Numbered from the stretch's first letter, positions 1 to 64,000 are shown. The stretch is DNA of 64,000 nucleotides from Malaciobacter mytili LMG 24559 (GCF_003346775.1 NZ_CP031219.1:2480001-2544000), one strand, 5' to 3'. Numbers and translations: made by a program. Notes: generated by a model not told the origin, from the letters alone.

Positions 1-702
1 GCAAAAGAGAAACCAACACTAATCTTTTATTGTGGAATAACAATGGTTAAACCTATAAAAGAAATGGCAAAAATTATTGAAGAAAAATATAATTGTGAAA
101 TAAAAATTTCACAAGGTGGTTCAAAAGATTTATATGATTCTTTAAAATTTTCAAAAAAAGGAGATTTATATCTTCCGGGAAGTGACTCATATAGATTAAA
201 TAATTTAAAAGATGGTTATTTACTTGATGGTGTTTATATTGGATATAATCAAGCAGCTATTTTTGTGCAAAAAAACAATCCTAAAAATATTAAAAACTTA
301 GATGATTTTTTAAATACACAAAATTCTTCTGTTTTATGTGACCCAAACTCTGGAAGTATTGGAAGAATGACAAAAAAAATCTTTTTAAAATATAAAGATG
401 AAGAGTTTTTAAATAAAGCATATGATAATGCTGTTGAAATTGGAACAGATTCAAGAAATTTAAATAAAGCACTTATTGATAAAAGAGCTGATATTTCTAT
501 TAATTGGAGAGCAACTGCTTTTTGGCCAGAAAATTACCAATCAATTGATATTATACAAATAGATGAAAAATATGCTCCTAAAAAGAAATTAGTTTTAAAT
601 CTTCTAAGTTTTTCACAAAATAAACAAATAGCAAGGGCTTTTATGGACTTTGCTAAAAGTGAAGAAGGTAGAGAAATTATGAAAAAATATGGATTTTTGT
701 AA
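1..702 (+). CDS. Periplasmic substrate-binding protein, 5' end cut by window edge
   Basis: The frame is open from base 1, so the gene begins upstream; the in-frame ATG at 43 lies inside the fold, not at a plausible start. The visible 233 residues open with an LIFYCGITM beta-strand, then a GGSKDLYDSL ligand-loop segment and DLYLPGSDSY, which resemble ModA-like and related type II periplasmic binding proteins. The usual family role is delivery of an oxyanion or small ligand to an ABC permease or sensor. No permease follows. The next gene, 10 bp downstream, is a membrane sensor kinase, so this protein may feed a signalling path rather than transport. The signal peptide and exact ligand cannot be judged from this fragment. 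Confidence 0.8.
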   Translation, partial: AKEKPTLIFYCGITMVKPIKEMAKIIEEKYNCEIKISQGGSKDLYDSLKFSKKGDLYLPGSDSYRLNNLKDGYLLDGVYIGYNQAAIFVQKNNPKNIKNLDDFLNTQNSSVLCDPNSGSIGRMTKKIFLKYKDEEFLNKAYDNAVEIGTDSRNLNKALIDKRADISINWRATAFWPENYQSIDIIQIDEKYAPKKKLVLNLLSFSQNKQIARAFMDFAKSEEGREIMKKYGFL

Positions 703-712
703 AAGGTAAAGT

Positions 713-2782
713 TTGTTAAAAAAATATCATTCAAGTACTCTATCAAAACTTATTTTATTAGTTAGTATTTTTTTTATAGGAATATTTTCACTTATAATAA
801 TTCACTTATTTTTCCTTGATTTAATGGAAAGATTAGATAATAAAACAAAAAATCAAAAAGCAAAAATACAAATAGGTGAATATATTGTAAATGATTTATA
901 TAAAATTCGGTCAGATTTTTATGAATTAGCAACTACAGCAACAAATAAAAAAGGTAGAGAACTAATTGCTAGAAGATTGGAAGAAAGAATAAATGATATT
1001 AAAGAAGCTTTACATATTTTAGAAAATGGTGGAACTTTAAAAAGAGTTATTAGATTAAATATTGCTGGACATAACCACACTACAAAGATAATCAATTATA
1101 AAAAAGATAATAATGAATCTTTTTCTTTAGAAGCAATTGATTTAAGACCAAAGTTAGAACAACTTTTACAAATGACTGAACATTTACAAAACTTACTTGA
1201 TATTGCAAGTGAATATAGAAATAATAATGATCATAAAAAATTTACTGAATTTATTAGAAATATTACAAGGTACTATAAATCAACTCCTGCTTTTTTTATA
1301 AGAATTACAGAAAATACAAGAAGACTTTTATATGAAGGTGAAAATACCTTAGCTACTTTAGAATATACAATACAAGAGGAAAAACAACAATATCAAAGAC
1401 TAGAAATTCTTTTAATTATAGTAATTATACTGTTAGTTTTAATTCTTGCATATATTATTGGTACACAAATAAATAAAAATTCAAAAGATTTAATAAAACT
1501 AAATAATGAATTACAGAAAAAAATGCTTCAATTAAAAATCCAAGAAGAAGCGACTAGAGGGATTTTAGATGGACAACCAAATATGGTTGTAGTAAGTAAT
1601 GGAACAGAAATGATTGATGCAAATAGTGCTTTAATTGATTTTTTTGATGGTTATCACTCTTTTAATGATTTTAAAGAAGAACATGCTTGCATTTGTGACT
1701 TTTTCCAAAAAATGAATGATGATGATTTCTTAGAAGACAAAGATTATGATGGGTTAAGATGGTATGAATATATTATTGAAAATCCTAATAAAATGCACAA
1801 AGTTGCCATGAAAAACTTAAGTGGTTTACATTTTTTTACTATTACTGCAAAAAGAAAGGTTTTAGAAAAAGAAAACTTTATCATTATTATTTCATTAAAT
1901 GATATTACAAATGAAATATCTGTACAAAAAGAGCTTGAACAATTAAATGATAATTTAGAAAATATAATTGATTATAAAACTAAAGAGCTTCAAGAATTAA
2001 ATGAAAACCTAGAAAAAAAAGTGCAAAAAGAAGTTGAAAAAAATAGACAAAAAGATAAAAGAATGATTCAACAATCAAGATTTGCTGCTCTTGGAGAGAT
2101 GATAGGTAATATTGCCCATCAATGGAGACAACCCCTTTCTGCTATTTCATCAACAGCTTCATCTATGCAACTTCAATTACAACTAAAACTAACAAATGAA
2201 GAAGAAATAGAAAAATCTTATAAAACTATAATCTCTTATGTTGAGTTTTTAACTCATACAATTGAAGATTTTAGAAACTTTTTTAAAGAAGATAAACAAA
2301 AAGTAGAATATGAAATTTTAGAAGTATTAAAAAAGACTTTAAATATTACAGATGCAGCATACAAAGATAGAAATATTCAAGTTATATTAAATAAAAAACA
2401 AGAATACTTTAAAAGCTTTGGTTTTCCAAATGAACTATCACAAGTATTTTTAAATATCTTAAACAATGCAAAAGATGCTATTACAAATAATAAAATAAAC
2501 TATCCAATAGTGCAAATAAATATTTATGAAGAAGAAAACTTAAATATTATAGAAATCCTTGATAATGCAGGGGGGATTAACCAAGAAATTATTGATAAAA
2601 TTTTTGATCCTTATTTTACTACTAAACATCAAAGTCAAGGTACAGGTATTGGTTTATATATGAGCAAAGAGATTATTGAAAAACATATGAATGGGATTTT
2701 AAAAGTAGAAAATAGAACTTTAATAGAAAAAGATAATAAACAGCAAGGAGCTTGTTTTATTATCTCATTACCAAAAATTTAG
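713..2782 (+). CDS. Membrane sensor histidine kinase
   Basis: This 689-residue kinase has a first transmembrane helix at about 12-34 and a second at about 231-251, bounding a mostly helical periplasmic sensor region. A PAS-like segment (about 280-400) and a coiled coil (about 405-450) follow. The HisKA H-box is AHQWRQPL with phospho-acceptor His469. The ATPase domain shows an N-box (NILNNAKDAI, about 581-590), DNAGG and GTGIGLYMS. It starts at TTG with an AAGG Shine-Dalgarno 10 bp after the binding-protein stop, so the two are probably co-transcribed. No response regulator gene follows; the next gene is ilvC. The AHQWRQPL H-box form is common in Arcobacter-type kinases. The signal is unknown, and the upstream binding protein is the natural candidate partner. 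Confidence 0.92.
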   Translation: MLKKYHSSTLSKLILLVSIFFIGIFSLIIIHLFFLDLMERLDNKTKNQKAKIQIGEYIVNDLYKIRSDFYELATTATNKKGRELIARRLEERINDIKEALHILENGGTLKRVIRLNIAGHNHTTKIINYKKDNNESFSLEAIDLRPKLEQLLQMTEHLQNLLDIASEYRNNNDHKKFTEFIRNITRYYKSTPAFFIRITENTRRLLYEGENTLATLEYTIQEEKQQYQRLEILLIIVIILLVLILAYIIGTQINKNSKDLIKLNNELQKKMLQLKIQEEATRGILDGQPNMVVVSNGTEMIDANSALIDFFDGYHSFNDFKEEHACICDFFQKMNDDDFLEDKDYDGLRWYEYIIENPNKMHKVAMKNLSGLHFFTITAKRKVLEKENFIIIISLNDITNEISVQKELEQLNDNLENIIDYKTKELQELNENLEKKVQKEVEKNRQKDKRMIQQSRFAALGEMIGNIAHQWRQPLSAISSTASSMQLQLQLKLTNEEEIEKSYKTIISYVEFLTHTIEDFRNFFKEDKQKVEYEILEVLKKTLNITDAAYKDRNIQVILNKKQEYFKSFGFPNELSQVFLNILNNAKDAITNNKINYPIVQINIYEEENLNIIEILDNAGGINQEIIDKIFDPYFTTKHQSQGTGIGLYMSKEIIEKHMNGILKVENRTLIEKDNKQQGACFIISLPKI

Positions 2783-3853
<1,071 letters not shown>

Positions 3854-3856
3854 GAA

Positions 3857-3883
3857 TTAAAGTAAGGTTTTTCCTTACTTTAA
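3857..3883 (+). terminator. Rho-independent terminator after ilvC
   Basis: A perfect 11-bp stem (3857-3867 with 3873-3883) has a T5 loop and starts 4 bp after the ilvC stop. The following CTTTTATTT is T-rich. Confidence 0.75.
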
Positions 3884-3897
3884 ACTTTTATTTATCA

Positions 3898-4962
3898 ATG
3901 ACAAAAAGAAAACCAAGAAAACCAAAAACTACAACTCCAAGACAAAAAAGAAACTATAAAAAAGATAACTCAAAAATAAAAATAATTAATTTAGTTTTAT
4001 TTATTTTGATTATTACTTTAGTAACATCAATTTTAAGTTACTTTTTTTTACTAAAGAATACTGAAAATAAAAATACACCTACACAGACAAAAAAAGCTGA
4101 AATAAAAAAAGATATAGATTTAAATAATTATGCAAATGAAAAATTAAATAAATATTTTATGGATGAATCAAATAAACTAAAATTTGAAGAATATACAGAT
4201 GAATTTGATAAAGAATACCATCCAAAACAAGAAGAAAAAAAAGAAGAAGAAACTAAAATAGAAAAAAAAGAAGAGATAAAAAAAGATATACCAATAATTT
4301 CAAAAAAGCCTAAACTTGCAATTGTTATTGATGATGTAACTACAAGAAGACAAGTAAAAGATATTTTAAATGTTGGATATAAAATAACTATGTCTTTTTT
4401 ACCCCCAACAAGACAACATAAAGACTCTGCAATAATTGCACAAAATTTGCCTTTTTATATGATACATTTTCCATTACAAGCTCAAACTTTTAAGTTTGCA
4501 GAAGAAAAAACTTTAAAAGTTGGTGATTCATATGAAAAGATTGAAAAAAGAGTTATTCAACTTAAAAAATGGTATCCAAATGCTATTTATACAAATAATC
4601 ATACAGGAAGTAAATTTACAGAAGATGATGTAAGTATGGACTACTTATTTAAAGCTTTAAAAAAGCATAATCTCATTTTTGTAGATAGTAGAACAACTGC
4701 AAAAACAGTTGCTAAAAAATATGCTAAAAAGTATGATATGCCTTATATTGCTAGAAATATTTTTATAGATAACCAAAAAGATTTTAGCTATATTCAAAAT
4801 CAATTAAAAAAAGCTATAAATATAGCAAAGAAAAATGGATACTCAATGGCTATTGGACATCCATATGATATTACAATACAAGTATTAAGCCAATCAAAAC
4901 ATTTACTAAAAGATTTAGAATTAATCTATGTAAATGAGCTTCCTTATCTAAAAAAAGATTAA
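3898..4962 (+). CDS. Divergent polysaccharide deacetylase family protein
   Basis: The 354-residue protein has a basic cytoplasmic tail, one transmembrane helix (about 30-51), and a Lys/Glu-rich low-complexity linker to about residue 135. A C-terminal domain of the divergent polysaccharide deacetylase type (YibQ-like) follows. Visible family features are LAIVIDDV, MSFLPP, the HFPLQA segment, NHTGSKFT and FVDSRTTAKTVA. The domain should sit in the periplasm, anchored in the inner membrane. The substrate is not established for this family, though a cell-wall or surface glycan is usually assumed. No strong Shine-Dalgarno is visible. The 3' end overlaps the convergent dprA gene by 4 bp. Confidence 0.88.
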   Translation: MTKRKPRKPKTTTPRQKRNYKKDNSKIKIINLVLFILIITLVTSILSYFFLLKNTENKNTPTQTKKAEIKKDIDLNNYANEKLNKYFMDESNKLKFEEYTDEFDKEYHPKQEEKKEEETKIEKKEEIKKDIPIISKKPKLAIVIDDVTTRRQVKDILNVGYKITMSFLPPTRQHKDSAIIAQNLPFYMIHFPLQAQTFKFAEEKTLKVGDSYEKIEKRVIQLKKWYPNAIYTNNHTGSKFTEDDVSMDYLFKALKKHNLIFVDSRTTAKTVAKKYAKKYDMPYIARNIFIDNQKDFSYIQNQLKKAINIAKKNGYSMAIGHPYDITIQVLSQSKHLLKDLELIYVNELPYLKKD

Positions 4963-5729
4963 TTTAGATAAATTTTTCCTTCTTTTATAAAAATAAAACC
5001 ATTTAATTCATACTCAAAAACTCTATTTCCAAATAAAAAAATAGCCTCTTCTAAACTTGGATGATTTTTACAGTATTGTAAAAATTCATCTTCTTTTTTA
5101 AAGCTATTAAATAACCCTAAAAACTCATCTATATCATAAATAGCTTTTACTTTATTTTCTTTTAGCAAAAGATTTGTACCTATGCTTTCATTTATTCTAT
5201 GGGGAAGAACATACACTTCTTTTTTCATCGTTAATGCAAACTCCACACTTCTTAAACTTCCACTATTTATATCAGCATAAGTTACTATTAGAATATCTCC
5301 TAAAGCTACTACAATTTCATTTCTTTGAACAAAACTATAAGCTGTTGCTTTAAACTCTGGTTCATAGCTGCTTACAAGTAAACCTTTTTCTTCTATTTGA
5401 TTTATTAGTTTTTTATTTATTGAAGGGTATTTATGATTTAATCCACAAGGACTTACTAAAATTGTATTTTCCACACCTGCAGCACTATGTGCAATAGCAT
5501 CTACTCCTATTGCTCCACCACTTACTATACAAAAGCCTCTACTTGAAAGCTTTTGAGCTAAAGTATAAGTATATGCCTTAGAATAAGAATTTGGTTTTCT
5601 ACTTCCTACAATTGAAACTTTTTTTCTTTTTAGTAAATCTATATTTCCTTTATAATAAAGCTTTTTAGGATATTTTTTCATAGAGTCTAGTTCAGAAATC
5701 TTATAATTTATTTTTTGAATATTTTGCAT
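4959..5729 (-). CDS. dprA: DNA processing protein DprA (short form)
   Basis: DprA protects incoming single-stranded DNA and loads RecA during natural transformation. The 256-residue protein carries the Rossmann-like core: VSIVGSRKPNSYSKAYTY (about 38-55) and IVSGGAIGVDAIAHSAA. No winged-helix C-terminal domain of the long DprA type is obvious, which fits the compact Campylobacterota versions. It is convergent with and slightly overlaps the deacetylase gene. A terminator separates it from the TonB receptor gene upstream, so it has its own promoter somewhere in the AT-rich 5730-5834 stretch. Confidence 0.93.
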   Translation of the reverse strand: MQNIQKINYKISELDSMKKYPKKLYYKGNIDLLKRKKVSIVGSRKPNSYSKAYTYTLAQKLSSRGFCIVSGGAIGVDAIAHSAAGVENTILVSPCGLNHKYPSINKKLINQIEEKGLLVSSYEPEFKATAYSFVQRNEIVVALGDILIVTYADINSGSLRSVEFALTMKKEVYVLPHRINESIGTNLLLKENKVKAIYDIDEFLGLFNSFKKEDEFLQYCKNHPSLEEAIFLFGNRVFEYELNGFIFIKEGKIYLN

Positions 5730-5834
5730 TTATTAAATCCAAGTTTAAGATTTTACTAATTTTTAATTTTAAAAACTTATATAATTATAAAAATTATATC
5801 TTAATAGTTGTTAATTTAAAATCTTAAAAAAATC

Positions 5835-5864
5835 TAAGCTTTGAGAGTTATTTCTCAAAGCTTA
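5835..5864 (-). terminator. Rho-independent terminator of the TonB/NnrS/ABC operon
   Basis: A perfect 12-bp stem (5835-5846 with 5853-5864) has a 6-nt loop. On the minus strand it is followed closely by a run of seven T, 20 bp after the TonB receptor stop. Confidence 0.85.
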
Positions 5865-5885
5865 AAACTATAAACTCATACATAA

Positions 5886-7940
5886 TTAAAAGTTAAATCT
5901 TAATCCAACAAACATATATGTACCAGCATTTACTCCTAACTCTTCTTCAACTTTTTTATCAAAAATATTATCTATTCCACCATAAACACTTGCCGTTTTA
6001 TTTATTTTATAATTTAGACCTAAATCAACAAGCGTATAATCATCTGTTTTATCACTATTTTGACTATTTGTATATTGTTCACCAATATATCTAAAAGAAA
6101 GGTTTGTTTTTAAATTATTAGATATTTTGTAATCTAAGCCTAAATAAGCAGATACTTCAGGAGTAAAAGTAAGCTCTTTATTTAATGTTTTATCTTCTGT
6201 GTCTAAATATGTCAGATGGAAATTTGTATTAAAATACTCATTAAAATCATAATCAAGTCTTAATTCAAGTCCATTAATTTCAACTTTATCTAGATTTTCT
6301 GAAGTATAATATTTACTAGCTCCTGCACCATAAGAAACCAGTTCTATTTTATCTTTTATATTTGTATGAAATGCAACAATTTCAGATGAAAAATTATTAT
6401 ATTTGTTTGAAAGTGCTATTTCAAAACTTTGTGATTCTTCAGGTTTTAAATCATAAGAACTTGTTTTTGGTCCATAAATCACATCTGATCCAAATCTTTT
6501 TCCATCTTTATATACAGGAGAAACAACATAAAGTTCTGCAATGTCAGGAGCTCTAAACCCTTGAGAATAGTTAGCTCTTAAAGAAGTGTTTTCAGTAAAT
6601 CTTTGAACAACTCCTGCTTGAAAAGTAACTTTACTATCTGCATTTGAAATATGATCATATCTCGCACCAATAGTTGCATTTAAAGAATCTGTAATACCAA
6701 TTTCATCTTGTAAATAAATAGATTTATAAGTTACTTCTTTTGTAATAAAATCACTTGAATTTGCATTTGGATTAATTGCACTTGAATCTCTTGTCTCTTT
6801 TCTATACTCTGCACCAAATGTAAAAATATTAGAGTCATTTAAAAGATAGGTAGTTGTTGATTCCACATTATCAATTGTTACATTTGCACTAAATTTTTTA
6901 TTTACTGGACCTGCAAAATTAACAGGTGTTGTTTCATTTCTTTTTTTATAATATGATCTATAAAATCTTAAATTTGTTGTTAAATCATTATTTACTTGAT
7001 ATTCAAAATCAGTAGATACATCAACTCTTCTATTATCATCTTTTGATAATATAGGAGTATTTTTTATAAGTCCTCCACCTGCAAATTTTGCATTTCCTAG
7101 GTAAACACCTTCTCTTTCTTCTTTAAAATAATTAAAATCTAATCCTGCTAAAAGCTTTGGTGTTAAATATTTTTCAAATCTTGTTCCAAAACTTAAAACA
7201 GTAGCATCATCCATATAAGTTATATCTTCACTTCCTAAAATACCATTTTGTGGATTTGCTCCTATTACACTTCCTGTATTTGGATTTACAGCAGATTGAG
7301 TATATTTTTTCTTTTTTGTAAAAGGAGTTGAATCTACAATAGAACCAAAAACTTTATAGTTAAAGTAGTCATTTTTCCCAATATTAGTAAAGTTAAAGTT
7401 TTTTTGTTTTGCATCACCTTTATTATTTAAGCCATATTTTAAATCAACTGCTGTTTGAGGTTTTGTTATTTTCTTTGTTATTATATTTATAACACCACCA
7501 ATTGCATCTGAACCATAAAGTGTAGACATAGAGCCTTTTACTATTTCAATTCTTTCTATTATTGAAGCTGGTATTCTATTCATTTCATAAGGATTTTCTG
7601 TTTCAGCTGATAACCTTTTTCCATCTAAAAGAATAAGTGTCCCATTTGCTCCAACACCTCTTATAGAAATAGAAGCTTTTGAAGCAGAACTAGGGTGAGG
7701 AAATCTTGCAAATTGGGCATTTATTGATGGTATTTTTTCCAATACATCTTTTAATGTTGAAGCAGATATTTTCTCAATTTCTTCTTTTGTAACAACTATA
7801 ATTGAAGCACTTACTCCCTCAATATTTTTTTCTGTTTTAGTAGCAGTTGTTACTAAAACTTCTCCTAAATTTGTATTTGCATAAGAATTATTTGTTAAAA
7901 TAATAGCAGTTACACTTGATAAAATAAGACCTTTTTTCAT
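5886..7940 (-). CDS. TonB-dependent outer-membrane receptor
   Basis: The 684-residue receptor has a cleavable signal peptide (about 1-21, ending SYANT). A plug domain follows, with VLVTTATKTEKN, SISIRGVGANGTLILLDGKR and STLYGSDAIGGVINIITKK. The 22-strand barrel ends in a C-terminal aromatic (GLRFNF), as BamA recognition requires. It imports a scarce ligand such as a siderophore, heme or cobalamin-like molecule using TonB energy. It is the last gene of a five-gene operon, 13 bp after the binding-protein gene, with an AGGAAAA Shine-Dalgarno. The overall look is closest to siderophore/heme receptors. The actual ligand is not determinable here. Confidence 0.94.
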   Translation of the reverse strand: MKKGLILSSVTAIILTNNSYANTNLGEVLVTTATKTEKNIEGVSASIIVVTKEEIEKISASTLKDVLEKIPSINAQFARFPHPSSASKASISIRGVGANGTLILLDGKRLSAETENPYEMNRIPASIIERIEIVKGSMSTLYGSDAIGGVINIITKKITKPQTAVDLKYGLNNKGDAKQKNFNFTNIGKNDYFNYKVFGSIVDSTPFTKKKKYTQSAVNPNTGSVIGANPQNGILGSEDITYMDDATVLSFGTRFEKYLTPKLLAGLDFNYFKEEREGVYLGNAKFAGGGLIKNTPILSKDDNRRVDVSTDFEYQVNNDLTTNLRFYRSYYKKRNETTPVNFAGPVNKKFSANVTIDNVESTTTYLLNDSNIFTFGAEYRKETRDSSAINPNANSSDFITKEVTYKSIYLQDEIGITDSLNATIGARYDHISNADSKVTFQAGVVQRFTENTSLRANYSQGFRAPDIAELYVVSPVYKDGKRFGSDVIYGPKTSSYDLKPEESQSFEIALSNKYNNFSSEIVAFHTNIKDKIELVSYGAGASKYYTSENLDKVEINGLELRLDYDFNEYFNTNFHLTYLDTEDKTLNKELTFTPEVSAYLGLDYKISNNLKTNLSFRYIGEQYTNSQNSDKTDDYTLVDLGLNYKINKTASVYGGIDNIFDKKVEEELGVNAGTYMFVGLRFNF

Positions 7941-7953
7941 TTAAATTTTCCTT

Positions 7954-8931
7954 TTAATTAGAGTTATAATATAAATTTTCATTTGGCAAATTACCACCTA
8001 TAAGTTTTGCATTACTATTTTTTAAAATAGTAAAGAAAAACTCTAAATCCTCTTTGGCTTCAAAAGCAGATATACTTTCAAGCTTCACATATTTTATGGA
8101 GTCAGCTAAACCTTTTTCTTCAAGCATAGGAAGTGTTTTAACAACTAAAGTTGCAGCTTTTTGTGGATTTTGTTTATACCAAGCAAGAGATTTTTCATAT
8201 TCTTGTAAAAATCTATTTATAAGTTCTTCTTTACCTTTTGTATTTCCTAAATATGCAATTCCAGCTTGTGGCACTTTTGATTTTGTATTAAAAAGTTTTC
8301 CCCACTCCTCTTGTAAATCAACACTTCTATATAACTCTGGAGCAACTATTTTTATAGGAAAAGAATCTGTTTTTCTCAAAGCTATAGAAATAGCAGGCTC
8401 TGCTAAAAGAGCATGATCTACTCGTCTTAAAATAAGCATTTGCATTGCATCAATTGGATTTGTTACATATTGAATTTTAAAATCTTTCTTAGGATCTAAT
8501 CCATACTTTTTTGTAAGTTCTTGAAAAATAATATCTGGCATATCTGCTCTAAAAGGAATAGCTATTTCTTTACCTTTAAAATCTTTTAAGGTTTTTAAAT
8601 TTGCATCTCGACTTATCATTGCAAGTATTCCCCAAACAGATACATTTAGAAGTTTTAAATCAACTCCTTTATTGTAAAGATTTGAAGCCACATTTGTAGG
8701 TAAAGCTATAAAATCAATATTTGAGTTTAAAATCATTGCTTTTAATTCATCAGGATTTTTCCATAATTTAAACTCGATTTTTTTATTTAAATCCTTTAGT
8801 GCATCATTTTCTATCATATGCATAATAGGGTGTGATACAGAAGCAAAAGGACCAGCTACAACTATTTTATTTTCATCTTTTGCAAAAAGTGATAATAAAA
8901 ACACAAAACTAAATAATAAACTTTTTTTCAT
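7954..8931 (-). CDS. ABC transporter substrate-binding protein (NitT/TauT type)
   Basis: I place the start at the ATG at 8931 rather than 31 codons upstream. It has an AGGAAAATT ribosome site, and it begins a clean signal peptide (MKKSLLFSFVFLLSLFAKDE). The 325-residue protein shows FIALPTNVASNLYNKG, LKTLKDFKGKEIAIPF and the DHALLAEPA segment, as in SsuA/TauA/NrtA-like proteins (COG0715 type). It should bind ligand in the periplasm and hand it to the permease encoded three genes upstream. Its place between nnrS and a TonB receptor suggests the ligand crosses the outer membrane through that receptor. Sulfonate, nitrate and thiamine-precursor binding are family alternatives, but none fits the context clearly. 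Confidence 0.88.
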   Translation of the reverse strand: MKKSLLFSFVFLLSLFAKDENKIVVAGPFASVSHPIMHMIENDALKDLNKKIEFKLWKNPDELKAMILNSNIDFIALPTNVASNLYNKGVDLKLLNVSVWGILAMISRDANLKTLKDFKGKEIAIPFRADMPDIIFQELTKKYGLDPKKDFKIQYVTNPIDAMQMLILRRVDHALLAEPAISIALRKTDSFPIKIVAPELYRSVDLQEEWGKLFNTKSKVPQAGIAYLGNTKGKEELINRFLQEYEKSLAWYKQNPQKAATLVVKTLPMLEEKGLADSIKYVKLESISAFEAKEDLEFFFTILKNSNAKLIGGNLPNENLYYNSN

Positions 8932-8942
8932 AATTTTCCTTT

Positions 8943-10178
8943 TTAACCTTTTATTCCATCTTCTCTTTTTGAGAGTAAAAATGGAAAAAAGATTTTCATA
9001 TATATAATAAATGGTATTGCCCATAAAATAGAAGAAATAAGATATGCTTCAATATTAAACTCTTCATAAAAAGGTATTAAAGTTCTTATAAAAGTTGCTA
9101 AAAGGATTAAAAAAACTCCAAGGTTTAACCAAAGATTTGTAAAAAGCTTTCTTCCCGTATGAATAGTTGAAACAATTATCATCACAATATAAAAAACAAG
9201 ACCAAAAGTACCACTTGTAAGAAAATGTCTAAAGTGATTTAGTGCATATAACTCATCATTTAAATAATCATAAGCCAAAAAAAGATAACCAAGAGCAGTT
9301 ATTAAAATAATACTAATCATATAAATAACAAAAGGCTTTCTTAAAATATTGTAATCTTTTAAAATAAAATCATTTGATATATTTAAAATAGATGCAAAAC
9401 AAGCAAGAGCAAGATATGCTAAAATAGAGTTTTGAGGGAAAAGAAACTCTATAAAAGTATATAAAAGTACACAAAAAATAGCTAGATTATATCTTGGAGC
9501 CTTTGAATAAAAAGTTTCATCAATATTTTCATTTTCCAAAAGTTCATTTATAGCTTCCATATTTATTCTTCTTAATGCAAGTAAAATTAAAACAATAAAA
9601 AATCCTAATGCCAAAAATAAAATAGATGATGACTCTATATTCAAATGCTCTGAAATACTTAAAAAAAACATACTTTGTATAAATAATAATGCAATAAGAT
9701 TAAAAGCTAGTGAAATATGTCTTTTATTTACATCTTTAAATACTGGTTTAGCAATTAATAAAATTATATAAAAGCTTAAAAAAAGGTTTAAAAAAGCTAC
9801 AAGATATACCCCTAAAAAGGATATAAACCAAAAGCTTATTCTTGAAGTTAGCCATAGTAAAACTATAAAAAGAAGTCTTCTTCCTACAATTGGAACAGCC
9901 CCTGGAAACATCTCTGGAACACCAGTTAAAAAAAAAGCAATTATACCTGCACTTCCTATTCCAAAAAGCATTTCATAAATATGCCAAATTAATAAATTAT
10001 CAATAAACTCTAAAGAGATCAAACCACTAAAAGTAAAGCTCCAAAGAATAATAGAAATTACAATATAAGGAGCAAGAATTAAAAATATAGGTCTAAATCC
10101 ATACGCTAAATATATGGGAAAATCTCCTTTTGGATAATATTTATAGTGTTTAGATGCATACTGCTTTTTATTTTCCAT
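8943..10178 (-). CDS. nnrS: NnrS family membrane protein
   Basis: The 411-residue protein is almost entirely hydrophobic, with about twelve predicted membrane helices. It carries the NnrS signatures YGFRPIFL, IWHIYEMLFGIGSAGIIAFFL with GVPEMFPG, and VGRRLLFIVLLWL. NnrS proteins are heme- and copper-containing membrane proteins linked to nitric-oxide tolerance in denitrifiers and pathogens; the conserved His in WHxYEM is a likely ligand. Its ATG overlaps the ATPase stop by one base (TAATG), implying translational coupling. An NnrS inside an ABC/TonB uptake operon is unusual, since it is more often next to denitrification genes. Confidence 0.9.
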   Translation of the reverse strand: MENKKQYASKHYKYYPKGDFPIYLAYGFRPIFLILAPYIVISIILWSFTFSGLISLEFIDNLLIWHIYEMLFGIGSAGIIAFFLTGVPEMFPGAVPIVGRRLLFIVLLWLTSRISFWFISFLGVYLVAFLNLFLSFYIILLIAKPVFKDVNKRHISLAFNLIALLFIQSMFFLSISEHLNIESSSILFLALGFFIVLILLALRRINMEAINELLENENIDETFYSKAPRYNLAIFCVLLYTFIEFLFPQNSILAYLALACFASILNISNDFILKDYNILRKPFVIYMISIILITALGYLFLAYDYLNDELYALNHFRHFLTSGTFGLVFYIVMIIVSTIHTGRKLFTNLWLNLGVFLILLATFIRTLIPFYEEFNIEAYLISSILWAIPFIIYMKIFFPFLLSKREDGIKG

Positions 10179-10927
10179 TATTTTAATTCCAATTCAAAAG
10201 TATTTATAATATATTCATCACTTAAAAGTTTTGCAGTTTGTTCATAAACAAAACTATCATCTCTTTTATCTCTTGCTTTATCAAACTTAAATTTTTTTAC
10301 TATATGTCCTACAGGCTCAGCTTTTAAAACTAAAATTTCATCACTTAGTTTTATTGCTTCCATTAAATCATGTGTAATAAATAAAATACTTAATTTCTCT
10401 TTTTCAATTATTTCAATAAGTAAATTTTGAAGTTCTTTTTTCAAACCAATATCTAAAGCTGAAAAAGGTTCATCTAAAAATAAAAGTGAAGGTTTTACAA
10501 CTAAAGCCCTTGCAAAGGATACTCTTTGTTTCATACCTCCACTTAAATCTTTTGGAAATTTATATAAGTCATCTTCTTGTAATCCAAACTTTATAGCAAT
10601 TTGTTTTGCTAAAACTTGGGCTTTACTTTTTTTAACATTTTTTGCAAGAAGACCTAAACAAATATTATCAAGAACATTTTTCCAAGGAAGAAGTCTTGCT
10701 TCTTGAAATGCAAAAGAACTACTTTTAAAACTATTTTTTATTCTTCCATCTTCAAGTGTCAAAAGTTTTGCACAAAGATGAAGTAAAGTTGTTTTTCCAC
10801 CACCACTTGGACCTACAATAGAAATTACTTGAGCTTTTTTTAGTTCAAAATTTATATTTTTTAAAATTTCTTTAAAACCAAAAGAGAAAGAAACATCTTC
10901 TACTAATAACTGTTCTAATTTCTCCAT
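10178..10927 (-). CDS. ABC transporter ATP-binding protein (NitT/TauT type)
   Basis: The 249-residue ATPase has Walker A GPSGGGKTTLLHL (about 39-51), a Q-loop (FAFQEARLLPWKNV), signature LSGGMKQRVSFARAL, Walker B LLFLDEPFSALD and switch His in ITHDLMEA. The Q-loop ARLLPWKNV wording is typical of the SsuB/TauB/NrtD subgroup. It powers the neighbouring permease. Its start overlaps the permease gene by 13 bp, and its stop overlaps the nnrS start by one base. This subgroup assignment agrees with the binding protein and permease of the operon. Confidence 0.94.
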   Translation of the reverse strand: MEKLEQLLVEDVSFSFGFKEILKNINFELKKAQVISIVGPSGGGKTTLLHLCAKLLTLEDGRIKNSFKSSSFAFQEARLLPWKNVLDNICLGLLAKNVKKSKAQVLAKQIAIKFGLQEDDLYKFPKDLSGGMKQRVSFARALVVKPSLLFLDEPFSALDIGLKKELQNLLIEIIEKEKLSILFITHDLMEAIKLSDEILVLKAEPVGHIVKKFKFDKARDKRDDSFVYEQTAKLLSDEYIINTFELELK

Positions 10928-11697
10928 GCTTCAACCTCTCTTTTAATTGGCTCTAAAATTAAGTACTCAATTAATAATAAACTTCCTATCATAATAACAA
11001 CCAAAGCAAGAGCTGTTGCCGTATCTAATTGACTTCTTGCAATTGCTAAACTAGCACCAATTCCCTCATTTGAAGAGAGTAATTCTGCCATTACAACAAT
11101 TTTCCAAGACATTCCCAAGGCGCTAATCCAAGAGGGAAAAATATAAGAAAAAATATGAGGAAAATATAAATCAACCATCTTCATTTTAAAAGATAAATTA
11201 AAACTATCTGTCATTTGTTTTAAGTCTCCTTCTAAAGTTCTTGTCCCTTGTAAAGCACCTACGAAAATAATAGGGAAAGATGCAACTATAACAGTAAAAA
11301 TTACAGTCATATCACTCATTCCAAACCAAATCATTGCTAAAACAATCCATGCAATGGGTGGCATTCCTACAAGAATTGTAACTATTGGTCTACTCATCAT
11401 AGATGTAGTTACAAATAATCCAGCTAATAAACCTAAAAATGTTCCAATAATAAGTGAAATAAAAAAACCGATTAAAGCTCTTTTTATTGTTATTAATACA
11501 TTAGTAATGGTTTCATCATTTGTAATAATTGAGATTAAAGTTAAAATTGTCTCTTTTGGACTTGGTAAAATCAAATTTCCATATAATTGATTACCTAAAT
11601 CCCAAAGGGCAAAAAAAAGAAAGATTGAAGAAATAGAACCCCAACCACTCCAAAGATAAGAAGGAAAATCTTTTATAATTTTTAATATAAATTTCAT
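10915..11697 (-). CDS. ABC transporter permease (NitT/TauT type)
   Basis: First gene of the five-gene operon. The 260-residue membrane protein has about six helices and the EAA-type cytoplasmic loop; ALGMSWKIVVMAELLSSNEG is characteristic of SsuC/TauC-like permeases. I chose the ATG at 11697 over a GTG two codons earlier because the AGGTG just before it fits as the Shine-Dalgarno. The promoter must lie in the 100-bp divergent region shared with the Crp/Fnr-type regulator. The transported ligand is unknown. Confidence 0.92.
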   Translation of the reverse strand: MKFILKIIKDFPSYLWSGWGSISSIFLFFALWDLGNQLYGNLILPSPKETILTLISIITNDETITNVLITIKRALIGFFISLIIGTFLGLLAGLFVTTSMMSRPIVTILVGMPPIAWIVLAMIWFGMSDMTVIFTVIVASFPIIFVGALQGTRTLEGDLKQMTDSFNLSFKMKMVDLYFPHIFSYIFPSWISALGMSWKIVVMAELLSSNEGIGASLAIARSQLDTATALALVVIMIGSLLLIEYLILEPIKREVEAWRN

Positions 11698-11738
11698 ATG
11701 CACCTAAATTAAATATTTTTTCTAATTTTAATGAAAAC

Positions 11739-11757
11739 AATAGTGATTATCAATGAC
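11739..11757. promoter_or_regulatory. Possible Fur-type box in the divergent promoter region
   Basis: By hand alignment, 13 of 19 bases match the classical Fur consensus GATAATGATAATCATTATC. It lies 42 bp upstream of the permease ATG, in front of an operon ending in a TonB receptor, which makes iron control reasonable. AT-rich background raises the chance of a false match. Confidence 0.3.
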
Positions 11758-11766
11758 TTAAATCAA
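11753..11766. promoter_or_regulatory. Candidate Crp/Fnr-type operator 1
   Basis: ATGACTTAAATCAA matches the family pattern TTGA-N6-TCAA at 7 of 8 fixed positions. It lies between the regulator gene and the operon and overlaps the Fur-like match. Confidence 0.35.
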
Positions 11767-11777
11767 CAAATCTTAAG

Positions 11778-11791
11778 TTGATATAAGTTAA
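11778..11791. promoter_or_regulatory. Candidate Crp/Fnr-type operator 2
   Basis: TTGATATAAGTTAA matches TTGA-N6-TCAA at 7 of 8 fixed positions. It ends 8 bp before the regulator ATG, so binding there could give autorepression. Confidence 0.3.
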
Positions 11792-11799
11792 GATTTTTT

Positions 11800-12435
11800 A
11801 TGTATAAAGATATATTAAAAAAAATAGACTTTTTTAAACTATTAAATGAAGAAGAAATTGAATTAATCAATAACTCATGCAAAATAATCACATTAAATAA
11901 AAATAATATACTTTTTTATGAGGGTGATTTTGCAAAATCTTTTTATATTATGCTTCAAGGAAGATTGAAACTGTATAAAACTGGAACTATGGGAAATGAG
12001 ATAATAATTCATAGTTTTAATAAACCAACAATATTTGCTGAAATGGCAACTTTTCAAGAATCAACTTTTCCTGCAACAGCTATTAGTACTAGTAATCTTA
12101 CAAAAGTTGCAATTTTAGAAAAAAAAATATTTATTTCTCTTTTACAAAATAATGCTAATTTATCATTTCATATTATAGGTTCACTTATAAAAAAGATGAA
12201 AACTTTAGAACAAACAATTCACCGTAATTTAGTATATGATGCAACACAAAAAGTATGTTCACTTTTAAAAGAGAAGCCTAATATATTAATTGAAAAAAAA
12301 CATTCTGAAATTGCTAATAAATTAAATATGGCACCTGAAACACTATCAAGATCACTAAAAAAAATTAAAGAAAAAGGATATATAAATCAAAATAATATTG
12401 TAATAGATAGTTCTTTTTATGAAATATTACATTAA
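11800..12435 (+). CDS. Crp/Fnr-family transcriptional regulator
   Basis: The 211-residue protein has an N-terminal cyclic-nucleotide-binding-like beta-roll (about 15-125; ILFYEGDFAKSFYIMLQGRL, FAEMATFQE). A C-terminal Crp-type winged helix follows, whose recognition region is SEIANKLNMAPETLSRSLKK (about 168-187). Only two cysteines are visible and they are not clustered, so it does not look like an iron-sulfur FNR. It is closer to heme- or ligand-sensing DNR/NnrR/Crp-like members. It is divergent from the ABC-NnrS-TonB operon and is the obvious candidate to control it. NO or oxygen as the signal is inference from the NnrS neighbour. Confidence 0.9.
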   Translation: MYKDILKKIDFFKLLNEEEIELINNSCKIITLNKNNILFYEGDFAKSFYIMLQGRLKLYKTGTMGNEIIIHSFNKPTIFAEMATFQESTFPATAISTSNLTKVAILEKKIFISLLQNNANLSFHIIGSLIKKMKTLEQTIHRNLVYDATQKVCSLLKEKPNILIEKKHSEIANKLNMAPETLSRSLKKIKEKGYINQNNIVIDSSFYEILH

Positions 12436-12456
12436 ATTTACAATTTTTTTAAAATA

Positions 12457-12485
12457 AGTCAAAGTATAAAATTATACTTTTGACT
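12457..12485. terminator. Convergent hairpin between the regulator and nhaA copy 1
   Basis: An 8-bp stem (12461-12468 with 12473-12480) is extended by four more pairs around a one-base bulge. It overlaps the nhaA stop codon. On the minus strand it is followed by TTATTTTAAAAAAATTG, so it probably terminates nhaA; for the regulator it is weaker. Confidence 0.5.
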
Positions 12486-13653
12486 CACTGTTTGAAGTAG
12501 TTCTTTTAAGAACTAAATAACCAAATATTCCAGAAATAAAAGAACCTAATAAAATAGCTAGTTTATCAGTAAAAGCGAATAATGAATCATCTGTAAAAGC
12601 CAATGAATCAACAAATAAACTCATGGTAAATCCAATACCTGTTAATATTGCTACTCCATAGAGCTGTTTAAAGTTTGCTCCCTCTGGCAATGTTGCTAAT
12701 TTTAATTTTATAGCAATATATGAAAATCCAAAAACACCAATTTGTTTACCTAAAAATAATCCAAGCATAATTCCTAAAGGTACACTTGTAGCTAATTGAT
12801 TTATAGAAATATTTCTTAAATCTACTCCTGCATTTACAAATGCAAAAAGAGGTAAAATTAAAAATATAACCCAGTAGTGTAATGAATGTTCCATCTCTTT
12901 TAACATAGAAAATTCTTTACCATTTTCATCTCTAGATTTTAAAGGAATAGTAAAAGCTAATGCAACTCCAGCTAGTGTAGCATGAACTCCTGATTTTAAT
13001 ACAGATACCCATAAAATTACCCCAAGAAGAATATAAGCGGCTGGTTTTATAACTTTAAATCTATTTAAAGCAATAAGTCCAACTAAAGCCACACTTGCAA
13101 TAACAATTGAAGTGATAGATAAATCTGTAGTATAAAATAATGCAATAACAACAATGGCACCTAAGTCATCAATAATCGCTAAAGCCATTAAAAATATTTT
13201 TAATGAAACAGGAACTCTACTACCAAGAAGTGATAAAATACCTAAAGCAAAAGCAATATCCGTTGCAGTTGGTATTGCCCAACCTCTCATGGCAACTTCA
13301 TCACCAATATTAAAATAAACATATACTAAAGCAGGTACAACCATACCACCAACTGCTGCAATTGCAGGAAGTGTTATTTGTTTTACACTAGAAAGATGTC
13401 CTTCAAGTAATTCTCTTTTTACTTCAAGACCAATAAGAAAGAAAAATATAGCCATAAGACCATCATTTATCCATAGAAGTAAAGGTTTTGCAATATTTAA
13501 TGCTCCAAATCTAATCTCCACTGGAGTATGTAAAAATGCATCATAAATAGGCGAAAAATCTGTATTTTTTAATATTAATGCGGCAATAGTTACAAAAATA
13601 AGAACTATTCCCGCACTTGACTCTTTCTTAATAAAATCTTCAATTGTAAACAT
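12472..13653 (-). CDS. nhaA: Na+/H+ antiporter NhaA, copy 1
   Basis: NhaA exchanges cytoplasmic Na+ or Li+ for protons in the inner membrane, controlling pH and salt. The 393-residue length and roughly twelve helices are normal. The ion-binding Asp pair is present in ALAIIDDLGAIVVIALFY, and the PTATDIAFALGIL helix carries the third conserved Asp. LIGLEVKRELLEGHLSS is also diagnostic. The ATG has an AGGAG ribosome site. It lies 149 bp downstream of adhesin 1, after a terminator. A second, clearly paralogous nhaA lies at 36917-38104 on the far side of the two adhesin genes. Confidence 0.96.
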   Translation of the reverse strand: MFTIEDFIKKESSAGIVLIFVTIAALILKNTDFSPIYDAFLHTPVEIRFGALNIAKPLLLWINDGLMAIFFFLIGLEVKRELLEGHLSSVKQITLPAIAAVGGMVVPALVYVYFNIGDEVAMRGWAIPTATDIAFALGILSLLGSRVPVSLKIFLMALAIIDDLGAIVVIALFYTTDLSITSIVIASVALVGLIALNRFKVIKPAAYILLGVILWVSVLKSGVHATLAGVALAFTIPLKSRDENGKEFSMLKEMEHSLHYWVIFLILPLFAFVNAGVDLRNISINQLATSVPLGIMLGLFLGKQIGVFGFSYIAIKLKLATLPEGANFKQLYGVAILTGIGFTMSLFVDSLAFTDDSLFAFTDKLAILLGSFISGIFGYLVLKRTTSNSESKV

Positions 13654-13776
13654 AAATCTCCTCTTTTTTTATTTTAAGTTTATACAATTATTCTTTGAAT
13701 AACTTTAAAATGTAAGATTATTATATCTTTGTTTTTTTAATGAAATTTAAATAAAATTCTTTTATATCTAAATTAT

Positions 13777-13804
13777 AAAAAGAGAAGATTACTCTTCTCT
13801 TTTT
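13777..13804 (-). terminator. Terminator overlapping the adhesin 1 stop codon
   Basis: A perfect 12-bp stem (13777-13788 with 13793-13804) has a 4-nt loop. Its arms are A- and T-rich at the base, so it could act in both directions. It uses the first bases of the stop codon region. Confidence 0.75.
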
Positions 13805-16800
13805 AAATAGTTGGATCTACACTAATATCTTCATCTATTAAAATCTTGATATTTGAATTTCCATTTTGATAAACATTAAATTTTTCTCCATCTATTGTCT
13901 CTTGAGTATTTGATTTTTCCCAATTACCTTCTAATTTAACTCTATCTTCTTTTGATTCATCTCCAAATATTTTAAGAAGATGTTGATTATTTGTTAAATC
14001 TTCAACACTTTCATCTTTTATAATAATACTATCAAGTGTATTATTAGTTAAATCTATCTCATTTGTAGTAGGCTGTGTGCTATCATTTATAAAGTTACTT
14101 AAATTTATCACTTGATCTAAATACATATTATCTGGTTCATTAATAGTTGTATTTATTGCATTATCATCTACAACTACCTTTTCATAACCATCACCACCAC
14201 TTACAACTTTATCAATAGAAACTTCAAAATGATTTTCTCCTTCATTTTTTCCTAAATCTACTGTTACACTTACAACTGATGTTCCAGAACCATCTAATGA
14301 AGAAGAGTTATTTCCTATCCATCCAATAATAAAACTATTATCATCTGTTACTTCTACACTTATACTATCCCAAGCTAAATTATCAACTGAGTCTAATAAA
14401 CTACCTGTTCCATTTGTTACACATACTTGGTCAGAAATAGCTTTTCCATTACTATCAAAAATACGATAATAAATAGGTGCATCGCTTGAAGCTGTATCAT
14501 GCCAAACTGCAACAAAATTTCCATCACCAAGTGCTTTTACAATTGCAGGACCAGCATATGTATGTCCAGAAGCAGTACTTGTATTAACTTGCGTTTCACT
14601 CCCTGGTATTACTTTACCTGTTGAAGAATCAATTACTGCTATCATTGGAGCATCATTACCTGAATTATCTGTATTTCTTACCCAGCCAACTACAATATTT
14701 CCATTTGATAAAGTTTCTAAATTTAATAAAGGAACATTAATAGAACTCCATCCATCTATACTATTTTGTGTTAAAACAAATTGATCTGTAGCTGCAGTTC
14801 CATCTTCATTAAATACTCTTGCATAAAGTTTTCTATAACTTCCCGCATTATCAGAACCTGCACCTCCATACCAAATAGTCATAAACTTACCACCATCTAA
14901 TTCAACTATTCGAGGAGCAGATTCATAAGCTCCTGGATTATCTTTTCCTCTTACATCAACATCACTTGCCACACTAAAATCACTATCTGTTGGATTTTTA
15001 GTTGGGTCTATAATATTTACTATTGGTTTATGTCCACCTTTTCCATATTCATTTGCTATACCTACTACTACTTTTCCATTAGATAACTCTTCCACATATA
15101 TATTTTGTTCATGATTACCCCATGTAGTTTGATCAACATTACCCTTTCCAACTCTAAACTCATCACTTACAGCATTTCCATTTGCATCAAAAATTCTTCC
15201 ATAAACAGTAGCATTACTTCCACCACCTATATTTTTAACATAAACAGCTAACAATCTACCATCTGATAAAACTGTAAGAATAGGTGCACTTTCATGAGTT
15301 GTTGTATCATTTTGTTGAATAGAAACATCTTTATTTACAAAAAACTCTGAACTACTTGAGTCTTTACTTGGGTCTATTACTGTCATTATTGGTTTTTGGC
15401 TACCATCATACGCTGCATATCCAATTATAATATTTCCATTATCCATAACTTTTATATCAAGTCCTTTTACAAACCAATAGTCACCATTTAATTCTGATGC
15501 ACTTTTATCACTTATTGTAAAAGTATCTACTTTTACATTTCCAAAAGCATCATATATTTTACCTTTTAAATAGTTTGAAGTATTACTTGATGTATTATCA
15601 CCCCATACATATAATACATCTCCATTATCAAGTTTTGTTACTATTGGTGCTGATTGATTTCCACTTCCATGTCCTGTATTTATTACAGTTACATCTCCTG
15701 TAGAATCAGGTTCTACTAAATAGTTATCATTTACAATTTCTACTTCAAAATCTACTTCAGTTGCTCCTTTTGGTATAGTAACCTCTTTTACTTCTACTAT
15801 ATCTTCATTTGTAGTTGGATCTTTATAAGTATATTTTACTGATACTTTCATATCTTCAAGTGCTACAATAGGATTTCCATTATCATCTGTTAAAGTTACT
15901 TTATATTTAGCACTTTCACCTTCGATAACGTCTGTTTCTATTCCTTCAATTTTTACATTTATATTATCTACATCATCTTTTATTGTTGTCTCTACTGATG
16001 AATCATCAATAGCAACTTTTTCAAATTGATCTGTATTTGTTACACTATCTATAGAAATTTCAAATTTCTCATCACTTTCTTTATATACATTATCTACAGT
16101 TTCAACTTCAAAACTTGCTTCACTTTCTCCAGCTTTAATTGTTACTGTTTTTACTTCTGTTATATCTTCTCCTGAAGCTGTTGTATATGTATATGTGAAT
16201 TTTACTTCCATATCCTCTTTTGCAATTACTGCTTTTCCATTTTCATCAGTTAAAGCTACTTTATATGTGGCACTATTACCCTCTTCAACTGTTGAATCTC
16301 CACTTAATTTTATATTTACAGTATCACCTGGAGTATCATCTTTAATAATAGTTTCAACTCCTATTTCATCTATTGTAACTTTTTCAAATTGATCTGTATT
16401 TGTAATACTTACTATTTCTATATAAAATTTCTCTGCATCTTCTGCATATACATCATCAAGAGTTTTTATATCTATGCTTGTAGAGCTTTCTCCTGCTTTT
16501 ATAGTTACAGTTCCTACTTTTTCTATATTTTTACCATCTAATGTTGTAAATGTATATTTAAAAGTTACTATCATATCCTCTTTTGCTATTACTTTATTTC
16601 CATCATCATCTGTAAGTGTTACTTCATATGTTGCTGTTTCACCTTCACTTATTGTATCTCCTTCTTCTATAACTCTACTTCCATCTGCATTAAATTTTTG
16701 TGTATATATTGGTCTTTCTGATGAAGAACTACCTTCCCAAGTTACTATATAAGAACCATCTGCTAATACTGTTATTTGCGGATTAATATCAAATCCTGCT

Positions 16801-19800
16801 GTATTACCTATTGATTCTAATTTTACATTTTCTCCATCCATTGTTCCATCAGGATTAAATTTTTGTACAAAGATTGACCAATCTCCACCTGCATCTACTC
16901 CTTGCCATGTTACTACATAAGATCCATCTTTTAAAGCTATTATTTGTGGTGATATATCAGCGCCCACATTATTATCTACTTTTTCTAATTGTACTGTTTC
17001 TTCAACTTTACTTCCATCAGAATCAAACTGTTGTACAAATATTGAAGAAGTTCCTTGACTATCACTTCCACTCCATGTTATTACATACCCTCCATTTGCT
17101 AAAATAGTTATTTGTGGATTAAAATCATTTCCTGTTGTATTATCCAAGGCTTCTAATTGTACTACTTCTCCAGCTTTACTTCCATCAGAGTTAAACTGTT
17201 GTACAAATATTGAAAAATCTCCTTGACTATCTAATCCTGACCATGTTACTACATAAGATCCATCTTCTAATGTTTCTATTTGTTGATGAGCATCATTTGT
17301 TCTTATAAAATCTGAGGCTTCTAATTGTACAGCTGAACCATCTTTACTTCCATCAGAATTAAACTGTTGTACAAATAGTGAATAATTTCCTTGGCTATCT
17401 TTTTCTCTCCAAAGTACCACATATCCTCCATCATTTAATTCAGTTATTTTTGCCATAGAATTAGGAGTACTCTTTATTATTTCTATTTCACCTACTTTAA
17501 CTCCATCTGCATCAAACTGTTGAATAAATATTTCTCCATTCGCTTTACTTCCAACTGCTGCATATCCTCCATTTGCTAAAAGAGTTATGTCTATTGTAGA
17601 AATATCTGTTCCAAATCCTATAGTCTCTCCTACTTTACTTCCATTAGAGTTAAACTGTTGTACATAAGTACCATAATCATAATTTGCACAACTTAATATA
17701 TATCCTCCATCTTCTAAGCTAACTATTTTTGCTGAATCCTTTGCACCTTTTACTTCTACAGTATCTCCTATTTTTTCATCATTAGCATTATATTGTTGTA
17801 AAAACAAAGAAAGTTTTCCTGTACTATTTTGTGCAAACCAAGTTACTACATATCCTCCATCTTTTAAAGCTGTTATTTGAGGACCAAATCCTATATTCAC
17901 AACCTTTTCTGTTGTATATTCTCTTTCTTCACCACTTGCAACTAAATTTATATTTACATTATCGGCAGGAGTATCATCTTTAATAATAGTTTCAACTCCT
18001 ATTTCATCTATTGTAACTTTTTCAAATTGATCTGCATTTGTGATACTTACTATTTCTATATAAAATTTCTCTGCATCTTCTGCATATACATCATCAAGAG
18101 TTTTTATATCTATACTTACAGAACTTTCTCCTGCTTTTATAGTTACAGTTCCTACTTTTTCTATATTTTCACCATCTAATGTTGTAAATGTATATTTAAA
18201 AGTTACTACCATATCCTCTTTTGCTATTACTTCATTTCCATCATCATCTGTAAGTGTTACTTCATATGTTGCTGTTTCACCTTCACTTATTGTATCTCCT
18301 TCTTCTATAACCATACTTCCATCTGCATTAAATTTTTGTACTTTTATACTTCCTTCATTCCAATATCCAGAAGAAGTAACTATATATGATCCATCTGCTA
18401 ATACTGTAACTGAATGTTCATATGAATCATATAGTACTTCTGTAACTTCTGTAGCAGGTGTTCCATCAGAATTAAATTGTTGTGCAAATAAAGTAAATTT
18501 TCCTTGACTATTGTATGCAGACCATGTTACTACATATGATCCATCTAATAGTTCTGTCATCTTTAACTTTAAAGCCCAAGATGTTCCATTTGCATCTATT
18601 TGTACAACTTCTCCACTAAGTGTTCCATCACTATTAAATTTTTGTATATAAAAATTTGTATTAAGATCAGCTTCATCTTGTCCCCACCAACCAATAATAT
18701 ATGTTCCATCTGCTAACTCTGTTATCTGAGGAGTCTCTTTATTATAATTATATTTATAGTTTGGAGCTTTTAGTTCAATAGTACTTCCACTTAATGTACC
18801 ATCACTATTAAATTTTTGTGTAAAACAAGACCAAGTTCCTTGTTCATTTTCTCCATACCATGTCACAATATAAGAGCCATCACTTAAACTCTCCATTCCT
18901 TGGTGTTGATCTCTTCCATCTGTTTTATTTACTCCTTCAAGTTGAATCATTTCTCCTACTTTACTTCCATCAGAGTTAAATTGTTGAACAAATATTGACA
19001 TATCACCTTCACTATCATTTCCCCACCAACTAACAGCATATGAGCCATCTGCTAAAGTTACAATTTTTGGATCATATTCCCATTTTGCAGAGTTTAAATT
19101 AACTATATTTCCATCAGTTGTTCCATCTGCATTAAATTTTTGTACATTAATAGATAGATTATTATCTTTATTTTGCCAAACTATAATATATGATCCATCA
19201 GGAAATGTTGTTATATCTTTATATATGTTGCCTGAAGAATCTTTAAAAATATTCATTTCTATTATACTTCCATCTTTTGTTCCATCAGGATTAAATCTTT
19301 GTGTATATAAAGAATTATTATTAACTAATTCATCAGAACTTTTTCCAAGCCAAACTACTATATATGAACCATCTTCAAAACTTTCTATTTGAAGGTTTTC
19401 TCGCCTAGCAGCTTCATGGGCATTCTCACTAAAAACTACAGTATCTCCTAATTTATTTCCACTATTATCAAATTTTTGTACAGATGTTTCCCAGAATCCA
19501 TCACTATTTTTTGTAATCCAAGTCATAGCATATGTACCATCTTCAAATGTTGTAATATCTGCATATGAACCTTTAACTATAGTTTCTAATTTATATTCTC
19601 TTTCTTCACCACTTGCAACTAAATTTACATTTACATTATCTACATCATCTTTTATTGTTGTCTCAACAGGTGTACTATCAATAGTTATCTTTTCAAATGC
19701 ATTAGTATTTGATACAGTATTTATATTGATTTTAAAACTTTCATCACCCTCTTTATATACATTATCTACAGTTTCCACTTCAAAACTTACTTCACTTTGT

Positions 19801-22800
19801 CCAGCTTTAATTGTTACTGTTTTTACTTCTGTTATATCTTCCCCTGAAGCTGTTGTATATGTATATGTAAATTTTACTTCCATATCCTCTTTTGCAATTA
19901 CTGCTTTTCCATTTTCATCAGTTAAAGTTACTTTATATGCCGCATTTTCTCCTTCAGTAACACTTGTATCTCCACTTAGCTTTACTTTTACCACATCTTC
20001 ATCATCACTTATTGTTGTTGAAACTGCTGTACTATCTGCTTCTAGTTTTTCAAAGCTTGCTCCACCACTTACTTCTTTTATTGAGTTTGAAATTGAATCA
20101 CTCTCTTTATATACATCATCTCTATTTACTGTTGTTGTTGCAGTTCCACTTGACTCACCTGCTTTTATTGTAATTGTTTCACCATTACTTAATGTGATTT
20201 TTACATCTTCTTTTGCTACAACTGAAGTTCCATTCTCATCTACTAAGTTTACTGTATATGTGATCTCTCCACCATCTTCACTTACGCTTGATGTTGCACT
20301 TAATTTTGCTTTTACCACATCTTCATCATCACTTATTGTTGTTGAAACTGCTGTACTATCTGCTTCTAGTTTTTCAAAGCTTGCTCCACCGCTTACTTCT
20401 TTTATTGAGTTTGAAATTGAATCACTCTCTTTATATACATCATCTCTATTTACTGTTGTTGTTGCAGTTCCACTTGACTCACCTGCTTTTATTGTAATTG
20501 TTTCACCATTACTTAATGTGATTTTTACATCTTCTTTTGCAACTGTTGCTGTTCCATTCTCATCTACTAAGTTTACTGTATATGTGATCTCTCCACCATC
20601 TTCACTTACGCTTGATGTTGCACTTAATTTTGCTTTTACCACATCTTCATCATCACTTATTGTTGTTGAAACTGCTGTACTATCTGCTTCTAGTTTTTCA
20701 AAGCTTGCTCCACCACTTACTTCTTTTATTGAGTTTGAAATTGAATCACTCTCTTTATATACATCATCTCTATTTACTGTTGTTGTTGCAGTTCCACTTG
20801 ACTCACCTGCTTTTATTGTAATTGTTTCACCATTACTTAATGTGATTTTTACATCTTCTTTTGCTACAACTGAAGTTCCATTCTCATCTACTAAGTTTAC
20901 TGTATATGTGATCTCTCCACCATCTTCACTTACGCTTGATGTTGCACTTAATTTTGCTTTTACCACATCTTCATCATCACTTATTGTTGTTGAAACTGCT
21001 GTACTATCTGCTTCTAGTTTTTCAAAGCTTGCTCCACCACTTACTTCTTTTATTGAGTTTGAAATTGAATCACTCTCTTTATATACATCATCTCTATTTA
21101 CTGTTGTTGTTGCAGTTCCACTTGACTCACCTGCTTTTATTGTAATTGTTTCACCATTACTTAATGTGATTTTTACATCTTCTTTTGCTACAACTGAAGT
21201 TCCATTCTCATCTACTAAGTTTACTGTATATGTGATCTCTCCACCATCTTCACTTACGCTTGATGTTGCACTTAATTTTGCTTTTACCACATCTTCATCA
21301 TCACTTATTGTTGTTGAAACTGCTGTACTATCTGCTTCTAGTTTTTCAAAGCTTGCTCCACCACTTACTTCTTTTATTGAGTTTGAAATTGAATCACTCT
21401 CTTTATATACATCATCTCTATTTACTGTTGTTGTTGCAGTTCCACTTGACTCACCTGCTTTTATTGTAATTGTTTCACCATTACTTAATGTGATTTTTAC
21501 ATCTTCTTTTGCTACAACTGAAGTTCCATTCTCATCTACTAAGTTTACTGTATATGTGATCTCTCCACCATCTTCACTTACGCTTGATGTTGCACTTAAT
21601 TTTGCTTTTACCACATCTTCATCATCACTTATTGTTGTTGAAACTGCTGTACTATCTGCTTCTAGTTTTTCAAAGCTTGCTCCACCACTTACTTCTTTTA
21701 TTGAGTTTGAAATTGAATCACTCTCTTTATATACATCATCTCTATTTACTGTTGTTGTTGCAGTTCCACTTGACTCACCTGCTTTTATTGTAATTGTTTC
21801 ACCATTACTTAATGTGATTTTTACATCTTCTTTTGCTACAACTGAAGTTCCATTCTCATCTACTAAGTTTACTGTATATGTGATCTCTCCACCATCTTCA
21901 CTTACGCTTGATGTTGCACTTAATTTTGCTTTTACCACATCTTCATCATCACTTATTGTTGTTGAAACTGCTGTACTATCTGCTTCTAGTTTTTCAAAGC
22001 TTGCTCCACCACTTACTTCTTTTATTGAGTTTGAAATTGAATCACTCTCTTTATATACATCATCTCTATTTACTGTTGTTGTTGCAGTTCCACTTGACTC
22101 ACCTGCTTTTATTGTAATTGTTTCACCATTACTTAATGTGATTTTTACATCTTCTTTTGCTACAACTGAAGTTCCATTCTCATCTACTAAGTTTACTGTA
22201 TATGTGATCTCTCCACCATCTTCACTTACGCTTGATGTTGCACTTAATTTTGCTTTTACCACATCTTCATCATCACTTATTGTTGTTGAAACTGCTGTAC
22301 TATCTGCTTCTAGTTTTTCAAAGCTTGCTCCACCACTTACTTCTTTTATTGAGTTTGAAATTGAATCACTCTCTTTATATACATCATCTCTATTTACTGT
22401 TGTTGTTGCAGTTCCACTTGACTCACCTGCTTTTATTGTAATTGTTTCACCATTACTTAATGTGATTTTTACATCTTCTTTTGCTACAACTGAAGTTCCA
22501 TTCTCATCTACTAAGTTTACTGTATATGTGATCTCTCCACCATCTTCACTTACGCTTGATGTTGCACTTAATTTTGCTTTTACCACATCTTCATCATCAC
22601 TTATTGTTGTTGAAACTGCTGTACTATCTGCTTCTAGTTTTTCAAAGCTTGCTCCACCACTTACTTCTTTTATTGAGTTTGAAATTGAATCACTCTCTTT
22701 ATATACATCATCTCTATTTACTGTTGTTGTTGCAGTTCCACTTGACTCACCTGCTTTTATTGTAATTGTTTCACCATTACTTAATGTGATTTTTACATCT

Positions 22801-25800
22801 TCTTTTGCTACAACTGAAGTTCCATTCTCATCTACTAAGTTTACTGTATATGTGATCTCTCCACCATCTTCACTTACGCTTGATGTTGCACTTAATTTTG
22901 CTTTTACCACATCTTCATCATCACTTATTGTTGTTGAAACTGCTGTACTATCTGCTTCTAGTTTTTCAAAGCTTGCTCCACCACTTACTTCTTTTATTGA
23001 GTTTGAAATTGAATCACTCTCTTTATATACATCATCTCTATTTACTGTTGTTGTTGCAGTTCCACTTGACTCACCTGCTTTTATTGTAATTGTTTCACCA
23101 TTACTTAATGTGATTTTTACATCTTCTTTTGCAACTGTTGCTGTTCCATTCTCATCTACTAAGTTTACTGTATATGTGATCTCTCCACCATCTTCACTTA
23201 CGCTTGATGTTGCACTTAATTTTGCTTTTACCACATCTTCATCATCACTTATTGTTGTTGAAACTGCTGTACTATCTGCTTCTAGTTTTTCAAAGCTTGC
23301 TCCACCGCTTACTTCTTTTATTGAGTTTGAAATTGAATCACTCTCTTTATATACATCATCTCTATTTACTGTTGTTGTTGCAGTTCCACTTGACTCACCT
23401 GCTTTTATTGTAATTGTTTCACCATTACTTAATGTGATTTTTACATCTTCTTTTGCAACTGTTGCTGTTCCATTCTCATCTACTAAGTTTACTGTATATG
23501 TGATCTCTCCACCATCTTCACTTACGCTTGATGTTGCACTTAATTTTGCTTTTACCACATCTTCATCATCACTTATTGTTGTTGAAACTGCTGTACTATC
23601 TGCTTCTAGTTTTTCAAAGCTTGCTCCACCACTTACTTCTTTTATTGAGTTTGAAATTGAATCACTCTCTTTATATACATCATCTCTATTTACTGTTGTT
23701 GTTGCAGTTCCACTTGACTCACCTGCTTTTATTGTAATTGTTTCACCATTACTTAATGTGATTTTTACATCTTCTTTTGCTACAACTGAAGTTCCATTCT
23801 CATCTACTAAGTTTACTGTATATGTGATCTCTCCACCATCTTCACTTACGCTTGATGTTGCACTTAATTTTGCTTTTACCACATCTTCATCATCACTTAT
23901 TGTTGTTGAAACTGCTGTACTATCTGCTTCTAGTTTTTCAAAGCTTGCTCCACCACTTACTTCTTTTATTGAGTTTGAAATTGAATCACTCTCTTTATAT
24001 ACATCATCTCTATTTACTGTTGTTGTTGCAGTTCCACTTGACTCACCTGCTTTTATTGTAATTGTTTCACCATTACTTAATGTGATTTTTACATCTTCTT
24101 TTGCTACAACTGAAGTTCCATTCTCATCTACTAAGTTTACTGTATATGTGATCTCTCCACCATCTTCACTTACGCTTGATGTTGCACTTAATTTTGCTTT
24201 TACCACATCTTCATCATCACTTATTGTTGTTGAAACTGCTGTACTATCTGCTTCTAGTTTTTCAAAGCTTGCTCCACCACTTACTTCTTTTATTGAGTTT
24301 GAAATTGAATCACTCTCTTTATATACATCATCTCTATTTACTGTTGTTGTTGCAGTTCCACTTGACTCACCTGCTTTTATTGTAATTGTTTCACCATTAC
24401 TTAATGTGATTTTTACATCTTCTTTTGCTACAACTGAAGTTCCATTCTCATCTACTAAGTTTACTGTATATGTGATCTCTCCACCATCTTCACTTACGCT
24501 TGATGTTGCACTTAATTTTGCTTTTACCACATCTTCATCATCACTTATTGTTGTTGAAACTGCTGTACTATCTGCTTCTAGTTTTTCAAAGCTTGCTCCA
24601 CCGCTTACTTCTTTTATTGAGTTTGAAATTGAATCACTCTCTTTATATACATCATCTCTATTTACTGTTGTTGTTGCAGTTCCACTTGACTCACCTGCTT
24701 TTATTGTAATTGTTTCACCATTACTTAATGTGATTTTTACATCTTCTTTTGCAACTGTTGCTGTTCCATTCTCATCTACTAAGTTTACTGTATATGTGAT
24801 CTCTCCACCATCTTCACTTACGCTTGATGTTGCACTTAATTTTGCTTTTACCACATCTTCATCATCACTTATTGTTGTTGAAACTGCTGTACTATCTGCT
24901 TCTAGTTTTTCAAAGCTTGCTCCACCACTTACTTCTTTTATTGAGTTTGAAATTGAATCACTCTCTTTATATACATCATCTCTATTTACTGTTGTTGTTG
25001 CAGTTCCACTTGACTCACCTGCTTTTATTGTAATTGTTTCACCATTACTTAATGTGATTTTTACATCTTCTTTTGCTACAACTGAAGTTCCATTCTCATC
25101 TACTAAGTTTACTGTATATGTGATCTCTCCACCATCTTCACTTACGCTTGATGTTGCACTTAATTTTGCTTTTACCACATCTTCATCATCACTTATTGTT
25201 GTTGAAACTGCTGTACTATCTGCTTCTAGTTTTTCAAAGCTTGCTCCACCACTTACTTCTTTTATTGAGTTTGAAATTGAATCACTCTCTTTATATACAT
25301 CATCTCTATTTACTGTTGTTGTTGCAGTTCCACTTGACTCACCTGCTTTTATTGTAATTGTTTCACCATTACTTAATGTGATTTTTACATCTTCTTTTGC
25401 TACAACTGAAGTTCCATTCTCATCTACTAAGTTTACTGTATATGTGATCTCTCCACCATCTTCACTTACGCTTGATGTTGCACTTAATTTTGCTTTTACC
25501 ACATCTTCATCATCACTTATTGTTGTTGAAACTGCTGTACTATCTGCTTCTAGTTTTTCAAAGCTTGCTCCACCACTTACTTCTTTTATTGAGTTTGAAA
25601 TTGAATCACTCTCTTTATATACATCATCTCTATTTACTGTTGTTGTTGCAGTTCCACTTGACTCACCTGCTTTTATTGTAATTGTTTCACCATTACTTAA
25701 TGTGATTTTTACATCTTCTTTTGCTACAACTGAAGTTCCATTCTCATCTACTAAGTTTACTGTATATGTGATCTCTCCACCATCTTCACTTACGCTTGAT

Positions 25801-28800
25801 GTTGCACTTAATTTTGCTTTTACCACATCTTCATCATCACTTATTGTTGTTGAAACTGCTGTACTATCTGCTTCTAGTTTTTCAAAGCTTGCTCCACCGC
25901 TTACTTCTTTTATTGAGTTTGAAATTGAATCACTCTCTTTATATACATCATCTCTATTTACTGTTGTTGTTGCAGTTCCACTTGACTCACCTGCTTTTAT
26001 TGTAATTGTTTCACCATTACTTAATGTGATTTTTACATCTTCTTTTGCAACTGTTGCTGTTCCATTCTCATCTACTAAGTTTACTGTATATGTGATCTCT
26101 CCACCATCTTCACTTACGCTTGATGTTGCACTTAATTTTGCTTTTACCACATCTTCATCATCACTTATTGTTGTTGAAACTGCTGTACTATCTGCTTCTA
26201 GTTTTTCAAAGCTTGCTCCACCACTTACTTCTTTTATTGAGTTTGAAATTGAATCACTCTCTTTATATACATCATCTCTATTTACTGTTGTTGTTGCAGT
26301 TCCACTTGACTCACCTGCTTTTATTGTAATTGTTTCACCATTACTTAATGTGATTTTTACATCTTCTTTTGCTACAACTGAAGTTCCATTCTCATCTACT
26401 AAGTTTACTGTATATGTGATCTCTCCACCATCTTCACTTACGCTTGATGTTGCACTTAATTTTGCTTTTACCACATCTTCATCATCACTTATTGTTGTTG
26501 AAACTGCTGTACTATCTGCTTCTAGTTTTTCAAAGCTTGCTCCACCACTTACTTCTTTTATTGAGTTTGAAATTGAATCACTCTCTTTATATACATCATC
26601 TCTATTTACTGTTGTTGTTGCAGTTCCACTTGACTCACCTGCTTTTATTGTAATTGTTTCACCATTACTTAATGTGATTTTTACATCTTCTTTTGCTACA
26701 ACTGAAGTTCCATTCTCATCTACTAAGTTTACTGTATATGTGATCTCTCCACCATCTTCACTTACGCTTGATGTTGCACTTAATTTTGCTTTTACCACAT
26801 CTTCATCATCACTTATTGTTGTTGAAACTGCTGTACTATCTGCTTCTAGTTTTTCAAAGCTTGCTCCACCACTTACTTCTTTTATTGAGTTTGAAATTGA
26901 ATCACTCTCTTTATATACATCATCTCTATTTACTGTTGTTGTTGCAGTTCCACTTGACTCACCTGCTTTTATTGTAATTGTTTCACCATTACTTAATGTG
27001 ATTTTTACATCTTCTTTTGCTACAACTGAAGTTCCATTCTCATCTACTAAGTTTACTGTATATGTGATCTCTCCACCATCTTCACTTACGCTTGATGTTG
27101 CACTTAATTTTGCTTTTACCACATCTTCATCATCACTTATTGTTGTTGAAACTGCTGTACTATCTGCTTCTAGTTTTTCAAAGCTTGCTCCACCACTTAC
27201 TTCTTTTATTGAGTTTGAAATTGAATCACTCTCTTTATATACATCATCTCTATTTACTGTTGTTGTTGCAGTTCCACTTGACTCACCTGCTTTTATTGTA
27301 ATTGTTTCACCATTACTTAATGTGATTTTTACATCTTCTTTTGCTACAACTGAAGTTCCATTCTCATCTACTAAGTTTACTGTATATGTGATCTCTCCAC
27401 CATCTTCACTTACGCTTGATGTTGCACTTAATTTTGCTTTTACCACATCTTCATCATCACTTATTGTTGTTGAAACTGCTGTACTATCTGCTTCTAGTTT
27501 TTCAAAGCTTGCTCCACCACTTACTTCTTTTATTGAGTTTGAAATTGAATCACTCTCTTTATATACATCATCTCTATTTACTGTTGTTGTTGCAGTTCCA
27601 CTTGACTCACCTGCTTTTATTGTAATTGTTTCACCATTACTTAATGTGATTTTTACATCTTCTTTTGCTACAACTGAAGTTCCATTCTCATCTACTAAGT
27701 TTACTGTATATGTGATCTCTCCACCATCTTCACTTACGCTTGATGTTGCACTTAATTTTGCTTTTACCACATCTTCATCATCACTTATTGTTGTTGAAAC
27801 TGCTGTACTATCTGCTTCTAGTTTTTCAAAGCTTGCTCCACCGCTTACTTCTTTTATTGAGTTTGAAATTGAATCACTCTCTTTATATACATCATCTCTA
27901 TTTACTGTTGTTGTTGCAGTTCCACTTGACTCACCTGCTTTTATTGTAATTGTTTCACCATTACTTAATGTGATTTTTACATCTTCTTTTGCAACTGTTG
28001 CTGTTCCATTCTCATCTACTAAGTTTACTGTATATGTGATCTCTCCACCATCTTCACTTACGCTTGATGTTGCACTTAATTTTGCTTTTACCACATCTTC
28101 ATCATCACTTATTGTTGTTGAAACTGCTGTACTATCTGCTTCTAGTTTTTCAAAGCTTGCTCCACCGCTTACTTCTTTTATTGAGTTTGAAATTGAATCA
28201 CTCTCTTTATATACATCATCTCTATTTACTGTTGTTGTTGCAGTTCCACTTGACTCACCTGCTTTTATTGTAATTGTTTCACCATTACTTAATGTGATTT
28301 TTACATCTTCTTTTGCAACTGTTGCTGTTCCATTCTCATCTACTAAGTTTACTGTATATGTGATCTCTCCACCATCTTCACTTGCTGATTCACTTGCACT
28401 TAATACTGCTTTTACTGAAATCTTTTCTTCTATCAATTCTTCCATTTTATCTCTATCAATAATAGTTAGATCTTGTAGAGTTTCACTTTCTTCTAACCTA
28501 CTTCTACCATTTAAAGTATTACTAATATATTCTTCATTTAATTGATTGTTTCTAAAATTTGCAATATTATTTATCATTTCATTTCCAGCAGCGGCTGCTT
28601 CTATTGTAGTTGATAAAGATGCAAAATCATCTATTATTACCCCATCTTTAATATCTTCACCTAGGGAAGAGTTGGATAACATTTCTTTTAAAGTTCTTAT
28701 TATATTATCACCTTCAAAGTTATCATTTAATACTGTTTTATTTAATTCTTCTAAGCCCTCTGGAGTATTAATAATACCAAGAACACTTATCTTATTTGAT

Positions 28801-29024
28801 ATTGTCTCAACAACATCTGTTAAAATAAATTCTATTTCTGGATTTGTTTGAAAAAGTAATTTTATTGATTTATCATTATTTATTAATTCAATTTTATATA
28901 CTAATCCTTCACTATTATCAATAAAAAGTTGTTCTGTTTCTTTTAATTTGATAGCTATATTTTTATTTAATTCCAAAACTTTAGTTTCTTGAGTACTAAT
29001 ATCTTTTATAATAACTTTTAGCAT
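13803..29024 (-). CDS. Giant LapA-like surface adhesin 1 (5073 residues)
   Basis: The gene spans 15.2 kb. Residues 1 to about 142 form an N-terminal domain like the retention module of LapA-type adhesins. It ends at EAAAAG (142-147), a di-alanine site of the kind cut by the periplasmic protease LapG. Residues 204-3011 are 26 repeats of a 108-residue Ig-like LapA-type domain (TYTVNLVDENGT, VKITLSNGETITIKAGESSG). Further Calx-beta-like modules are interrupted by three blocks of eight short repeats (about 3140-3570, 3700-4118, 4445-4925). A C-terminal domain ends GEKFNVYQNG...ILIDEDIS. No GGxGxDxxx RTX repeats are seen. Such proteins are normally exported by a type I system and held in the outer membrane, giving attachment and biofilm. 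The ribosome site is AAAGGAC. No secretion genes lie nearby. Confidence 0.9.
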   Translation of the reverse strand: MLKVIIKDISTQETKVLELNKNIAIKLKETEQLFIDNSEGLVYKIELINNDKSIKLLFQTNPEIEFILTDVVETISNKISVLGIINTPEGLEELNKTVLNDNFEGDNIIRTLKEMLSNSSLGEDIKDGVIIDDFASLSTTIEAAAAGNEMINNIANFRNNQLNEEYISNTLNGRSRLEESETLQDLTIIDRDKMEELIEEKISVKAVLSASESASEDGGEITYTVNLVDENGTATVAKEDVKITLSNGETITIKAGESSGTATTTVNRDDVYKESDSISNSIKEVSGGASFEKLEADSTAVSTTISDDEDVVKAKLSATSSVSEDGGEITYTVNLVDENGTATVAKEDVKITLSNGETITIKAGESSGTATTTVNRDDVYKESDSISNSIKEVSGGASFEKLEADSTAVSTTISDDEDVVKAKLSATSSVSEDGGEITYTVNLVDENGTSVVAKEDVKITLSNGETITIKAGESSGTATTTVNRDDVYKESDSISNSIKEVSGGASFEKLEADSTAVSTTISDDEDVVKAKLSATSSVSEDGGEITYTVNLVDENGTSVVAKEDVKITLSNGETITIKAGESSGTATTTVNRDDVYKESDSISNSIKEVSGGASFEKLEADSTAVSTTISDDEDVVKAKLSATSSVSEDGGEITYTVNLVDENGTSVVAKEDVKITLSNGETITIKAGESSGTATTTVNRDDVYKESDSISNSIKEVSGGASFEKLEADSTAVSTTISDDEDVVKAKLSATSSVSEDGGEITYTVNLVDENGTSVVAKEDVKITLSNGETITIKAGESSGTATTTVNRDDVYKESDSISNSIKEVSGGASFEKLEADSTAVSTTISDDEDVVKAKLSATSSVSEDGGEITYTVNLVDENGTSVVAKEDVKITLSNGETITIKAGESSGTATTTVNRDDVYKESDSISNSIKEVSGGASFEKLEADSTAVSTTISDDEDVVKAKLSATSSVSEDGGEITYTVNLVDENGTATVAKEDVKITLSNGETITIKAGESSGTATTTVNRDDVYKESDSISNSIKEVSGGASFEKLEADSTAVSTTISDDEDVVKAKLSATSSVSEDGGEITYTVNLVDENGTSVVAKEDVKITLSNGETITIKAGESSGTATTTVNRDDVYKESDSISNSIKEVSGGASFEKLEADSTAVSTTISDDEDVVKAKLSATSSVSEDGGEITYTVNLVDENGTSVVAKEDVKITLSNGETITIKAGESSGTATTTVNRDDVYKESDSISNSIKEVSGGASFEKLEADSTAVSTTISDDEDVVKAKLSATSSVSEDGGEITYTVNLVDENGTSVVAKEDVKITLSNGETITIKAGESSGTATTTVNRDDVYKESDSISNSIKEVSGGASFEKLEADSTAVSTTISDDEDVVKAKLSATSSVSEDGGEITYTVNLVDENGTATVAKEDVKITLSNGETITIKAGESSGTATTTVNRDDVYKESDSISNSIKEVSGGASFEKLEADSTAVSTTISDDEDVVKAKLSATSSVSEDGGEITYTVNLVDENGTSVVAKEDVKITLSNGETITIKAGESSGTATTTVNRDDVYKESDSISNSIKEVSGGASFEKLEADSTAVSTTISDDEDVVKAKLSATSSVSEDGGEITYTVNLVDENGTSVVAKEDVKITLSNGETITIKAGESSGTATTTVNRDDVYKESDSISNSIKEVSGGASFEKLEADSTAVSTTISDDEDVVKAKLSATSSVSEDGGEITYTVNLVDENGTSVVAKEDVKITLSNGETITIKAGESSGTATTTVNRDDVYKESDSISNSIKEVSGGASFEKLEADSTAVSTTISDDEDVVKAKLSATSSVSEDGGEITYTVNLVDENGTATVAKEDVKITLSNGETITIKAGESSGTATTTVNRDDVYKESDSISNSIKEVSGGASFEKLEADSTAVSTTISDDEDVVKAKLSATSSVSEDGGEITYTVNLVDENGTATVAKEDVKITLSNGETITIKAGESSGTATTTVNRDDVYKESDSISNSIKEVSGGASFEKLEADSTAVSTTISDDEDVVKAKLSATSSVSEDGGEITYTVNLVDENGTSVVAKEDVKITLSNGETITIKAGESSGTATTTVNRDDVYKESDSISNSIKEVSGGASFEKLEADSTAVSTTISDDEDVVKAKLSATSSVSEDGGEITYTVNLVDENGTSVVAKEDVKITLSNGETITIKAGESSGTATTTVNRDDVYKESDSISNSIKEVSGGASFEKLEADSTAVSTTISDDEDVVKAKLSATSSVSEDGGEITYTVNLVDENGTSVVAKEDVKITLSNGETITIKAGESSGTATTTVNRDDVYKESDSISNSIKEVSGGASFEKLEADSTAVSTTISDDEDVVKAKLSATSSVSEDGGEITYTVNLVDENGTSVVAKEDVKITLSNGETITIKAGESSGTATTTVNRDDVYKESDSISNSIKEVSGGASFEKLEADSTAVSTTISDDEDVVKAKLSATSSVSEDGGEITYTVNLVDENGTSVVAKEDVKITLSNGETITIKAGESSGTATTTVNRDDVYKESDSISNSIKEVSGGASFEKLEADSTAVSTTISDDEDVVKAKLSATSSVSEDGGEITYTVNLVDENGTSVVAKEDVKITLSNGETITIKAGESSGTATTTVNRDDVYKESDSISNSIKEVSGGASFEKLEADSTAVSTTISDDEDVVKAKLSATSSVSEDGGEITYTVNLVDENGTSVVAKEDVKITLSNGETITIKAGESSGTATTTVNRDDVYKESDSISNSIKEVSGGASFEKLEADSTAVSTTISDDEDVVKAKLSATSSVSEDGGEITYTVNLVDENGTATVAKEDVKITLSNGETITIKAGESSGTATTTVNRDDVYKESDSISNSIKEVSGGASFEKLEADSTAVSTTISDDEDVVKAKLSATSSVSEDGGEITYTVNLVDENGTSVVAKEDVKITLSNGETITIKAGESSGTATTTVNRDDVYKESDSISNSIKEVSGGASFEKLEADSTAVSTTISDDEDVVKVKLSGDTSVTEGENAAYKVTLTDENGKAVIAKEDMEVKFTYTYTTASGEDITEVKTVTIKAGQSEVSFEVETVDNVYKEGDESFKININTVSNTNAFEKITIDSTPVETTIKDDVDNVNVNLVASGEEREYKLETIVKGSYADITTFEDGTYAMTWITKNSDGFWETSVQKFDNSGNKLGDTVVFSENAHEAARRENLQIESFEDGSYIVVWLGKSSDELVNNNSLYTQRFNPDGTKDGSIIEMNIFKDSSGNIYKDITTFPDGSYIIVWQNKDNNLSINVQKFNADGTTDGNIVNLNSAKWEYDPKIVTLADGSYAVSWWGNDSEGDMSIFVQQFNSDGSKVGEMIQLEGVNKTDGRDQHQGMESLSDGSYIVTWYGENEQGTWSCFTQKFNSDGTLSGSTIELKAPNYKYNYNKETPQITELADGTYIIGWWGQDEADLNTNFYIQKFNSDGTLSGEVVQIDANGTSWALKLKMTELLDGSYVVTWSAYNSQGKFTLFAQQFNSDGTPATEVTEVLYDSYEHSVTVLADGSYIVTSSGYWNEGSIKVQKFNADGSMVIEEGDTISEGETATYEVTLTDDDGNEVIAKEDMVVTFKYTFTTLDGENIEKVGTVTIKAGESSVSIDIKTLDDVYAEDAEKFYIEIVSITNADQFEKVTIDEIGVETIIKDDTPADNVNINLVASGEEREYTTEKVVNIGFGPQITALKDGGYVVTWFAQNSTGKLSLFLQQYNANDEKIGDTVEVKGAKDSAKIVSLEDGGYILSCANYDYGTYVQQFNSNGSKVGETIGFGTDISTIDITLLANGGYAAVGSKANGEIFIQQFDADGVKVGEIEIIKSTPNSMAKITELNDGGYVVLWREKDSQGNYSLFVQQFNSDGSKDGSAVQLEASDFIRTNDAHQQIETLEDGSYVVTWSGLDSQGDFSIFVQQFNSDGSKAGEVVQLEALDNTTGNDFNPQITILANGGYVITWSGSDSQGTSSIFVQQFDSDGSKVEETVQLEKVDNNVGADISPQIIALKDGSYVVTWQGVDAGGDWSIFVQKFNPDGTMDGENVKLESIGNTAGFDINPQITVLADGSYIVTWEGSSSSERPIYTQKFNADGSRVIEEGDTISEGETATYEVTLTDDDGNKVIAKEDMIVTFKYTFTTLDGKNIEKVGTVTIKAGESSTSIDIKTLDDVYAEDAEKFYIEIVSITNTDQFEKVTIDEIGVETIIKDDTPGDTVNIKLSGDSTVEEGNSATYKVALTDENGKAVIAKEDMEVKFTYTYTTASGEDITEVKTVTIKAGESEASFEVETVDNVYKESDEKFEISIDSVTNTDQFEKVAIDDSSVETTIKDDVDNINVKIEGIETDVIEGESAKYKVTLTDDNGNPIVALEDMKVSVKYTYKDPTTNEDIVEVKEVTIPKGATEVDFEVEIVNDNYLVEPDSTGDVTVINTGHGSGNQSAPIVTKLDNGDVLYVWGDNTSSNTSNYLKGKIYDAFGNVKVDTFTISDKSASELNGDYWFVKGLDIKVMDNGNIIIGYAAYDGSQKPIMTVIDPSKDSSSSEFFVNKDVSIQQNDTTTHESAPILTVLSDGRLLAVYVKNIGGGSNATVYGRIFDANGNAVSDEFRVGKGNVDQTTWGNHEQNIYVEELSNGKVVVGIANEYGKGGHKPIVNIIDPTKNPTDSDFSVASDVDVRGKDNPGAYESAPRIVELDGGKFMTIWYGGAGSDNAGSYRKLYARVFNEDGTAATDQFVLTQNSIDGWSSINVPLLNLETLSNGNIVVGWVRNTDNSGNDAPMIAVIDSSTGKVIPGSETQVNTSTASGHTYAGPAIVKALGDGNFVAVWHDTASSDAPIYYRIFDSNGKAISDQVCVTNGTGSLLDSVDNLAWDSISVEVTDDNSFIIGWIGNNSSSLDGSGTSVVSVTVDLGKNEGENHFEVSIDKVVSGGDGYEKVVVDDNAINTTINEPDNMYLDQVINLSNFINDSTQPTTNEIDLTNNTLDSIIIKDESVEDLTNNQHLLKIFGDESKEDRVKLEGNWEKSNTQETIDGEKFNVYQNGNSNIKILIDEDISVDPTI
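14250..15690 (-). repeat. Eight-repeat block C in adhesin 1 (alternating blade types)
   Basis: Eight units of about 55-65 residues alternate between two kinds. Odd units have SAPxIVxL and end xYxRIFDxxG. Even units have a GNIVVGW-type core and xxVIDPxK. The block lies in an Ig-like module between VEVDFEVEIVNDNY-like and EGENHFEVSI-like strands. An eight-bladed beta-propeller is inferred. Boundaries are approximate. Confidence 0.6.
16675..17920 (-). repeat. Eight-repeat block B in adhesin 1
   Basis: Eight units of about 45-55 residues follow the pattern DGSYVVTWSGxDSQGDxSIFVQQFNxDGSK. The block starts after VNINLVASGEE and ends just before SEGETATYEV, strands that are adjacent in uninterrupted Ig-like modules. 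A propeller is inferred. Boundaries are approximate. Confidence 0.65.
18315..19605 (-). repeat. Eight-repeat block A in adhesin 1
   Basis: Eight units with cores such as FEDGTYAMTW, LADGSYAVSW and LLDGSYVVTW, each followed by a VQ(Q/K)FNxDG strand. The block sits between VNVNLVASGEE and SEGETATYEV of one Ig-like module. A propeller is inferred. Boundaries are approximate. Confidence 0.65.
19992..28415 (-). repeat. 26 tandem copies of a 324-bp (108-codon) Ig-like repeat
   Basis: The copies are almost identical at DNA level. Two unit types occur: most read GTSVVAKEDV, but units 1, 2, 8, 12, 16, 17 and 25 (protein order) read GTATVAKEDV. In six of those seven the plus strand also reads CCACCGCTT instead of CCACCACTT, a synonymous change. 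The first unit has a diverged start (SASESASEDGG). Such an array can expand or contract by recombination and is easily misassembled. Confidence 0.95.
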
Positions 29025-29068
29025 AATAAGTCCTTTTTTTTAATTCTGAAATTATTATAAAAGTAAAT

Positions 29069-29086
29069 AGTTTCTAAAAAGTTTCT
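29069..29086 (-). promoter_or_regulatory. 18-bp element upstream of adhesin 1, shared with adhesin 2
   Basis: On the minus strand it reads AGAAACTTTTTAGAAACT, two AGAAACT copies in direct repeat with an 11-bp period. It lies 45 bp upstream of the start codon and covers the -35 zone of the TATAAT at 29054-29059. The identical 18 bp occurs 44 bp upstream of adhesin 2. Confidence 0.55.
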
Positions 29087-29335
29087 TATTATAGAATTTA
29101 TAATATTTAAAATTATTTATTTTGGCTATGAAATTATTATTTAGACACATATTTGATTATTTAATGATAATTAGTGTTTTTTATTATTATTAATTGTTAT
29201 TTTTTTAGATATAAATTTTAAAATTTATTTTTATTTTTTACACAAACCTAGAATTTTCTTTAAATTAATTGATTAATTTTTATAAATAATTATCTTTTTA
29301 CACTTTTATTACATATAATTTAGCTATAAAATGCA

Positions 29336-29364
29336 AAAAAAGAGAAGAAAAACTTCTCTTTTTT
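29336..29364 (-). terminator. Terminator just after the adhesin 2 stop codon
   Basis: A perfect 12-bp stem (29336-29347 with 29353-29364) has an A5 loop and begins 1 bp after the stop. It resembles the adhesin 1 terminator, with the same AAAGAGAAG arm, which suggests common ancestry of the 3' ends. Confidence 0.75.
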
Positions 29365-29365
29365 A

Positions 29366-32300
29366 CTAAATATCTGAATCTACAGATATATTTTCATCTA
29401 TAAAAACTTTAATATTAGAAGTAGTTGAAGTTAAACCTTTATAAATATTAAATGTATCTCCATCTATTATTTGTGTTCCTTCTTTTGTCCAATTTTGTGA
29501 ACCTCCTTCTAAAGTAACTTTATCTCCTATCTCATCTCCAAATATTTTAAGAATATTATTTTCACTTATATCTAATATATCTTCTAACTTTAGAGTAATA
29601 TGGTTTGCTTTTCCATCTTCTAAATCAATAATTCCAGGATTTTCTACTTTTGTAAAACTTGAAATATCAATTTCATTTTCTAAGTATATATTTCCAATAC
29701 TTCTTACATTACTAGTAGAAGAATCAGTTATTATTGTTTCAATACCTGCTTTTTCTAAATTTACTGTTTCATATTTATCTGTATTTGTTATACTTTCGAT
29801 TGAAATTTTATATTTTTCTAATCCCATATCACTATCATTTACTGCTTTAACATCAAAGCTTACTTCACTTTCTCCTTTTTTTACTGTTACTGTTTTTACT
29901 TCTTCTATATCATCACCAGTTGCTGACATATATGTATATTTTAAAGTTACTACCATATCTTTTTTTGCTACTAAAGCATTGCCATCATCATCTGTAAGTT
30001 TTACTTTATATGTTGTATTTTCTCCTTCTCCTACAGTTGATTGTGTTAAAGTCTTTGTACCATCTGCATTGAATTTTTGATTAAGTACTTTAAAAATAGC
30101 ATTACCTATATGTTCATACCAAGTTATTAAATAACTTCCATCTTTAAATGAAGTAAATTCAGGACTACCAGCCATATTAGAATTCTTATTTACTTCTACT
30201 ATATCTCCATCTTTTGTTCCATCACTATTAAACTTTTGCATATATGTATTTCTCAAAAGTCCATTTACAGTTTTTCCCCCTGTTGCCCAAGACATTACAA
30301 ATGAACCATCAGATAAACTTAATATTTCTGGATTTGCATCATATAAGTTCTTATTATCTACTATTATAGGTTCTCCTACTTTTACTCCATCTTCATTATA
30401 TTTTTGTACAATAATCGATACAGATGAATTTTCTGGTAATTTAAGCGTATAAGTTACTACAAATGAACCATCTGCAAGTTCAATTATCTTAGGTTTAGTA
30501 CCATTTATAACATCATCTTGTACTTCAACTTGATCTCCTTTTTTTGTTCCATCAGCATTAAATCTTTGAAAAAAGACTGCCCTTTTGCCTGATGTGTTAT
30601 AACCTTTATAAGTGATTATAAATTCACCATTTTCTCCATACTTAGTAAGATGTTGGTTTCCATCTACTCTTTTATTATATTCAAGTTGGCCAATTTGATC
30701 AACAACAGGATCAATTTGATGATTAGCTTTATCATATCTTCCTTCAAGTACTATAGGATCTGTTAATTTTACTCCCTTTGCATTAAATTTTTGTACAAAA
30801 ACTGAATGATCTCCTTGACTATCTTTTCCACCCCAAGTTATTACATATGAACCATCATCAAAAGTTTCAATTATTCCTGGTGATGCATTTGTTTTATGAA
30901 GAGTAATTTCTTCTCCATCTTTACTTCCATCTTTATTATATCTTTGAGCAAGAAGAACTTTTGAACCTGTCCTCAAGGTAGTAATAACTCCTCCATCACT
31001 TAATTCTCTATAAGTTACAGCACCATTACTAGGAAGTTTAATATACTCCCCATCTCTACTTCCATCTTCATTATATCTTTGTATAAAAGAAGTAGTTCTT
31101 GTCCCAGGTGATACAGTTGTAGCTGCATGAAATGTCATAATAAATTTTCCACTATCTTTTAAAGGAATTAAATCCATACTAGTAGTAGTATATAAATTTT
31201 TAGTCATATGTATTAGTGCTCCACTTTTTGTTCCATCTGAATTATACTTTTGTCCCAAAATCCCATGGTAACCTGGTACTGTCCAAGTTGTTATATATGA
31301 CCCATCAGCAAAAGCCATAGATTGATGATGACCATAAGAATTACCTACTGCTTCTACATTATAAGTTGAAATACTACTATTATCTGCTAATAATTTAACA
31401 TTTAAATTACCAGATATTTCATCAGCATTGATTGTTGTTGTTATTGCTGTTTTATCTAAAGTTATATTTTCAAATTGTGAAGTACTTGTTGCACTATCTA
31501 TTTCAATTTTATATATTTCTGCCTCTTCTTTATTGCCATTTTCTATTGCTTTTACATTAAAGCTTACTTCACTTTCTCCTTTTTTTACTGTTACTGTTTT
31601 TACTTCTACTATATCATCTTTACTTGCACTTACATATGTATATTTAAAGCTTACTTCCATATCTTCTATTGCTTTCACTACATTTCCATCATCATCTGTA
31701 AGTTTTACAGTATATGTTGTATTTTCTCCTTCTTCCACAATTACTTTTATATAATCTTTACTTCCATTATCATTTAGTTTTTGTGTATATACTTTTGACT
31801 CGCCAGAAGAATTTTCTCCTGTCCAAGTCACTACATAAGTTCCATCTTCTAAATCTATAATTTGAGGATTGCTAACTTTAAAATTTAAATCTCCATTAAA
31901 TTCTAATATATTGCCATTTTTTGTTCCATCACTATTAAATCTTTGAACAAAAACTGTTTCTGATTGTTCTGACTTACCAGACCAAGTAACTATATATTCA
32001 TTATTATATAAACTCGTTATTTGTGCAGAATGTTCTGAAAAGTTTGTAGCATTTAAAGACTCTAATATAACTATCGTTCCAGCTTTAGACCCATCACTAT
32101 TAAATCTCTGAACAAATATTGAAAAATCCCCATCACTATCTTGTCCTTCCCAAGTTACCACATAACCACCATTTTTTAAACTTATTATTTGTTGATTTTT
32201 ATCAAATCCATCTGTTTTATTTGGAGCTTCCAATTTAACTATATCAGCTTTTGTTCCATCACTACTAATTTTCTGAACAAATACAGATAAGTCTCCACCT

Positions 32301-35300
32301 TGATCAATTCCACTCCAAGTTACTACATATGAACCATCAACTAAACCTATAATTTGTGGTTCCATATCATGCGTTAAACTACTTGTTACTCCATCTAATT
32401 TTAATAAATTTCCATTTTTTGTTCCATCACTATTAAACTTTTGAACATAAATTGATAAATCTCTATCATTCCCAGAATGCCAAGTTACCACATATGAACC
32501 ATCTGTTAAATCTGTTATTTGTGGTGATTTTTCATGCCAAGAAGAAATACTTCCCTCTTCTAGATTTAACATATTTCCATTCTTTGTTCCATCACTATTA
32601 AACTTTTGAATAAATATTGAAGAATCTCCTTGAATATCTACTCCTTTCCAAGTTACTACATAACTTCCATCAACTAAACTTGTTATTTGTGGTGTCTCAT
32701 CAGTTCCATATGCTACATTTGAAGCTTCTAATTTAACAATATCTGCATTTTTCGTTCCATCAGCATTGAATCTTTGAACAAAAATAGAGAAATCTCCACT
32801 AGAGTCACTTCCTTCCCATACTACAATAAAAGAATTATCTGCTTGTGAGACTAGTTGAGCATTTCTATCCGTTCCAGTAGTCATACCTATGGCTTCAAGC
32901 TTTACTAATTGTCCATCTTTTTCGCCACTACTATTAAATTTTTGAACAAATATTGAACTATCTCCATCACTATCTTTACTTTCCCATACAACAGCATAAG
33001 AATCATGTAAAGAAACTATTTTTGAATTTTTTCCACTTCCTACTTCCACAATATTATAACTTCCTGACTCAATATTATTACTATTTAATTTTATATTTAC
33101 ATTATCAGGTATTGTTTCATCTTTAATCGTTATTTCTACTGGCTTATCATCAATTGTAAGTTTTTCAAATTGATCCATATTTGTAATACTTTGTATTTCT
33201 ATAAGAAACTTTTCACTGCCTTCTTTATATACATCATCTACTGCTTTTATATTAAAGCTTACTTCACTTTGTCCTTTTTTTACTGTTACTGTTTTTACTT
33301 CTACTATATCTTCTGCACTAGCACTTATATATGTATATTTTAAAGTTACTACCATATCTTCGATTGCTTTTACTACATTTCCATCATCATCTATAAGAGT
33401 TACTTTATATGTTGTATTTTCTCCTTCTGCTAAAGTAGCTCCTTTATAAACTGTAGCTTTTGTTCCATCACTATTAAACTTTTGAATATATACTGATGAG
33501 TCATTGTTAGTATTCATATTTGTACCTTCCCATTTTACAATATATGAACCATCTTTTAATATATAAACTGAAGGTCTCCAATCTTCTTGCATATTACCTC
33601 TAAGTCTAATTATCTCACCATCTTTATTTCCATCACTATCAAATCTTTGAATATATACTCCAAGTTTATCATTTTCATCTCTTCCAGGCCAAGATACTAT
33701 ATATCCACCATCCTCTAATCTAGATACAGAGGTACGATAATCTTGTCCTGTAGTATTATTTAAAGCTTCTAGCTTTATAGTATCTCCACTTTTTGTTCCA
33801 TCACTATTAAATTTTTGAACATAAATTGATAAATCCCCATCACTATCTTCTCCAGCCCATGATAAAACATATGAACGATCAGTAAGCACTGTAATTTTTG
33901 AACGTATATCACTATCATCTGTAACACCACTTGCTTCATATTTTTCTAAAGTTCCATCTTTTGTTCCATCTTTTTTAAATTTTTGAACAAATATTGATCT
34001 ATCCCCATCACTATCTTGCCCACTCCAAGTTACAATAAACCCACTACCAAATCTATTTGTATAAAGCATCCCATCAACTTGTGATTTATCACTTGTACCA
34101 TCTAATTGAATAATATCTCCATTTTTTGTTCCATCTGCATTATATCTTTGAATAAAAATTGAGCTATTTCCTTTAGAATCTCTTCCTTCCCAAGAATATA
34201 TATAAGAATCATCACTTAAAGTTAATATGCTAAAATTATCATTATTTGTTGTATTACCTATATCACTAACTGTTGTAATTTCACCATTTTTACTTCCATT
34301 AGCATTATATTTTTGAATATTTATAACTTGTTCTTTATTACTATTTTGTCCCTCCCAAGTTAAAATATATGCTCCACTAGCCAAAGTAACAATATATGGA
34401 TACCAATCATGTCCTGTAGTAGTACCTGCTGTTTCTAATTTTGTTATAATTCCATTTTTAGAATCATCCCTATTAAATTTTTGCATATATACAGAATAGT
34501 CTCCATCACTATCTATTCCACTCCAAGATACTATATATGATCCATCTTTTAAGATCGATATAGATGGAGCTATATCCTCTCCATTATCATTATCAAAAGC
34601 TTCTAATTTTACTTTTTCACCATCAGTTTTTCCATTTAATGTATATTTTTGTAAAAATATAGATGCATCTGCATTACTATCTATTCCACTCCAAGATACT
34701 ATATATGAACCATCTGAAAATCTTGTAATAGAAGAATGTTTTGCATCTTTTATCTCTTCTGCATACTCTATTTCTGCTAATTCTGAACAATCTGAATTTA
34801 CCAATTTTACATTTACATTGTCTTGATTAGTTGTAGACTCATCAGTAATTGTTGTTTCTACTGCTGTTTTATCTAAGGATACTTTCTCATAGTTTGTAGT
34901 TCCTGTTGCACTATCTATTGCAATTTTAAATTTTTCACTGCCTTCTTTATATACATCATCTACTGCTTTTACATTAAAGCTTACTTCACTTTCTCCTTTT
35001 TTTACTGTTACTGTTTTTACTTCTACTATATCATCACCACTTGCACCATCACTTGGATATGTATATTTAAATGTAACTGTCATATCTTCAATTGCTTTTA
35101 CTACATTTCCATCATCATCTGTTAAGCTTACTTTATATGTTGCATTCTCACCTTCTACTACACTACTAGCTCCACTTAATTTTACATTTAAGTTATCTTT
35201 TTCACTTGGATCTGGATTTGTGGGATCACTATAATCAGTAATTGTTGTTTCTACTGCTGTTTTATCTAAGGATACTTTCTCATAGTTTGTAGTTCCTGTT

Positions 35301-36676
35301 GCACTATCTATTGCAATTTTAAATTTTTCACTGCCTTCTTTATATACATCATCTACTGCTTTTACATTAAAGCTTACTTCACTTTCTCCTTTTTTTACTG
35401 TTACTGTTTTTACTTCTACTATATCATCACCACTTGCACCATCACTTGGATATGTATATTTAAATGTAACTGTCATATCTTCAATTGCTTTTACTACATT
35501 TCCATCATCATCTGTTAAGCTTACTTTATATGTTGCATTCTCACCTTCTACTACACTACTAGCTCCACTTAATTTTACATTTAAGTTATCTTTTTCACTT
35601 GGATCTGGATTTGTGGGATCACTATAATCAGTAATTGTTGTTTCTACTGCTGTTTTATCTAAGGATACTTTCTCATAGTTTGTAGTTCCTGTTGCACTAT
35701 CTATTGCAATTTTAAATTTTTCACTGCCTTCTTTATATACATCATCTACTGCTTTTACATTAAAGCTTACTTCACTTTCTCCTTTTTTTACTGTTACTGT
35801 TTTTACTTCTACTATATCATCACCACTTGCACCATCACTTGGATATGTATATTTAAATGTAACTGTCATATCTTCAATTGCTTTTACTACATTTCCATCA
35901 TCATCTGTTAAGCTTACTTTATATGTTGCATTCTCACCTTCTACTACACTACTAGCTCCACTTAATTTTACATTTAAGTTATCTTTTTCACTTGGATCTG
36001 GATTTGTGGGATCTGGCTTTGTAGGTTCAGTTGGATTAATATCATCACTTTCAGAACTACTAGGATTTATATAATTATCATTATCTAATATATTTCCACT
36101 TTTGTTAGTCTTTGATTGGATATTTTCATTTGGTGTTTCATCTAATCTTGTTCTTTTTGATAAAAGTTCATTTTTGATATTTTCATTACTTAATAAAAAG
36201 TTTTTAAATACTGAACTATCTGATTTTATTTCTTCACTAGCAGCTGTTACTTGCATTGATGCTGTTAAAGAATTAAAATCATCTATTATAATTGTATCTT
36301 TTATATCTGTATTAATGGAAAAAGTCAAAAGTTGTTTTTTAAAACTTGCTATTATTTCTTCATCTTTTAGAGAATTACTTAAACTATTAAACTTCTCTAA
36401 ACTTTCTTTAGTATTTAATATACAAAGAACAGATTTTGTATCATTTACATTACTTATAATTTCTACAAAATTTTTAAAAATAATTTTAATTTGAGGGTTT
36501 GTTTCTAATAAAATTATAAGTGATTTTCCATTATCAATTAAAGAAATAGAGTATTTTAATCCATCACTATTATCTAAAAAGAATTGTTCACCTTTTTTAG
36601 CATTTAATATAATATCTCTAGAAATAGTTTTTATTTCCATATTACCAAATTGATTTTTTACAATTAATGTTACCAT
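29366..36676 (-). CDS. Large LapA-like surface adhesin 2 (2436 residues)
   Basis: This is a paralogue of adhesin 1 with the same plan. The N-terminal retention-like region has VTAAS at 143-147, at the same residue numbers as AAAAG in adhesin 1. A Pro/Asp-rich linker (about 212-232) leads to three identical 131-residue Calx-beta/Ig-like modules (about 220-612). Three blocks of eight W/DG repeats follow (about 629-1078, 1204-1643, 1770-2208), alternating with Ig-like modules. A C-terminal domain (about 2310-2436) ends with IKVFIDENIS. No RTX nonapeptides are visible. The ATG has an AAAGGAG ribosome site. Export by type I secretion and cell-surface anchoring are inferred from the family. Homology to adhesin 1 is clear at both ends. 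Confidence 0.9.
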   Translation of the reverse strand: MVTLIVKNQFGNMEIKTISRDIILNAKKGEQFFLDNSDGLKYSISLIDNGKSLIILLETNPQIKIIFKNFVEIISNVNDTKSVLCILNTKESLEKFNSLSNSLKDEEIIASFKKQLLTFSINTDIKDTIIIDDFNSLTASMQVTAASEEIKSDSSVFKNFLLSNENIKNELLSKRTRLDETPNENIQSKTNKSGNILDNDNYINPSSSESDDINPTEPTKPDPTNPDPSEKDNLNVKLSGASSVVEGENATYKVSLTDDDGNVVKAIEDMTVTFKYTYPSDGASGDDIVEVKTVTVKKGESEVSFNVKAVDDVYKEGSEKFKIAIDSATGTTNYEKVSLDKTAVETTITDYSDPTNPDPSEKDNLNVKLSGASSVVEGENATYKVSLTDDDGNVVKAIEDMTVTFKYTYPSDGASGDDIVEVKTVTVKKGESEVSFNVKAVDDVYKEGSEKFKIAIDSATGTTNYEKVSLDKTAVETTITDYSDPTNPDPSEKDNLNVKLSGASSVVEGENATYKVSLTDDDGNVVKAIEDMTVTFKYTYPSDGASGDDIVEVKTVTVKKGESEVSFNVKAVDDVYKEGSEKFKIAIDSATGTTNYEKVSLDKTAVETTITDESTTNQDNVNVKLVNSDCSELAEIEYAEEIKDAKHSSITRFSDGSYIVSWSGIDSNADASIFLQKYTLNGKTDGEKVKLEAFDNDNGEDIAPSISILKDGSYIVSWSGIDSDGDYSVYMQKFNRDDSKNGIITKLETAGTTTGHDWYPYIVTLASGAYILTWEGQNSNKEQVINIQKYNANGSKNGEITTVSDIGNTTNNDNFSILTLSDDSYIYSWEGRDSKGNSSIFIQRYNADGTKNGDIIQLDGTSDKSQVDGMLYTNRFGSGFIVTWSGQDSDGDRSIFVQKFKKDGTKDGTLEKYEASGVTDDSDIRSKITVLTDRSYVLSWAGEDSDGDLSIYVQKFNSDGTKSGDTIKLEALNNTTGQDYRTSVSRLEDGGYIVSWPGRDENDKLGVYIQRFDSDGNKDGEIIRLRGNMQEDWRPSVYILKDGSYIVKWEGTNMNTNNDSSVYIQKFNSDGTKATVYKGATLAEGENTTYKVTLIDDDGNVVKAIEDMVVTLKYTYISASAEDIVEVKTVTVKKGQSEVSFNIKAVDDVYKEGSEKFLIEIQSITNMDQFEKLTIDDKPVEITIKDETIPDNVNIKLNSNNIESGSYNIVEVGSGKNSKIVSLHDSYAVVWESKDSDGDSSIFVQKFNSSGEKDGQLVKLEAIGMTTGTDRNAQLVSQADNSFIVVWEGSDSSGDFSIFVQRFNADGTKNADIVKLEASNVAYGTDETPQITSLVDGSYVVTWKGVDIQGDSSIFIQKFNSDGTKNGNMLNLEEGSISSWHEKSPQITDLTDGSYVVTWHSGNDRDLSIYVQKFNSDGTKNGNLLKLDGVTSSLTHDMEPQIIGLVDGSYVVTWSGIDQGGDLSVFVQKISSDGTKADIVKLEAPNKTDGFDKNQQIISLKNGGYVVTWEGQDSDGDFSIFVQRFNSDGSKAGTIVILESLNATNFSEHSAQITSLYNNEYIVTWSGKSEQSETVFVQRFNSDGTKNGNILEFNGDLNFKVSNPQIIDLEDGTYVVTWTGENSSGESKVYTQKLNDNGSKDYIKVIVEEGENTTYTVKLTDDDGNVVKAIEDMEVSFKYTYVSASKDDIVEVKTVTVKKGESEVSFNVKAIENGNKEEAEIYKIEIDSATSTSQFENITLDKTAITTTINADEISGNLNVKLLADNSSISTYNVEAVGNSYGHHQSMAFADGSYITTWTVPGYHGILGQKYNSDGTKSGALIHMTKNLYTTTSMDLIPLKDSGKFIMTFHAATTVSPGTRTTSFIQRYNEDGSRDGEYIKLPSNGAVTYRELSDGGVITTLRTGSKVLLAQRYNKDGSKDGEEITLHKTNASPGIIETFDDGSYVITWGGKDSQGDHSVFVQKFNAKGVKLTDPIVLEGRYDKANHQIDPVVDQIGQLEYNKRVDGNQHLTKYGENGEFIITYKGYNTSGKRAVFFQRFNADGTKKGDQVEVQDDVINGTKPKIIELADGSFVVTYTLKLPENSSVSIIVQKYNEDGVKVGEPIIVDNKNLYDANPEILSLSDGSFVMSWATGGKTVNGLLRNTYMQKFNSDGTKDGDIVEVNKNSNMAGSPEFTSFKDGSYLITWYEHIGNAIFKVLNQKFNADGTKTLTQSTVGEGENTTYKVKLTDDDGNALVAKKDMVVTLKYTYMSATGDDIEEVKTVTVKKGESEVSFDVKAVNDSDMGLEKYKISIESITNTDKYETVNLEKAGIETIITDSSTSNVRSIGNIYLENEIDISSFTKVENPGIIDLEDGKANHITLKLEDILDISENNILKIFGDEIGDKVTLEGGSQNWTKEGTQIIDGDTFNIYKGLTSTTSNIKVFIDENISVDSDI
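30045..31365 (-). repeat. Eight-repeat block C in adhesin 2
   Basis: Eight units, the most degenerate set, with cores FADGSYITTW, LSDGGVITTL, FDDGSYVITW and FKDGSYLITW among others, and a longer spacer between units 4 and 5. The block lies between LNVKLLADNSS and GEGENTTYKV of one Ig-like module. Boundaries are approximate. Confidence 0.6.
31745..33065 (-). repeat. Eight-repeat block B in adhesin 2
   Basis: Eight units with cores such as LVDGSYVVTW and LKNGGYVVTW, each followed by IFVQ(K/R)FNSDG. The block lies between VNIKLNSNN and EEGENTTYTV of one Ig-like module. Boundaries are approximate. Confidence 0.65.
33440..34790 (-). repeat. Eight-repeat block A in adhesin 2
   Basis: Eight units with cores such as FSDGSYIVSW, LKDGSYIVSW and LTDRSYVLSW. 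The block lies between VNVKLVNSD and AEGENTTYKV of one Ig-like module. Boundaries are approximate. Confidence 0.65.
34841..36019 (-). repeat. Three tandem 393-bp repeats in adhesin 2
   Basis: The period is 393 bp (131 codons), and the three copies look identical by eye. Each encodes one Calx-beta/Ig-like module (LSGASSVVEGENATYKVSL to KTAVETTITD) plus a DPTNPDPSEKD linker. Identity at synonymous sites implies very recent duplication or gene conversion. Confidence 0.9.
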
Positions 36677-36719
36677 AAGAAACTCCTTTTATCATCTTGA
36701 GCTAATTTAATGATAAAAA

Positions 36720-36737
36720 AGTTTCTAAAAAGTTTCT
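36720..36737 (-). promoter_or_regulatory. 18-bp element upstream of adhesin 2, shared with adhesin 1
   Basis: The same AGAAACTTTTTAGAAACT sequence as at 29069-29086, 44 bp before the start codon. The ribosome-site region (minus strand GGAGTTTCTTATG) contains AGTTTCT, the reverse complement of the repeat half. A transcript carrying the element could therefore fold over the ribosome site. Confidence 0.55.
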
Positions 36738-36916
36738 AAAATAAAATAAAATAATAATTATTATCATTAAATTTAATAAAATAGATTATTATAAAGACAC
36801 TCAAATATTATTTTTGTTTTTTATTGGTTATTTGGAAGATTATTTTATATAAGATTTTTTTTAAAAAAATTTTAAAAAAAATTTAAATAATTTGTATATT
36901 TTATAAAATTTCTCTT

Positions 36917-38104
36917 TTATATAAAGCAGAATTTTTTACTTTTTGCATATTTTAGAATAAAATATCCTAAAACTCCAGAAAGAATTGAGCCAATTAATAT
37001 TGCTAATTTATCAGTATAAGCATAAATATTTGAATCTTGGTAAGCTAAAGAATCAATAAATAAACTCATAGTAAAACCAATACCAGTTAATACAGAAACA
37101 CCATACATTTGTAACCATGTAGAGCATCTAGGAAGTGCAGCTAGATTTAGTTTTACAGCTAAAAATACAAAAAGCATAACACCCAATTGTTTACCTAAAA
37201 ATAATCCTAAAATAATTCCTAAAGAAACAGGTGTAAAAACCTGTTCGAAAGATAAACCTTTTAAATTTACTCCCGCATTTACAAAAGCAAAAATAGGTAA
37301 AATAGTAAATGCAACCCAAAAGTGAAGATTATGTTCTAAGTTTTTTAAAGGAGAAACTGCTTTATTTTTATCATTTTTTATAGATAAAGGAATAGTAAAA
37401 GCTAAGATTATACCAGCAAGTGTGGCATGCACTCCTGATTTTAAAACAGATACCCAAAGAATAATACCTACTAAAATATATGCTGTTGGTCTTATAATAT
37501 TTAATCTATTCATAATGATTAATACCACTAAACAACTAAAAGCTGCTAAAAATGAAAGCATTGATAAATCATCAGTATAAAAAATCGCAATAATTAAAAT
37601 AGCTCCCAAATCATCAAAAATAGCTAAAGCCATTAAAAATATTTTTAAGGAAACAGGTATTCTTTTACCCAATAAAGATAAAATTCCCAAAGCAAAAGCA
37701 ATATCAGTTGCAGTGGGAATTGCCCAACCTCTCATGGCAAATTCATTATCATAATTAAAAACTATAAAGATTAAAGCAGGGACAATCATCCCTCCAACTG
37801 CTGCAATTGCGGGAAGTGCTATTTTAGATACAGAAGAAAGATGCCCAGCTAATAACTCTCTTTTTATTTCTAACCCAATAAGAAGAAAAAAAACAGTCAT
37901 AAGTCCATCATTTATCCATAAAATAAGAGGTTTTTCTATAAGTAGTATTTCGCCAAATTGAAATTTTATTGTAGTTTTTAGTAAAGCATCATAAAAATCT
38001 GAAAAAAAAGAGTTTCTAAAAAGAAGTGCAATAATAGTAACAAAAATTAAAATTATTCCCGCAGTAGATTCTTTTTTTATATATTCTCTAACTAAAATTT
38101 TCAT
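36917..38104 (-). CDS. nhaA: Na+/H+ antiporter NhaA, copy 2
   Basis: This is a second full-length NhaA (395 residues). It keeps the paired Asp in ALAIFDDLGAILIIAIFY, the PTATDIAFALGILSLLG helix and LIGLEIKRELLAGHLSS. It is collinear with copy 1 throughout and clearly homologous, but diverged. It lies 240 bp upstream of adhesin 2 in the direction of transcription. Its AGGGC ribosome site is inside one arm of a long inverted repeat, so its translation may be structure-dependent. Two NhaA copies may cover different pH or Na+ ranges; this is inference. Confidence 0.95.
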   Translation of the reverse strand: MKILVREYIKKESTAGIILIFVTIIALLFRNSFFSDFYDALLKTTIKFQFGEILLIEKPLILWINDGLMTVFFLLIGLEIKRELLAGHLSSVSKIALPAIAAVGGMIVPALIFIVFNYDNEFAMRGWAIPTATDIAFALGILSLLGKRIPVSLKIFLMALAIFDDLGAILIIAIFYTDDLSMLSFLAAFSCLVVLIIMNRLNIIRPTAYILVGIILWVSVLKSGVHATLAGIILAFTIPLSIKNDKNKAVSPLKNLEHNLHFWVAFTILPIFAFVNAGVNLKGLSFEQVFTPVSLGIILGLFLGKQLGVMLFVFLAVKLNLAALPRCSTWLQMYGVSVLTGIGFTMSLFIDSLAYQDSNIYAYTDKLAILIGSILSGVLGYFILKYAKSKKFCFI

Positions 38105-38109
38105 ATTCT

Positions 38110-38156
38110 GCCCTACTTATATAAAAAATCTCAATATCTTTTTTATATATTAGGGC
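38110..38156 (-). promoter_or_regulatory. Long inverted repeat between murC and nhaA copy 2
   Basis: Arms 38110-38128 and 38139-38156 pair over about 17 positions with one irregularity, around a 10-nt loop. The arm nearer nhaA contains its Shine-Dalgarno (AGGGC, minus strand) 5 bp before the ATG. It could be the murC terminator, a lid on nhaA translation, or both; no strong T-run follows. Confidence 0.5.
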
Positions 38157-38164
38157 AAAACTAA

Positions 38165-39463
38165 TTATTTTTTTCTTAATTGATAAGTTATATCTCCAGC
38201 ACCAACGCCTAATACAATCCCATCACTATATTTATAAACAACTTTTTCATCTTTTATTAGATGTATTTCTTTATCTACTGCTTCAACTTTATCTACAAAA
38301 ATAGGATTATAAGAAGCAAACTCTTTTTCAAAGTCTATTTCCACTATTTCTTCACCAGCACTATATACAGGTAAGATTACTAAAGCATCACAGCCATTAA
38401 AACATTTTTTAAACTCTTCAAGATTGCTTACTGTTCTACTATATTTATGTGGTTGCCAAACAACAACTATTTTTTCCATATTTTTTAAATTTGAGTATAA
38501 AGAGACAGATTTCATAGTAGCTGCAACTTCTGTTGGATGGTGTGCATAATCATCTATTACAACAAATTGTTCGCTTTTATGTACAATATCAAATCTTTTT
38601 TTAATACCTTTATAGTTTTTAATATTCTCTTTTATTTCAACTAAAGGTAGTTCATTTAATGCAGCAAGAATTGCTAAAGAAGCATCTATTGCAATATGAT
38701 AACCAAATCCCCAAACTTCAAACTCACCTAAATCTTTTAAATGAAATTTAGTATAAGGTTCACCATTTTTTAAAGTATATGAAACTTCCGTAATATCAAC
38801 ACTTGGATGAAGTTTTATAGCATCTATATCTAAAGTTGATAAAAACTCATCTTCAGCATTTATTACTCTTATTTTTGCAATTTTTAAAAATGATTCATAA
38901 GCATGATAAAATCTTTTTAAATCATAATTATAATACTCCATATGTTCTGGTTCAGCATTTGTAACTATTGCACAGTAAGGATTAGAAAGTAAAAAACTTC
39001 CATCACTCTCATCTGCTTCAAAAGCAACAAGATCATCCACATATCGAAAGTTAGAATCAAACTCTTTTGAAATTGCACCTATTAAAGTCGAACTTTTTAA
39101 AATAGAAGCCAAAATAGCAGTTGTTGTACTTTTTCCATGAGCTCCTGCTACACAATAGTTTTTCTTATCACCTAAAACAATAGGCAAAGCCTCTTTTCTT
39201 GGAATTGTTTTAATCCCATTTTTTAAAGCTTTTATAACTTCAACATTATTTTGTTTTACAGCTGCTGAGTAGATAACTATATCTTGATTATCAATAATTG
39301 AAGCATTATGAGGAGTAATTACTTTTATTCCCTCTTGTTCAAGTTGTTGTGTAATAGGAGAGCTTTTCATATCAGAACCACTTACAAAGTGCCCATCATG
39401 TTTTAAAAATCTACCAAGTGCAGAAAGACCTATTCCACCAATTCCAATAAAGTGTATATTCAT
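38165..39463 (-). CDS. murC: UDP-N-acetylmuramate--L-alanine ligase
   Basis: MurC adds L-alanine to UDP-MurNAc in peptidoglycan precursor synthesis in the cytoplasm. The 432-residue protein has the N-terminal HFIGIGGIGLSALGRFL Rossmann motif, the ATP-binding GAHGKSTTTAIL loop (about 108-119), the FEADESDGSF segment and IDDYAHHPTE of the Mur ligase core. It is the last gene of a four-gene minus-strand operon and starts 4 bp after the preceding stop. Confidence 0.97.
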   Translation of the reverse strand: MNIHFIGIGGIGLSALGRFLKHDGHFVSGSDMKSSPITQQLEQEGIKVITPHNASIIDNQDIVIYSAAVKQNNVEVIKALKNGIKTIPRKEALPIVLGDKKNYCVAGAHGKSTTTAILASILKSSTLIGAISKEFDSNFRYVDDLVAFEADESDGSFLLSNPYCAIVTNAEPEHMEYYNYDLKRFYHAYESFLKIAKIRVINAEDEFLSTLDIDAIKLHPSVDITEVSYTLKNGEPYTKFHLKDLGEFEVWGFGYHIAIDASLAILAALNELPLVEIKENIKNYKGIKKRFDIVHKSEQFVVIDDYAHHPTEVAATMKSVSLYSNLKNMEKIVVVWQPHKYSRTVSNLEEFKKCFNGCDALVILPVYSAGEEIVEIDFEKEFASYNPIFVDKVEAVDKEIHLIKDEKVVYKYSDGIVLGVGAGDITYQLRKK

Positions 39464-39467
39464 ATAA

Positions 39468-40049
39468 TTAATCCAATAAATATTTTAAATTTTCATATTC
39501 TTTTTCTAAAATTGAAGCATTTTCTTTTAAAAAAAGTTTTGGAGCAAAGTTAAAATTAACAATAAAATAACCATGTGTTTCATCTTCTAATACATTGTTT
39601 ATATCAACTTTTTTCTCATAAAAAGTATCTAAATCCATACCTTTTGCAAGTGCAATTACATGGATTTTTAAGGCATCTTCCAATCTTTCATCATCTAAGA
39701 TATTATATAAAACAAAGAAAAGTTGTTTAGCACCTTTTATATCACCATAACTCCATTTTTCTATGGCATGCTCATAAAAAGATCTTACATAGAAAAGTTG
39801 TTCTTCTTTTAAAGCTAATTTTTTCCCACTATTTACTATCTCTTCTACTTTTGAAAAAGAGATTTTTAAAATAGCTTCATAAACTTCATTTACCTTATCT
39901 TCATCTAAATCTAAGATTAAAAAAGAGTCTAAAACTTCATATAATGCAGAAATATTTTCTGTTTTAAGTGCATCTACTCTTGTTTGTTCTAAGTAGTTTA
40001 AAAAATCAGGATTTGTTCTTGCTTGATTTAACTCTGATTTATCCATCAA
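39468..40049 (-). CDS. Conserved-looking protein of unknown function
   Basis: I do not recognise a family. The 193-residue product is acidic and apparently all-helical, with no signal peptide, no membrane helix and no obvious catalytic motif. The middle (YVRSFYEHAIEKWSYGDIKGAKQLFFVL) looks like helical-repeat packing. The C-terminal third contains GYFIVNFNFAPKLFL. The start overlaps the aminotransferase gene by 11 bp, and the stop is 4 bp from murC, so it is co-transcribed with cell-wall and diaminopimelate genes. Two ATG codons are adjacent at the start (40049 and 40046). Confidence 0.8.
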   Translation of the reverse strand: MMDKSELNQARTNPDFLNYLEQTRVDALKTENISALYEVLDSFLILDLDEDKVNEVYEAILKISFSKVEEIVNSGKKLALKEEQLFYVRSFYEHAIEKWSYGDIKGAKQLFFVLYNILDDERLEDALKIHVIALAKGMDLDTFYEKKVDINNVLEDETHGYFIVNFNFAPKLFLKENASILEKEYENLKYLLD

Positions 40050-41169
40050 TAAAATCCTTCAATCTTTTTAATACTTCTTTAGTTTTTTGTGCATTTTCAA
40101 CAAGGGCAATTCTTACATATCCTTTTCCAGCACCATTTCTTCCCAAGAAACTTCCTGGAAGAACTTTTATATTTTTTTGTTTATAAAGCTCTTTTGTAAA
40201 CTCTAATTCATCTTCTACTTTAAGCCAAATATAAAAAGTAGCTTGTGGAGTTTGTATTCCTAAAATCTCTTTTGCTATTTCAAAGTTTTCTTTATAGATT
40301 TTTCTAAACTCTTGTACATGAACTTCATCATTCCAAGCAACTGCAGCTGCATTTTGTAAAGGAACAGGACTTGCACATCCCACATAAGTTCTATATTTCA
40401 TATACTCTTCTAAAATATGTTTATCTCCCGCTATAAATCCACTTCTAAGTCCAGGGGCACTACTTCTTTTAGAAATAGAGTTCATTACAAGCACATTTTT
40501 AAACTCACTATTTCCAGCTTTAATACTAGCTTCTAAAAGTGATACAGGTTTATCATTTTCATCAAAGAAAATCTCACTATAACACTCATCATTTACTAAA
40601 ATAAAATCAAATTCTAAGGCTTTTTTAACCCATAAAGCTAACTCATCAATATGCATTTTTGCAGATGTTGGGTTATTTGGATAGTTTAAAATAACTAAAT
40701 CACATCTTTTTAGTTCATCATCACTAAGTATTGCTTTAAAATTATTTTCACTATTTAAATCTAAATGTATTACCTCAGCTCTACTTGCAATTGCTGCACC
40801 TTCATAAATTTGATAAAAAGGGTTTGTAAAAGCCATAACAGGATTTTGTTTATCAAAAAGTGCAAATTGAGGAAAGTTAAATAAAACTTCTCTTGTTCCA
40901 AAAGTAGGAATTATTTCATCTTTTGAAAGCTTTACATTAAATCTTTTTGATACAAAATTTATCATAGCTTCTTTTAGTTCAGGAATACCCGCACTTGCAG
41001 GATATTTTCTAAGTAAATCTGAACTATCTTTTAAAGCATTTTGAATAAATAAAGGAGTAGCAAACTGTGGCTCTCCTATAGTTAAAGCTGAAGGCTCAAA
41101 ATCTTTATTTGGCTCTATATTTTCTAATAGTGCACTTAACTTTTCAAACGGATAAGTTTCAAAATTCAT
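40039..41169 (-). CDS. dapC: PLP aminotransferase, probably succinyldiaminopimelate transaminase
   Basis: This fold-type I aminotransferase has 376 residues. It shows IPTFGTREVLFNFPQFALF, the NYPNNPTSAK substrate/PLP loop, the NDECYSEI segment with the PLP-contacting Asp and Tyr, and the Schiff-base Lys in NSISKRSSAPGLRSGF. It resembles the Campylobacterota enzyme annotated as DapC, which transaminates N-succinyl-2-amino-6-oxopimelate in lysine/diaminopimelate synthesis. Sitting in the same operon as murC supports a cell-wall role. An aspartate aminotransferase is the main alternative. Confidence 0.85.
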   Translation of the reverse strand: MNFETYPFEKLSALLENIEPNKDFEPSALTIGEPQFATPLFIQNALKDSSDLLRKYPASAGIPELKEAMINFVSKRFNVKLSKDEIIPTFGTREVLFNFPQFALFDKQNPVMAFTNPFYQIYEGAAIASRAEVIHLDLNSENNFKAILSDDELKRCDLVILNYPNNPTSAKMHIDELALWVKKALEFDFILVNDECYSEIFFDENDKPVSLLEASIKAGNSEFKNVLVMNSISKRSSAPGLRSGFIAGDKHILEEYMKYRTYVGCASPVPLQNAAAVAWNDEVHVQEFRKIYKENFEIAKEILGIQTPQATFYIWLKVEDELEFTKELYKQKNIKVLPGSFLGRNGAGKGYVRIALVENAQKTKEVLKRLKDFIDG

Positions 41170-41178
41170 CTATTTCCT

Positions 41179-42603
41179 TTAATCTTCAATAATTGGAATT
41201 AATAATTGGTTATATTTTGACATATCAAAAGATATTAAATCTGAGTTTGTATATAAGAAATTCCAAGAGAATCTCTTTTGAAACATACTCTTTTTTAAAG
41301 GTAAAATCTGTAAGATATTTTCCTCTTGTCTAAGTTGTCTAATTGGATTTTTTTCACAAGATACAACTTCGATTTTTTGACTAAATATTTTAGATAGATT
41401 TTCAAAATGATCTAATAGTTTTGATTTATCTTCTACTCCTACGGGGTCCATATCAAAAATCTTTGTTTTTGTCTTTAATTGACTTGATACATCAAATACA
41501 ATAGGAGAAATTTGCTCATATGATTTTGTATCATTTAATACAATTAAAGTATTTTTTGTAGAACCTATTGGTTCTTTTCCTAGTTTAAATAAAGGAACTT
41601 TTGAATTTATTAATTCAGAAGCTATTTCTTTATTTTTAAACATCTCATTTGTAAGCATCATTAGACCAATATCTAACTTTTTAAAATCCATTCTTCTAAT
41701 TTTTGAAAATCCTAAGTTATGATAATCAATTATTATCTCAACAGTTTCATCTTTTTTAAATTCTGATTTAATAAAATCCATAATTCCTACTGTGGTAGGT
41801 CTTGTAATTCTAATTATCAATTTTTTATTTTTTAGATGCTTATGTAGATATTTTGCTTCATAAACTGCTTTTTCCACTCTATTTTTTGCCATAAGATAAA
41901 GGTCTAAATATAAATATAAATTGTGTCCAAAAGGCATAGGAAATTGCCCTCTTGTTTTACCTATGGCACTATATACTTGCATTAATACTTTTGGTTCACC
42001 AATTACTAAAATCGTATCATTTGGTTTTAAAATTAGTGAGGGTTTTAAATCTTCTAATTTTTCATTTCTATATAAAGCAAAGATTCTCCAATTTTTTTGC
42101 TCTATTGAACCAATATATCTATATGCATAAGAGCTTCCAAATGGAATTCTAATTTCCATAATTTCCCCATGTTTTAGACCAATATTTTGAGCAACAACAG
42201 GGATATTTGGTAATCTCTCAACCATTCCATTAGCTAAAACTTCAATTCCTTTATATACATTTATATAAGGATCATCAATTTCCAGATTCCAATAATCCAA
42301 AATATTCATTTGAAGATTATGTTTGTGTGATTTTATATTTTCAATAACACTTAACATTTCATCTTTTGAGTTAAGTACAATCAATACTTCATAATGAATA
42401 TCTTTATCTAAAACCATTGCTAGTTTAGATTTTGATGTTGGATCAAACTTATAAAAAGTAAAATTCGATAATTTTTGTTGTGGCACTATTGCATCATTTA
42501 CATAAACAATATCATAATAGTTTTCACCTGTATTTGATTCAACTATTCTTTGCATTAGGTTTTTAGCAACAATTCCATCTAATATAACTAGTATCTTTTT
42601 CAT
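41179..42603 (-). CDS. TrkA-C (RCK) domain protein of unknown role
   Basis: The 474-residue cytoplasmic protein opens with a Rossmann-like strand (KKILVILDGIVAKNLMQRI). A TrkA-C-type domain sits at about 130-220 (MEIRIPFGSSYAYRYIGSI, then LKPNDTILVIGEP). It matches the COG3400-like proteins common in Campylobacterota, which combine TrkA-N-like and TrkA-C regions and may bind nucleotides to gate ion transport. The C-terminal half is not recognisable to me. It is the first gene of the operon leading to murC, 9 bp before the aminotransferase gene. Confidence 0.8.
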   Translation of the reverse strand: MKKILVILDGIVAKNLMQRIVESNTGENYYDIVYVNDAIVPQQKLSNFTFYKFDPTSKSKLAMVLDKDIHYEVLIVLNSKDEMLSVIENIKSHKHNLQMNILDYWNLEIDDPYINVYKGIEVLANGMVERLPNIPVVAQNIGLKHGEIMEIRIPFGSSYAYRYIGSIEQKNWRIFALYRNEKLEDLKPSLILKPNDTILVIGEPKVLMQVYSAIGKTRGQFPMPFGHNLYLYLDLYLMAKNRVEKAVYEAKYLHKHLKNKKLIIRITRPTTVGIMDFIKSEFKKDETVEIIIDYHNLGFSKIRRMDFKKLDIGLMMLTNEMFKNKEIASELINSKVPLFKLGKEPIGSTKNTLIVLNDTKSYEQISPIVFDVSSQLKTKTKIFDMDPVGVEDKSKLLDHFENLSKIFSQKIEVVSCEKNPIRQLRQEENILQILPLKKSMFQKRFSWNFLYTNSDLISFDMSKYNQLLIPIIED

Positions 42604-42656
42604 AGTAGATATTATATCTTTTTATCTCTAATCATTTTCTTTTACCAAAAATTTGA

Positions 42657-42662
42657 TACAAT
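42657..42662 (+). promoter_or_regulatory. Probable -10 box of tgt
   Basis: TACAAT preceded by ATTTGA lies 30 bp before the tgt ATG, in the short divergent gap; an AAGGA ribosome site follows. Confidence 0.5.
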
Positions 42663-42692
42663 CCGTTTAGATTTTATAAGGATATTTATTAG

Positions 42693-43823
42693 ATGCAATT
42701 TACTATAGACGCAACACAAAACAAAGCAAGAGCATGTACAATAAAAACTGCTCATAGCACAATCTTAACACCAGTATTTATGCCAGTGGGAACTCAAGCA
42801 ACTGTAAAAGCATTAGATGCAAATGATATGTTAAGTTTAGGTGCTAAGATTATATTAGGTAACACTTATCACTTATATTTAAGACCTGGAAGTAAACTAA
42901 TAAAAAAATTTGGTGGACTTCATGGCTTTTCAAAATTTCCAAATTCATTTTTAACTGATAGTGGCGGATTTCAAGCCTTTTCACTTAGTGATAATTCAAA
43001 ACCTGATGAAAATGGAATTATGTTTAGATCTCATATAGATGGAAGCAAGCACTACTTTACTCCTCAAAGTGTTTTAGATACACAGTATGACTTAGGTAGT
43101 GATATTATGATGATATTAGATGATTTAGTAGCACTTCCAAATACAAAAGAAAGAATTAAGAAATCTATAGAACGAACTACTAAATGGGCAAAAGAGGCAA
43201 TTACTTACCATAAAGAGCAACAAGCAAAAGGAATTGGAGTAAATCAAAATATTTTTGCTATTATTCAAGGTGGAACAGATAAAGAGTTTAGACAAATGAG
43301 TGCCCAACAACTTTGTGCTTTAACTGATTTTGATGGATATGCAATTGGTGGATTAAGTGTAGGAGAGCCAAATCAAGATATGTATGATACTGTTGAGTGG
43401 ACTACACAGTTTATGCCAGAAGATAAACCAAGATACCTTATGGGAGTTGGAACACCTGAAGACTTAATAGAAAATATTCACAGAGGAGTGGATATGTTTG
43501 ATTGTGTTATGCCTACAAGAAATGCTAGAAATGGTACATTATTTACAAGCTTTGGAAGAGTAAATATAAAAAAAGCTTCATATAAAGAAGATGCAACACC
43601 TATTGATGAAACTTGTGAGTGTTATACTTGTAAAAATTTTAATAAAGCCTACTTAAATCACTTATTTAGAGCAGGTGAAATTACTTATTTTAGATTAGCT
43701 TCAATGCACAATATTCATTATTATTTAGACCTAATGAGACAGGCAAGACAAGCTATTTTAGAAAAAAGATGGGAAGAGTTTAGAAAAGAATTCTATGAAA
43801 AAAGAGGGGTTACTATAAGCTAG
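42693..43823 (+). CDS. tgt: Queuine tRNA-ribosyltransferase
   Basis: Tgt swaps guanine 34 for the queuosine precursor preQ1 in GUN-anticodon tRNAs. The 376-residue length is normal. The active-site motif [10 protein letters not shown] (about 89-98), the GGLSVGEP loop, the [13 protein letters not shown] segment with the nucleophilic Asp, and the zinc site [17 protein letters not shown] are all intact. It overlaps the convergent diguanylate cyclase gene by 11 bp. Confidence 0.98.
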
Positions 43824-44571
43824 TTATAGTAACCTTATTTCTTCCTCTTTCTTTTGAAATATATAAGTTTTCATCAGCTATTTTAAAAACTTCTTCTTTA
43901 GTTAAAGTTTTATCTTTAGTAACAATAGCACCAATTGAGACTGTTAAATATTTATGTGGATTTAAAAAGTGCTCAATTTGCTCTTTTAAAATTGCTTGTT
44001 GAATAGATTCTGCTAATTTTAAAACTTCATCTCTTGTTTGAAAACAGCTTATATAAACAAACTCTTCTCCTCCATACCTAAAAGCAAAATCATTTGCTCT
44101 TCTTGCATATCTATTTAAGACTTTTCCTACACTAACTAAAGCTTCATCACCTTTTGCATGACCATATGTATCATTGTATTTTTTAAAATAATCCACATCA
44201 ATTAATAAAAAGTTAAATTCATAGTTTTGTCTTTTTGCTCTATTAAATTCTTGAAGAAAAATTTCATCAAAACCTCTTCTATTTCTTAAAGAAGTAAGAG
44301 CATCTGTTGTTGAAAGCTCCTCCAATAAAATAAGATTGTTTTGAAGTTTTTCATTTATTAATTCTAAATCTTTAGTTCTTTCTTTTACTAATTCTTCTAG
44401 CTTTTCATTTATTTCATTAAGATTTTTATCTTTTTCTTCTAACTTTTTTATCAAAAAATCATAATTTTGTTTAATAGAATTAAATTGATTTAAAGTCTGT
44501 TCCATAAGCTTGATTTTTCTTTTTAGCTTTTTATTCTCTACTTCAAAATCAATTACATCATTTGCAACCAC
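43813..44571 (-). CDS. Soluble diguanylate cyclase (GGDEF domain)
   Basis: The enzyme makes c-di-GMP from two GTP. The 252-residue protein has a long N-terminal coiled coil (about 10-85) and a complete GGDEF domain: [14 protein letters not shown], the metal-binding [14 protein letters not shown], and GGEEF at 167-171. An RxxD product-inhibition site (RAND, 158-161) sits exactly five residues before GGEEF, so feedback inhibition is expected. It has no membrane helix. It starts at GTG with GGAG six bases upstream, inside the 3' end of the ODP-like gene, so the two are translationally coupled. The ODP-like protein may be its sensor. Confidence 0.93.
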
Positions 44572-45349
44572 TTATATCTCCATATATAATATCTAGTCCA
44601 CATTTTAACTCTTTTAGATATGTTAAAGCCTCTTGAACATAATCACTATTTATAATTGAACCATGTTGAGGCAAAATAGCTTCGATTTTTTTATCTTTGA
44701 TTTTATTTACAAACCCTCTTGTGGCCAAATTTGATGCCATATAATCTATATGAAATAAATTCATATTAGAAATATGTTTATCAAAATCACTTACAACTAA
44801 TTCCCAATCAACATCAAGTGCTGCCCAAATATCTCCTGAGAATAGAAAATTTGAAGTTTTATCATATGTGGCAAAAGCTCCTGAAAAATGTAAAAAAGGA
44901 GCTTCTATAAACTCTAATTCTTCTCCAGATTTAAAAATATATTTTTTACATGTATTTATATTAAAAAACTCATAATCATCTTTTCCATAATGGGGTAATA
45001 AAACATTTGTTCTTTCTGTTGTTATAACTTTTAAGTTAGGAAGAATTTCTAACCAATCAATCATTGATGCACAAACATCAGGGTCTTGATGACATACGAT
45101 TATTGCTTTAATCTCTTCAAGTTTTACAACTTGTAAGGCTCTTTTTTTTACAACTTCAAAAAAAGCTCTACTTCCTGGGTCTACAATAATAGCTTCATTA
45201 CCACTTTTAATTAAATAAACATTGCATCTAAAAGCTGTTTCATTATCTATTCCCAGCCAAAAGATTTCATAATTATCTTTTTTAAATAAACAAGTTACTT
45301 TTTCTAAATCAATTTCATAATTTTTATATGTATCTATTAAATTTGACAT
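44558..45349 (-). CDS. ODP-type metallo-beta-lactamase-fold protein
   Basis: The 263-residue protein has the diiron ligand pattern of oxygen-binding diiron proteins (ODP) and flavodiiron proteins: HQDPD (His87, Asp89, Asp91), His154 in LHFSGAF, Asp173 in SGDIW and His229 in PQHGS. HxDxD with Val in place of the next His is the ODP variation. There is no flavodoxin domain, so it is more likely a sensor of O2 or NO than a full reductase. I start it at the ATG at 45349; a GTG 11 codons upstream would add a hydrophobic stretch (MSLIIGVLLII). The 14-bp overlap with the diguanylate cyclase argues for a joint function. Confidence 0.82.
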   Translation of the reverse strand: MSNLIDTYKNYEIDLEKVTCLFKKDNYEIFWLGIDNETAFRCNVYLIKSGNEAIIVDPGSRAFFEVVKKRALQVVKLEEIKAIIVCHQDPDVCASMIDWLEILPNLKVITTERTNVLLPHYGKDDYEFFNINTCKKYIFKSGEELEFIEAPFLHFSGAFATYDKTSNFLFSGDIWAALDVDWELVVSDFDKHISNMNLFHIDYMASNLATRGFVNKIKDKKIEAILPQHGSIINSDYVQEALTYLKELKCGLDIIYGDISGCK

Positions 45350-45659
45350 TATGATTAACAAAACTCCAATTATTAATGACACTATAATAACATAATTTTT
45401 ATAATAATATTTTTAAGTAAAATAAATAAAAGATTAGAATAATTTTAAAATAACCTTAAAATAACCCTTTTAAATCCCTTTATTTAAGATTTATTATATT
45501 TAAAATAATTTTTAAGTGTCATTTTTTTATTTAATATTTTTCTTTTAAATAGTGTCAAATAAAAATTTATAACTTTTTTTGATAGTTTTTTTTGATTAAA
45601 CCCTTAACAAACTCTTTTTAGATATAATACTGGCAATTTAAACTTCGTGAAGGAAAAAA
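45350..45659. other. 310-bp divergent AT-rich gap before gatC
   Basis: No gene is seen. The right end holds the gatC promoter. The rest is strongly T- and A-rich with two similar ATAACTTTTTT / TAACCCTTTT-type stretches but no clear inverted repeat. It must also contain the promoter of the ODP-diguanylate cyclase pair. Confidence 0.5.
45623..45628 (+). promoter_or_regulatory. Probable -10 box of gatC
   Basis: TATAAT in TTTTTAGATATAAT lies 32 bp before the gatC ATG. No convincing -35 is visible, which is usual in this group. An AAGGA ribosome site is at 45650-45654. Confidence 0.55.
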
Positions 45660-45950
45660 ATGACAGTTGATGATAAATTAATTGAAAAATTAGCAAAACT
45701 ATCTAGCTTAGAAATTGATGATTCAAGAAAAGAAAAACTTAAATCTGAACTTGCAGATATTATTAACTTTGTAGAAAATTTAAATGAAATTGATGTAAGT
45801 AATATTGATGCAACATTTAATACTGTTGAAGGTGGGACACCTTTAAGAGAAGATATTTCTACTCAAGACCTACAAAGAGCTAAACATATTTTAGAACATG
45901 CTCCAAAATCAGAAGATGGTTATTTTATAGTTCCAAAAATCATTGAGTAA
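45660..45950 (+). CDS. gatC: Asp/Glu-tRNA amidotransferase subunit C
   Basis: GatC is the small stabilising subunit of GatCAB, which converts misacylated Glu-tRNA(Gln) and Asp-tRNA(Asn). The 96-residue protein has the standard LIEKLAKLSSLEIDDSRKEKL start, a FVENLNEIDVSNID segment and a LREDISTQDL region, ending with EDGYFIVPKIIE. GatA and GatB are not in this window. The next gene follows after 2 bp, so the two form an operon. Confidence 0.96.
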   Translation: MTVDDKLIEKLAKLSSLEIDDSRKEKLKSELADIINFVENLNEIDVSNIDATFNTVEGGTPLREDISTQDLQRAKHILEHAPKSEDGYFIVPKIIE

Positions 45951-45952
45951 TT

Positions 45953-46294
45953 ATGATTATAGTTTATGGTATAAAAAACTGCGATAGCGTAAAAAAAGCT
46001 CTTAAGTTTTTTAAAGAAAACAATCTTGAAATTGAATTCTTTGATTTAAAAAAAGAGCAACCTTCAAATGAAAAAATAAAAAGCTGGGTAGAAAAAAGTT
46101 CTATTGATAAAGTATTTAACAATAAAGGCACAACTTATAGAACTTTAAAATTAAAAGATTTAAACTTAGATGAAAATGGTAAGTTTGAATGGCTTTGTAA
46201 AGAAACAATGCTTATAAAAAGACCTATTATTGAGTTTGAAAATAGTGTTATTGTAGGCTTTAACGAAGAAGAGTATAAATCAATATTTATATAA
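45953..46294 (+). CDS. ArsC/Spx-family reductase (YffB-like)
   Basis: The 113-residue thioredoxin-fold protein begins VYGIKNCDSVKKALKFF, typical of YffB-like ArsC-family proteins. Its single N-terminal Cys (Cys10) is at the thiol active-site position, and KRPIIEF matches the cis-proline segment (RPI/RPV) of the family. The family is related to glutaredoxin-dependent arsenate reductases, but the physiological substrate of this subgroup is unclear. It is 2 bp downstream of gatC and ends at a bidirectional hairpin. Confidence 0.88.
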   Translation: MIIVYGIKNCDSVKKALKFFKENNLEIEFFDLKKEQPSNEKIKSWVEKSSIDKVFNNKGTTYRTLKLKDLNLDENGKFEWLCKETMLIKRPIIEFENSVIVGFNEEEYKSIFI

Positions 46295-46314
46295 AAGAGG
46301 AGTTCCTCTTTTAT
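46291..46314. terminator. Bidirectional terminator between the ArsC-like and DAHP synthase genes
   Basis: A perfect 11-bp inverted repeat, 46291-46301 with 46304-46314, makes a stem of about 10 bp. It overlaps the stop codons of both convergent genes, with A/T-rich arm bases supplying a T-run in each direction. Confidence 0.65.
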
Positions 46315-47669
46315 AATCCTTTTCTTGCTTCTTTTAATGTATCAGCAATCATAAATGCTAACTCTAAAGCTTGGTCTGCATTTAATCTTGGGTCACATTG
46401 AGTATGGTATCTACTTGCAAGTGCTTCTTGAGTAACAGCAGAAGAACAAGACCCTGTACACTCAGTTACATTTTGACCTGTCATTTCTAAGTGAATTCCA
46501 CCTGCATATGTACCTTCAGCTTTATGAATTTGGAAGAATTGCTCAACTTCTTTTAAAATTGCAGCAAAATCTCTTGTTTTATATCCATTTTCAGCTTTTA
46601 TAGTATTTCCATGCATTGGGTCACTTGACCAAAGTACATTTCTACCTTCTGCTTTAACTTTAGCAAGAAGTTTAGGGAAATGATCACCAATTTTTTCAGC
46701 ACCCATTCTTACAATAAGATTTAATCTTCCTGCTTCATTTTCTGGGTTAAGCGCATCAATTAGTCTTATTAGTTCATCTTCTTGCATAGATGGACCTACT
46801 TTACATCCAATTGGATTTTTAATACCTCTAAAATACTCAATATGGGCATCATTTAATCCTCTTGTTCTATCTCCAATCCATAACATATGAGCACTACAAT
46901 TGTACCAATCGCCAGTTAGTGAGTCTTTTCTTGTTAAAGCTTCTTCATAGTTTAAAAGTAAAGCTTCATGAGAAGTATATAAAGTCGTCTCACTTAGTTG
47001 ATTTGTATTTGCTGATGTAATACCACAAGATTTCATAAAATTTAAAGCTTCAGCAATTTTAGTTGCTAGTTGCTCATATTTTTCACCTAAAGTATTATCT
47101 TTAACGAAATCTAAATTCCAAGAATGTACTTGGTTTAAATCAGCCATTCCACCTCTTGAAAAAGCTCTTAAAAGGTTAAGTGTTGCGGCACTTTGATTAT
47201 ATGCTTTTAAAAGTTTTTTAGGTTTTGGAACCCTTGCTTTTTCTTCAAAATCAATTCCATTTACAATATCCCCTCTATATGAAGGAAGAGAGATACCATT
47301 TAATTCTTCAAAATCTGCACTTCTTGGTTTTGCAAATTGACCTGCTACTCTTCCTACTTTTACCACAGGACATCCCCCTGAGAAAGTAAGAACAACAGCC
47401 ATTTGCATCATTACTTTAAATAAATCTTTAATATTATTTGCATTAAATGCATTAAATGACTCAGCACAATCTCCACCTTGTAGTAAAAAAGACTTCCCAT
47501 TTACTACATCAGCTAATTTATTTTTCAAGCTTCTTGCTTCTCCCGCAAAAATAAGTGGAGGATATGAAGCTAATTCTGCTTCAACTTTTGCTAATTTTTC
47601 TAAATCCGCATAAGTTGGTTGTTGCTTTATTGGAAAATCTCTCCAGCTACTTGGACTCCAGTTATTCAT
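46311..47669 (-). CDS. Class II 3-deoxy-7-phosphoheptulonate (DAHP) synthase
   Basis: This enzyme makes DAHP from phosphoenolpyruvate and erythrose-4-phosphate, the first shikimate-pathway step. The 452-residue length and sequence fit the plant-like class II form: [19 protein letters not shown] at the start, [11 protein letters not shown] with the metal-binding Cys, [21 protein letters not shown] and [18 protein letters not shown]. Next upstream is transaldolase, a source of erythrose-4-phosphate, a metabolically sensible neighbour. Its own promoter may lie in the 69-bp gap. Confidence 0.97.
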
Positions 47670-47738
47670 TATAAACCCTTTTTATTCTAGTTAAAAAAGT
47701 TTAACACAAACTTTCTTAATAAAATTGCTTTGATATAC

Positions 47739-48731
47739 CTATTTTGCTAACTTTTGTAATAAATCAGCAAATGAAACTTTAAATGCTTCTAACCCATCAG
47801 TTAATAGTTGATTGTAAATTTTATTCATCTCAATATCAACTTTTTTTAATTCTTTAAAATATTCATCACACTCAACTTCAGTTGGAATTTTTGAAGCTTC
47901 TTTTGCTCCATCACTAACCCAATCTTCAATTGTATTTAAAGGTGCTGTATTTACAGAGTTTGGATATAAAAGATTATCAACATAATAGCTTGGTGCTAGC
48001 TCATCACCTTTTACTCCTGTACTTGCAAAAAGTGTTCTTATATTTTCATTTTCAAATTTATTTATTTCATGATAACACTTAGTTGCATTCATTATTCCTA
48101 AAGTCGATCTTTTTAGACCCTTATTTGAAAATAAATCATCACATAATCTATCAAATCTTGAAACAAATACAGAAATAACAGCTTTTGTATCTTTATTTGA
48201 TTCTTTAATTCCTGCATCTAATGCTTTTGCACACTCTATTGCTTGTTCAACTGAAAAGATTAGTGTTGCATTAACATGAATACCTTGAGAAGTAAGCTCT
48301 TTCATAGCAATATACCCAGCTTTTGTTGCTGGAACTTTTATCATTACATTCTCACAATTTATTAATGAATTTAGTCTAAGTCCTTCTTCAATTGTACCTT
48401 GTGCATCATCACAAAGTGTTGGATCAACTTCTAAAGATACAAATCCATCATTGTTATCTTCATCATATAAAGGTTTTAAAAGCTCAGCTGCTCTTTTAAT
48501 ATCCCTAACTGCTAACTCTTCATAAATTGTTTTTGGTTCATTTGCTTTTAGCATATCAAGTTGTTGTCTATAAGCAGTTGAATTTGAAATTGATGATTCG
48601 AAAATAGCTGGATTTGAAGTTGCTCCATGAATTATCTTATCATTAATTATAGTTTGAAATTTATTTTCTAAGAAATCTCTTTCTATAAAATCGCACCATA
48701 ATGAAAAGTTTATATCCTCTTTTAAACTCAT
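47739..48731 (-). CDS. tal: Transaldolase
   Basis: Transaldolase moves a dihydroxyacetone unit between sugar phosphates in the non-oxidative pentose phosphate pathway. The 330-residue protein has HGATSNPAIFE near the N-terminus, the Schiff-base Lys in NVMIKVPATKAG, and NATLIFSVEQAIECAKA. It resembles the Campylobacterota Tal group. It begins 15 bp after serB, with an AGGAGAA ribosome site, and probably shares its transcript. Confidence 0.96.
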   Translation of the reverse strand: MSLKEDINFSLWCDFIERDFLENKFQTIINDKIIHGATSNPAIFESSISNSTAYRQQLDMLKANEPKTIYEELAVRDIKRAAELLKPLYDEDNNDGFVSLEVDPTLCDDAQGTIEEGLRLNSLINCENVMIKVPATKAGYIAMKELTSQGIHVNATLIFSVEQAIECAKALDAGIKESNKDTKAVISVFVSRFDRLCDDLFSNKGLKRSTLGIMNATKCYHEINKFENENIRTLFASTGVKGDELAPSYYVDNLLYPNSVNTAPLNTIEDWVSDGAKEASKIPTEVECDEYFKELKKVDIEMNKIYNQLLTDGLEAFKVSFADLLQKLAK

Positions 48732-48746
48732 TTTCTTCTCCTTGTA

Positions 48747-49367
48747 TTAAATACTATTTAAAATTTCAGTTAAGTCTTTTTTATCAATAATAATATTTGC
48801 TTCTTTTTTTAATACTTCTTTTGCACAAAAAGCTACTTTTTTAGCAGCATAAGGAAACATACTTACATCATTTGCCCCATCTCCTGCAACTAAAGTATTT
48901 TCAATTGATACTCCTAGCATCGCTTGCACTCTTTGAATCATATCCCCTTTTGAAAAACCAAACATCATATCGCCACCTACAAGACCAGTTAAGATTCCAT
49001 TTTTTTCATGTAAAATATTTGAAAAATCTGCATCTAATCCTAGCTTTTCTTTTGCAGGAGTTGTTCCAATTCTAAATCCACCTGAGAAACAAATAACTTT
49101 ATATCCCATTTTTTTAAGCTCACTTACAGTTTCATAAGCTCCTGGCATAAGTGGTAAGTCTTTACATATTTCCACTGCTTTTTTATATTCTAAACCTTTT
49201 AGTAAAGATACTCTTTCAACTAAAGATTCAAAAAAATCCAATCTTCCTGCCATCGCTTCTTCAGTAATCTTTGCAACTTTTTCTTCAAGTCCTAAAGGTT
49301 TTGCTAAAAAATCGATTGTTTCCCCATCCATCAATGTAGAATCAAAATCAAAAACTGCTAATTTCAT
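48747..49367 (-). CDS. serB: Phosphoserine phosphatase
   Basis: SerB removes phosphate from phosphoserine, the last step of serine synthesis. The 206-residue HAD-family protein has the nucleophile motif FDFDSTLMDGETIDFLA (about 5-21), the FSGGFRIGT motif II region and GDGANDVSMFPYA as motif IV. There is no N-terminal ACT domain, so this is the short form. It is first in a likely serB-tal operon, divergent from the MTHFR-family gene. Confidence 0.95.
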   Translation of the reverse strand: MKLAVFDFDSTLMDGETIDFLAKPLGLEEKVAKITEEAMAGRLDFFESLVERVSLLKGLEYKKAVEICKDLPLMPGAYETVSELKKMGYKVICFSGGFRIGTTPAKEKLGLDADFSNILHEKNGILTGLVGGDMMFGFSKGDMIQRVQAMLGVSIENTLVAGDGANDVSMFPYAAKKVAFCAKEVLKKEANIIIDKKDLTEILNSI

Positions 49368-49411
49368 ACCTATTTTTCCTAGTTAGATAAATACTTTTAT
49401 TCTTTAAAGGG

Positions 49412-49417
49412 TATAAT
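49412..49417 (+). promoter_or_regulatory. Probable -10 box of the MTHFR-family gene
   Basis: TATAAT in AAAGGGTATAATAA lies 34 bp before the ATG. A ribosome site AAAAGGA is at 49436-49442. Confidence 0.5.
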
Positions 49418-49451
49418 AATATCTAAAATATACTAAAAGGATAGTTTTTCA

Positions 49452-50363
49452 ATGTTTGAAATACTGATACAAAAGTTACAAGAGGATAAATACTTAACAC
49501 TTGAGACAACACCTCAACATGAACCAACAATGCACAATATTATTGAAAAAATTAAAAAATTTGATTTACAAAATAGAGTTGATGGTTTCTCAACAACAGA
49601 TAATCCTTTAGCAAAATTAAAATATAACGCACTATTTGCAAGTATAAGACTGCAACAAGAATTTAAAAAACCTGTAATAGCAACTATGAGTATGAGAGAT
49701 AGAAATAAAATCTCTTTACAATCTGATTTATTAGGAGCAAATGAGTTTGATGTTAGAGCTATTTTGGCCCTTACAGGTGACCCTGCAAAAATGAGTGACC
49801 AACCACATACAAAAGGAGTATTTGAGTCAAACTCTTCTATGCTTTTAAAAATGATTAAATCATTTAATTATGGTATGGATATGGCAGGAAGACCTTTTAA
49901 AATTGAGCCAAAACAAATATACCCTTTTGCAGTTTCAAACTCTTATGCAAAAAACTTTAGTTCTTTACAAAAAAAGATGCACAATAAGATTCAAAATGGT
50001 GCAGTGGGAATTATCACACAACCTGTTTTTGATATAGATAATGCAAAAAAACTTTTAGAAACTTTTGAATTGGCAAAAGAAGAAGTAACAGGAAATAAGA
50101 AAAAAGCTCAACTTATTTTTGGAGTTTTCCCTATAACTAAACTAAGAACAGCCCTATTTTTATCTGCTCAAGTTCCGGGTATTCATGTACCACAAGAGTG
50201 GATTGATAAACTAGAAGCAGCAAATCAAATATCTGAAGAAGAAGAGTATAAAGTAGGTATGCAACTAAGTAAAAATATTTTTGATGAATTAAGAAGATTA
50301 CATCCAAAAATCCACTTAATGACTGCAAATAGATTTGATTTAGCTGATGAGATTTTAGATTGA
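49452..50363 (+). CDS. Methylenetetrahydrofolate reductase family protein
   Basis: The 303-residue protein fits the MetF/MTHFR TIM-barrel family, which reduces 5,10-methylene-THF to 5-methyl-THF. It has LALTGDPAKM, matching the conserved flavin-contacting LTGD, and GAVGIITQPVFD near the end of the barrel. The N-terminal strand reads LTLETTPQHEPT rather than the usual FEFFPPK; the Glu is kept. This may mark a side branch of the family. The stop overlaps the TTG start of ruvX by 4 bp. Confidence 0.85.
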   Translation: MFEILIQKLQEDKYLTLETTPQHEPTMHNIIEKIKKFDLQNRVDGFSTTDNPLAKLKYNALFASIRLQQEFKKPVIATMSMRDRNKISLQSDLLGANEFDVRAILALTGDPAKMSDQPHTKGVFESNSSMLLKMIKSFNYGMDMAGRPFKIEPKQIYPFAVSNSYAKNFSSLQKKMHNKIQNGAVGIITQPVFDIDNAKKLLETFELAKEEVTGNKKKAQLIFGVFPITKLRTALFLSAQVPGIHVPQEWIDKLEAANQISEEEEYKVGMQLSKNIFDELRRLHPKIHLMTANRFDLADEILD

Positions 50364-50743
50364 AATTAGCTAGTATTGATATAGGTTTAAAAAGAATAGG
50401 TGTTGCGCTTTGTCTTGCTTCAAATATAGTAACACCTCAAGTTGCTATTTTAAGAAAAAACAGAAACCAAGCGGCAAATGAAGTAAAAGCTTTTTTAAAA
50501 GAGTGGGAAATTGAAAAACTAATAGTTGGTTATCCAAGTGCTAGTGAAGAGATGCAAAGAAGAATAAAACACTTTGTAAATTTACTTGAACTTGAAATAG
50601 AAGTTGCATATTTTGAAGAAAATATGAGTTCTATTGAAGCCGAAGATTTAATCAAAGGAGATATAAAGTATAAAAGAGATGGAAGAGTTGATTCTATCGC
50701 TGCTAAAATTATACTTGAAAGGTATCTTGCAAAAAAGCAGTAG
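50360..50743 (+). CDS. ruvX: Putative pre-16S rRNA nuclease / Holliday junction resolvase-like
   Basis: The 127-residue YqgF/RuvX protein has an RNase H-like fold: the first catalytic Asp in ASIDIGLKRIGVALC, the second acidic residue in YFEENMSSIEAED, and the third Asp in RDGRVDSIAAKIIL. Family members process 16S rRNA precursor ends, and some were proposed to act on Holliday junctions. It starts at TTG in a 4-bp overlap with the MTHFR-family gene. Its stop directly abuts the stop of convergent acpS. Confidence 0.93.
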   Translation: MKLASIDIGLKRIGVALCLASNIVTPQVAILRKNRNQAANEVKAFLKEWEIEKLIVGYPSASEEMQRRIKHFVNLLELEIEVAYFEENMSSIEAEDLIKGDIKYKRDGRVDSIAAKIILERYLAKKQ

Positions 50744-51094
50744 TTACTTTTTAGTATTGTGTACTACTGCTATTACTATTCCTTCGTCATGAGTAATTGA
50801 AAGATATGATTTTTTAATTTTATATTTTTTTCTTATTTCTTTTTTATATTTTAGCTTTGGTGCACCAAGGGCACTTTTAGAGATTTTTATATCGTGAAAA
50901 CCACACTCTCTTCCAATACCTGTGCCAATTGCTTTACTTGCTGCTTCTTTAGCAGCCCAAAATCCAGCAGCAGTCTCTACTCTTTTAATCAAGGCAATTT
51001 CATCTTCACTTAAAAATCTTTCATAAGCTCTTTGCCCAAATCTTTCATACATTCTTTTTATTCTATTTATAGAAGTTACATCAATTCCAATCAT
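50744..51094 (-). CDS. acpS: Holo-acyl-carrier-protein synthase
   Basis: AcpS moves 4'-phosphopantetheine from CoA to acyl carrier protein. The 116-residue protein has the Mg-binding GIDVTSINRIKRM motif (Asp at residue 5), the FWAAKEAASKAIGTGIG signature and SITHDEGIVIAVV. It sits close to panC, which makes the pantothenate precursor of its cofactor, though on the opposite strand. It is divergent from the permease gene, with 32 bp between start codons. Confidence 0.95.
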   Translation of the reverse strand: MIGIDVTSINRIKRMYERFGQRAYERFLSEDEIALIKRVETAAGFWAAKEAASKAIGTGIGRECGFHDIKISKSALGAPKLKYKKEIRKKYKIKKSYLSITHDEGIVIAVVHNTKK

Positions 51095-51114
51095 TTTTTA
51101 AACCTATCTTTGTG

Positions 51115-51120
51115 TATAAT
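51115..51120 (+). promoter_or_regulatory. -10 box immediately in front of the orphan permease
   Basis: TATAAT in TTTGTGTATAAT ends 6 bp before the ATG at 51127. Transcription would start at or next to the A of the ATG, predicting a leaderless mRNA if this promoter is real. Confidence 0.5.
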
Positions 51121-51126
51121 ACAACT

Positions 51127-52083
51127 ATGAAAATTGCACTAAAAAAAATATTATACCTAATCATTATGCTATTTATTATTAGCCTTATCTCTTTTCTTGC
51201 TATTAGTTTAGCTCCAAACTCATTTTTTGCAAGTGGAGAGCTAAATCCAAATATTACTCAAGAAGCAATTGAGCAATTAAAGGCCGTTTATGGTTTGGAT
51301 AGATCTTTATATATACAATATTTTTCTTGGCTTTGGGCTATTTTACAATTGGATTTTGGTATTTCATTTTCTAGTGGAACTTTAGTAAAAGAAGAAATTT
51401 TAAGTAGATTACCAATTACTCTTGCTTTAAATATTACTTCAATGATTTTTATTTTTATTATTTCTTTATATTTAGGAATAAAATCAGCAATAAGTAAAAA
51501 TAGCTTTTTTGATAGATTTTCAACACAACTTTCACTTCTTAGTTTTGCTATGCCCTCTTTTTATCTAGCACTAATAGCTATTTTAGTTTTTGCGGTAAAT
51601 TTAGAGTTACTTCCAATAGCAGGTCTTAGTTCAGTTGCAAATGATGGAAGTTTAAATTATTATTTAGATTTAGTTTGGCATTTAATTATGCCTATTTTTG
51701 TAATTGTATTTGGTGGAATTGGAAGCTTGACTTTATATATTAGGTCATTAGTTGTGGAAATTTTAAAATCTGATTATATTTTTTTTGCAAAAAGTAGAAA
51801 TTTAAGCAAAAAACAAATTTTAAGATACTATATTTTGCCAAATCTTTATCCACCAGTAATTACACTACTTGGATTATCACTACCTGGGATTATAGGGGGA
51901 AGTGTAATTTTAGAATCAATTTTTTCTATTGATGGAATGGGTTTACTTTTTTATAAGAGTGCTTTAGCACATGATTACCCCGTAATTATGGGGATTTTAA
52001 TTATTGGTGCGTTTTTAACACTACTTGGAAATATATTAGCTGATTTAGTGCTTTTAAAACTAAATCCAAATTATAATGAATAA
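51127..52083 (+). CDS. ABC transporter permease (DppB/OppB type), orphan
   Basis: The 318-residue protein has about six membrane helices and the peptide/nickel permease pattern: an N-terminal helix, then ISLAPNSFFASG, then YGLDRSLYIQYFSWLWAILQLDFGISF. The EAA loop is FFAKSRNLSKKQILRYYILPN. It should be half of a dipeptide-type ABC importer. No DppC partner, ATPase or binding protein lies nearby. I start at the ATG at 51127; a GTG 5 codons earlier overlaps the -10 box and is unlikely. panC follows after 9 bp. Confidence 0.88.
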   Translation: MKIALKKILYLIIMLFIISLISFLAISLAPNSFFASGELNPNITQEAIEQLKAVYGLDRSLYIQYFSWLWAILQLDFGISFSSGTLVKEEILSRLPITLALNITSMIFIFIISLYLGIKSAISKNSFFDRFSTQLSLLSFAMPSFYLALIAILVFAVNLELLPIAGLSSVANDGSLNYYLDLVWHLIMPIFVIVFGGIGSLTLYIRSLVVEILKSDYIFFAKSRNLSKKQILRYYILPNLYPPVITLLGLSLPGIIGGSVILESIFSIDGMGLLFYKSALAHDYPVIMGILIIGAFLTLLGNILADLVLLKLNPNYNE

Positions 52084-52092
52084 GGAAAAGAG

Positions 52093-52911
52093 TTGAAAAT
52101 TTTAACAACAATTGAAGAGTTACAAGAAGTAAGAAAAGAAATCTCTTCTTCAGTTGGTTTTATCCCAACAATGGGAGCATTACACGATGGACATATTTCA
52201 CTAATAAAAAAAGCAAGAGCTGAAAATGATATTGTAATTGTCTCTATTTTTGTAAATCCTACTCAATTTTTGCCAGGGGAAGATTTAGATAAATATCCAA
52301 GACGGGATGAAGCAGATAAAAAAATCTGTCAAATGTGCAAAGTTGATTATTTATTTATGCCAAAAATTACTACAATGTATGAAAAAGAAGAGGTTTTAAT
52401 AAAAGCTCCAAATAGAAGTTATGTTCTAGAAGGAGAGACTAGACCTGGACACTTTGATGGAGTGTTACAAGTAGTTTTAAAGCTATTTAATTTAGTAAAA
52501 CCAACTAATGCTTATTTTGGTAAAAAAGATGCACAGCAATTATCACTAATTATTCAAATGGTTAAAAATTTATTTTTAGATATAAATATTATTGCATGTG
52601 ATATAGTAAGGGAAAGTGATGGTCTTGCTATGAGTAGTAGAAATGTATATTTAACTCCTGAGCAAAGAAGTGAAGCTTTAAAAATCTCAAAATCTTTAAG
52701 AAAAGCGGGAGAATTAGTAGGTAAAAAACAACTAAATGTTGAAACTATTAAAGCTACTATGAAAGAGGTTATGAGTGGTCTTGATATAGAATATATTGCT
52801 GTTGTTAATAGAAATTTTGAAGAATTAACACAAGTAGAATTATCAAATACAATTATCCTAGTAGTGGCTAGATTTGGTAATACTAGACTACTAGATAATC
52901 TTTGGTTATAA
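52093..52911 (+). CDS. panC: Pantothenate synthetase
   Basis: PanC joins pantoate and beta-alanine with ATP. The 272-residue protein has GFIPTMGALHDGHISLIKKA (about 21-40), IFVNPTQF, LEGETRPGHFDGV, YFGKKDAQQL and GLAMSSRNVYL, all the expected ATP- and substrate-binding motifs. It starts at TTG with an AAGGAAAAG ribosome site and is probably co-transcribed with the permease gene before it. Confidence 0.97.
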   Translation: MKILTTIEELQEVRKEISSSVGFIPTMGALHDGHISLIKKARAENDIVIVSIFVNPTQFLPGEDLDKYPRRDEADKKICQMCKVDYLFMPKITTMYEKEEVLIKAPNRSYVLEGETRPGHFDGVLQVVLKLFNLVKPTNAYFGKKDAQQLSLIIQMVKNLFLDINIIACDIVRESDGLAMSSRNVYLTPEQRSEALKISKSLRKAGELVGKKQLNVETIKATMKEVMSGLDIEYIAVVNRNFEELTQVELSNTIILVVARFGNTRLLDNLWL

Positions 52912-52915
52912 AATA

Positions 52916-53296
52916 CTATACTTTTAGCCATAAAATAGCTTCTTCTTCACTTTCAAAGAATTTAACTTCACCTTGAATAAACCAAGAAGCTATTTTTGAG
53001 ATATATTCTTGCCATTTTTTATTTCCATAAATTGCGATTTTTTCAAACTCATTATTATGTTTTAATCCTAGTTTAAAATCATCCCAAGCAGCTCTTAATT
53101 CCCATCCTTCAAGTTGTGTTGCATCTATAAATACTTTAACTTTTGCATCTTTTACACCATTTAAAGCATTATCAATCATTGGAGTGATTTTTTCATAATC
53201 TTCATGAGTTAATTTACCAATAGCCTTTAAAGCCAAATAAAACTCATTATCTATTCTATTTATACCAATACTAAGACCATGTTTATACACTTGCAT
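52916..53296 (-). CDS. SpoIIAA-like STAS/SEC14-type protein
   Basis: The 126-residue protein opens with a KHGLSIGINRIDNEFYLALKA strand pair and has the VKVFIDATQLEGWELRAAWDDFK stretch seen in SpoIIAA-like proteins with a STAS/CRAL-TRIO fold (DUF3478 type). These are small cytoplasmic proteins of unclear function, and no kinase or anti-sigma partner is encoded nearby. The gene is alone on the minus strand, convergent with panC (4 bp apart) and divergent from rimO. Confidence 0.82.
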   Translation of the reverse strand: MQVYKHGLSIGINRIDNEFYLALKAIGKLTHEDYEKITPMIDNALNGVKDAKVKVFIDATQLEGWELRAAWDDFKLGLKHNNEFEKIAIYGNKKWQEYISKIASWFIQGEVKFFESEEEAILWLKV

Positions 53297-53427
53297 AAAA
53301 ACTCCTTTATTTAATTTAATTGTTTAATATTATCAAAAGTTGAGATTTTGTTTAATAAAACTATTATCTAAACTTTATAATAAAAATTATGATAAAATCA
53401 CGAAAAAATTGAGGTAAAAAATAACAT

Positions 53428-54771
53428 ATGAAATTTTCAACGCAAAAACCACAAAAAACTTTACATATGGTAAGTTTAGGCTGTACAAAGAATCTAGTAG
53501 ATTCTGAAGTAATGCTAGGTAAATTAAGTGATTATAAACTTACAGATGATGCTCAAAATGCCGATGTAATTATAGTAAATACTTGTGGATTTATTGATAG
53601 TGCAAAAGAAGAGAGTATTAATACTATTTTAAATTTACATGAAGAAAGAAAAGATGAATCTGTTTTAGTAATGGCAGGTTGTTTAAGTGAAAGATATAAA
53701 GAAGAATTACAAAAAGAGTTACCAGAAATTGATGTATTTACAGGAGTTGGTGACTATGATAAAATAGACCAACTTGTAAATGAAAAAAGATCAAACTTTA
53801 CAAATGAAGTATTTTTACAAAATGAGACAAATGAAAGGGTAATTTCTGGGTCTAATTACCATGCTTATATTAAACTAAGTGAAGGATGTAACCAAACATG
53901 TTCTTTTTGTGCAATTCCAAGCTTTAAAGGTAAATTACACTCAAGAACTTTAGAATCACTAGTAAAAGAAGTAAAAGCTTTAGTTGCTAAAGGATACTGT
54001 GATTTTACATTTGTTTCACAAGATAGTTCTTCATTTTTAAGAGATTTAGGTATTAATGATGGACTTGAAAGATTAATAGATGAAGTGGAAAAAATAGAAG
54101 GTATTAAAACAGCTAGAATTTTATATTTATATCCCTCAACTACTACTTTAAAACTAATTGATAAAATTGCTGATTCTAAAGTATTTTTAAACTATTTTGA
54201 TATGCCTTTACAACATATCTCGGCTTCTGTTTTAAAAATTATGAAAAGAGGTAAAGGAGTTGAAAAATTAAGAGAATTAATGCAACATATGAAATCAAAA
54301 CCTAACTCTTTTGTAAGAACAACTTTTATTGTGGGACACCCAGGGGAAACACAAGAAGATTTTGAAGAGTTATGCTCTTATGTTAAAGAGTTTAAATTTG
54401 ATAGAGCAAATGTATTTTCATATTCTGATGAAGAAGGAACAACTGCTTTTGAAAGAGAAGATAAAGTAGAACAAGAACTTATTGATGAAAGAGCAGAGAT
54501 TTTGGGAGAAATTATTGCTTCAACTACACAAGAGAGCTTAGAAAATGAAGTTGGAAAAGTTTTTGAGGTTTATATTGATGGAGAGAGTCAAGAGCATGAA
54601 TATTTATTAAGTGCTAGAAAAACTCTTTGGGCTTGTGATATAGATGGAGAGATTTATATCAATGATAATGAACTTGAAGAACAAATTGAATTTGGAAAAA
54701 TGTATAAAGTTAAAATCACTGAACTTGTAGGTGATAAACTTATAGCTACAGTTATTGAAAAATGCAACTAA
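53428..54771 (+). CDS. rimO: Ribosomal protein S12 methylthiotransferase
   Basis: RimO is a radical-SAM enzyme that methylthiolates an Asp of ribosomal protein S12. The 447-residue protein has the N-terminal iron-sulfur domain (MVSLGCTKNLVDSEVMLG, then NTCGFIDSAKEES, then MAGCLSERY), the radical-SAM CxxxCxxC in EGCNQTCSFCAIP, and a C-terminal TRAM-like region. The residue pattern after the cluster (KGKLHSR) separates RimO from MiaB. Its 3' end overlaps tilS by 10 bp. Confidence 0.96.
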   Translation: MKFSTQKPQKTLHMVSLGCTKNLVDSEVMLGKLSDYKLTDDAQNADVIIVNTCGFIDSAKEESINTILNLHEERKDESVLVMAGCLSERYKEELQKELPEIDVFTGVGDYDKIDQLVNEKRSNFTNEVFLQNETNERVISGSNYHAYIKLSEGCNQTCSFCAIPSFKGKLHSRTLESLVKEVKALVAKGYCDFTFVSQDSSSFLRDLGINDGLERLIDEVEKIEGIKTARILYLYPSTTTLKLIDKIADSKVFLNYFDMPLQHISASVLKIMKRGKGVEKLRELMQHMKSKPNSFVRTTFIVGHPGETQEDFEELCSYVKEFKFDRANVFSYSDEEGTTAFEREDKVEQELIDERAEILGEIIASTTQESLENEVGKVFEVYIDGESQEHEYLLSARKTLWACDIDGEIYINDNELEEQIEFGKMYKVKITELVGDKLIATVIEKCN

Positions 54772-55760
54772 ATTTAAAAAAACTTAACACAAGCAGAAAC
54801 CTATTGGCTTTTTCTGCTGGTGTTGATTCTACAGCTTTATTTTTTTTACTACTTGAAAATAAAATAGAATTTGATATTGCAATTGTAAATTATAATCAAA
54901 GAGAACAATCTAAAAAAGAAGTTTTATATGCAAAAGAACTTGCAAAAAAATATAATAAAAAAATCTTTTTAAAAGAACTAGAGTATGAAGAAATTAGCAA
55001 TTTTGAAAAAGTTGCAAGGGATATTAGATATAGTTTTTTTGAAAATATTATAAAAGAGTTTTCTTATGAGACTTTAATTACTGCTCATCAATTAAATGAT
55101 AAATTAGAGTGGTTTTTTATGCAGTTATCTAAAGGCGCAGGAGTATTTGAACTTTTAGGCCTACAGGAGTATCAAAAAAGAGAATTTTATACTATAAGCA
55201 GACCTCTACTTAATATCTCTAAAGAAGAGTTAGAAAGCTATCTAATAGAAAATCAAATCAAATACTTTATAGATAATACTAACTTTGATGAAAAATATAA
55301 AAGAAACTATTTTAGACATAACTTTAGTGATAAATTTTTACAAAATTTTAAACAAGGAGTTTTAAGAAGTTTTGAATATATGCAAAATGATTTAGACTCT
55401 TTAAATATACAATTAGAACCTATTTATCAAAAAGAACAACTTTTTATTTTTAAAAATTTAAAAGATAAAAATTTAAATATAAAAGTAATAGATAAATGTT
55501 TAAAAAGAGTTGGAATACTTATTTCCAAAGCACAAAGAGATGAGATTTTAAAACAACAGCAAAGTGTAATTTCAAATAAATTTGCTATTTGTATCCAAGA
55601 AAAAACTATTTGGATTTGCCCATATATAAAAGATACTATGAGTAAAAAATTTAAAGAAGAGTGTAGAGTTTTTAAAATACCTAAATTATTAAGAAGTTAT
55701 CTTTTTTCTAAAGGGATTATGCCAAAAGAGATTTTAAAAGATTTAGCTATTTATTTTTAG
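54762..55760 (+). CDS. tilS: tRNA(Ile)-lysidine synthetase
   Basis: TilS modifies C34 of the CAU-anticodon tRNA(Ile) to lysidine so that it reads AUA. The 332-residue protein has a PP-loop (FSAGVDSTALFFLLL, about 17-31), the NYNQREQSKKE segment, the ITAHQLNDKLEWFFMQLSKG motif and the RNYFRHNF motif. It is shorter than the E. coli enzyme and lacks an obvious full C-terminal domain, as in other Campylobacterota. It overlaps the convergent fliT-like gene by 14 bp. Confidence 0.94.
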   Translation: MQLNLKKLNTSRNLLAFSAGVDSTALFFLLLENKIEFDIAIVNYNQREQSKKEVLYAKELAKKYNKKIFLKELEYEEISNFEKVARDIRYSFFENIIKEFSYETLITAHQLNDKLEWFFMQLSKGAGVFELLGLQEYQKREFYTISRPLLNISKEELESYLIENQIKYFIDNTNFDEKYKRNYFRHNFSDKFLQNFKQGVLRSFEYMQNDLDSLNIQLEPIYQKEQLFIFKNLKDKNLNIKVIDKCLKRVGILISKAQRDEILKQQQSVISNKFAICIQEKTIWICPYIKDTMSKKFKEECRVFKIPKLLRSYLFSKGIMPKEILKDLAIYF

Positions 55761-56019
55761 CAAACTCTTTTAATTTTTTAGTATTTGTTAATTCAATTCT
55801 TGTTTCATCTCGATAAGATTTTAAAAAATTTATATTTTTAAAAATAAGTTCTGATAATCTTTCTAAGTCATTAATTTCTAAATCAAAATCATTTATAGTA
55901 TTTGTAGTAAAATATTCATTATGCCATCGCACTAGGCCATCAGCTTTTTGTTCTGAATCAAGCGAGTCAATATAATTTAACTCACTTAATGCTTTTAAAG
56001 ACCAGTTTCGTCTTTCCAT
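55747..56019 (-). CDS. Small protein after fliS, possible FliT-like chaperone
   Basis: The 90-residue product is charged, probably all-helical and without a signal peptide. Its start overlaps fliS by 25 bp. In many bacteria FliT, the export chaperone of the cap protein FliD, follows fliS, and the size and helical character fit. Sequence similarity to FliT is too weak to name the gene. It is the last gene of the flagellar operon. Confidence 0.7.
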   Translation of the reverse strand: MERRNWSLKALSELNYIDSLDSEQKADGLVRWHNEYFTTNTINDFDLEINDLERLSELIFKNINFLKSYRDETRIELTNTKKLKEFAKNK

Positions 56020-56351
56020 GCGTCAATTAAACCTTGAGTTACTTTCATTACTTGATTTATAGAGTTTACATTATCATCAATTCCAGCAGAGAATAAAGTC
56101 TCAATTTGATATAAATAAAGACCATCTAAATAATATGCAACATCTCCTCCATCAAAATCTAAAACATTTCTTAATTCATCGAAGATTGCAATTGATTTAT
56201 TTATATATGTAAACTTTTGTTCTACATCACCATTTTCCATTGCATTCTTTACAAAAGATAGATACTTTAGTAATCCTTCATAAAGCTTTAATATCAATAC
56301 ATACGGATCATCAGATACAGCACTATGTTGTTGGTAAGCTTCAATTCCCAT
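55995..56351 (-). CDS. fliS: Flagellin export chaperone FliS
   Basis: FliS binds the C-terminus of flagellin and prevents its polymerisation in the cytoplasm. The 118-residue helical protein has the expected AYQQHSAVSDDPYVLILKLYEGLLKYL start and the LRNVLDFDGGDVAYYLDGLYLY region. It lies downstream of fliD, as in many flagellar clusters, with a GGAG ribosome site and a 112-bp gap containing a stable stem-loop. Confidence 0.94.
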   Translation of the reverse strand: MGIEAYQQHSAVSDDPYVLILKLYEGLLKYLSFVKNAMENGDVEQKFTYINKSIAIFDELRNVLDFDGGDVAYYLDGLYLYQIETLFSAGIDDNVNSINQVMKVTQGLIDAWKDETGL

Positions 56352-56434
56352 TAAATAACTCCAAAAGTCTTTGTTCTTAAAGAGTTTAGTATATTATATA
56401 TTTACTTAAATTTAGTTATGTTAGGGGAAAGTTC

Positions 56435-56463
56435 AAATAGGCTAAAGATTATTTAGCCTATTT
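56435..56463. other. Stem-loop between fliD and fliS
   Basis: A perfect 12-bp stem (56435-56446 with 56452-56463) has a 5-nt loop and ends against the fliD stop codon. On the minus strand it is not followed by a T-run (GAACTTTCCCC), so it may be an RNA 3'-end stabiliser or a weak attenuator rather than a full terminator. Confidence 0.55.
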
Positions 56464-57822
56464 TTAGTTTTGTGCAGTAGATTGTAAAATCATTTGTTTT
56501 AAACCAGAAAATGAATTTTCCATTTGAGAAATAATTGCACTATATTGAGCAAATTGTAAAGCTAATTGTCTATATTTATTATCTAAAGATTCAACAGCAT
56601 TATCTTTTTCTGTTGTTAAAGTCTTTTTTCTTTCAGTTAAAAAAGTATCATATCTTCCTACAATACCTTCTGATAAAGTAGTATCAGTTAAGAACTCTTT
56701 TAATTGTGTACCTAACCCTTTTGCTTCTGCTTTACCAATAAATAAATCTTTTAATCCTTCAAAATCATTATCAATTGCCGCTTGAAAATCTGTTGTATTA
56801 ACACTTAATTTCCCTTCTTTATCAACTTCAAAACCATAATTAAATAAAGATTTATCATCAGTTCCATATTGACCAAAAATCTTTTCTTTAATTGCACTTT
56901 GTAAGTTTCTTAATGCAGATTTATCAGAAATTTGTAAATCTTGATTTGAAATTGCTTCATCAAGCATTGTTACAAATTCATTATATTTATCAACAAATGA
57001 ATTTACTTGTGTTGAAATTTGAGCTTTATCATCACTTATATTAATTGAAGCTTCACCCAATTTAAGTGCAGTGATTTTTAATCCTCCATCAACTGTAATA
57101 ACATTTGAAGATACATTATAATCAACACCATCAATTGTTGCTTCAAGATTTTGAGCTTTTAAGATATGATTTGTTGCATTTTCTATTGTACCATCAGTTG
57201 TATAACCTAAAGCTTGACTAGCTTGTCCTGTTATTGTAATAGCATTATCAAGACCAGTATCACTACTTTTAATTATCAGTCTATAAGAGTCACTACCCAC
57301 TTGTTCTAAACTAGCACTCATTCCTGTTTTACTATTAATTTCATCAGCTAACTCTTGATAAGTTTTTCCAGCTGTATCAAATGAAGTAGTAGTCCCACCA
57401 ATTGTAATATCCAATGTTCCTGCATCAACAGTTCCATTTTTTGTTGTAGTATCAATTACATTTGATTGAAAAACATCTTTTTGTGCAAGTTTTGAGATAT
57501 TTACAGTTGTAATACCATTATTTAATTTAGAAACATCTGGTGCTTCAAAAATTACTGAATCACCTGTTGTAGAAGCAGCTTTTTGTTCAAAAGCATCTGT
57601 TCCACCAGAAACAAATAAGTCAAAAGGCTTAATAGCTTCTAATAATTCATTTAATTTATTTTGAATTTCTGTAAATTTTTCTCTTTCTATACCCAAATTT
57701 TCTAAACTTGTTTCAAGAGGTTCAACTTGTGCTTTTCTCTCTGCTGCTTTTAATTTATCAATTAATTCTTGGTTTAAAGCTGTACTTTGACCACTTCCTA
57801 ATCCTAAAATTCCTTCAGCCAT
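56464..57822 (-). CDS. fliD: Flagellar filament cap protein FliD
   Basis: FliD (HAP2) caps the filament tip and helps flagellin fold in. The 452-residue protein has conserved N- and C-terminal helical regions: a GLGSGQSTALNQELIDKLKAAER start and an ALQFAQYSAIISQMENSFSGLKQM end. A FliD_N/FliD_C arrangement with ALGYTTDGT in the middle lies between. It starts 12 bp after flgK and is co-transcribed with it. It is smaller than many FliD proteins, but all core parts are visible. Confidence 0.95.
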   Translation of the reverse strand: MAEGILGLGSGQSTALNQELIDKLKAAERKAQVEPLETSLENLGIEREKFTEIQNKLNELLEAIKPFDLFVSGGTDAFEQKAASTTGDSVIFEAPDVSKLNNGITTVNISKLAQKDVFQSNVIDTTTKNGTVDAGTLDITIGGTTTSFDTAGKTYQELADEINSKTGMSASLEQVGSDSYRLIIKSSDTGLDNAITITGQASQALGYTTDGTIENATNHILKAQNLEATIDGVDYNVSSNVITVDGGLKITALKLGEASINISDDKAQISTQVNSFVDKYNEFVTMLDEAISNQDLQISDKSALRNLQSAIKEKIFGQYGTDDKSLFNYGFEVDKEGKLSVNTTDFQAAIDNDFEGLKDLFIGKAEAKGLGTQLKEFLTDTTLSEGIVGRYDTFLTERKKTLTTEKDNAVESLDNKYRQLALQFAQYSAIISQMENSFSGLKQMILQSTAQN

Positions 57823-57834
57823 GATAAACTCCTA

Positions 57835-59685
57835 TTATCTTTTTAACCCTAAAATAGTTTGTAACATTTCATCAATTACTGTAACTATTTTAGCATTTGC
57901 AGTATATGCCGATTGAAACTTAATTAAGTTCAACATCTCTTCATCTTTATCAACTTTTGTCAAATTATCATAACTACTTTGAACAGATTGTGTAACAGCC
58001 TTTTGAGTCTTTAATAAAAAGTTATTACTCTCTTTATCAGAAGAAACATTTATTCTAAGTTCTTGATAGAATTCTGAAAAAGAAGAGGCATTAACACCTG
58101 CAATATCTTGTCCTTTACCTTCAAAAGAAATATTATTTTTCCATTGTAAAGTTGCTAGATAATCTAGTTTTGTTTGGTCTAGATTATGTACATTTTTTTC
58201 ATTGAAGGTTAAAGTTTTTACATTTCCTCCAGAGAATAATCCTACAGAGATAATATTATTTTGATCTCCCGTATATCCATCTGTTGAAATTTCACCTTCT
58301 ATATAAGTAGTATCTCCTGTTTTAACAAACTTATCAGTAATATCACTTAAAGTTCGTGCAAGGGCATCTAATTTATCTTTATATACAGTAAACTTATTGT
58401 TATAAGAATCTGTTGTTAAATTTTCACTTTGAGCTTTTAATACCCCAGAAGAGATAGATATAGGCGCATCAAAAGCATAAATTTGAACGCTATTTTCTCC
58501 ATCTTTACTTTGATGTTCATCCCTGTAAACTTTTGATTTATTTGTTACAGTTGTAGGGTCATTAATATCTGTTTGCTCCGTTACAACTATTCTTCCATTA
58601 AAATTTCCTGCTTCTCCTGGATCTTTAGCTTCTATTAATAAATAGTTATCTTGTAAATCATTTGTTGTTTTACTTCCATCAGGATTTTTTGTATAAGTAC
58701 CATTATAAGCAACAACAGTTTTTGATAATTCTGGGTCATTGTTAATTTTAGATACTAAAGCTCTTAAATAATTAGTTTCATCAACCGTTTCAAAAGTTCC
58801 ATCACCATCTATATCAATTGATTCTCCATATTGTATAGATACTTCTGAAGTATTATTTAATTTATAAGTAATTGTATCATCATTATCAAAAGTTACCCCA
58901 TTTAAAATAGAACTTGTTTTACCATCTGAATTTAAGTATCTATCTTGTTGTGGAGTAAAACTATCTTCAACTGTTATATCCCTAATAACTGTATTATTAC
59001 CTATGGCAACAACATTACCAATTTTAAGAGTATATGTTCCATTTATATCTTCTGAAGATATATTTGCATATTTAGATAACTCTAATTCTAATTGATCTCT
59101 TCTATCTAATAAATCATTAGAAGCAATTTTATGCTGTCCTAATTGCTCATTTATTTTTCCAATTTCTTTTAAAATGGCATTTACATTATTAACATTGTCT
59201 TGCATAGAAGTTTTAGTTAAAGCTTCCGCTTTTTCTATATCTTCATATAGAGTTTTCATACTATTAACTAATAAACTACCATGAGTAATTAAATCTGATT
59301 TATAGATTTCAGAATTAGGGCTTGATCTTAAATTTTCAATTGATTGAAGATACCTAGTTAAATCTTTTGATAAACCACTTGTATCTGTCTCTTTAAAAAT
59401 TGCTTCAATATCACCTAACATCTCATTTCTTTGAGTATAGTAACTTTCTCTTGTTGTTTCTCTCATAAGATTTTGAGACATATAAATTGAAGTAATTCTA
59501 TAAGCTCCGCTAGCTTGTACCCCTCTACCATAGAATCTTGAATCTAAATGTTCAAGTTCTGTTTGGTCAATTACTCTTTTTTTATATCCAGGAGTATTTT
59601 CATTTGCTATATTATTAGAAACATTCTCTACTGCTATTTTAGAAGCATAAAGACCAGACTGTGCTACATTTAATGCATTTAGCAT
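57835..59685 (-). CDS. flgK: Flagellar hook-associated protein FlgK
   Basis: FlgK (HAP1) joins hook and filament. The 616-residue protein has the rod/hook-family N-terminus (LNVAQSGLYASKIAVENVSNNIANENTPGY, 5-34), the YLQSIENLRSSPNS segment, and a C-terminal helix with the hook-family ending (LIKFQSAYTANAKIVTVIDEMLQTIL). An AGGAG ribosome site precedes the ATG. The 59-bp gap to flgH holds a small palindrome (59702-59709 with 59715-59722). Confidence 0.96.
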   Translation of the reverse strand: MLNALNVAQSGLYASKIAVENVSNNIANENTPGYKKRVIDQTELEHLDSRFYGRGVQASGAYRITSIYMSQNLMRETTRESYYTQRNEMLGDIEAIFKETDTSGLSKDLTRYLQSIENLRSSPNSEIYKSDLITHGSLLVNSMKTLYEDIEKAEALTKTSMQDNVNNVNAILKEIGKINEQLGQHKIASNDLLDRRDQLELELSKYANISSEDINGTYTLKIGNVVAIGNNTVIRDITVEDSFTPQQDRYLNSDGKTSSILNGVTFDNDDTITYKLNNTSEVSIQYGESIDIDGDGTFETVDETNYLRALVSKINNDPELSKTVVAYNGTYTKNPDGSKTTNDLQDNYLLIEAKDPGEAGNFNGRIVVTEQTDINDPTTVTNKSKVYRDEHQSKDGENSVQIYAFDAPISISSGVLKAQSENLTTDSYNNKFTVYKDKLDALARTLSDITDKFVKTGDTTYIEGEISTDGYTGDQNNIISVGLFSGGNVKTLTFNEKNVHNLDQTKLDYLATLQWKNNISFEGKGQDIAGVNASSFSEFYQELRINVSSDKESNNFLLKTQKAVTQSVQSSYDNLTKVDKDEEMLNLIKFQSAYTANAKIVTVIDEMLQTILGLKR

Positions 59686-59744
59686 AAATACTCCTTTTCT
59701 ATGATAATTTTACTAATTATCACATTACAATTCTTAAAGTTAGT

Positions 59745-60452
59745 TTAAAAAGGCCAAATTGCTTGTATAATTTTTGTACCCCATGGGGTATGCATTACAT
59801 CTTTTTCCTCACCATTCTTTTTATAAAGTACCTTTAAATTGGCTATTTGAGAAGAAGAAATTGAATTATCCGGAGTTATATCATAAGGCCTGATTACTCC
59901 TGTAATAATTACTTCTTGTTTTTGGCCATCAATTAAAAGTTCTTTCTCTCCTCTAATAAAATAGTTACCATTTTGATAAGTTTCTTGAATTATTACTGAA
60001 ACTGTTGTTGAAAAAGACTCATCTAAAGAACTTTTTACTTCACCTTTATTTGAGCTTGTATTTTCTGTATTAAAATTTACCCCTGCAACTCTATTAAATT
60101 TATCTGCATACTTTTGAACAGTTCCACTTAAAATATTACCATTCATAGGAGTAACTAATCCTCCTCCTAGACTTGTATTATCATTTCGTGTTAATTCTCT
60201 TTTATTTTTTGTATCAGAACTTAAAGATTCACTAATTTTTACTTGGATTATATCACCAATTTGTAAATCTTTTTTATCAGCAAATAGTGAGGGACCACTT
60301 CTTGTATATAAAGAGCCTTTTTTTCTTTCAACTACTTTAGATTGCTTTGGTAGCTGCATTTCAGGTTTAGTAAAATCTAGCTTTTCATTTTTTGCACACC
60401 CTATAAAAACAAAAGGGATTAACAATGAAAAAACAATTTTTTTATTCTTCAT
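59745..60452 (-). CDS. flgH: Flagellar L-ring protein FlgH
   Basis: FlgH forms the outer-membrane L-ring of the flagellar basal body. The 235-residue lipoprotein has a signal with lipobox FIGCAK (Cys19). It carries the FlgH signatures GSLYTRSGPSLFADKKDLQIGDIIQV and YFIRGEKELLIDGQKQEVIITGVIRPYDI, ending near ANLKVLYKKNG. It overlaps the preceding membrane-protein gene by 11 bp. Its P-ring partner FlgI is encoded at the window end on the other strand. Confidence 0.95.
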   Translation of the reverse strand: MKNKKIVFSLLIPFVFIGCAKNEKLDFTKPEMQLPKQSKVVERKKGSLYTRSGPSLFADKKDLQIGDIIQVKISESLSSDTKNKRELTRNDNTSLGGGLVTPMNGNILSGTVQKYADKFNRVAGVNFNTENTSSNKGEVKSSLDESFSTTVSVIIQETYQNGNYFIRGEKELLIDGQKQEVIITGVIRPYDITPDNSISSSQIANLKVLYKKNGEEKDVMHTPWGTKIIQAIWPF

Positions 60453-60870
60453 TATATTTACTTTCTACTATATACTCTAAATCAATTGCAATTTTAATAT
60501 CATCAAGAGTTCTTTTAACTAAGGCTAAAGTTCCATATCTTACTAATAGTGGATCAATATTTGTATCAGGGTCACATACTATTACTATTTTTTTAGAGAT
60601 TATTTTTACATTTCTAACTTTTAATTGTCCTATTAAATCAACAGCACTCTCAACTTCTCTATATATAAGTTTTTCTATTTTTTGCTTTTTAGTTTTTTCT
60701 TCAAAAGCTTTATCATCTTCTATTTGAGTAAGCTGTTTTTCTTTCTCTTCAATAGCATATTTTTCACTCATATGAAAATAATAAGCAGTAAACATTATAA
60801 ATAGTACAATTAAAGATAGTATTCTTATAATTAATCGTTTTTTTGAAGTTCTTTTTACTGCAATAATCAT
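60442..60870 (-). CDS. Single-helix membrane protein in the flagellar operon, unknown
   Basis: The 142-residue product has a basic N-terminus, one membrane helix (about 12-32), a charged coiled-coil-like stretch (about 36-70) and a small alpha/beta-looking C-terminal domain (VRNVKIISKKIVIVCDPDTNIDP). I do not recognise a family. It lies between fliL and flgH with an 11-bp overlap into flgH, so a motor or basal-body role in the periplasm is likely. An AGGAC ribosome site supports the start. Confidence 0.8.
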   Translation of the reverse strand: MIIAVKRTSKKRLIIRILSLIVLFIMFTAYYFHMSEKYAIEEKEKQLTQIEDDKAFEEKTKKQKIEKLIYREVESAVDLIGQLKVRNVKIISKKIVIVCDPDTNIDPLLVRYGTLALVKRTLDDIKIAIDLEYIVESKYNEE

Positions 60871-60878
60871 TTTGTCCT

Positions 60879-61412
60879 CTACTTAATTACAAATGTTGTA
60901 AAATATAGTTGCTTAATACTATCTTTTTTAATATCTTCGTTTGTGGCAGTCATTTCATTTAAAATAGAGTTAATCTCATCTATTAATTCTTCTTTCAACA
61001 ATGCTTTTCCACCAACTGTTAATAACTCTTCAGAACTTCTAGCACTAATTTGTGAAATAACTATATCAACTATTTGTGCTTTATGTTCTTCTACTATTGC
61101 TTCAATATTTTTTTCTGTACTACTTAAAGTAAAAGATAGTTTCATTAATTTTTCTCTACCTTTTGAAGTAGTAACATTTAATACTAAATCATTAATTGAT
61201 GTTCTAAAAGTATCCCCCACTTCTTTTTTTGCATCAGCATTCTCTTCTTGTGTGGCAGCACCAGCTTGACCATTTAATGCTCCATTAGAAAAAAGAAAAT
61301 AAGCCATTCCACCAACAGCTAGTATTAATATTACAATTAAGGCAATAAGAACTACCATTAGTCCTTTTCCACCTCCACTTTTTTCTGATACTTTATTTTC
61401 TTCTTCAGCCAT
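60879..61412 (-). CDS. fliL: Flagellar basal-body-associated protein FliL
   Basis: FliL is a single-helix inner-membrane protein that supports the motor stators. The 177-residue protein has a membrane helix (about 17-41), then a periplasmic stomatin-like domain with DLVLNVTTSKGREKLMKLSFTL and a C-terminal end VIKQLYFTTFV-like (KQLYFTTFVIK). It starts 2 bp after the motE-like stop. The distance from motAB is not known from this window. Confidence 0.93.
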   Translation of the reverse strand: MAEEENKVSEKSGGGKGLMVVLIALIVILILAVGGMAYFLFSNGALNGQAGAATQEENADAKKEVGDTFRTSINDLVLNVTTSKGREKLMKLSFTLSSTEKNIEAIVEEHKAQIVDIVISQISARSSEELLTVGGKALLKEELIDEINSILNEMTATNEDIKKDSIKQLYFTTFVIK

Positions 61413-61414
61413 AT

Positions 61415-61903
61415 CTATCCCTTTTTATTTTGATTATTATAATCTTTTAACATAAGTGTTAGCATTGAAGCATTTTTAACACTTAAAAATTTCATTATTA
61501 GAGTAACTTTTTTCTCTTTAAGTTTCAAGATAATATCAAAAACATCATCAATATTACCCTCATCTATCATTTTATTAAAAATTTCCGCTGTAACTTTAGG
61601 CTTCATATTATTATATATTTTTGCCGTTTTAGTTTGAACTTCACCTTTTATATCTTGTAAAATCTCTAAATTTTGATTTTTGATTTTTTCTATATCTGCT
61701 TTTTCTTTTTCAATCTTTGCTAAAATCGCATCTAACTCTTGTTTTCTTTGTTTATACTCTTCTTCTTTTTTAGTATAAAAAGAGTTTAAATCCTTTTTTA
61801 ATTCTCTTATTTCAATTTTTTGTTTTAGGAATTTAGAAGTTGATTCATCTGCACAAAACATAATATTAAAAAACACTATAAAAAATAAAACTATTCTTAG
61901 CAT
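61415..61903 (-). CDS. MotE-like periplasmic flagellar motor protein
   Basis: The 162-residue protein has a signal peptide (about 1-18, ending FNIMFCA) and a coiled coil (about 25-90). A small C-terminal helical domain resembling the MgtE N-domain follows (MKPKVTAEIFNKMIDEGNIDDVFDIILKLKEKKVTLIMKFLSV). This layout is that of MotE-type proteins, which chaperone or link the stator or motor in the periplasm, such as the PDP-like protein of Campylobacter. It sits between the fliJ-like gene and fliL. Confidence 0.82.
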   Translation of the reverse strand: MLRIVLFFIVFFNIMFCADESTSKFLKQKIEIRELKKDLNSFYTKKEEEYKQRKQELDAILAKIEKEKADIEKIKNQNLEILQDIKGEVQTKTAKIYNNMKPKVTAEIFNKMIDEGNIDDVFDIILKLKEKKVTLIMKFLSVKNASMLTLMLKDYNNQNKKG

Positions 61904-61913
61904 TTAAACTCCT

Positions 61914-62318
61914 TTATCCCATAATATATTTACTTTGCATAAATTCAGAAGCGGCTTCTTCTTCTGCTGCAAGTATTCTTTTCATTTTTTCTTTTTTTTC
62001 TTCTTGTAAAATATAGTTAAATTGTTCACTTTCTTTTTGAAGTTCTATTAATTCTCTTACTACTATCTCATGCCTTGCTTCAAGCTGTTTTTTTCTTGCT
62101 TCAAGTTTAGCTTTATGCAATTTCATACTATTTTTATGCATTTGCAAAATCATAAAATCTGAAATTGCTCCTTGGGGTTGTACAGAAGTAGTAACAATTT
62201 TTGTTTGAGTTATAAGTATCTCAGCTTCAAGAGCATTTATTTCTTGCATTAGCTGGCCTTTTTCCATTAGTTTTCTATCAATTTGCACTTTTTTTAAATT
62301 ATATAATTTATCAATCAT
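61914..62318 (-). CDS. FliJ-like coiled-coil flagellar export protein
   Basis: The 134-residue protein is one long helical coiled coil rich in Lys, Glu and Gln (about 1-125). Its size, charge and position next to a MotE-like gene and fliQ match FliJ-like proteins, the soluble stalk of the flagellar export ATPase. Sequence conservation in FliJ is low, so the name rests on layout and context. It is 1 bp from fliQ. Confidence 0.72.
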   Translation of the reverse strand: MIDKLYNLKKVQIDRKLMEKGQLMQEINALEAEILITQTKIVTTSVQPQGAISDFMILQMHKNSMKLHKAKLEARKKQLEARHEIVVRELIELQKESEQFNYILQEEKKEKMKRILAAEEEAASEFMQSKYIMG

Positions 62319-62319
62319 T

Positions 62320-62586
62320 TTATTTCCCGAAAACTAACATTAAATCCCATAAATCCTTTGTATATGTAGAGATATGATCTCCCATCCAAGGAAGTGAGAT
62401 TAGAACAAATACAGATACAAAAATCATCTTAGGAACGAAAGATAAAGAAGCATCTGAAACTTGAGTAACAGCTTGAAAAATTGAGATTAAAAGACCAATT
62501 ACCATACTTACGATTAAAGAAGGCATTCCTAAAATTAAAATTATCTTTACTGTATTTTCAGCAATTGCAATTAAATCCATTTCCAT
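62320..62586 (-). CDS. fliQ: Flagellar export apparatus protein FliQ
   Basis: FliQ is part of the FliPQR export gate of the flagellar type III system. The 88-residue protein has two membrane helices and the family sequence ILGMPSLIVSMVIGLLISIFQAVTQVSDASLSFVPK, matched closely by FliQ/SctS proteins. FliP and FliR are not in the window. It starts 4 bp after the acidic-protein gene, in the same operon. Confidence 0.96.
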   Translation of the reverse strand: MEMDLIAIAENTVKIILILGMPSLIVSMVIGLLISIFQAVTQVSDASLSFVPKMIFVSVFVLISLPWMGDHISTYTKDLWDLMLVFGK

Positions 62587-62590
62587 TTTG

Positions 62591-63787
62591 TTAGTCTTTA
62601 ATCTTTATTGTAATCTCCAATGTTTTATTATTTAGTAGTTTGTGAATTAAACCTACTAACTCCTCTGTACTGCTTTTATCAAGAGTAATTGTCTCACTAT
62701 TACTTGTTTGTACAGGTGCTATTTTTTCCTTAGCTGGCATAGAGTTTGAAGGAGTTATATTATCAGTTAATCCTTCTAAAGCCGATAAAATATCATTCTC
62801 ATTTAATTGGTCTAATTCCGAAAACTCGTTTGCCATATTTTCTCCTTTAAAACTCTCTTTAATAGTATTTATTTTTTCATTTAAATTATCATTACTTATT
62901 ATATCACTTTTTTCTTCATTAAATGATTGTATTGGTAAATTCATTAATTCATCTAAATCAGATAAATCTTCTTCAGAAGCATTTTGTTCATCTAAAGCAT
63001 TTAAAAGTTCATCTTGAATATCATCAGAAATACTTGCTTCATTTAGTTGTTTTTCATAATCATCTAAAGGTAGATTCATTAACTCATCTAAATCACTTAA
63101 GTCTTCATTTTCAAATTCATTATTATCTAAATTTTTTAAAAACTCATCATCAAAATCATGCATATCTTGTTCAACAGTAGGTTTTACTTCAGCATAAGTT
63201 AGGGGTTTTTCTTCTTCATTTAAATAATCATCAAAATAATCTTTTGATGAAGTTGCTATTTCATTATCATCTAAATCTGGACTTTGTTTAAAAAACTCAT
63301 CCATATCTTCAGGTTCTTCATTTGGGTCAATATGTGTTAAAAGTGAACTTAATTCATCATCCAATTCATACTCTTTATCATCTTCATAAGCTTCACTTAC
63401 TATATCTCTAATAGAATCTTCTACCCCATCATCTATCATACTTCTTGGATTTGATTCAAGCTTTCTAATAATATGAGTTGTAAGTTCTTCTAAAGAATCG
63501 ACTGACATATCCCCTATTCCATGGTCAAGAAGATATTCTTGTTCAATTCCATCTTTTGGTTTTAAAAATTTAAATTTTGAATTTAGTGATTTTTTCTTAA
63601 TTATCTTTGAATCATCAATTAAATATATATTTTCTGGGTTTTCTTCAATGGCATCTTTTAACTCATCTAAGCTATTTAATTCTACAATAGAACTATTATC
63701 ATCTAGCCTAAATTTGATATTTGCACGTTCTAGAAGATTATTTATCTCCCTTTTGAAATCTGAATTTCCATAAATATATATATTCAA
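62591..63787 (-). CDS. Highly acidic flagellar-operon protein, unknown
   Basis: The 398-residue protein is extremely Asp/Glu-rich and probably largely disordered from about 125 onward. The N-terminal 60 residues look folded (IYIYGNSDFKREINNLLERANIKFRL). A 12-residue motif, DLSDLDELMNLP, occurs twice (about residues 232-243 and 275-286); a degenerate FSELDQLNENDIL follows. The C-terminus (ELVGLIHKLLNNKTLEITIKI) may be a short folded end. It is the first gene of the flagellar operon, 4 bp before fliQ. No family is recognised. Confidence 0.8.
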   Translation of the reverse strand: MNIYIYGNSDFKREINNLLERANIKFRLDDNSSIVELNSLDELKDAIEENPENIYLIDDSKIIKKKSLNSKFKFLKPKDGIEQEYLLDHGIGDMSVDSLEELTTHIIRKLESNPRSMIDDGVEDSIRDIVSEAYEDDKEYELDDELSSLLTHIDPNEEPEDMDEFFKQSPDLDDNEIATSSKDYFDDYLNEEEKPLTYAEVKPTVEQDMHDFDDEFLKNLDNNEFENEDLSDLDELMNLPLDDYEKQLNEASISDDIQDELLNALDEQNASEEDLSDLDELMNLPIQSFNEEKSDIISNDNLNEKINTIKESFKGENMANEFSELDQLNENDILSALEGLTDNITPSNSMPAKEKIAPVQTSNSETITLDKSSTEELVGLIHKLLNNKTLEITIKIKD

Positions 63788-63876
63788 ATAGAACCTTAAA
63801 ATAATTTTTATGTAGATTATACCTATATTTTATATAATTTTAGATAAAATTAATTGAAATTGTAAAAGGGTGTTTC

Positions 63877-64000
63877 TTGAAAGGTATATTAACTATTCTA
63901 TTTATTCTAACATCATCAATTTTTGCACAAACAATTAAAGATATTTCAAATGTTGTTGGAATTCGAGATAACCAATTAATTGGATATGGATTAGTTGTAG
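63877..64000 (+). CDS. flgI: Flagellar P-ring protein FlgI, 3' end cut by window edge
   Basis: The frame runs to the window end. The 41 visible residues give a signal peptide (MKGILTILFILTSSIFAQ) and then IKDISNVVGIRDNQLIGYGLVV, the conserved start of FlgI. FlgI forms the periplasmic P-ring. It starts at TTG with an AAAGGG ribosome site six bases upstream. It is divergent from the acidic-protein/fliQ operon across an 89-bp gap. Confidence 0.92.
   Translation, partial: MKGILTILFILTSSIFAQTIKDISNVVGIRDNQLIGYGLVV

Follow-up and report, generated by a model that had tools for sequence, protein, structure and literature searches.

A five-gene operon on the minus strand of Malaciobacter mytili LMG 24559 (positions 5886-11697 of the 64,000-nt stretch of DNA analysed, referred to here as the window) appears to encode an iron-chelate importer, repressed by Fur and activated by an FNR-type regulator, that would serve anoxic, denitrifying growth and in which NnrS would be the heme-bearing inner-membrane partner, either reducing the chelate or shielding its iron from nitric oxide (NO). 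The probability of this reading is put at slightly above one half (about 0.52). The Fur-type and FNR-type boxes of the promoter, the iron genes neighbouring related loci, the siderophore-type receptor, and the co-occurrence with denitrification genes together suggest that anoxic denitrifying cells use the operon to take up an iron chelate, and since nnrS is locked to the ATPase gene, its product is most simply seen as an inner-membrane heme partner of the importer. The operon, its conserved unit, the predicted promoter boxes, the co-occurrence and the predicted folds are all read from sequence. The promoter and a heme-copper oxidase fold for NnrS, both absent from a preliminary description of this DNA, were added by the present analysis.

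Operon Organization

The features of the operon and its upstream region are as follows.

5833-5866, minus strand: intrinsic terminator, 14-pair stem and T run
5886-7940, minus strand: TonB-dependent receptor, CirA/FepA-like, 684 aa, Plug and barrel domains
7954-8931, minus strand: periplasmic binding protein, NMT1/SsuA-like, 325 aa, PF09084 (NMT1)
8943-10178, minus strand: NnrS-family 12-TM protein, 411 aa, PF05940 (242.6 bits)
10178-10927, minus strand: ABC ATPase, 249 aa, PF00005 (ABC_tran)
10915-11697, minus strand: NitT/TauT-type permease, 260 aa, PF00528 (48 bits)
11725-11730, minus strand: predicted -10 hexamer TAAAAT
11739-11757, minus strand: Fur-type box GTCATTGATAATCACTATT, 14/19 to consensus, overlapping the promoter
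11753-11766, minus strand: FNR-type box TTGATTTAAGTCAT, matching consensus except at its last base and centred 29.5 bp upstream of the -10, conserved in relatives
11778-11791, strand not assigned: second Crp/Fnr-type site TTGATATAAGTTAA, separated from the divergent crp gene by 8 bp
11800-12435, plus strand: divergent Crp/Fnr-family regulator, 211 aa, assigned by HMM family and sequence comparison

Read 5′ to 3′, the order is permease, ATPase, nnrS, binding protein, TonB receptor, and terminator. The preliminary description of a single operon with overlapping or 11-13 bp spaced genes and one strong shared terminator is confirmed, as the ATPase gene overlaps the permease gene by 13 nt and nnrS by 1 nt, gaps of 11 and 13 bp flank the binding protein gene on its nnrS and receptor sides, and the 14-pair stem with its T run lies at 5866-5833. 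The permease starts at the ATG at 11697, where the proteins of relatives also begin, and the binding protein, whose N-terminus resembles a signal peptide in its sequence, starts at 8931, the alternative at 9024 being over-long.

An NMT1-type binding protein, a permease assigned by HMM to BPD_transp_1, and a class-matching ABC ATPase place the importer in the NitT/TauT-type ABC class. The best NCBIfam match of the permease, SaoP, falls short of its cut-off (107 versus 295 bits), and its PDB match is NrtB (8w9m, E 4e-13). The NnrS protein matches PF05940 over its full length (residues 23-405, 242.6 bits against a gathering cut-off of 28).

Elsewhere in the window, 13803-29024 holds a 5073-aa open reading frame with 26 nearly identical 324-bp (108-aa) repeats (99% matches, 19973-28415), although the number of copies may reflect estimation during assembly. 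At 29366-38104, another giant repeat protein (2436 aa, with a 393-bp repeat in three identical copies) precedes an NhaA-like gene (36917-38104), and the two are apparently a tandem duplicate of the NhaA and giant-protein pair at 12472-29024.

Conservation across Relatives

Gene neighbourhoods were compared in Arcobacteraceae and other Campylobacterales families. Clear orthologs of the binding protein are present in 56 of 104 Arcobacteraceae genomes, and nnrS lies directly 3′ of the ATPase gene in 81/81 loci with this ATPase, drawn from two sets of loci, with an overlap of 1 base in 38 and of 4 bases in 27; the permease-ATPase overlap is 13 in 69 loci. This coupling is well beyond chance. A check for the outcome that would have refuted the preliminary description, an order conserved in no relative, found the order in relatives instead. 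Permease, ATPase, and NnrS form one block, which the binding protein follows in the window and precedes in other loci, and in some relatives the binding protein is present but the block is not. In Campylobacter-type loci, an SBP-permease-ATPase series is followed by a divergent NnrS gene (PF05940 E 4e-40 and 1e-29). A scan of 84,980 species genomes returned 303 relatives, of which the best 80 were retained; these best 80 of 303 include Arcobacter, Malaciobacter, Poseidonibacter, Sulfurimonas, Sulfuricurvum, and Candidatus Thiomargarita, as well as Gammaproteobacteria MAGs (Thiotrichales-like) bearing the block.

Judged from these sequence comparisons, the conserved core is permease-ATPase-NnrS together with the binding protein, and the outer-membrane receptor is interchangeable. 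Of the fixed five-gene composition first described, this core stands, and the TonB receptor proves frequent but replaceable. The divergent Crp/Fnr-type regulator is present at 11800-12435 as described; it is seldom retained, standing divergent to the operon in only 6 of the clustered loci (window included), and the Crp gene was rejected as a conserved part of the system.

The outer-membrane partner in 47 fully covered loci is a TBDR in 28, a TonB-copper-like barrel in 3, and a PF13557 barrel in 2, with none recognised in 14. The nearest solved sequence to the window receptor is CirA (2hdf, E 2e-44), to which it is closer than to PqqU/YncD; Plug and barrel are both matched, and the CirA/FepA-type equivalog cut-offs are not reached. 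A heme receptor was rejected, the TonB-hemin match being below cut-off and no histidine lying between the FRAP-like and LKPE motifs. The TonB-copper-like barrel of Campylobacter-type loci (TIGR01778, 175-180 bits against a family cut-off of 472) aligns without its plug part.

Several arrangements outside this pattern were also observed. In loci L213, L214, L218, and L196, a PF13557 barrel accompanies the binding protein with no ABC block nearby, and some of these adjoin FTR1 or a Fur-family regulator. Two Campylobacter-type loci (L140, L141) pair the TonB-copper-like barrel and a related binding protein with a following FecB/FecC/FecD-type ABC importer and have no permease-ATPase-NnrS. A membrane protein of 135-141 aa with weak HemJ/DUF2269 similarity adjoins the receptor or binding protein in 12 loci (L033-L066, e.g., L034 11943-12368) and is possibly a second heme protein of the system.

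Promoter Architecture

In the aligned promoters, TTGAY-N4-RTCAA is followed by TGATAATNANTATCA and that in turn by TATAAT. The distance from the start of the FNR-type box to the start of the best -10 match is 36 bases, which places the box centre at -41.5, the position of a class II activator, and the Fur site lies between the FNR-type box and the -10, or downstream of the -10 in some relatives. The window has the same layout (11766-11725), with both boxes imperfect. Membership in a Fur regulon is accordingly a prediction from a box that overlies the promoter and scores 14/19 in the window, and membership in an FNR/DNR-type regulon is predicted from TTGAY-N4-RTCAA at class II spacing, with one mismatch in the window copy.

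In the 120 bp before operon genes, the Fur-type score averages 14.1/19 (n = 76 operon upstreams) versus 11.8 (n = 460) before other genes of the same loci (p 6e-19), and the FNR-type box precedes 36/70 operon genes versus 36/450 controls (p 7e-17); both tests use related genomes, so these p-values overstate the independent evidence, and the fixed spacing to the predicted -10 is the stronger argument. Fur boxes score lower in Campylobacter-type loci. A perfect Fur box occurs only once in the genome, before feoAB, and loose Fur-type sites are not enriched genome-wide (48 versus 55 in a reversed-pattern control), for which reason reliance is placed on positional conservation and same-locus controls. 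In this genome, nap and nir are preceded at a comparable distance by the same kind of FNR-type box, and the divergent Crp/Fnr regulator shares 36% identity with the regulator beside the nir cluster. Riboswitch control was rejected, as none was found in the window or in seven named loci.

Co-Occurrence with Denitrification Genes

The genome (3.04 Mb, Arcobacteraceae-type) encodes a complete denitrification pathway: nap, nirS, and norCB lie together in one region, and nosZ is present as well. Presence was taken from search outputs for 104 family genomes, drafts included, which are related and not independent; on this basis the counts for both/operon only/gene only/neither are 37/19/7/41 for nirS (odds ratio 11), 36/20/8/40 for nosZ (odds ratio 9), and 35/21/5/43 for cNorB (odds ratio 14). 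Within genera, the three associations give p of 2e-5 to 3e-6. Nine operon-positive genomes have none of nirS, norB, and nosZ, and several of the nine retain the FNR-type box, which suggests that the operon responds to anoxia rather than to NO alone. nnrS had been described as usually near denitrification genes; location is not the link here, and the association persists as co-occurrence with nirS/norB/nosZ and a common FNR-type box.

The association with nosZ could also arise if the system took up copper destined for N2O reductase and oxidases and NnrS were a copper/heme protein of the delivery path, and both the TonB-copper-like barrel of Campylobacter-type loci and the listing of NnrS as a cuproprotein (PMC6769254) are in keeping with this. 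However, that barrel scores far under its family cut-off, Fur-type boxes precede the operon, its neighbours include iron genes, and 20/56 operon genomes lack nosZ. Copper uptake is therefore a weaker explanation than uptake of an iron chelate, and one that we consider improbable.

NnrS Clade, Predicted Fold, and Candidate Metal Sites

To our knowledge, NnrS is a heme/copper protein of the membrane that has been linked to NO but has been assigned no defined activity. NnrS of the operon type (>219 bits) occurs in 53 family genomes, all of which have the binding protein (53/53), and a second, non-operon type is found in most family genomes. Phylogenetic analysis of 54 proteins resolves operon, Campylobacter-type, and second-copy NnrS as three groups with strong support. 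The second nnrS of this genome (L089 4248-5438, around 638268) adjoins msrP/msrQ-like genes and a peroxiredoxin gene, not denitrification genes.

These data bear on the possibility that the operon encodes an iron importer in which NnrS has no part in transport and is co-expressed only to prevent dinitrosyl complexes of incoming or labile iron during denitrification. In many proteobacteria NnrS is part of NO-responsive regulons (PMC1274295), and in V. cholerae it is reported to protect the iron pool from dinitrosyl-iron formation (PMC9246220, citing doi 10.1128/JB.00836-13); the co-occurrence of the operon with norB and nirS and its FNR-type box agree with such a role. Yet shared regulation would not require coupling to one ATPase as tight as that seen (81/81), a second NnrS is already at hand near msrPQ in this genome, with the non-operon type in most of the family, and nine operon-positive genomes have no nirS, norB, or nosZ. 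Mere co-expression for protection is thus judged distinctly unlikely.

The NnrS model (pLDDT 90, 12 helices) superimposes on the cbb3 oxidase subunit CcoN (8smr_E) with Z 29.8 over 376 residues at 3.4 A and on cNOR (4xyd) with Z 28.8, both scores far exceeding the helical-protein background, and a heme-copper oxidase subunit-I fold is predicted accordingly. NnrS shows no profile match to NorB, hhalign against the NorB of this genome giving a probability of 0.1%; an attempted proof of the oxidase fold by sequence failed in this way, and the fold link rests on predicted structure. We are aware of no earlier report of this fold for NnrS in the open-access literature.

H66 (TM2) and H318 (TM10) are invariant in all three NnrS groups and H340 is nearly so, which makes these residues candidate heme/metal ligands. 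Helix order pairs H66 and H318 with the oxidase low-spin heme ligands. No CuB/FeB histidines are present in TM6/TM7 of the window NnrS (helices 183-216 and 227-246).

Binding Protein and Candidate Ligands

The nearest folds to the binding protein model (pLDDT 90.7) are 3hn0 (Z 31.6), a structure without known ligand, and then PqqT with PQQ (Z 28), the nearest ligand-bound fold. Together with the NMT1/SsuA sequence similarity, this match raises the option of an organic ligand, as bound by many NMT1-type proteins: a sulfonate, nitrate, a thiamine precursor, or a redox cofactor such as PQQ. Against it, every relevant NCBIfam cut-off is missed (SsuA_fam 51/163.5, TauB 164/357, NtrB 70/209 bits), the window and the seven named loci have no riboswitch, no quinoprotein of the PF01011 family is encoded in the genome, the receptor is nearer CirA than PqqU/YncD, and a Fur-type box is present. 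Sulfonate, nitrate, thiamine, and PQQ are consequently poorly supported as ligands, and an organic ligand, for which we see little prospect, is a weaker explanation than an iron chelate. The PQQ route in particular was rejected on the missing PF01011 enzyme and the receptor, and a search of open-access literature on PqqT with a solute-binding protein returned nothing.

Fur-type boxes, feoB, FTR1, and Fur regulator genes as neighbours among the loci, and the CirA/FepA-like receptor favour a metal-related ligand. Of the preliminary proposal of one uptake route for a metal- or heme-related ligand, the single route is probable and the metal is favoured on these grounds, and heme has no specific support.

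Proposed Mechanism

From the above we infer iron as the cargo, direct contact between NnrS and the importer, and a redox or shielding role for NnrS. The iron-chelate system would be expressed when iron is scarce and the cell is anoxic or denitrifying. The TonB receptor, or the alternative barrel in relatives, would pass the chelate across the outer membrane, the NMT1-type binding protein would capture it, and permease and ATPase would carry inward either the chelate or its iron. Produced in step with the ATPase, NnrS would lie next to the importer in the inner membrane; with a predicted low-spin heme site kept and the TM6/TM7 histidines absent, it would not be expected to catalyse O2 or NO reduction in the manner of oxidases and NO reductases, and could act as a one-electron heme relay reducing the incoming ferric chelate. 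Alternatively, it could shield incoming iron from trapping by NO, as reported for V. cholerae (PMC9246220), and both roles are proposed. That this clade is an oxidase-fold protein without a catalytic metal site and an obligatory redox subunit of the ABC importer, reducing ferric chelate at the membrane during denitrification, is a narrower claim and seems rather unlikely.

Several points count against the iron-chelate reading as a whole. The NMT1/NitT class is not known as the usual importer class for iron chelates, an organic cofactor is the ligand of PqqT, the nearest ligand-bound fold, 14/47 fully covered loci have no recognised outer-membrane partner, and nine operon-positive genomes have no nirS, norB, or nosZ. 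The window boxes are imperfect (Fur 14/19, FNR one base off), Fur boxes are weaker in Campylobacter-type loci, loose Fur sites number 48 against 55 in the control genome-wide, and NnrS has no NorB profile match.

A promoter with predicted switches for iron shortage and for anoxia or nitrate breathing gives NnrS a testable role, and a large NnrS clade tied to one ABC importer under predicted Fur/FNR-type control turns the question of NnrS into an iron-transport experiment. If correct, the reading would tie denitrification to iron acquisition in both Campylobacterota and sulfur-oxidising Gammaproteobacteria, and the fold predicted for NnrS would provide a structural basis for its heme.

Comparison with Known Systems

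No description of this importer-NnrS system was found in the open-access literature. The NitT/TauT-type importers NrtABCD, SsuABC, and TauABC share its permease, ATPase, and NMT1-type binding protein families, whereas the operon scores under all of their substrate-specific cut-offs and has a TonB receptor, NnrS, and Fur-type boxes. Its binding protein is closest among ligand-bound folds to PqqT, yet with 17-18% identity and in a genome without PF01011 quinoproteins. With the NnrS family (PF05940) it shares the full-length match, the invariant TM2 and TM10 histidines, and the link to denitrification; unlike the known NnrS of NO regulons (PMC1274295), the operon NnrS forms a clade of its own, is tied to an ABC importer, and lies under a Fur-type box. 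The catalytic subunits of heme-copper oxidases and NO reductases share the 12-TM fold predicted for NnrS (Z about 29), with low-spin heme ligands placed alike, whereas NnrS lacks the TM6/TM7 CuB/FeB histidines and any detectable profile similarity.

A parallel in overall plan is the FpvA-FpvCDEF-FpvGHJK system of Pseudomonas, a TonB-dependent ferric-siderophore route with an inner-membrane reductase. Both combine a receptor, a binding protein, an ABC importer, an inner-membrane redox protein, and Fur; in the operon the importer would be of an unrelated class, NnrS would replace the Fpv reductase, and FNR-type activation would be added.
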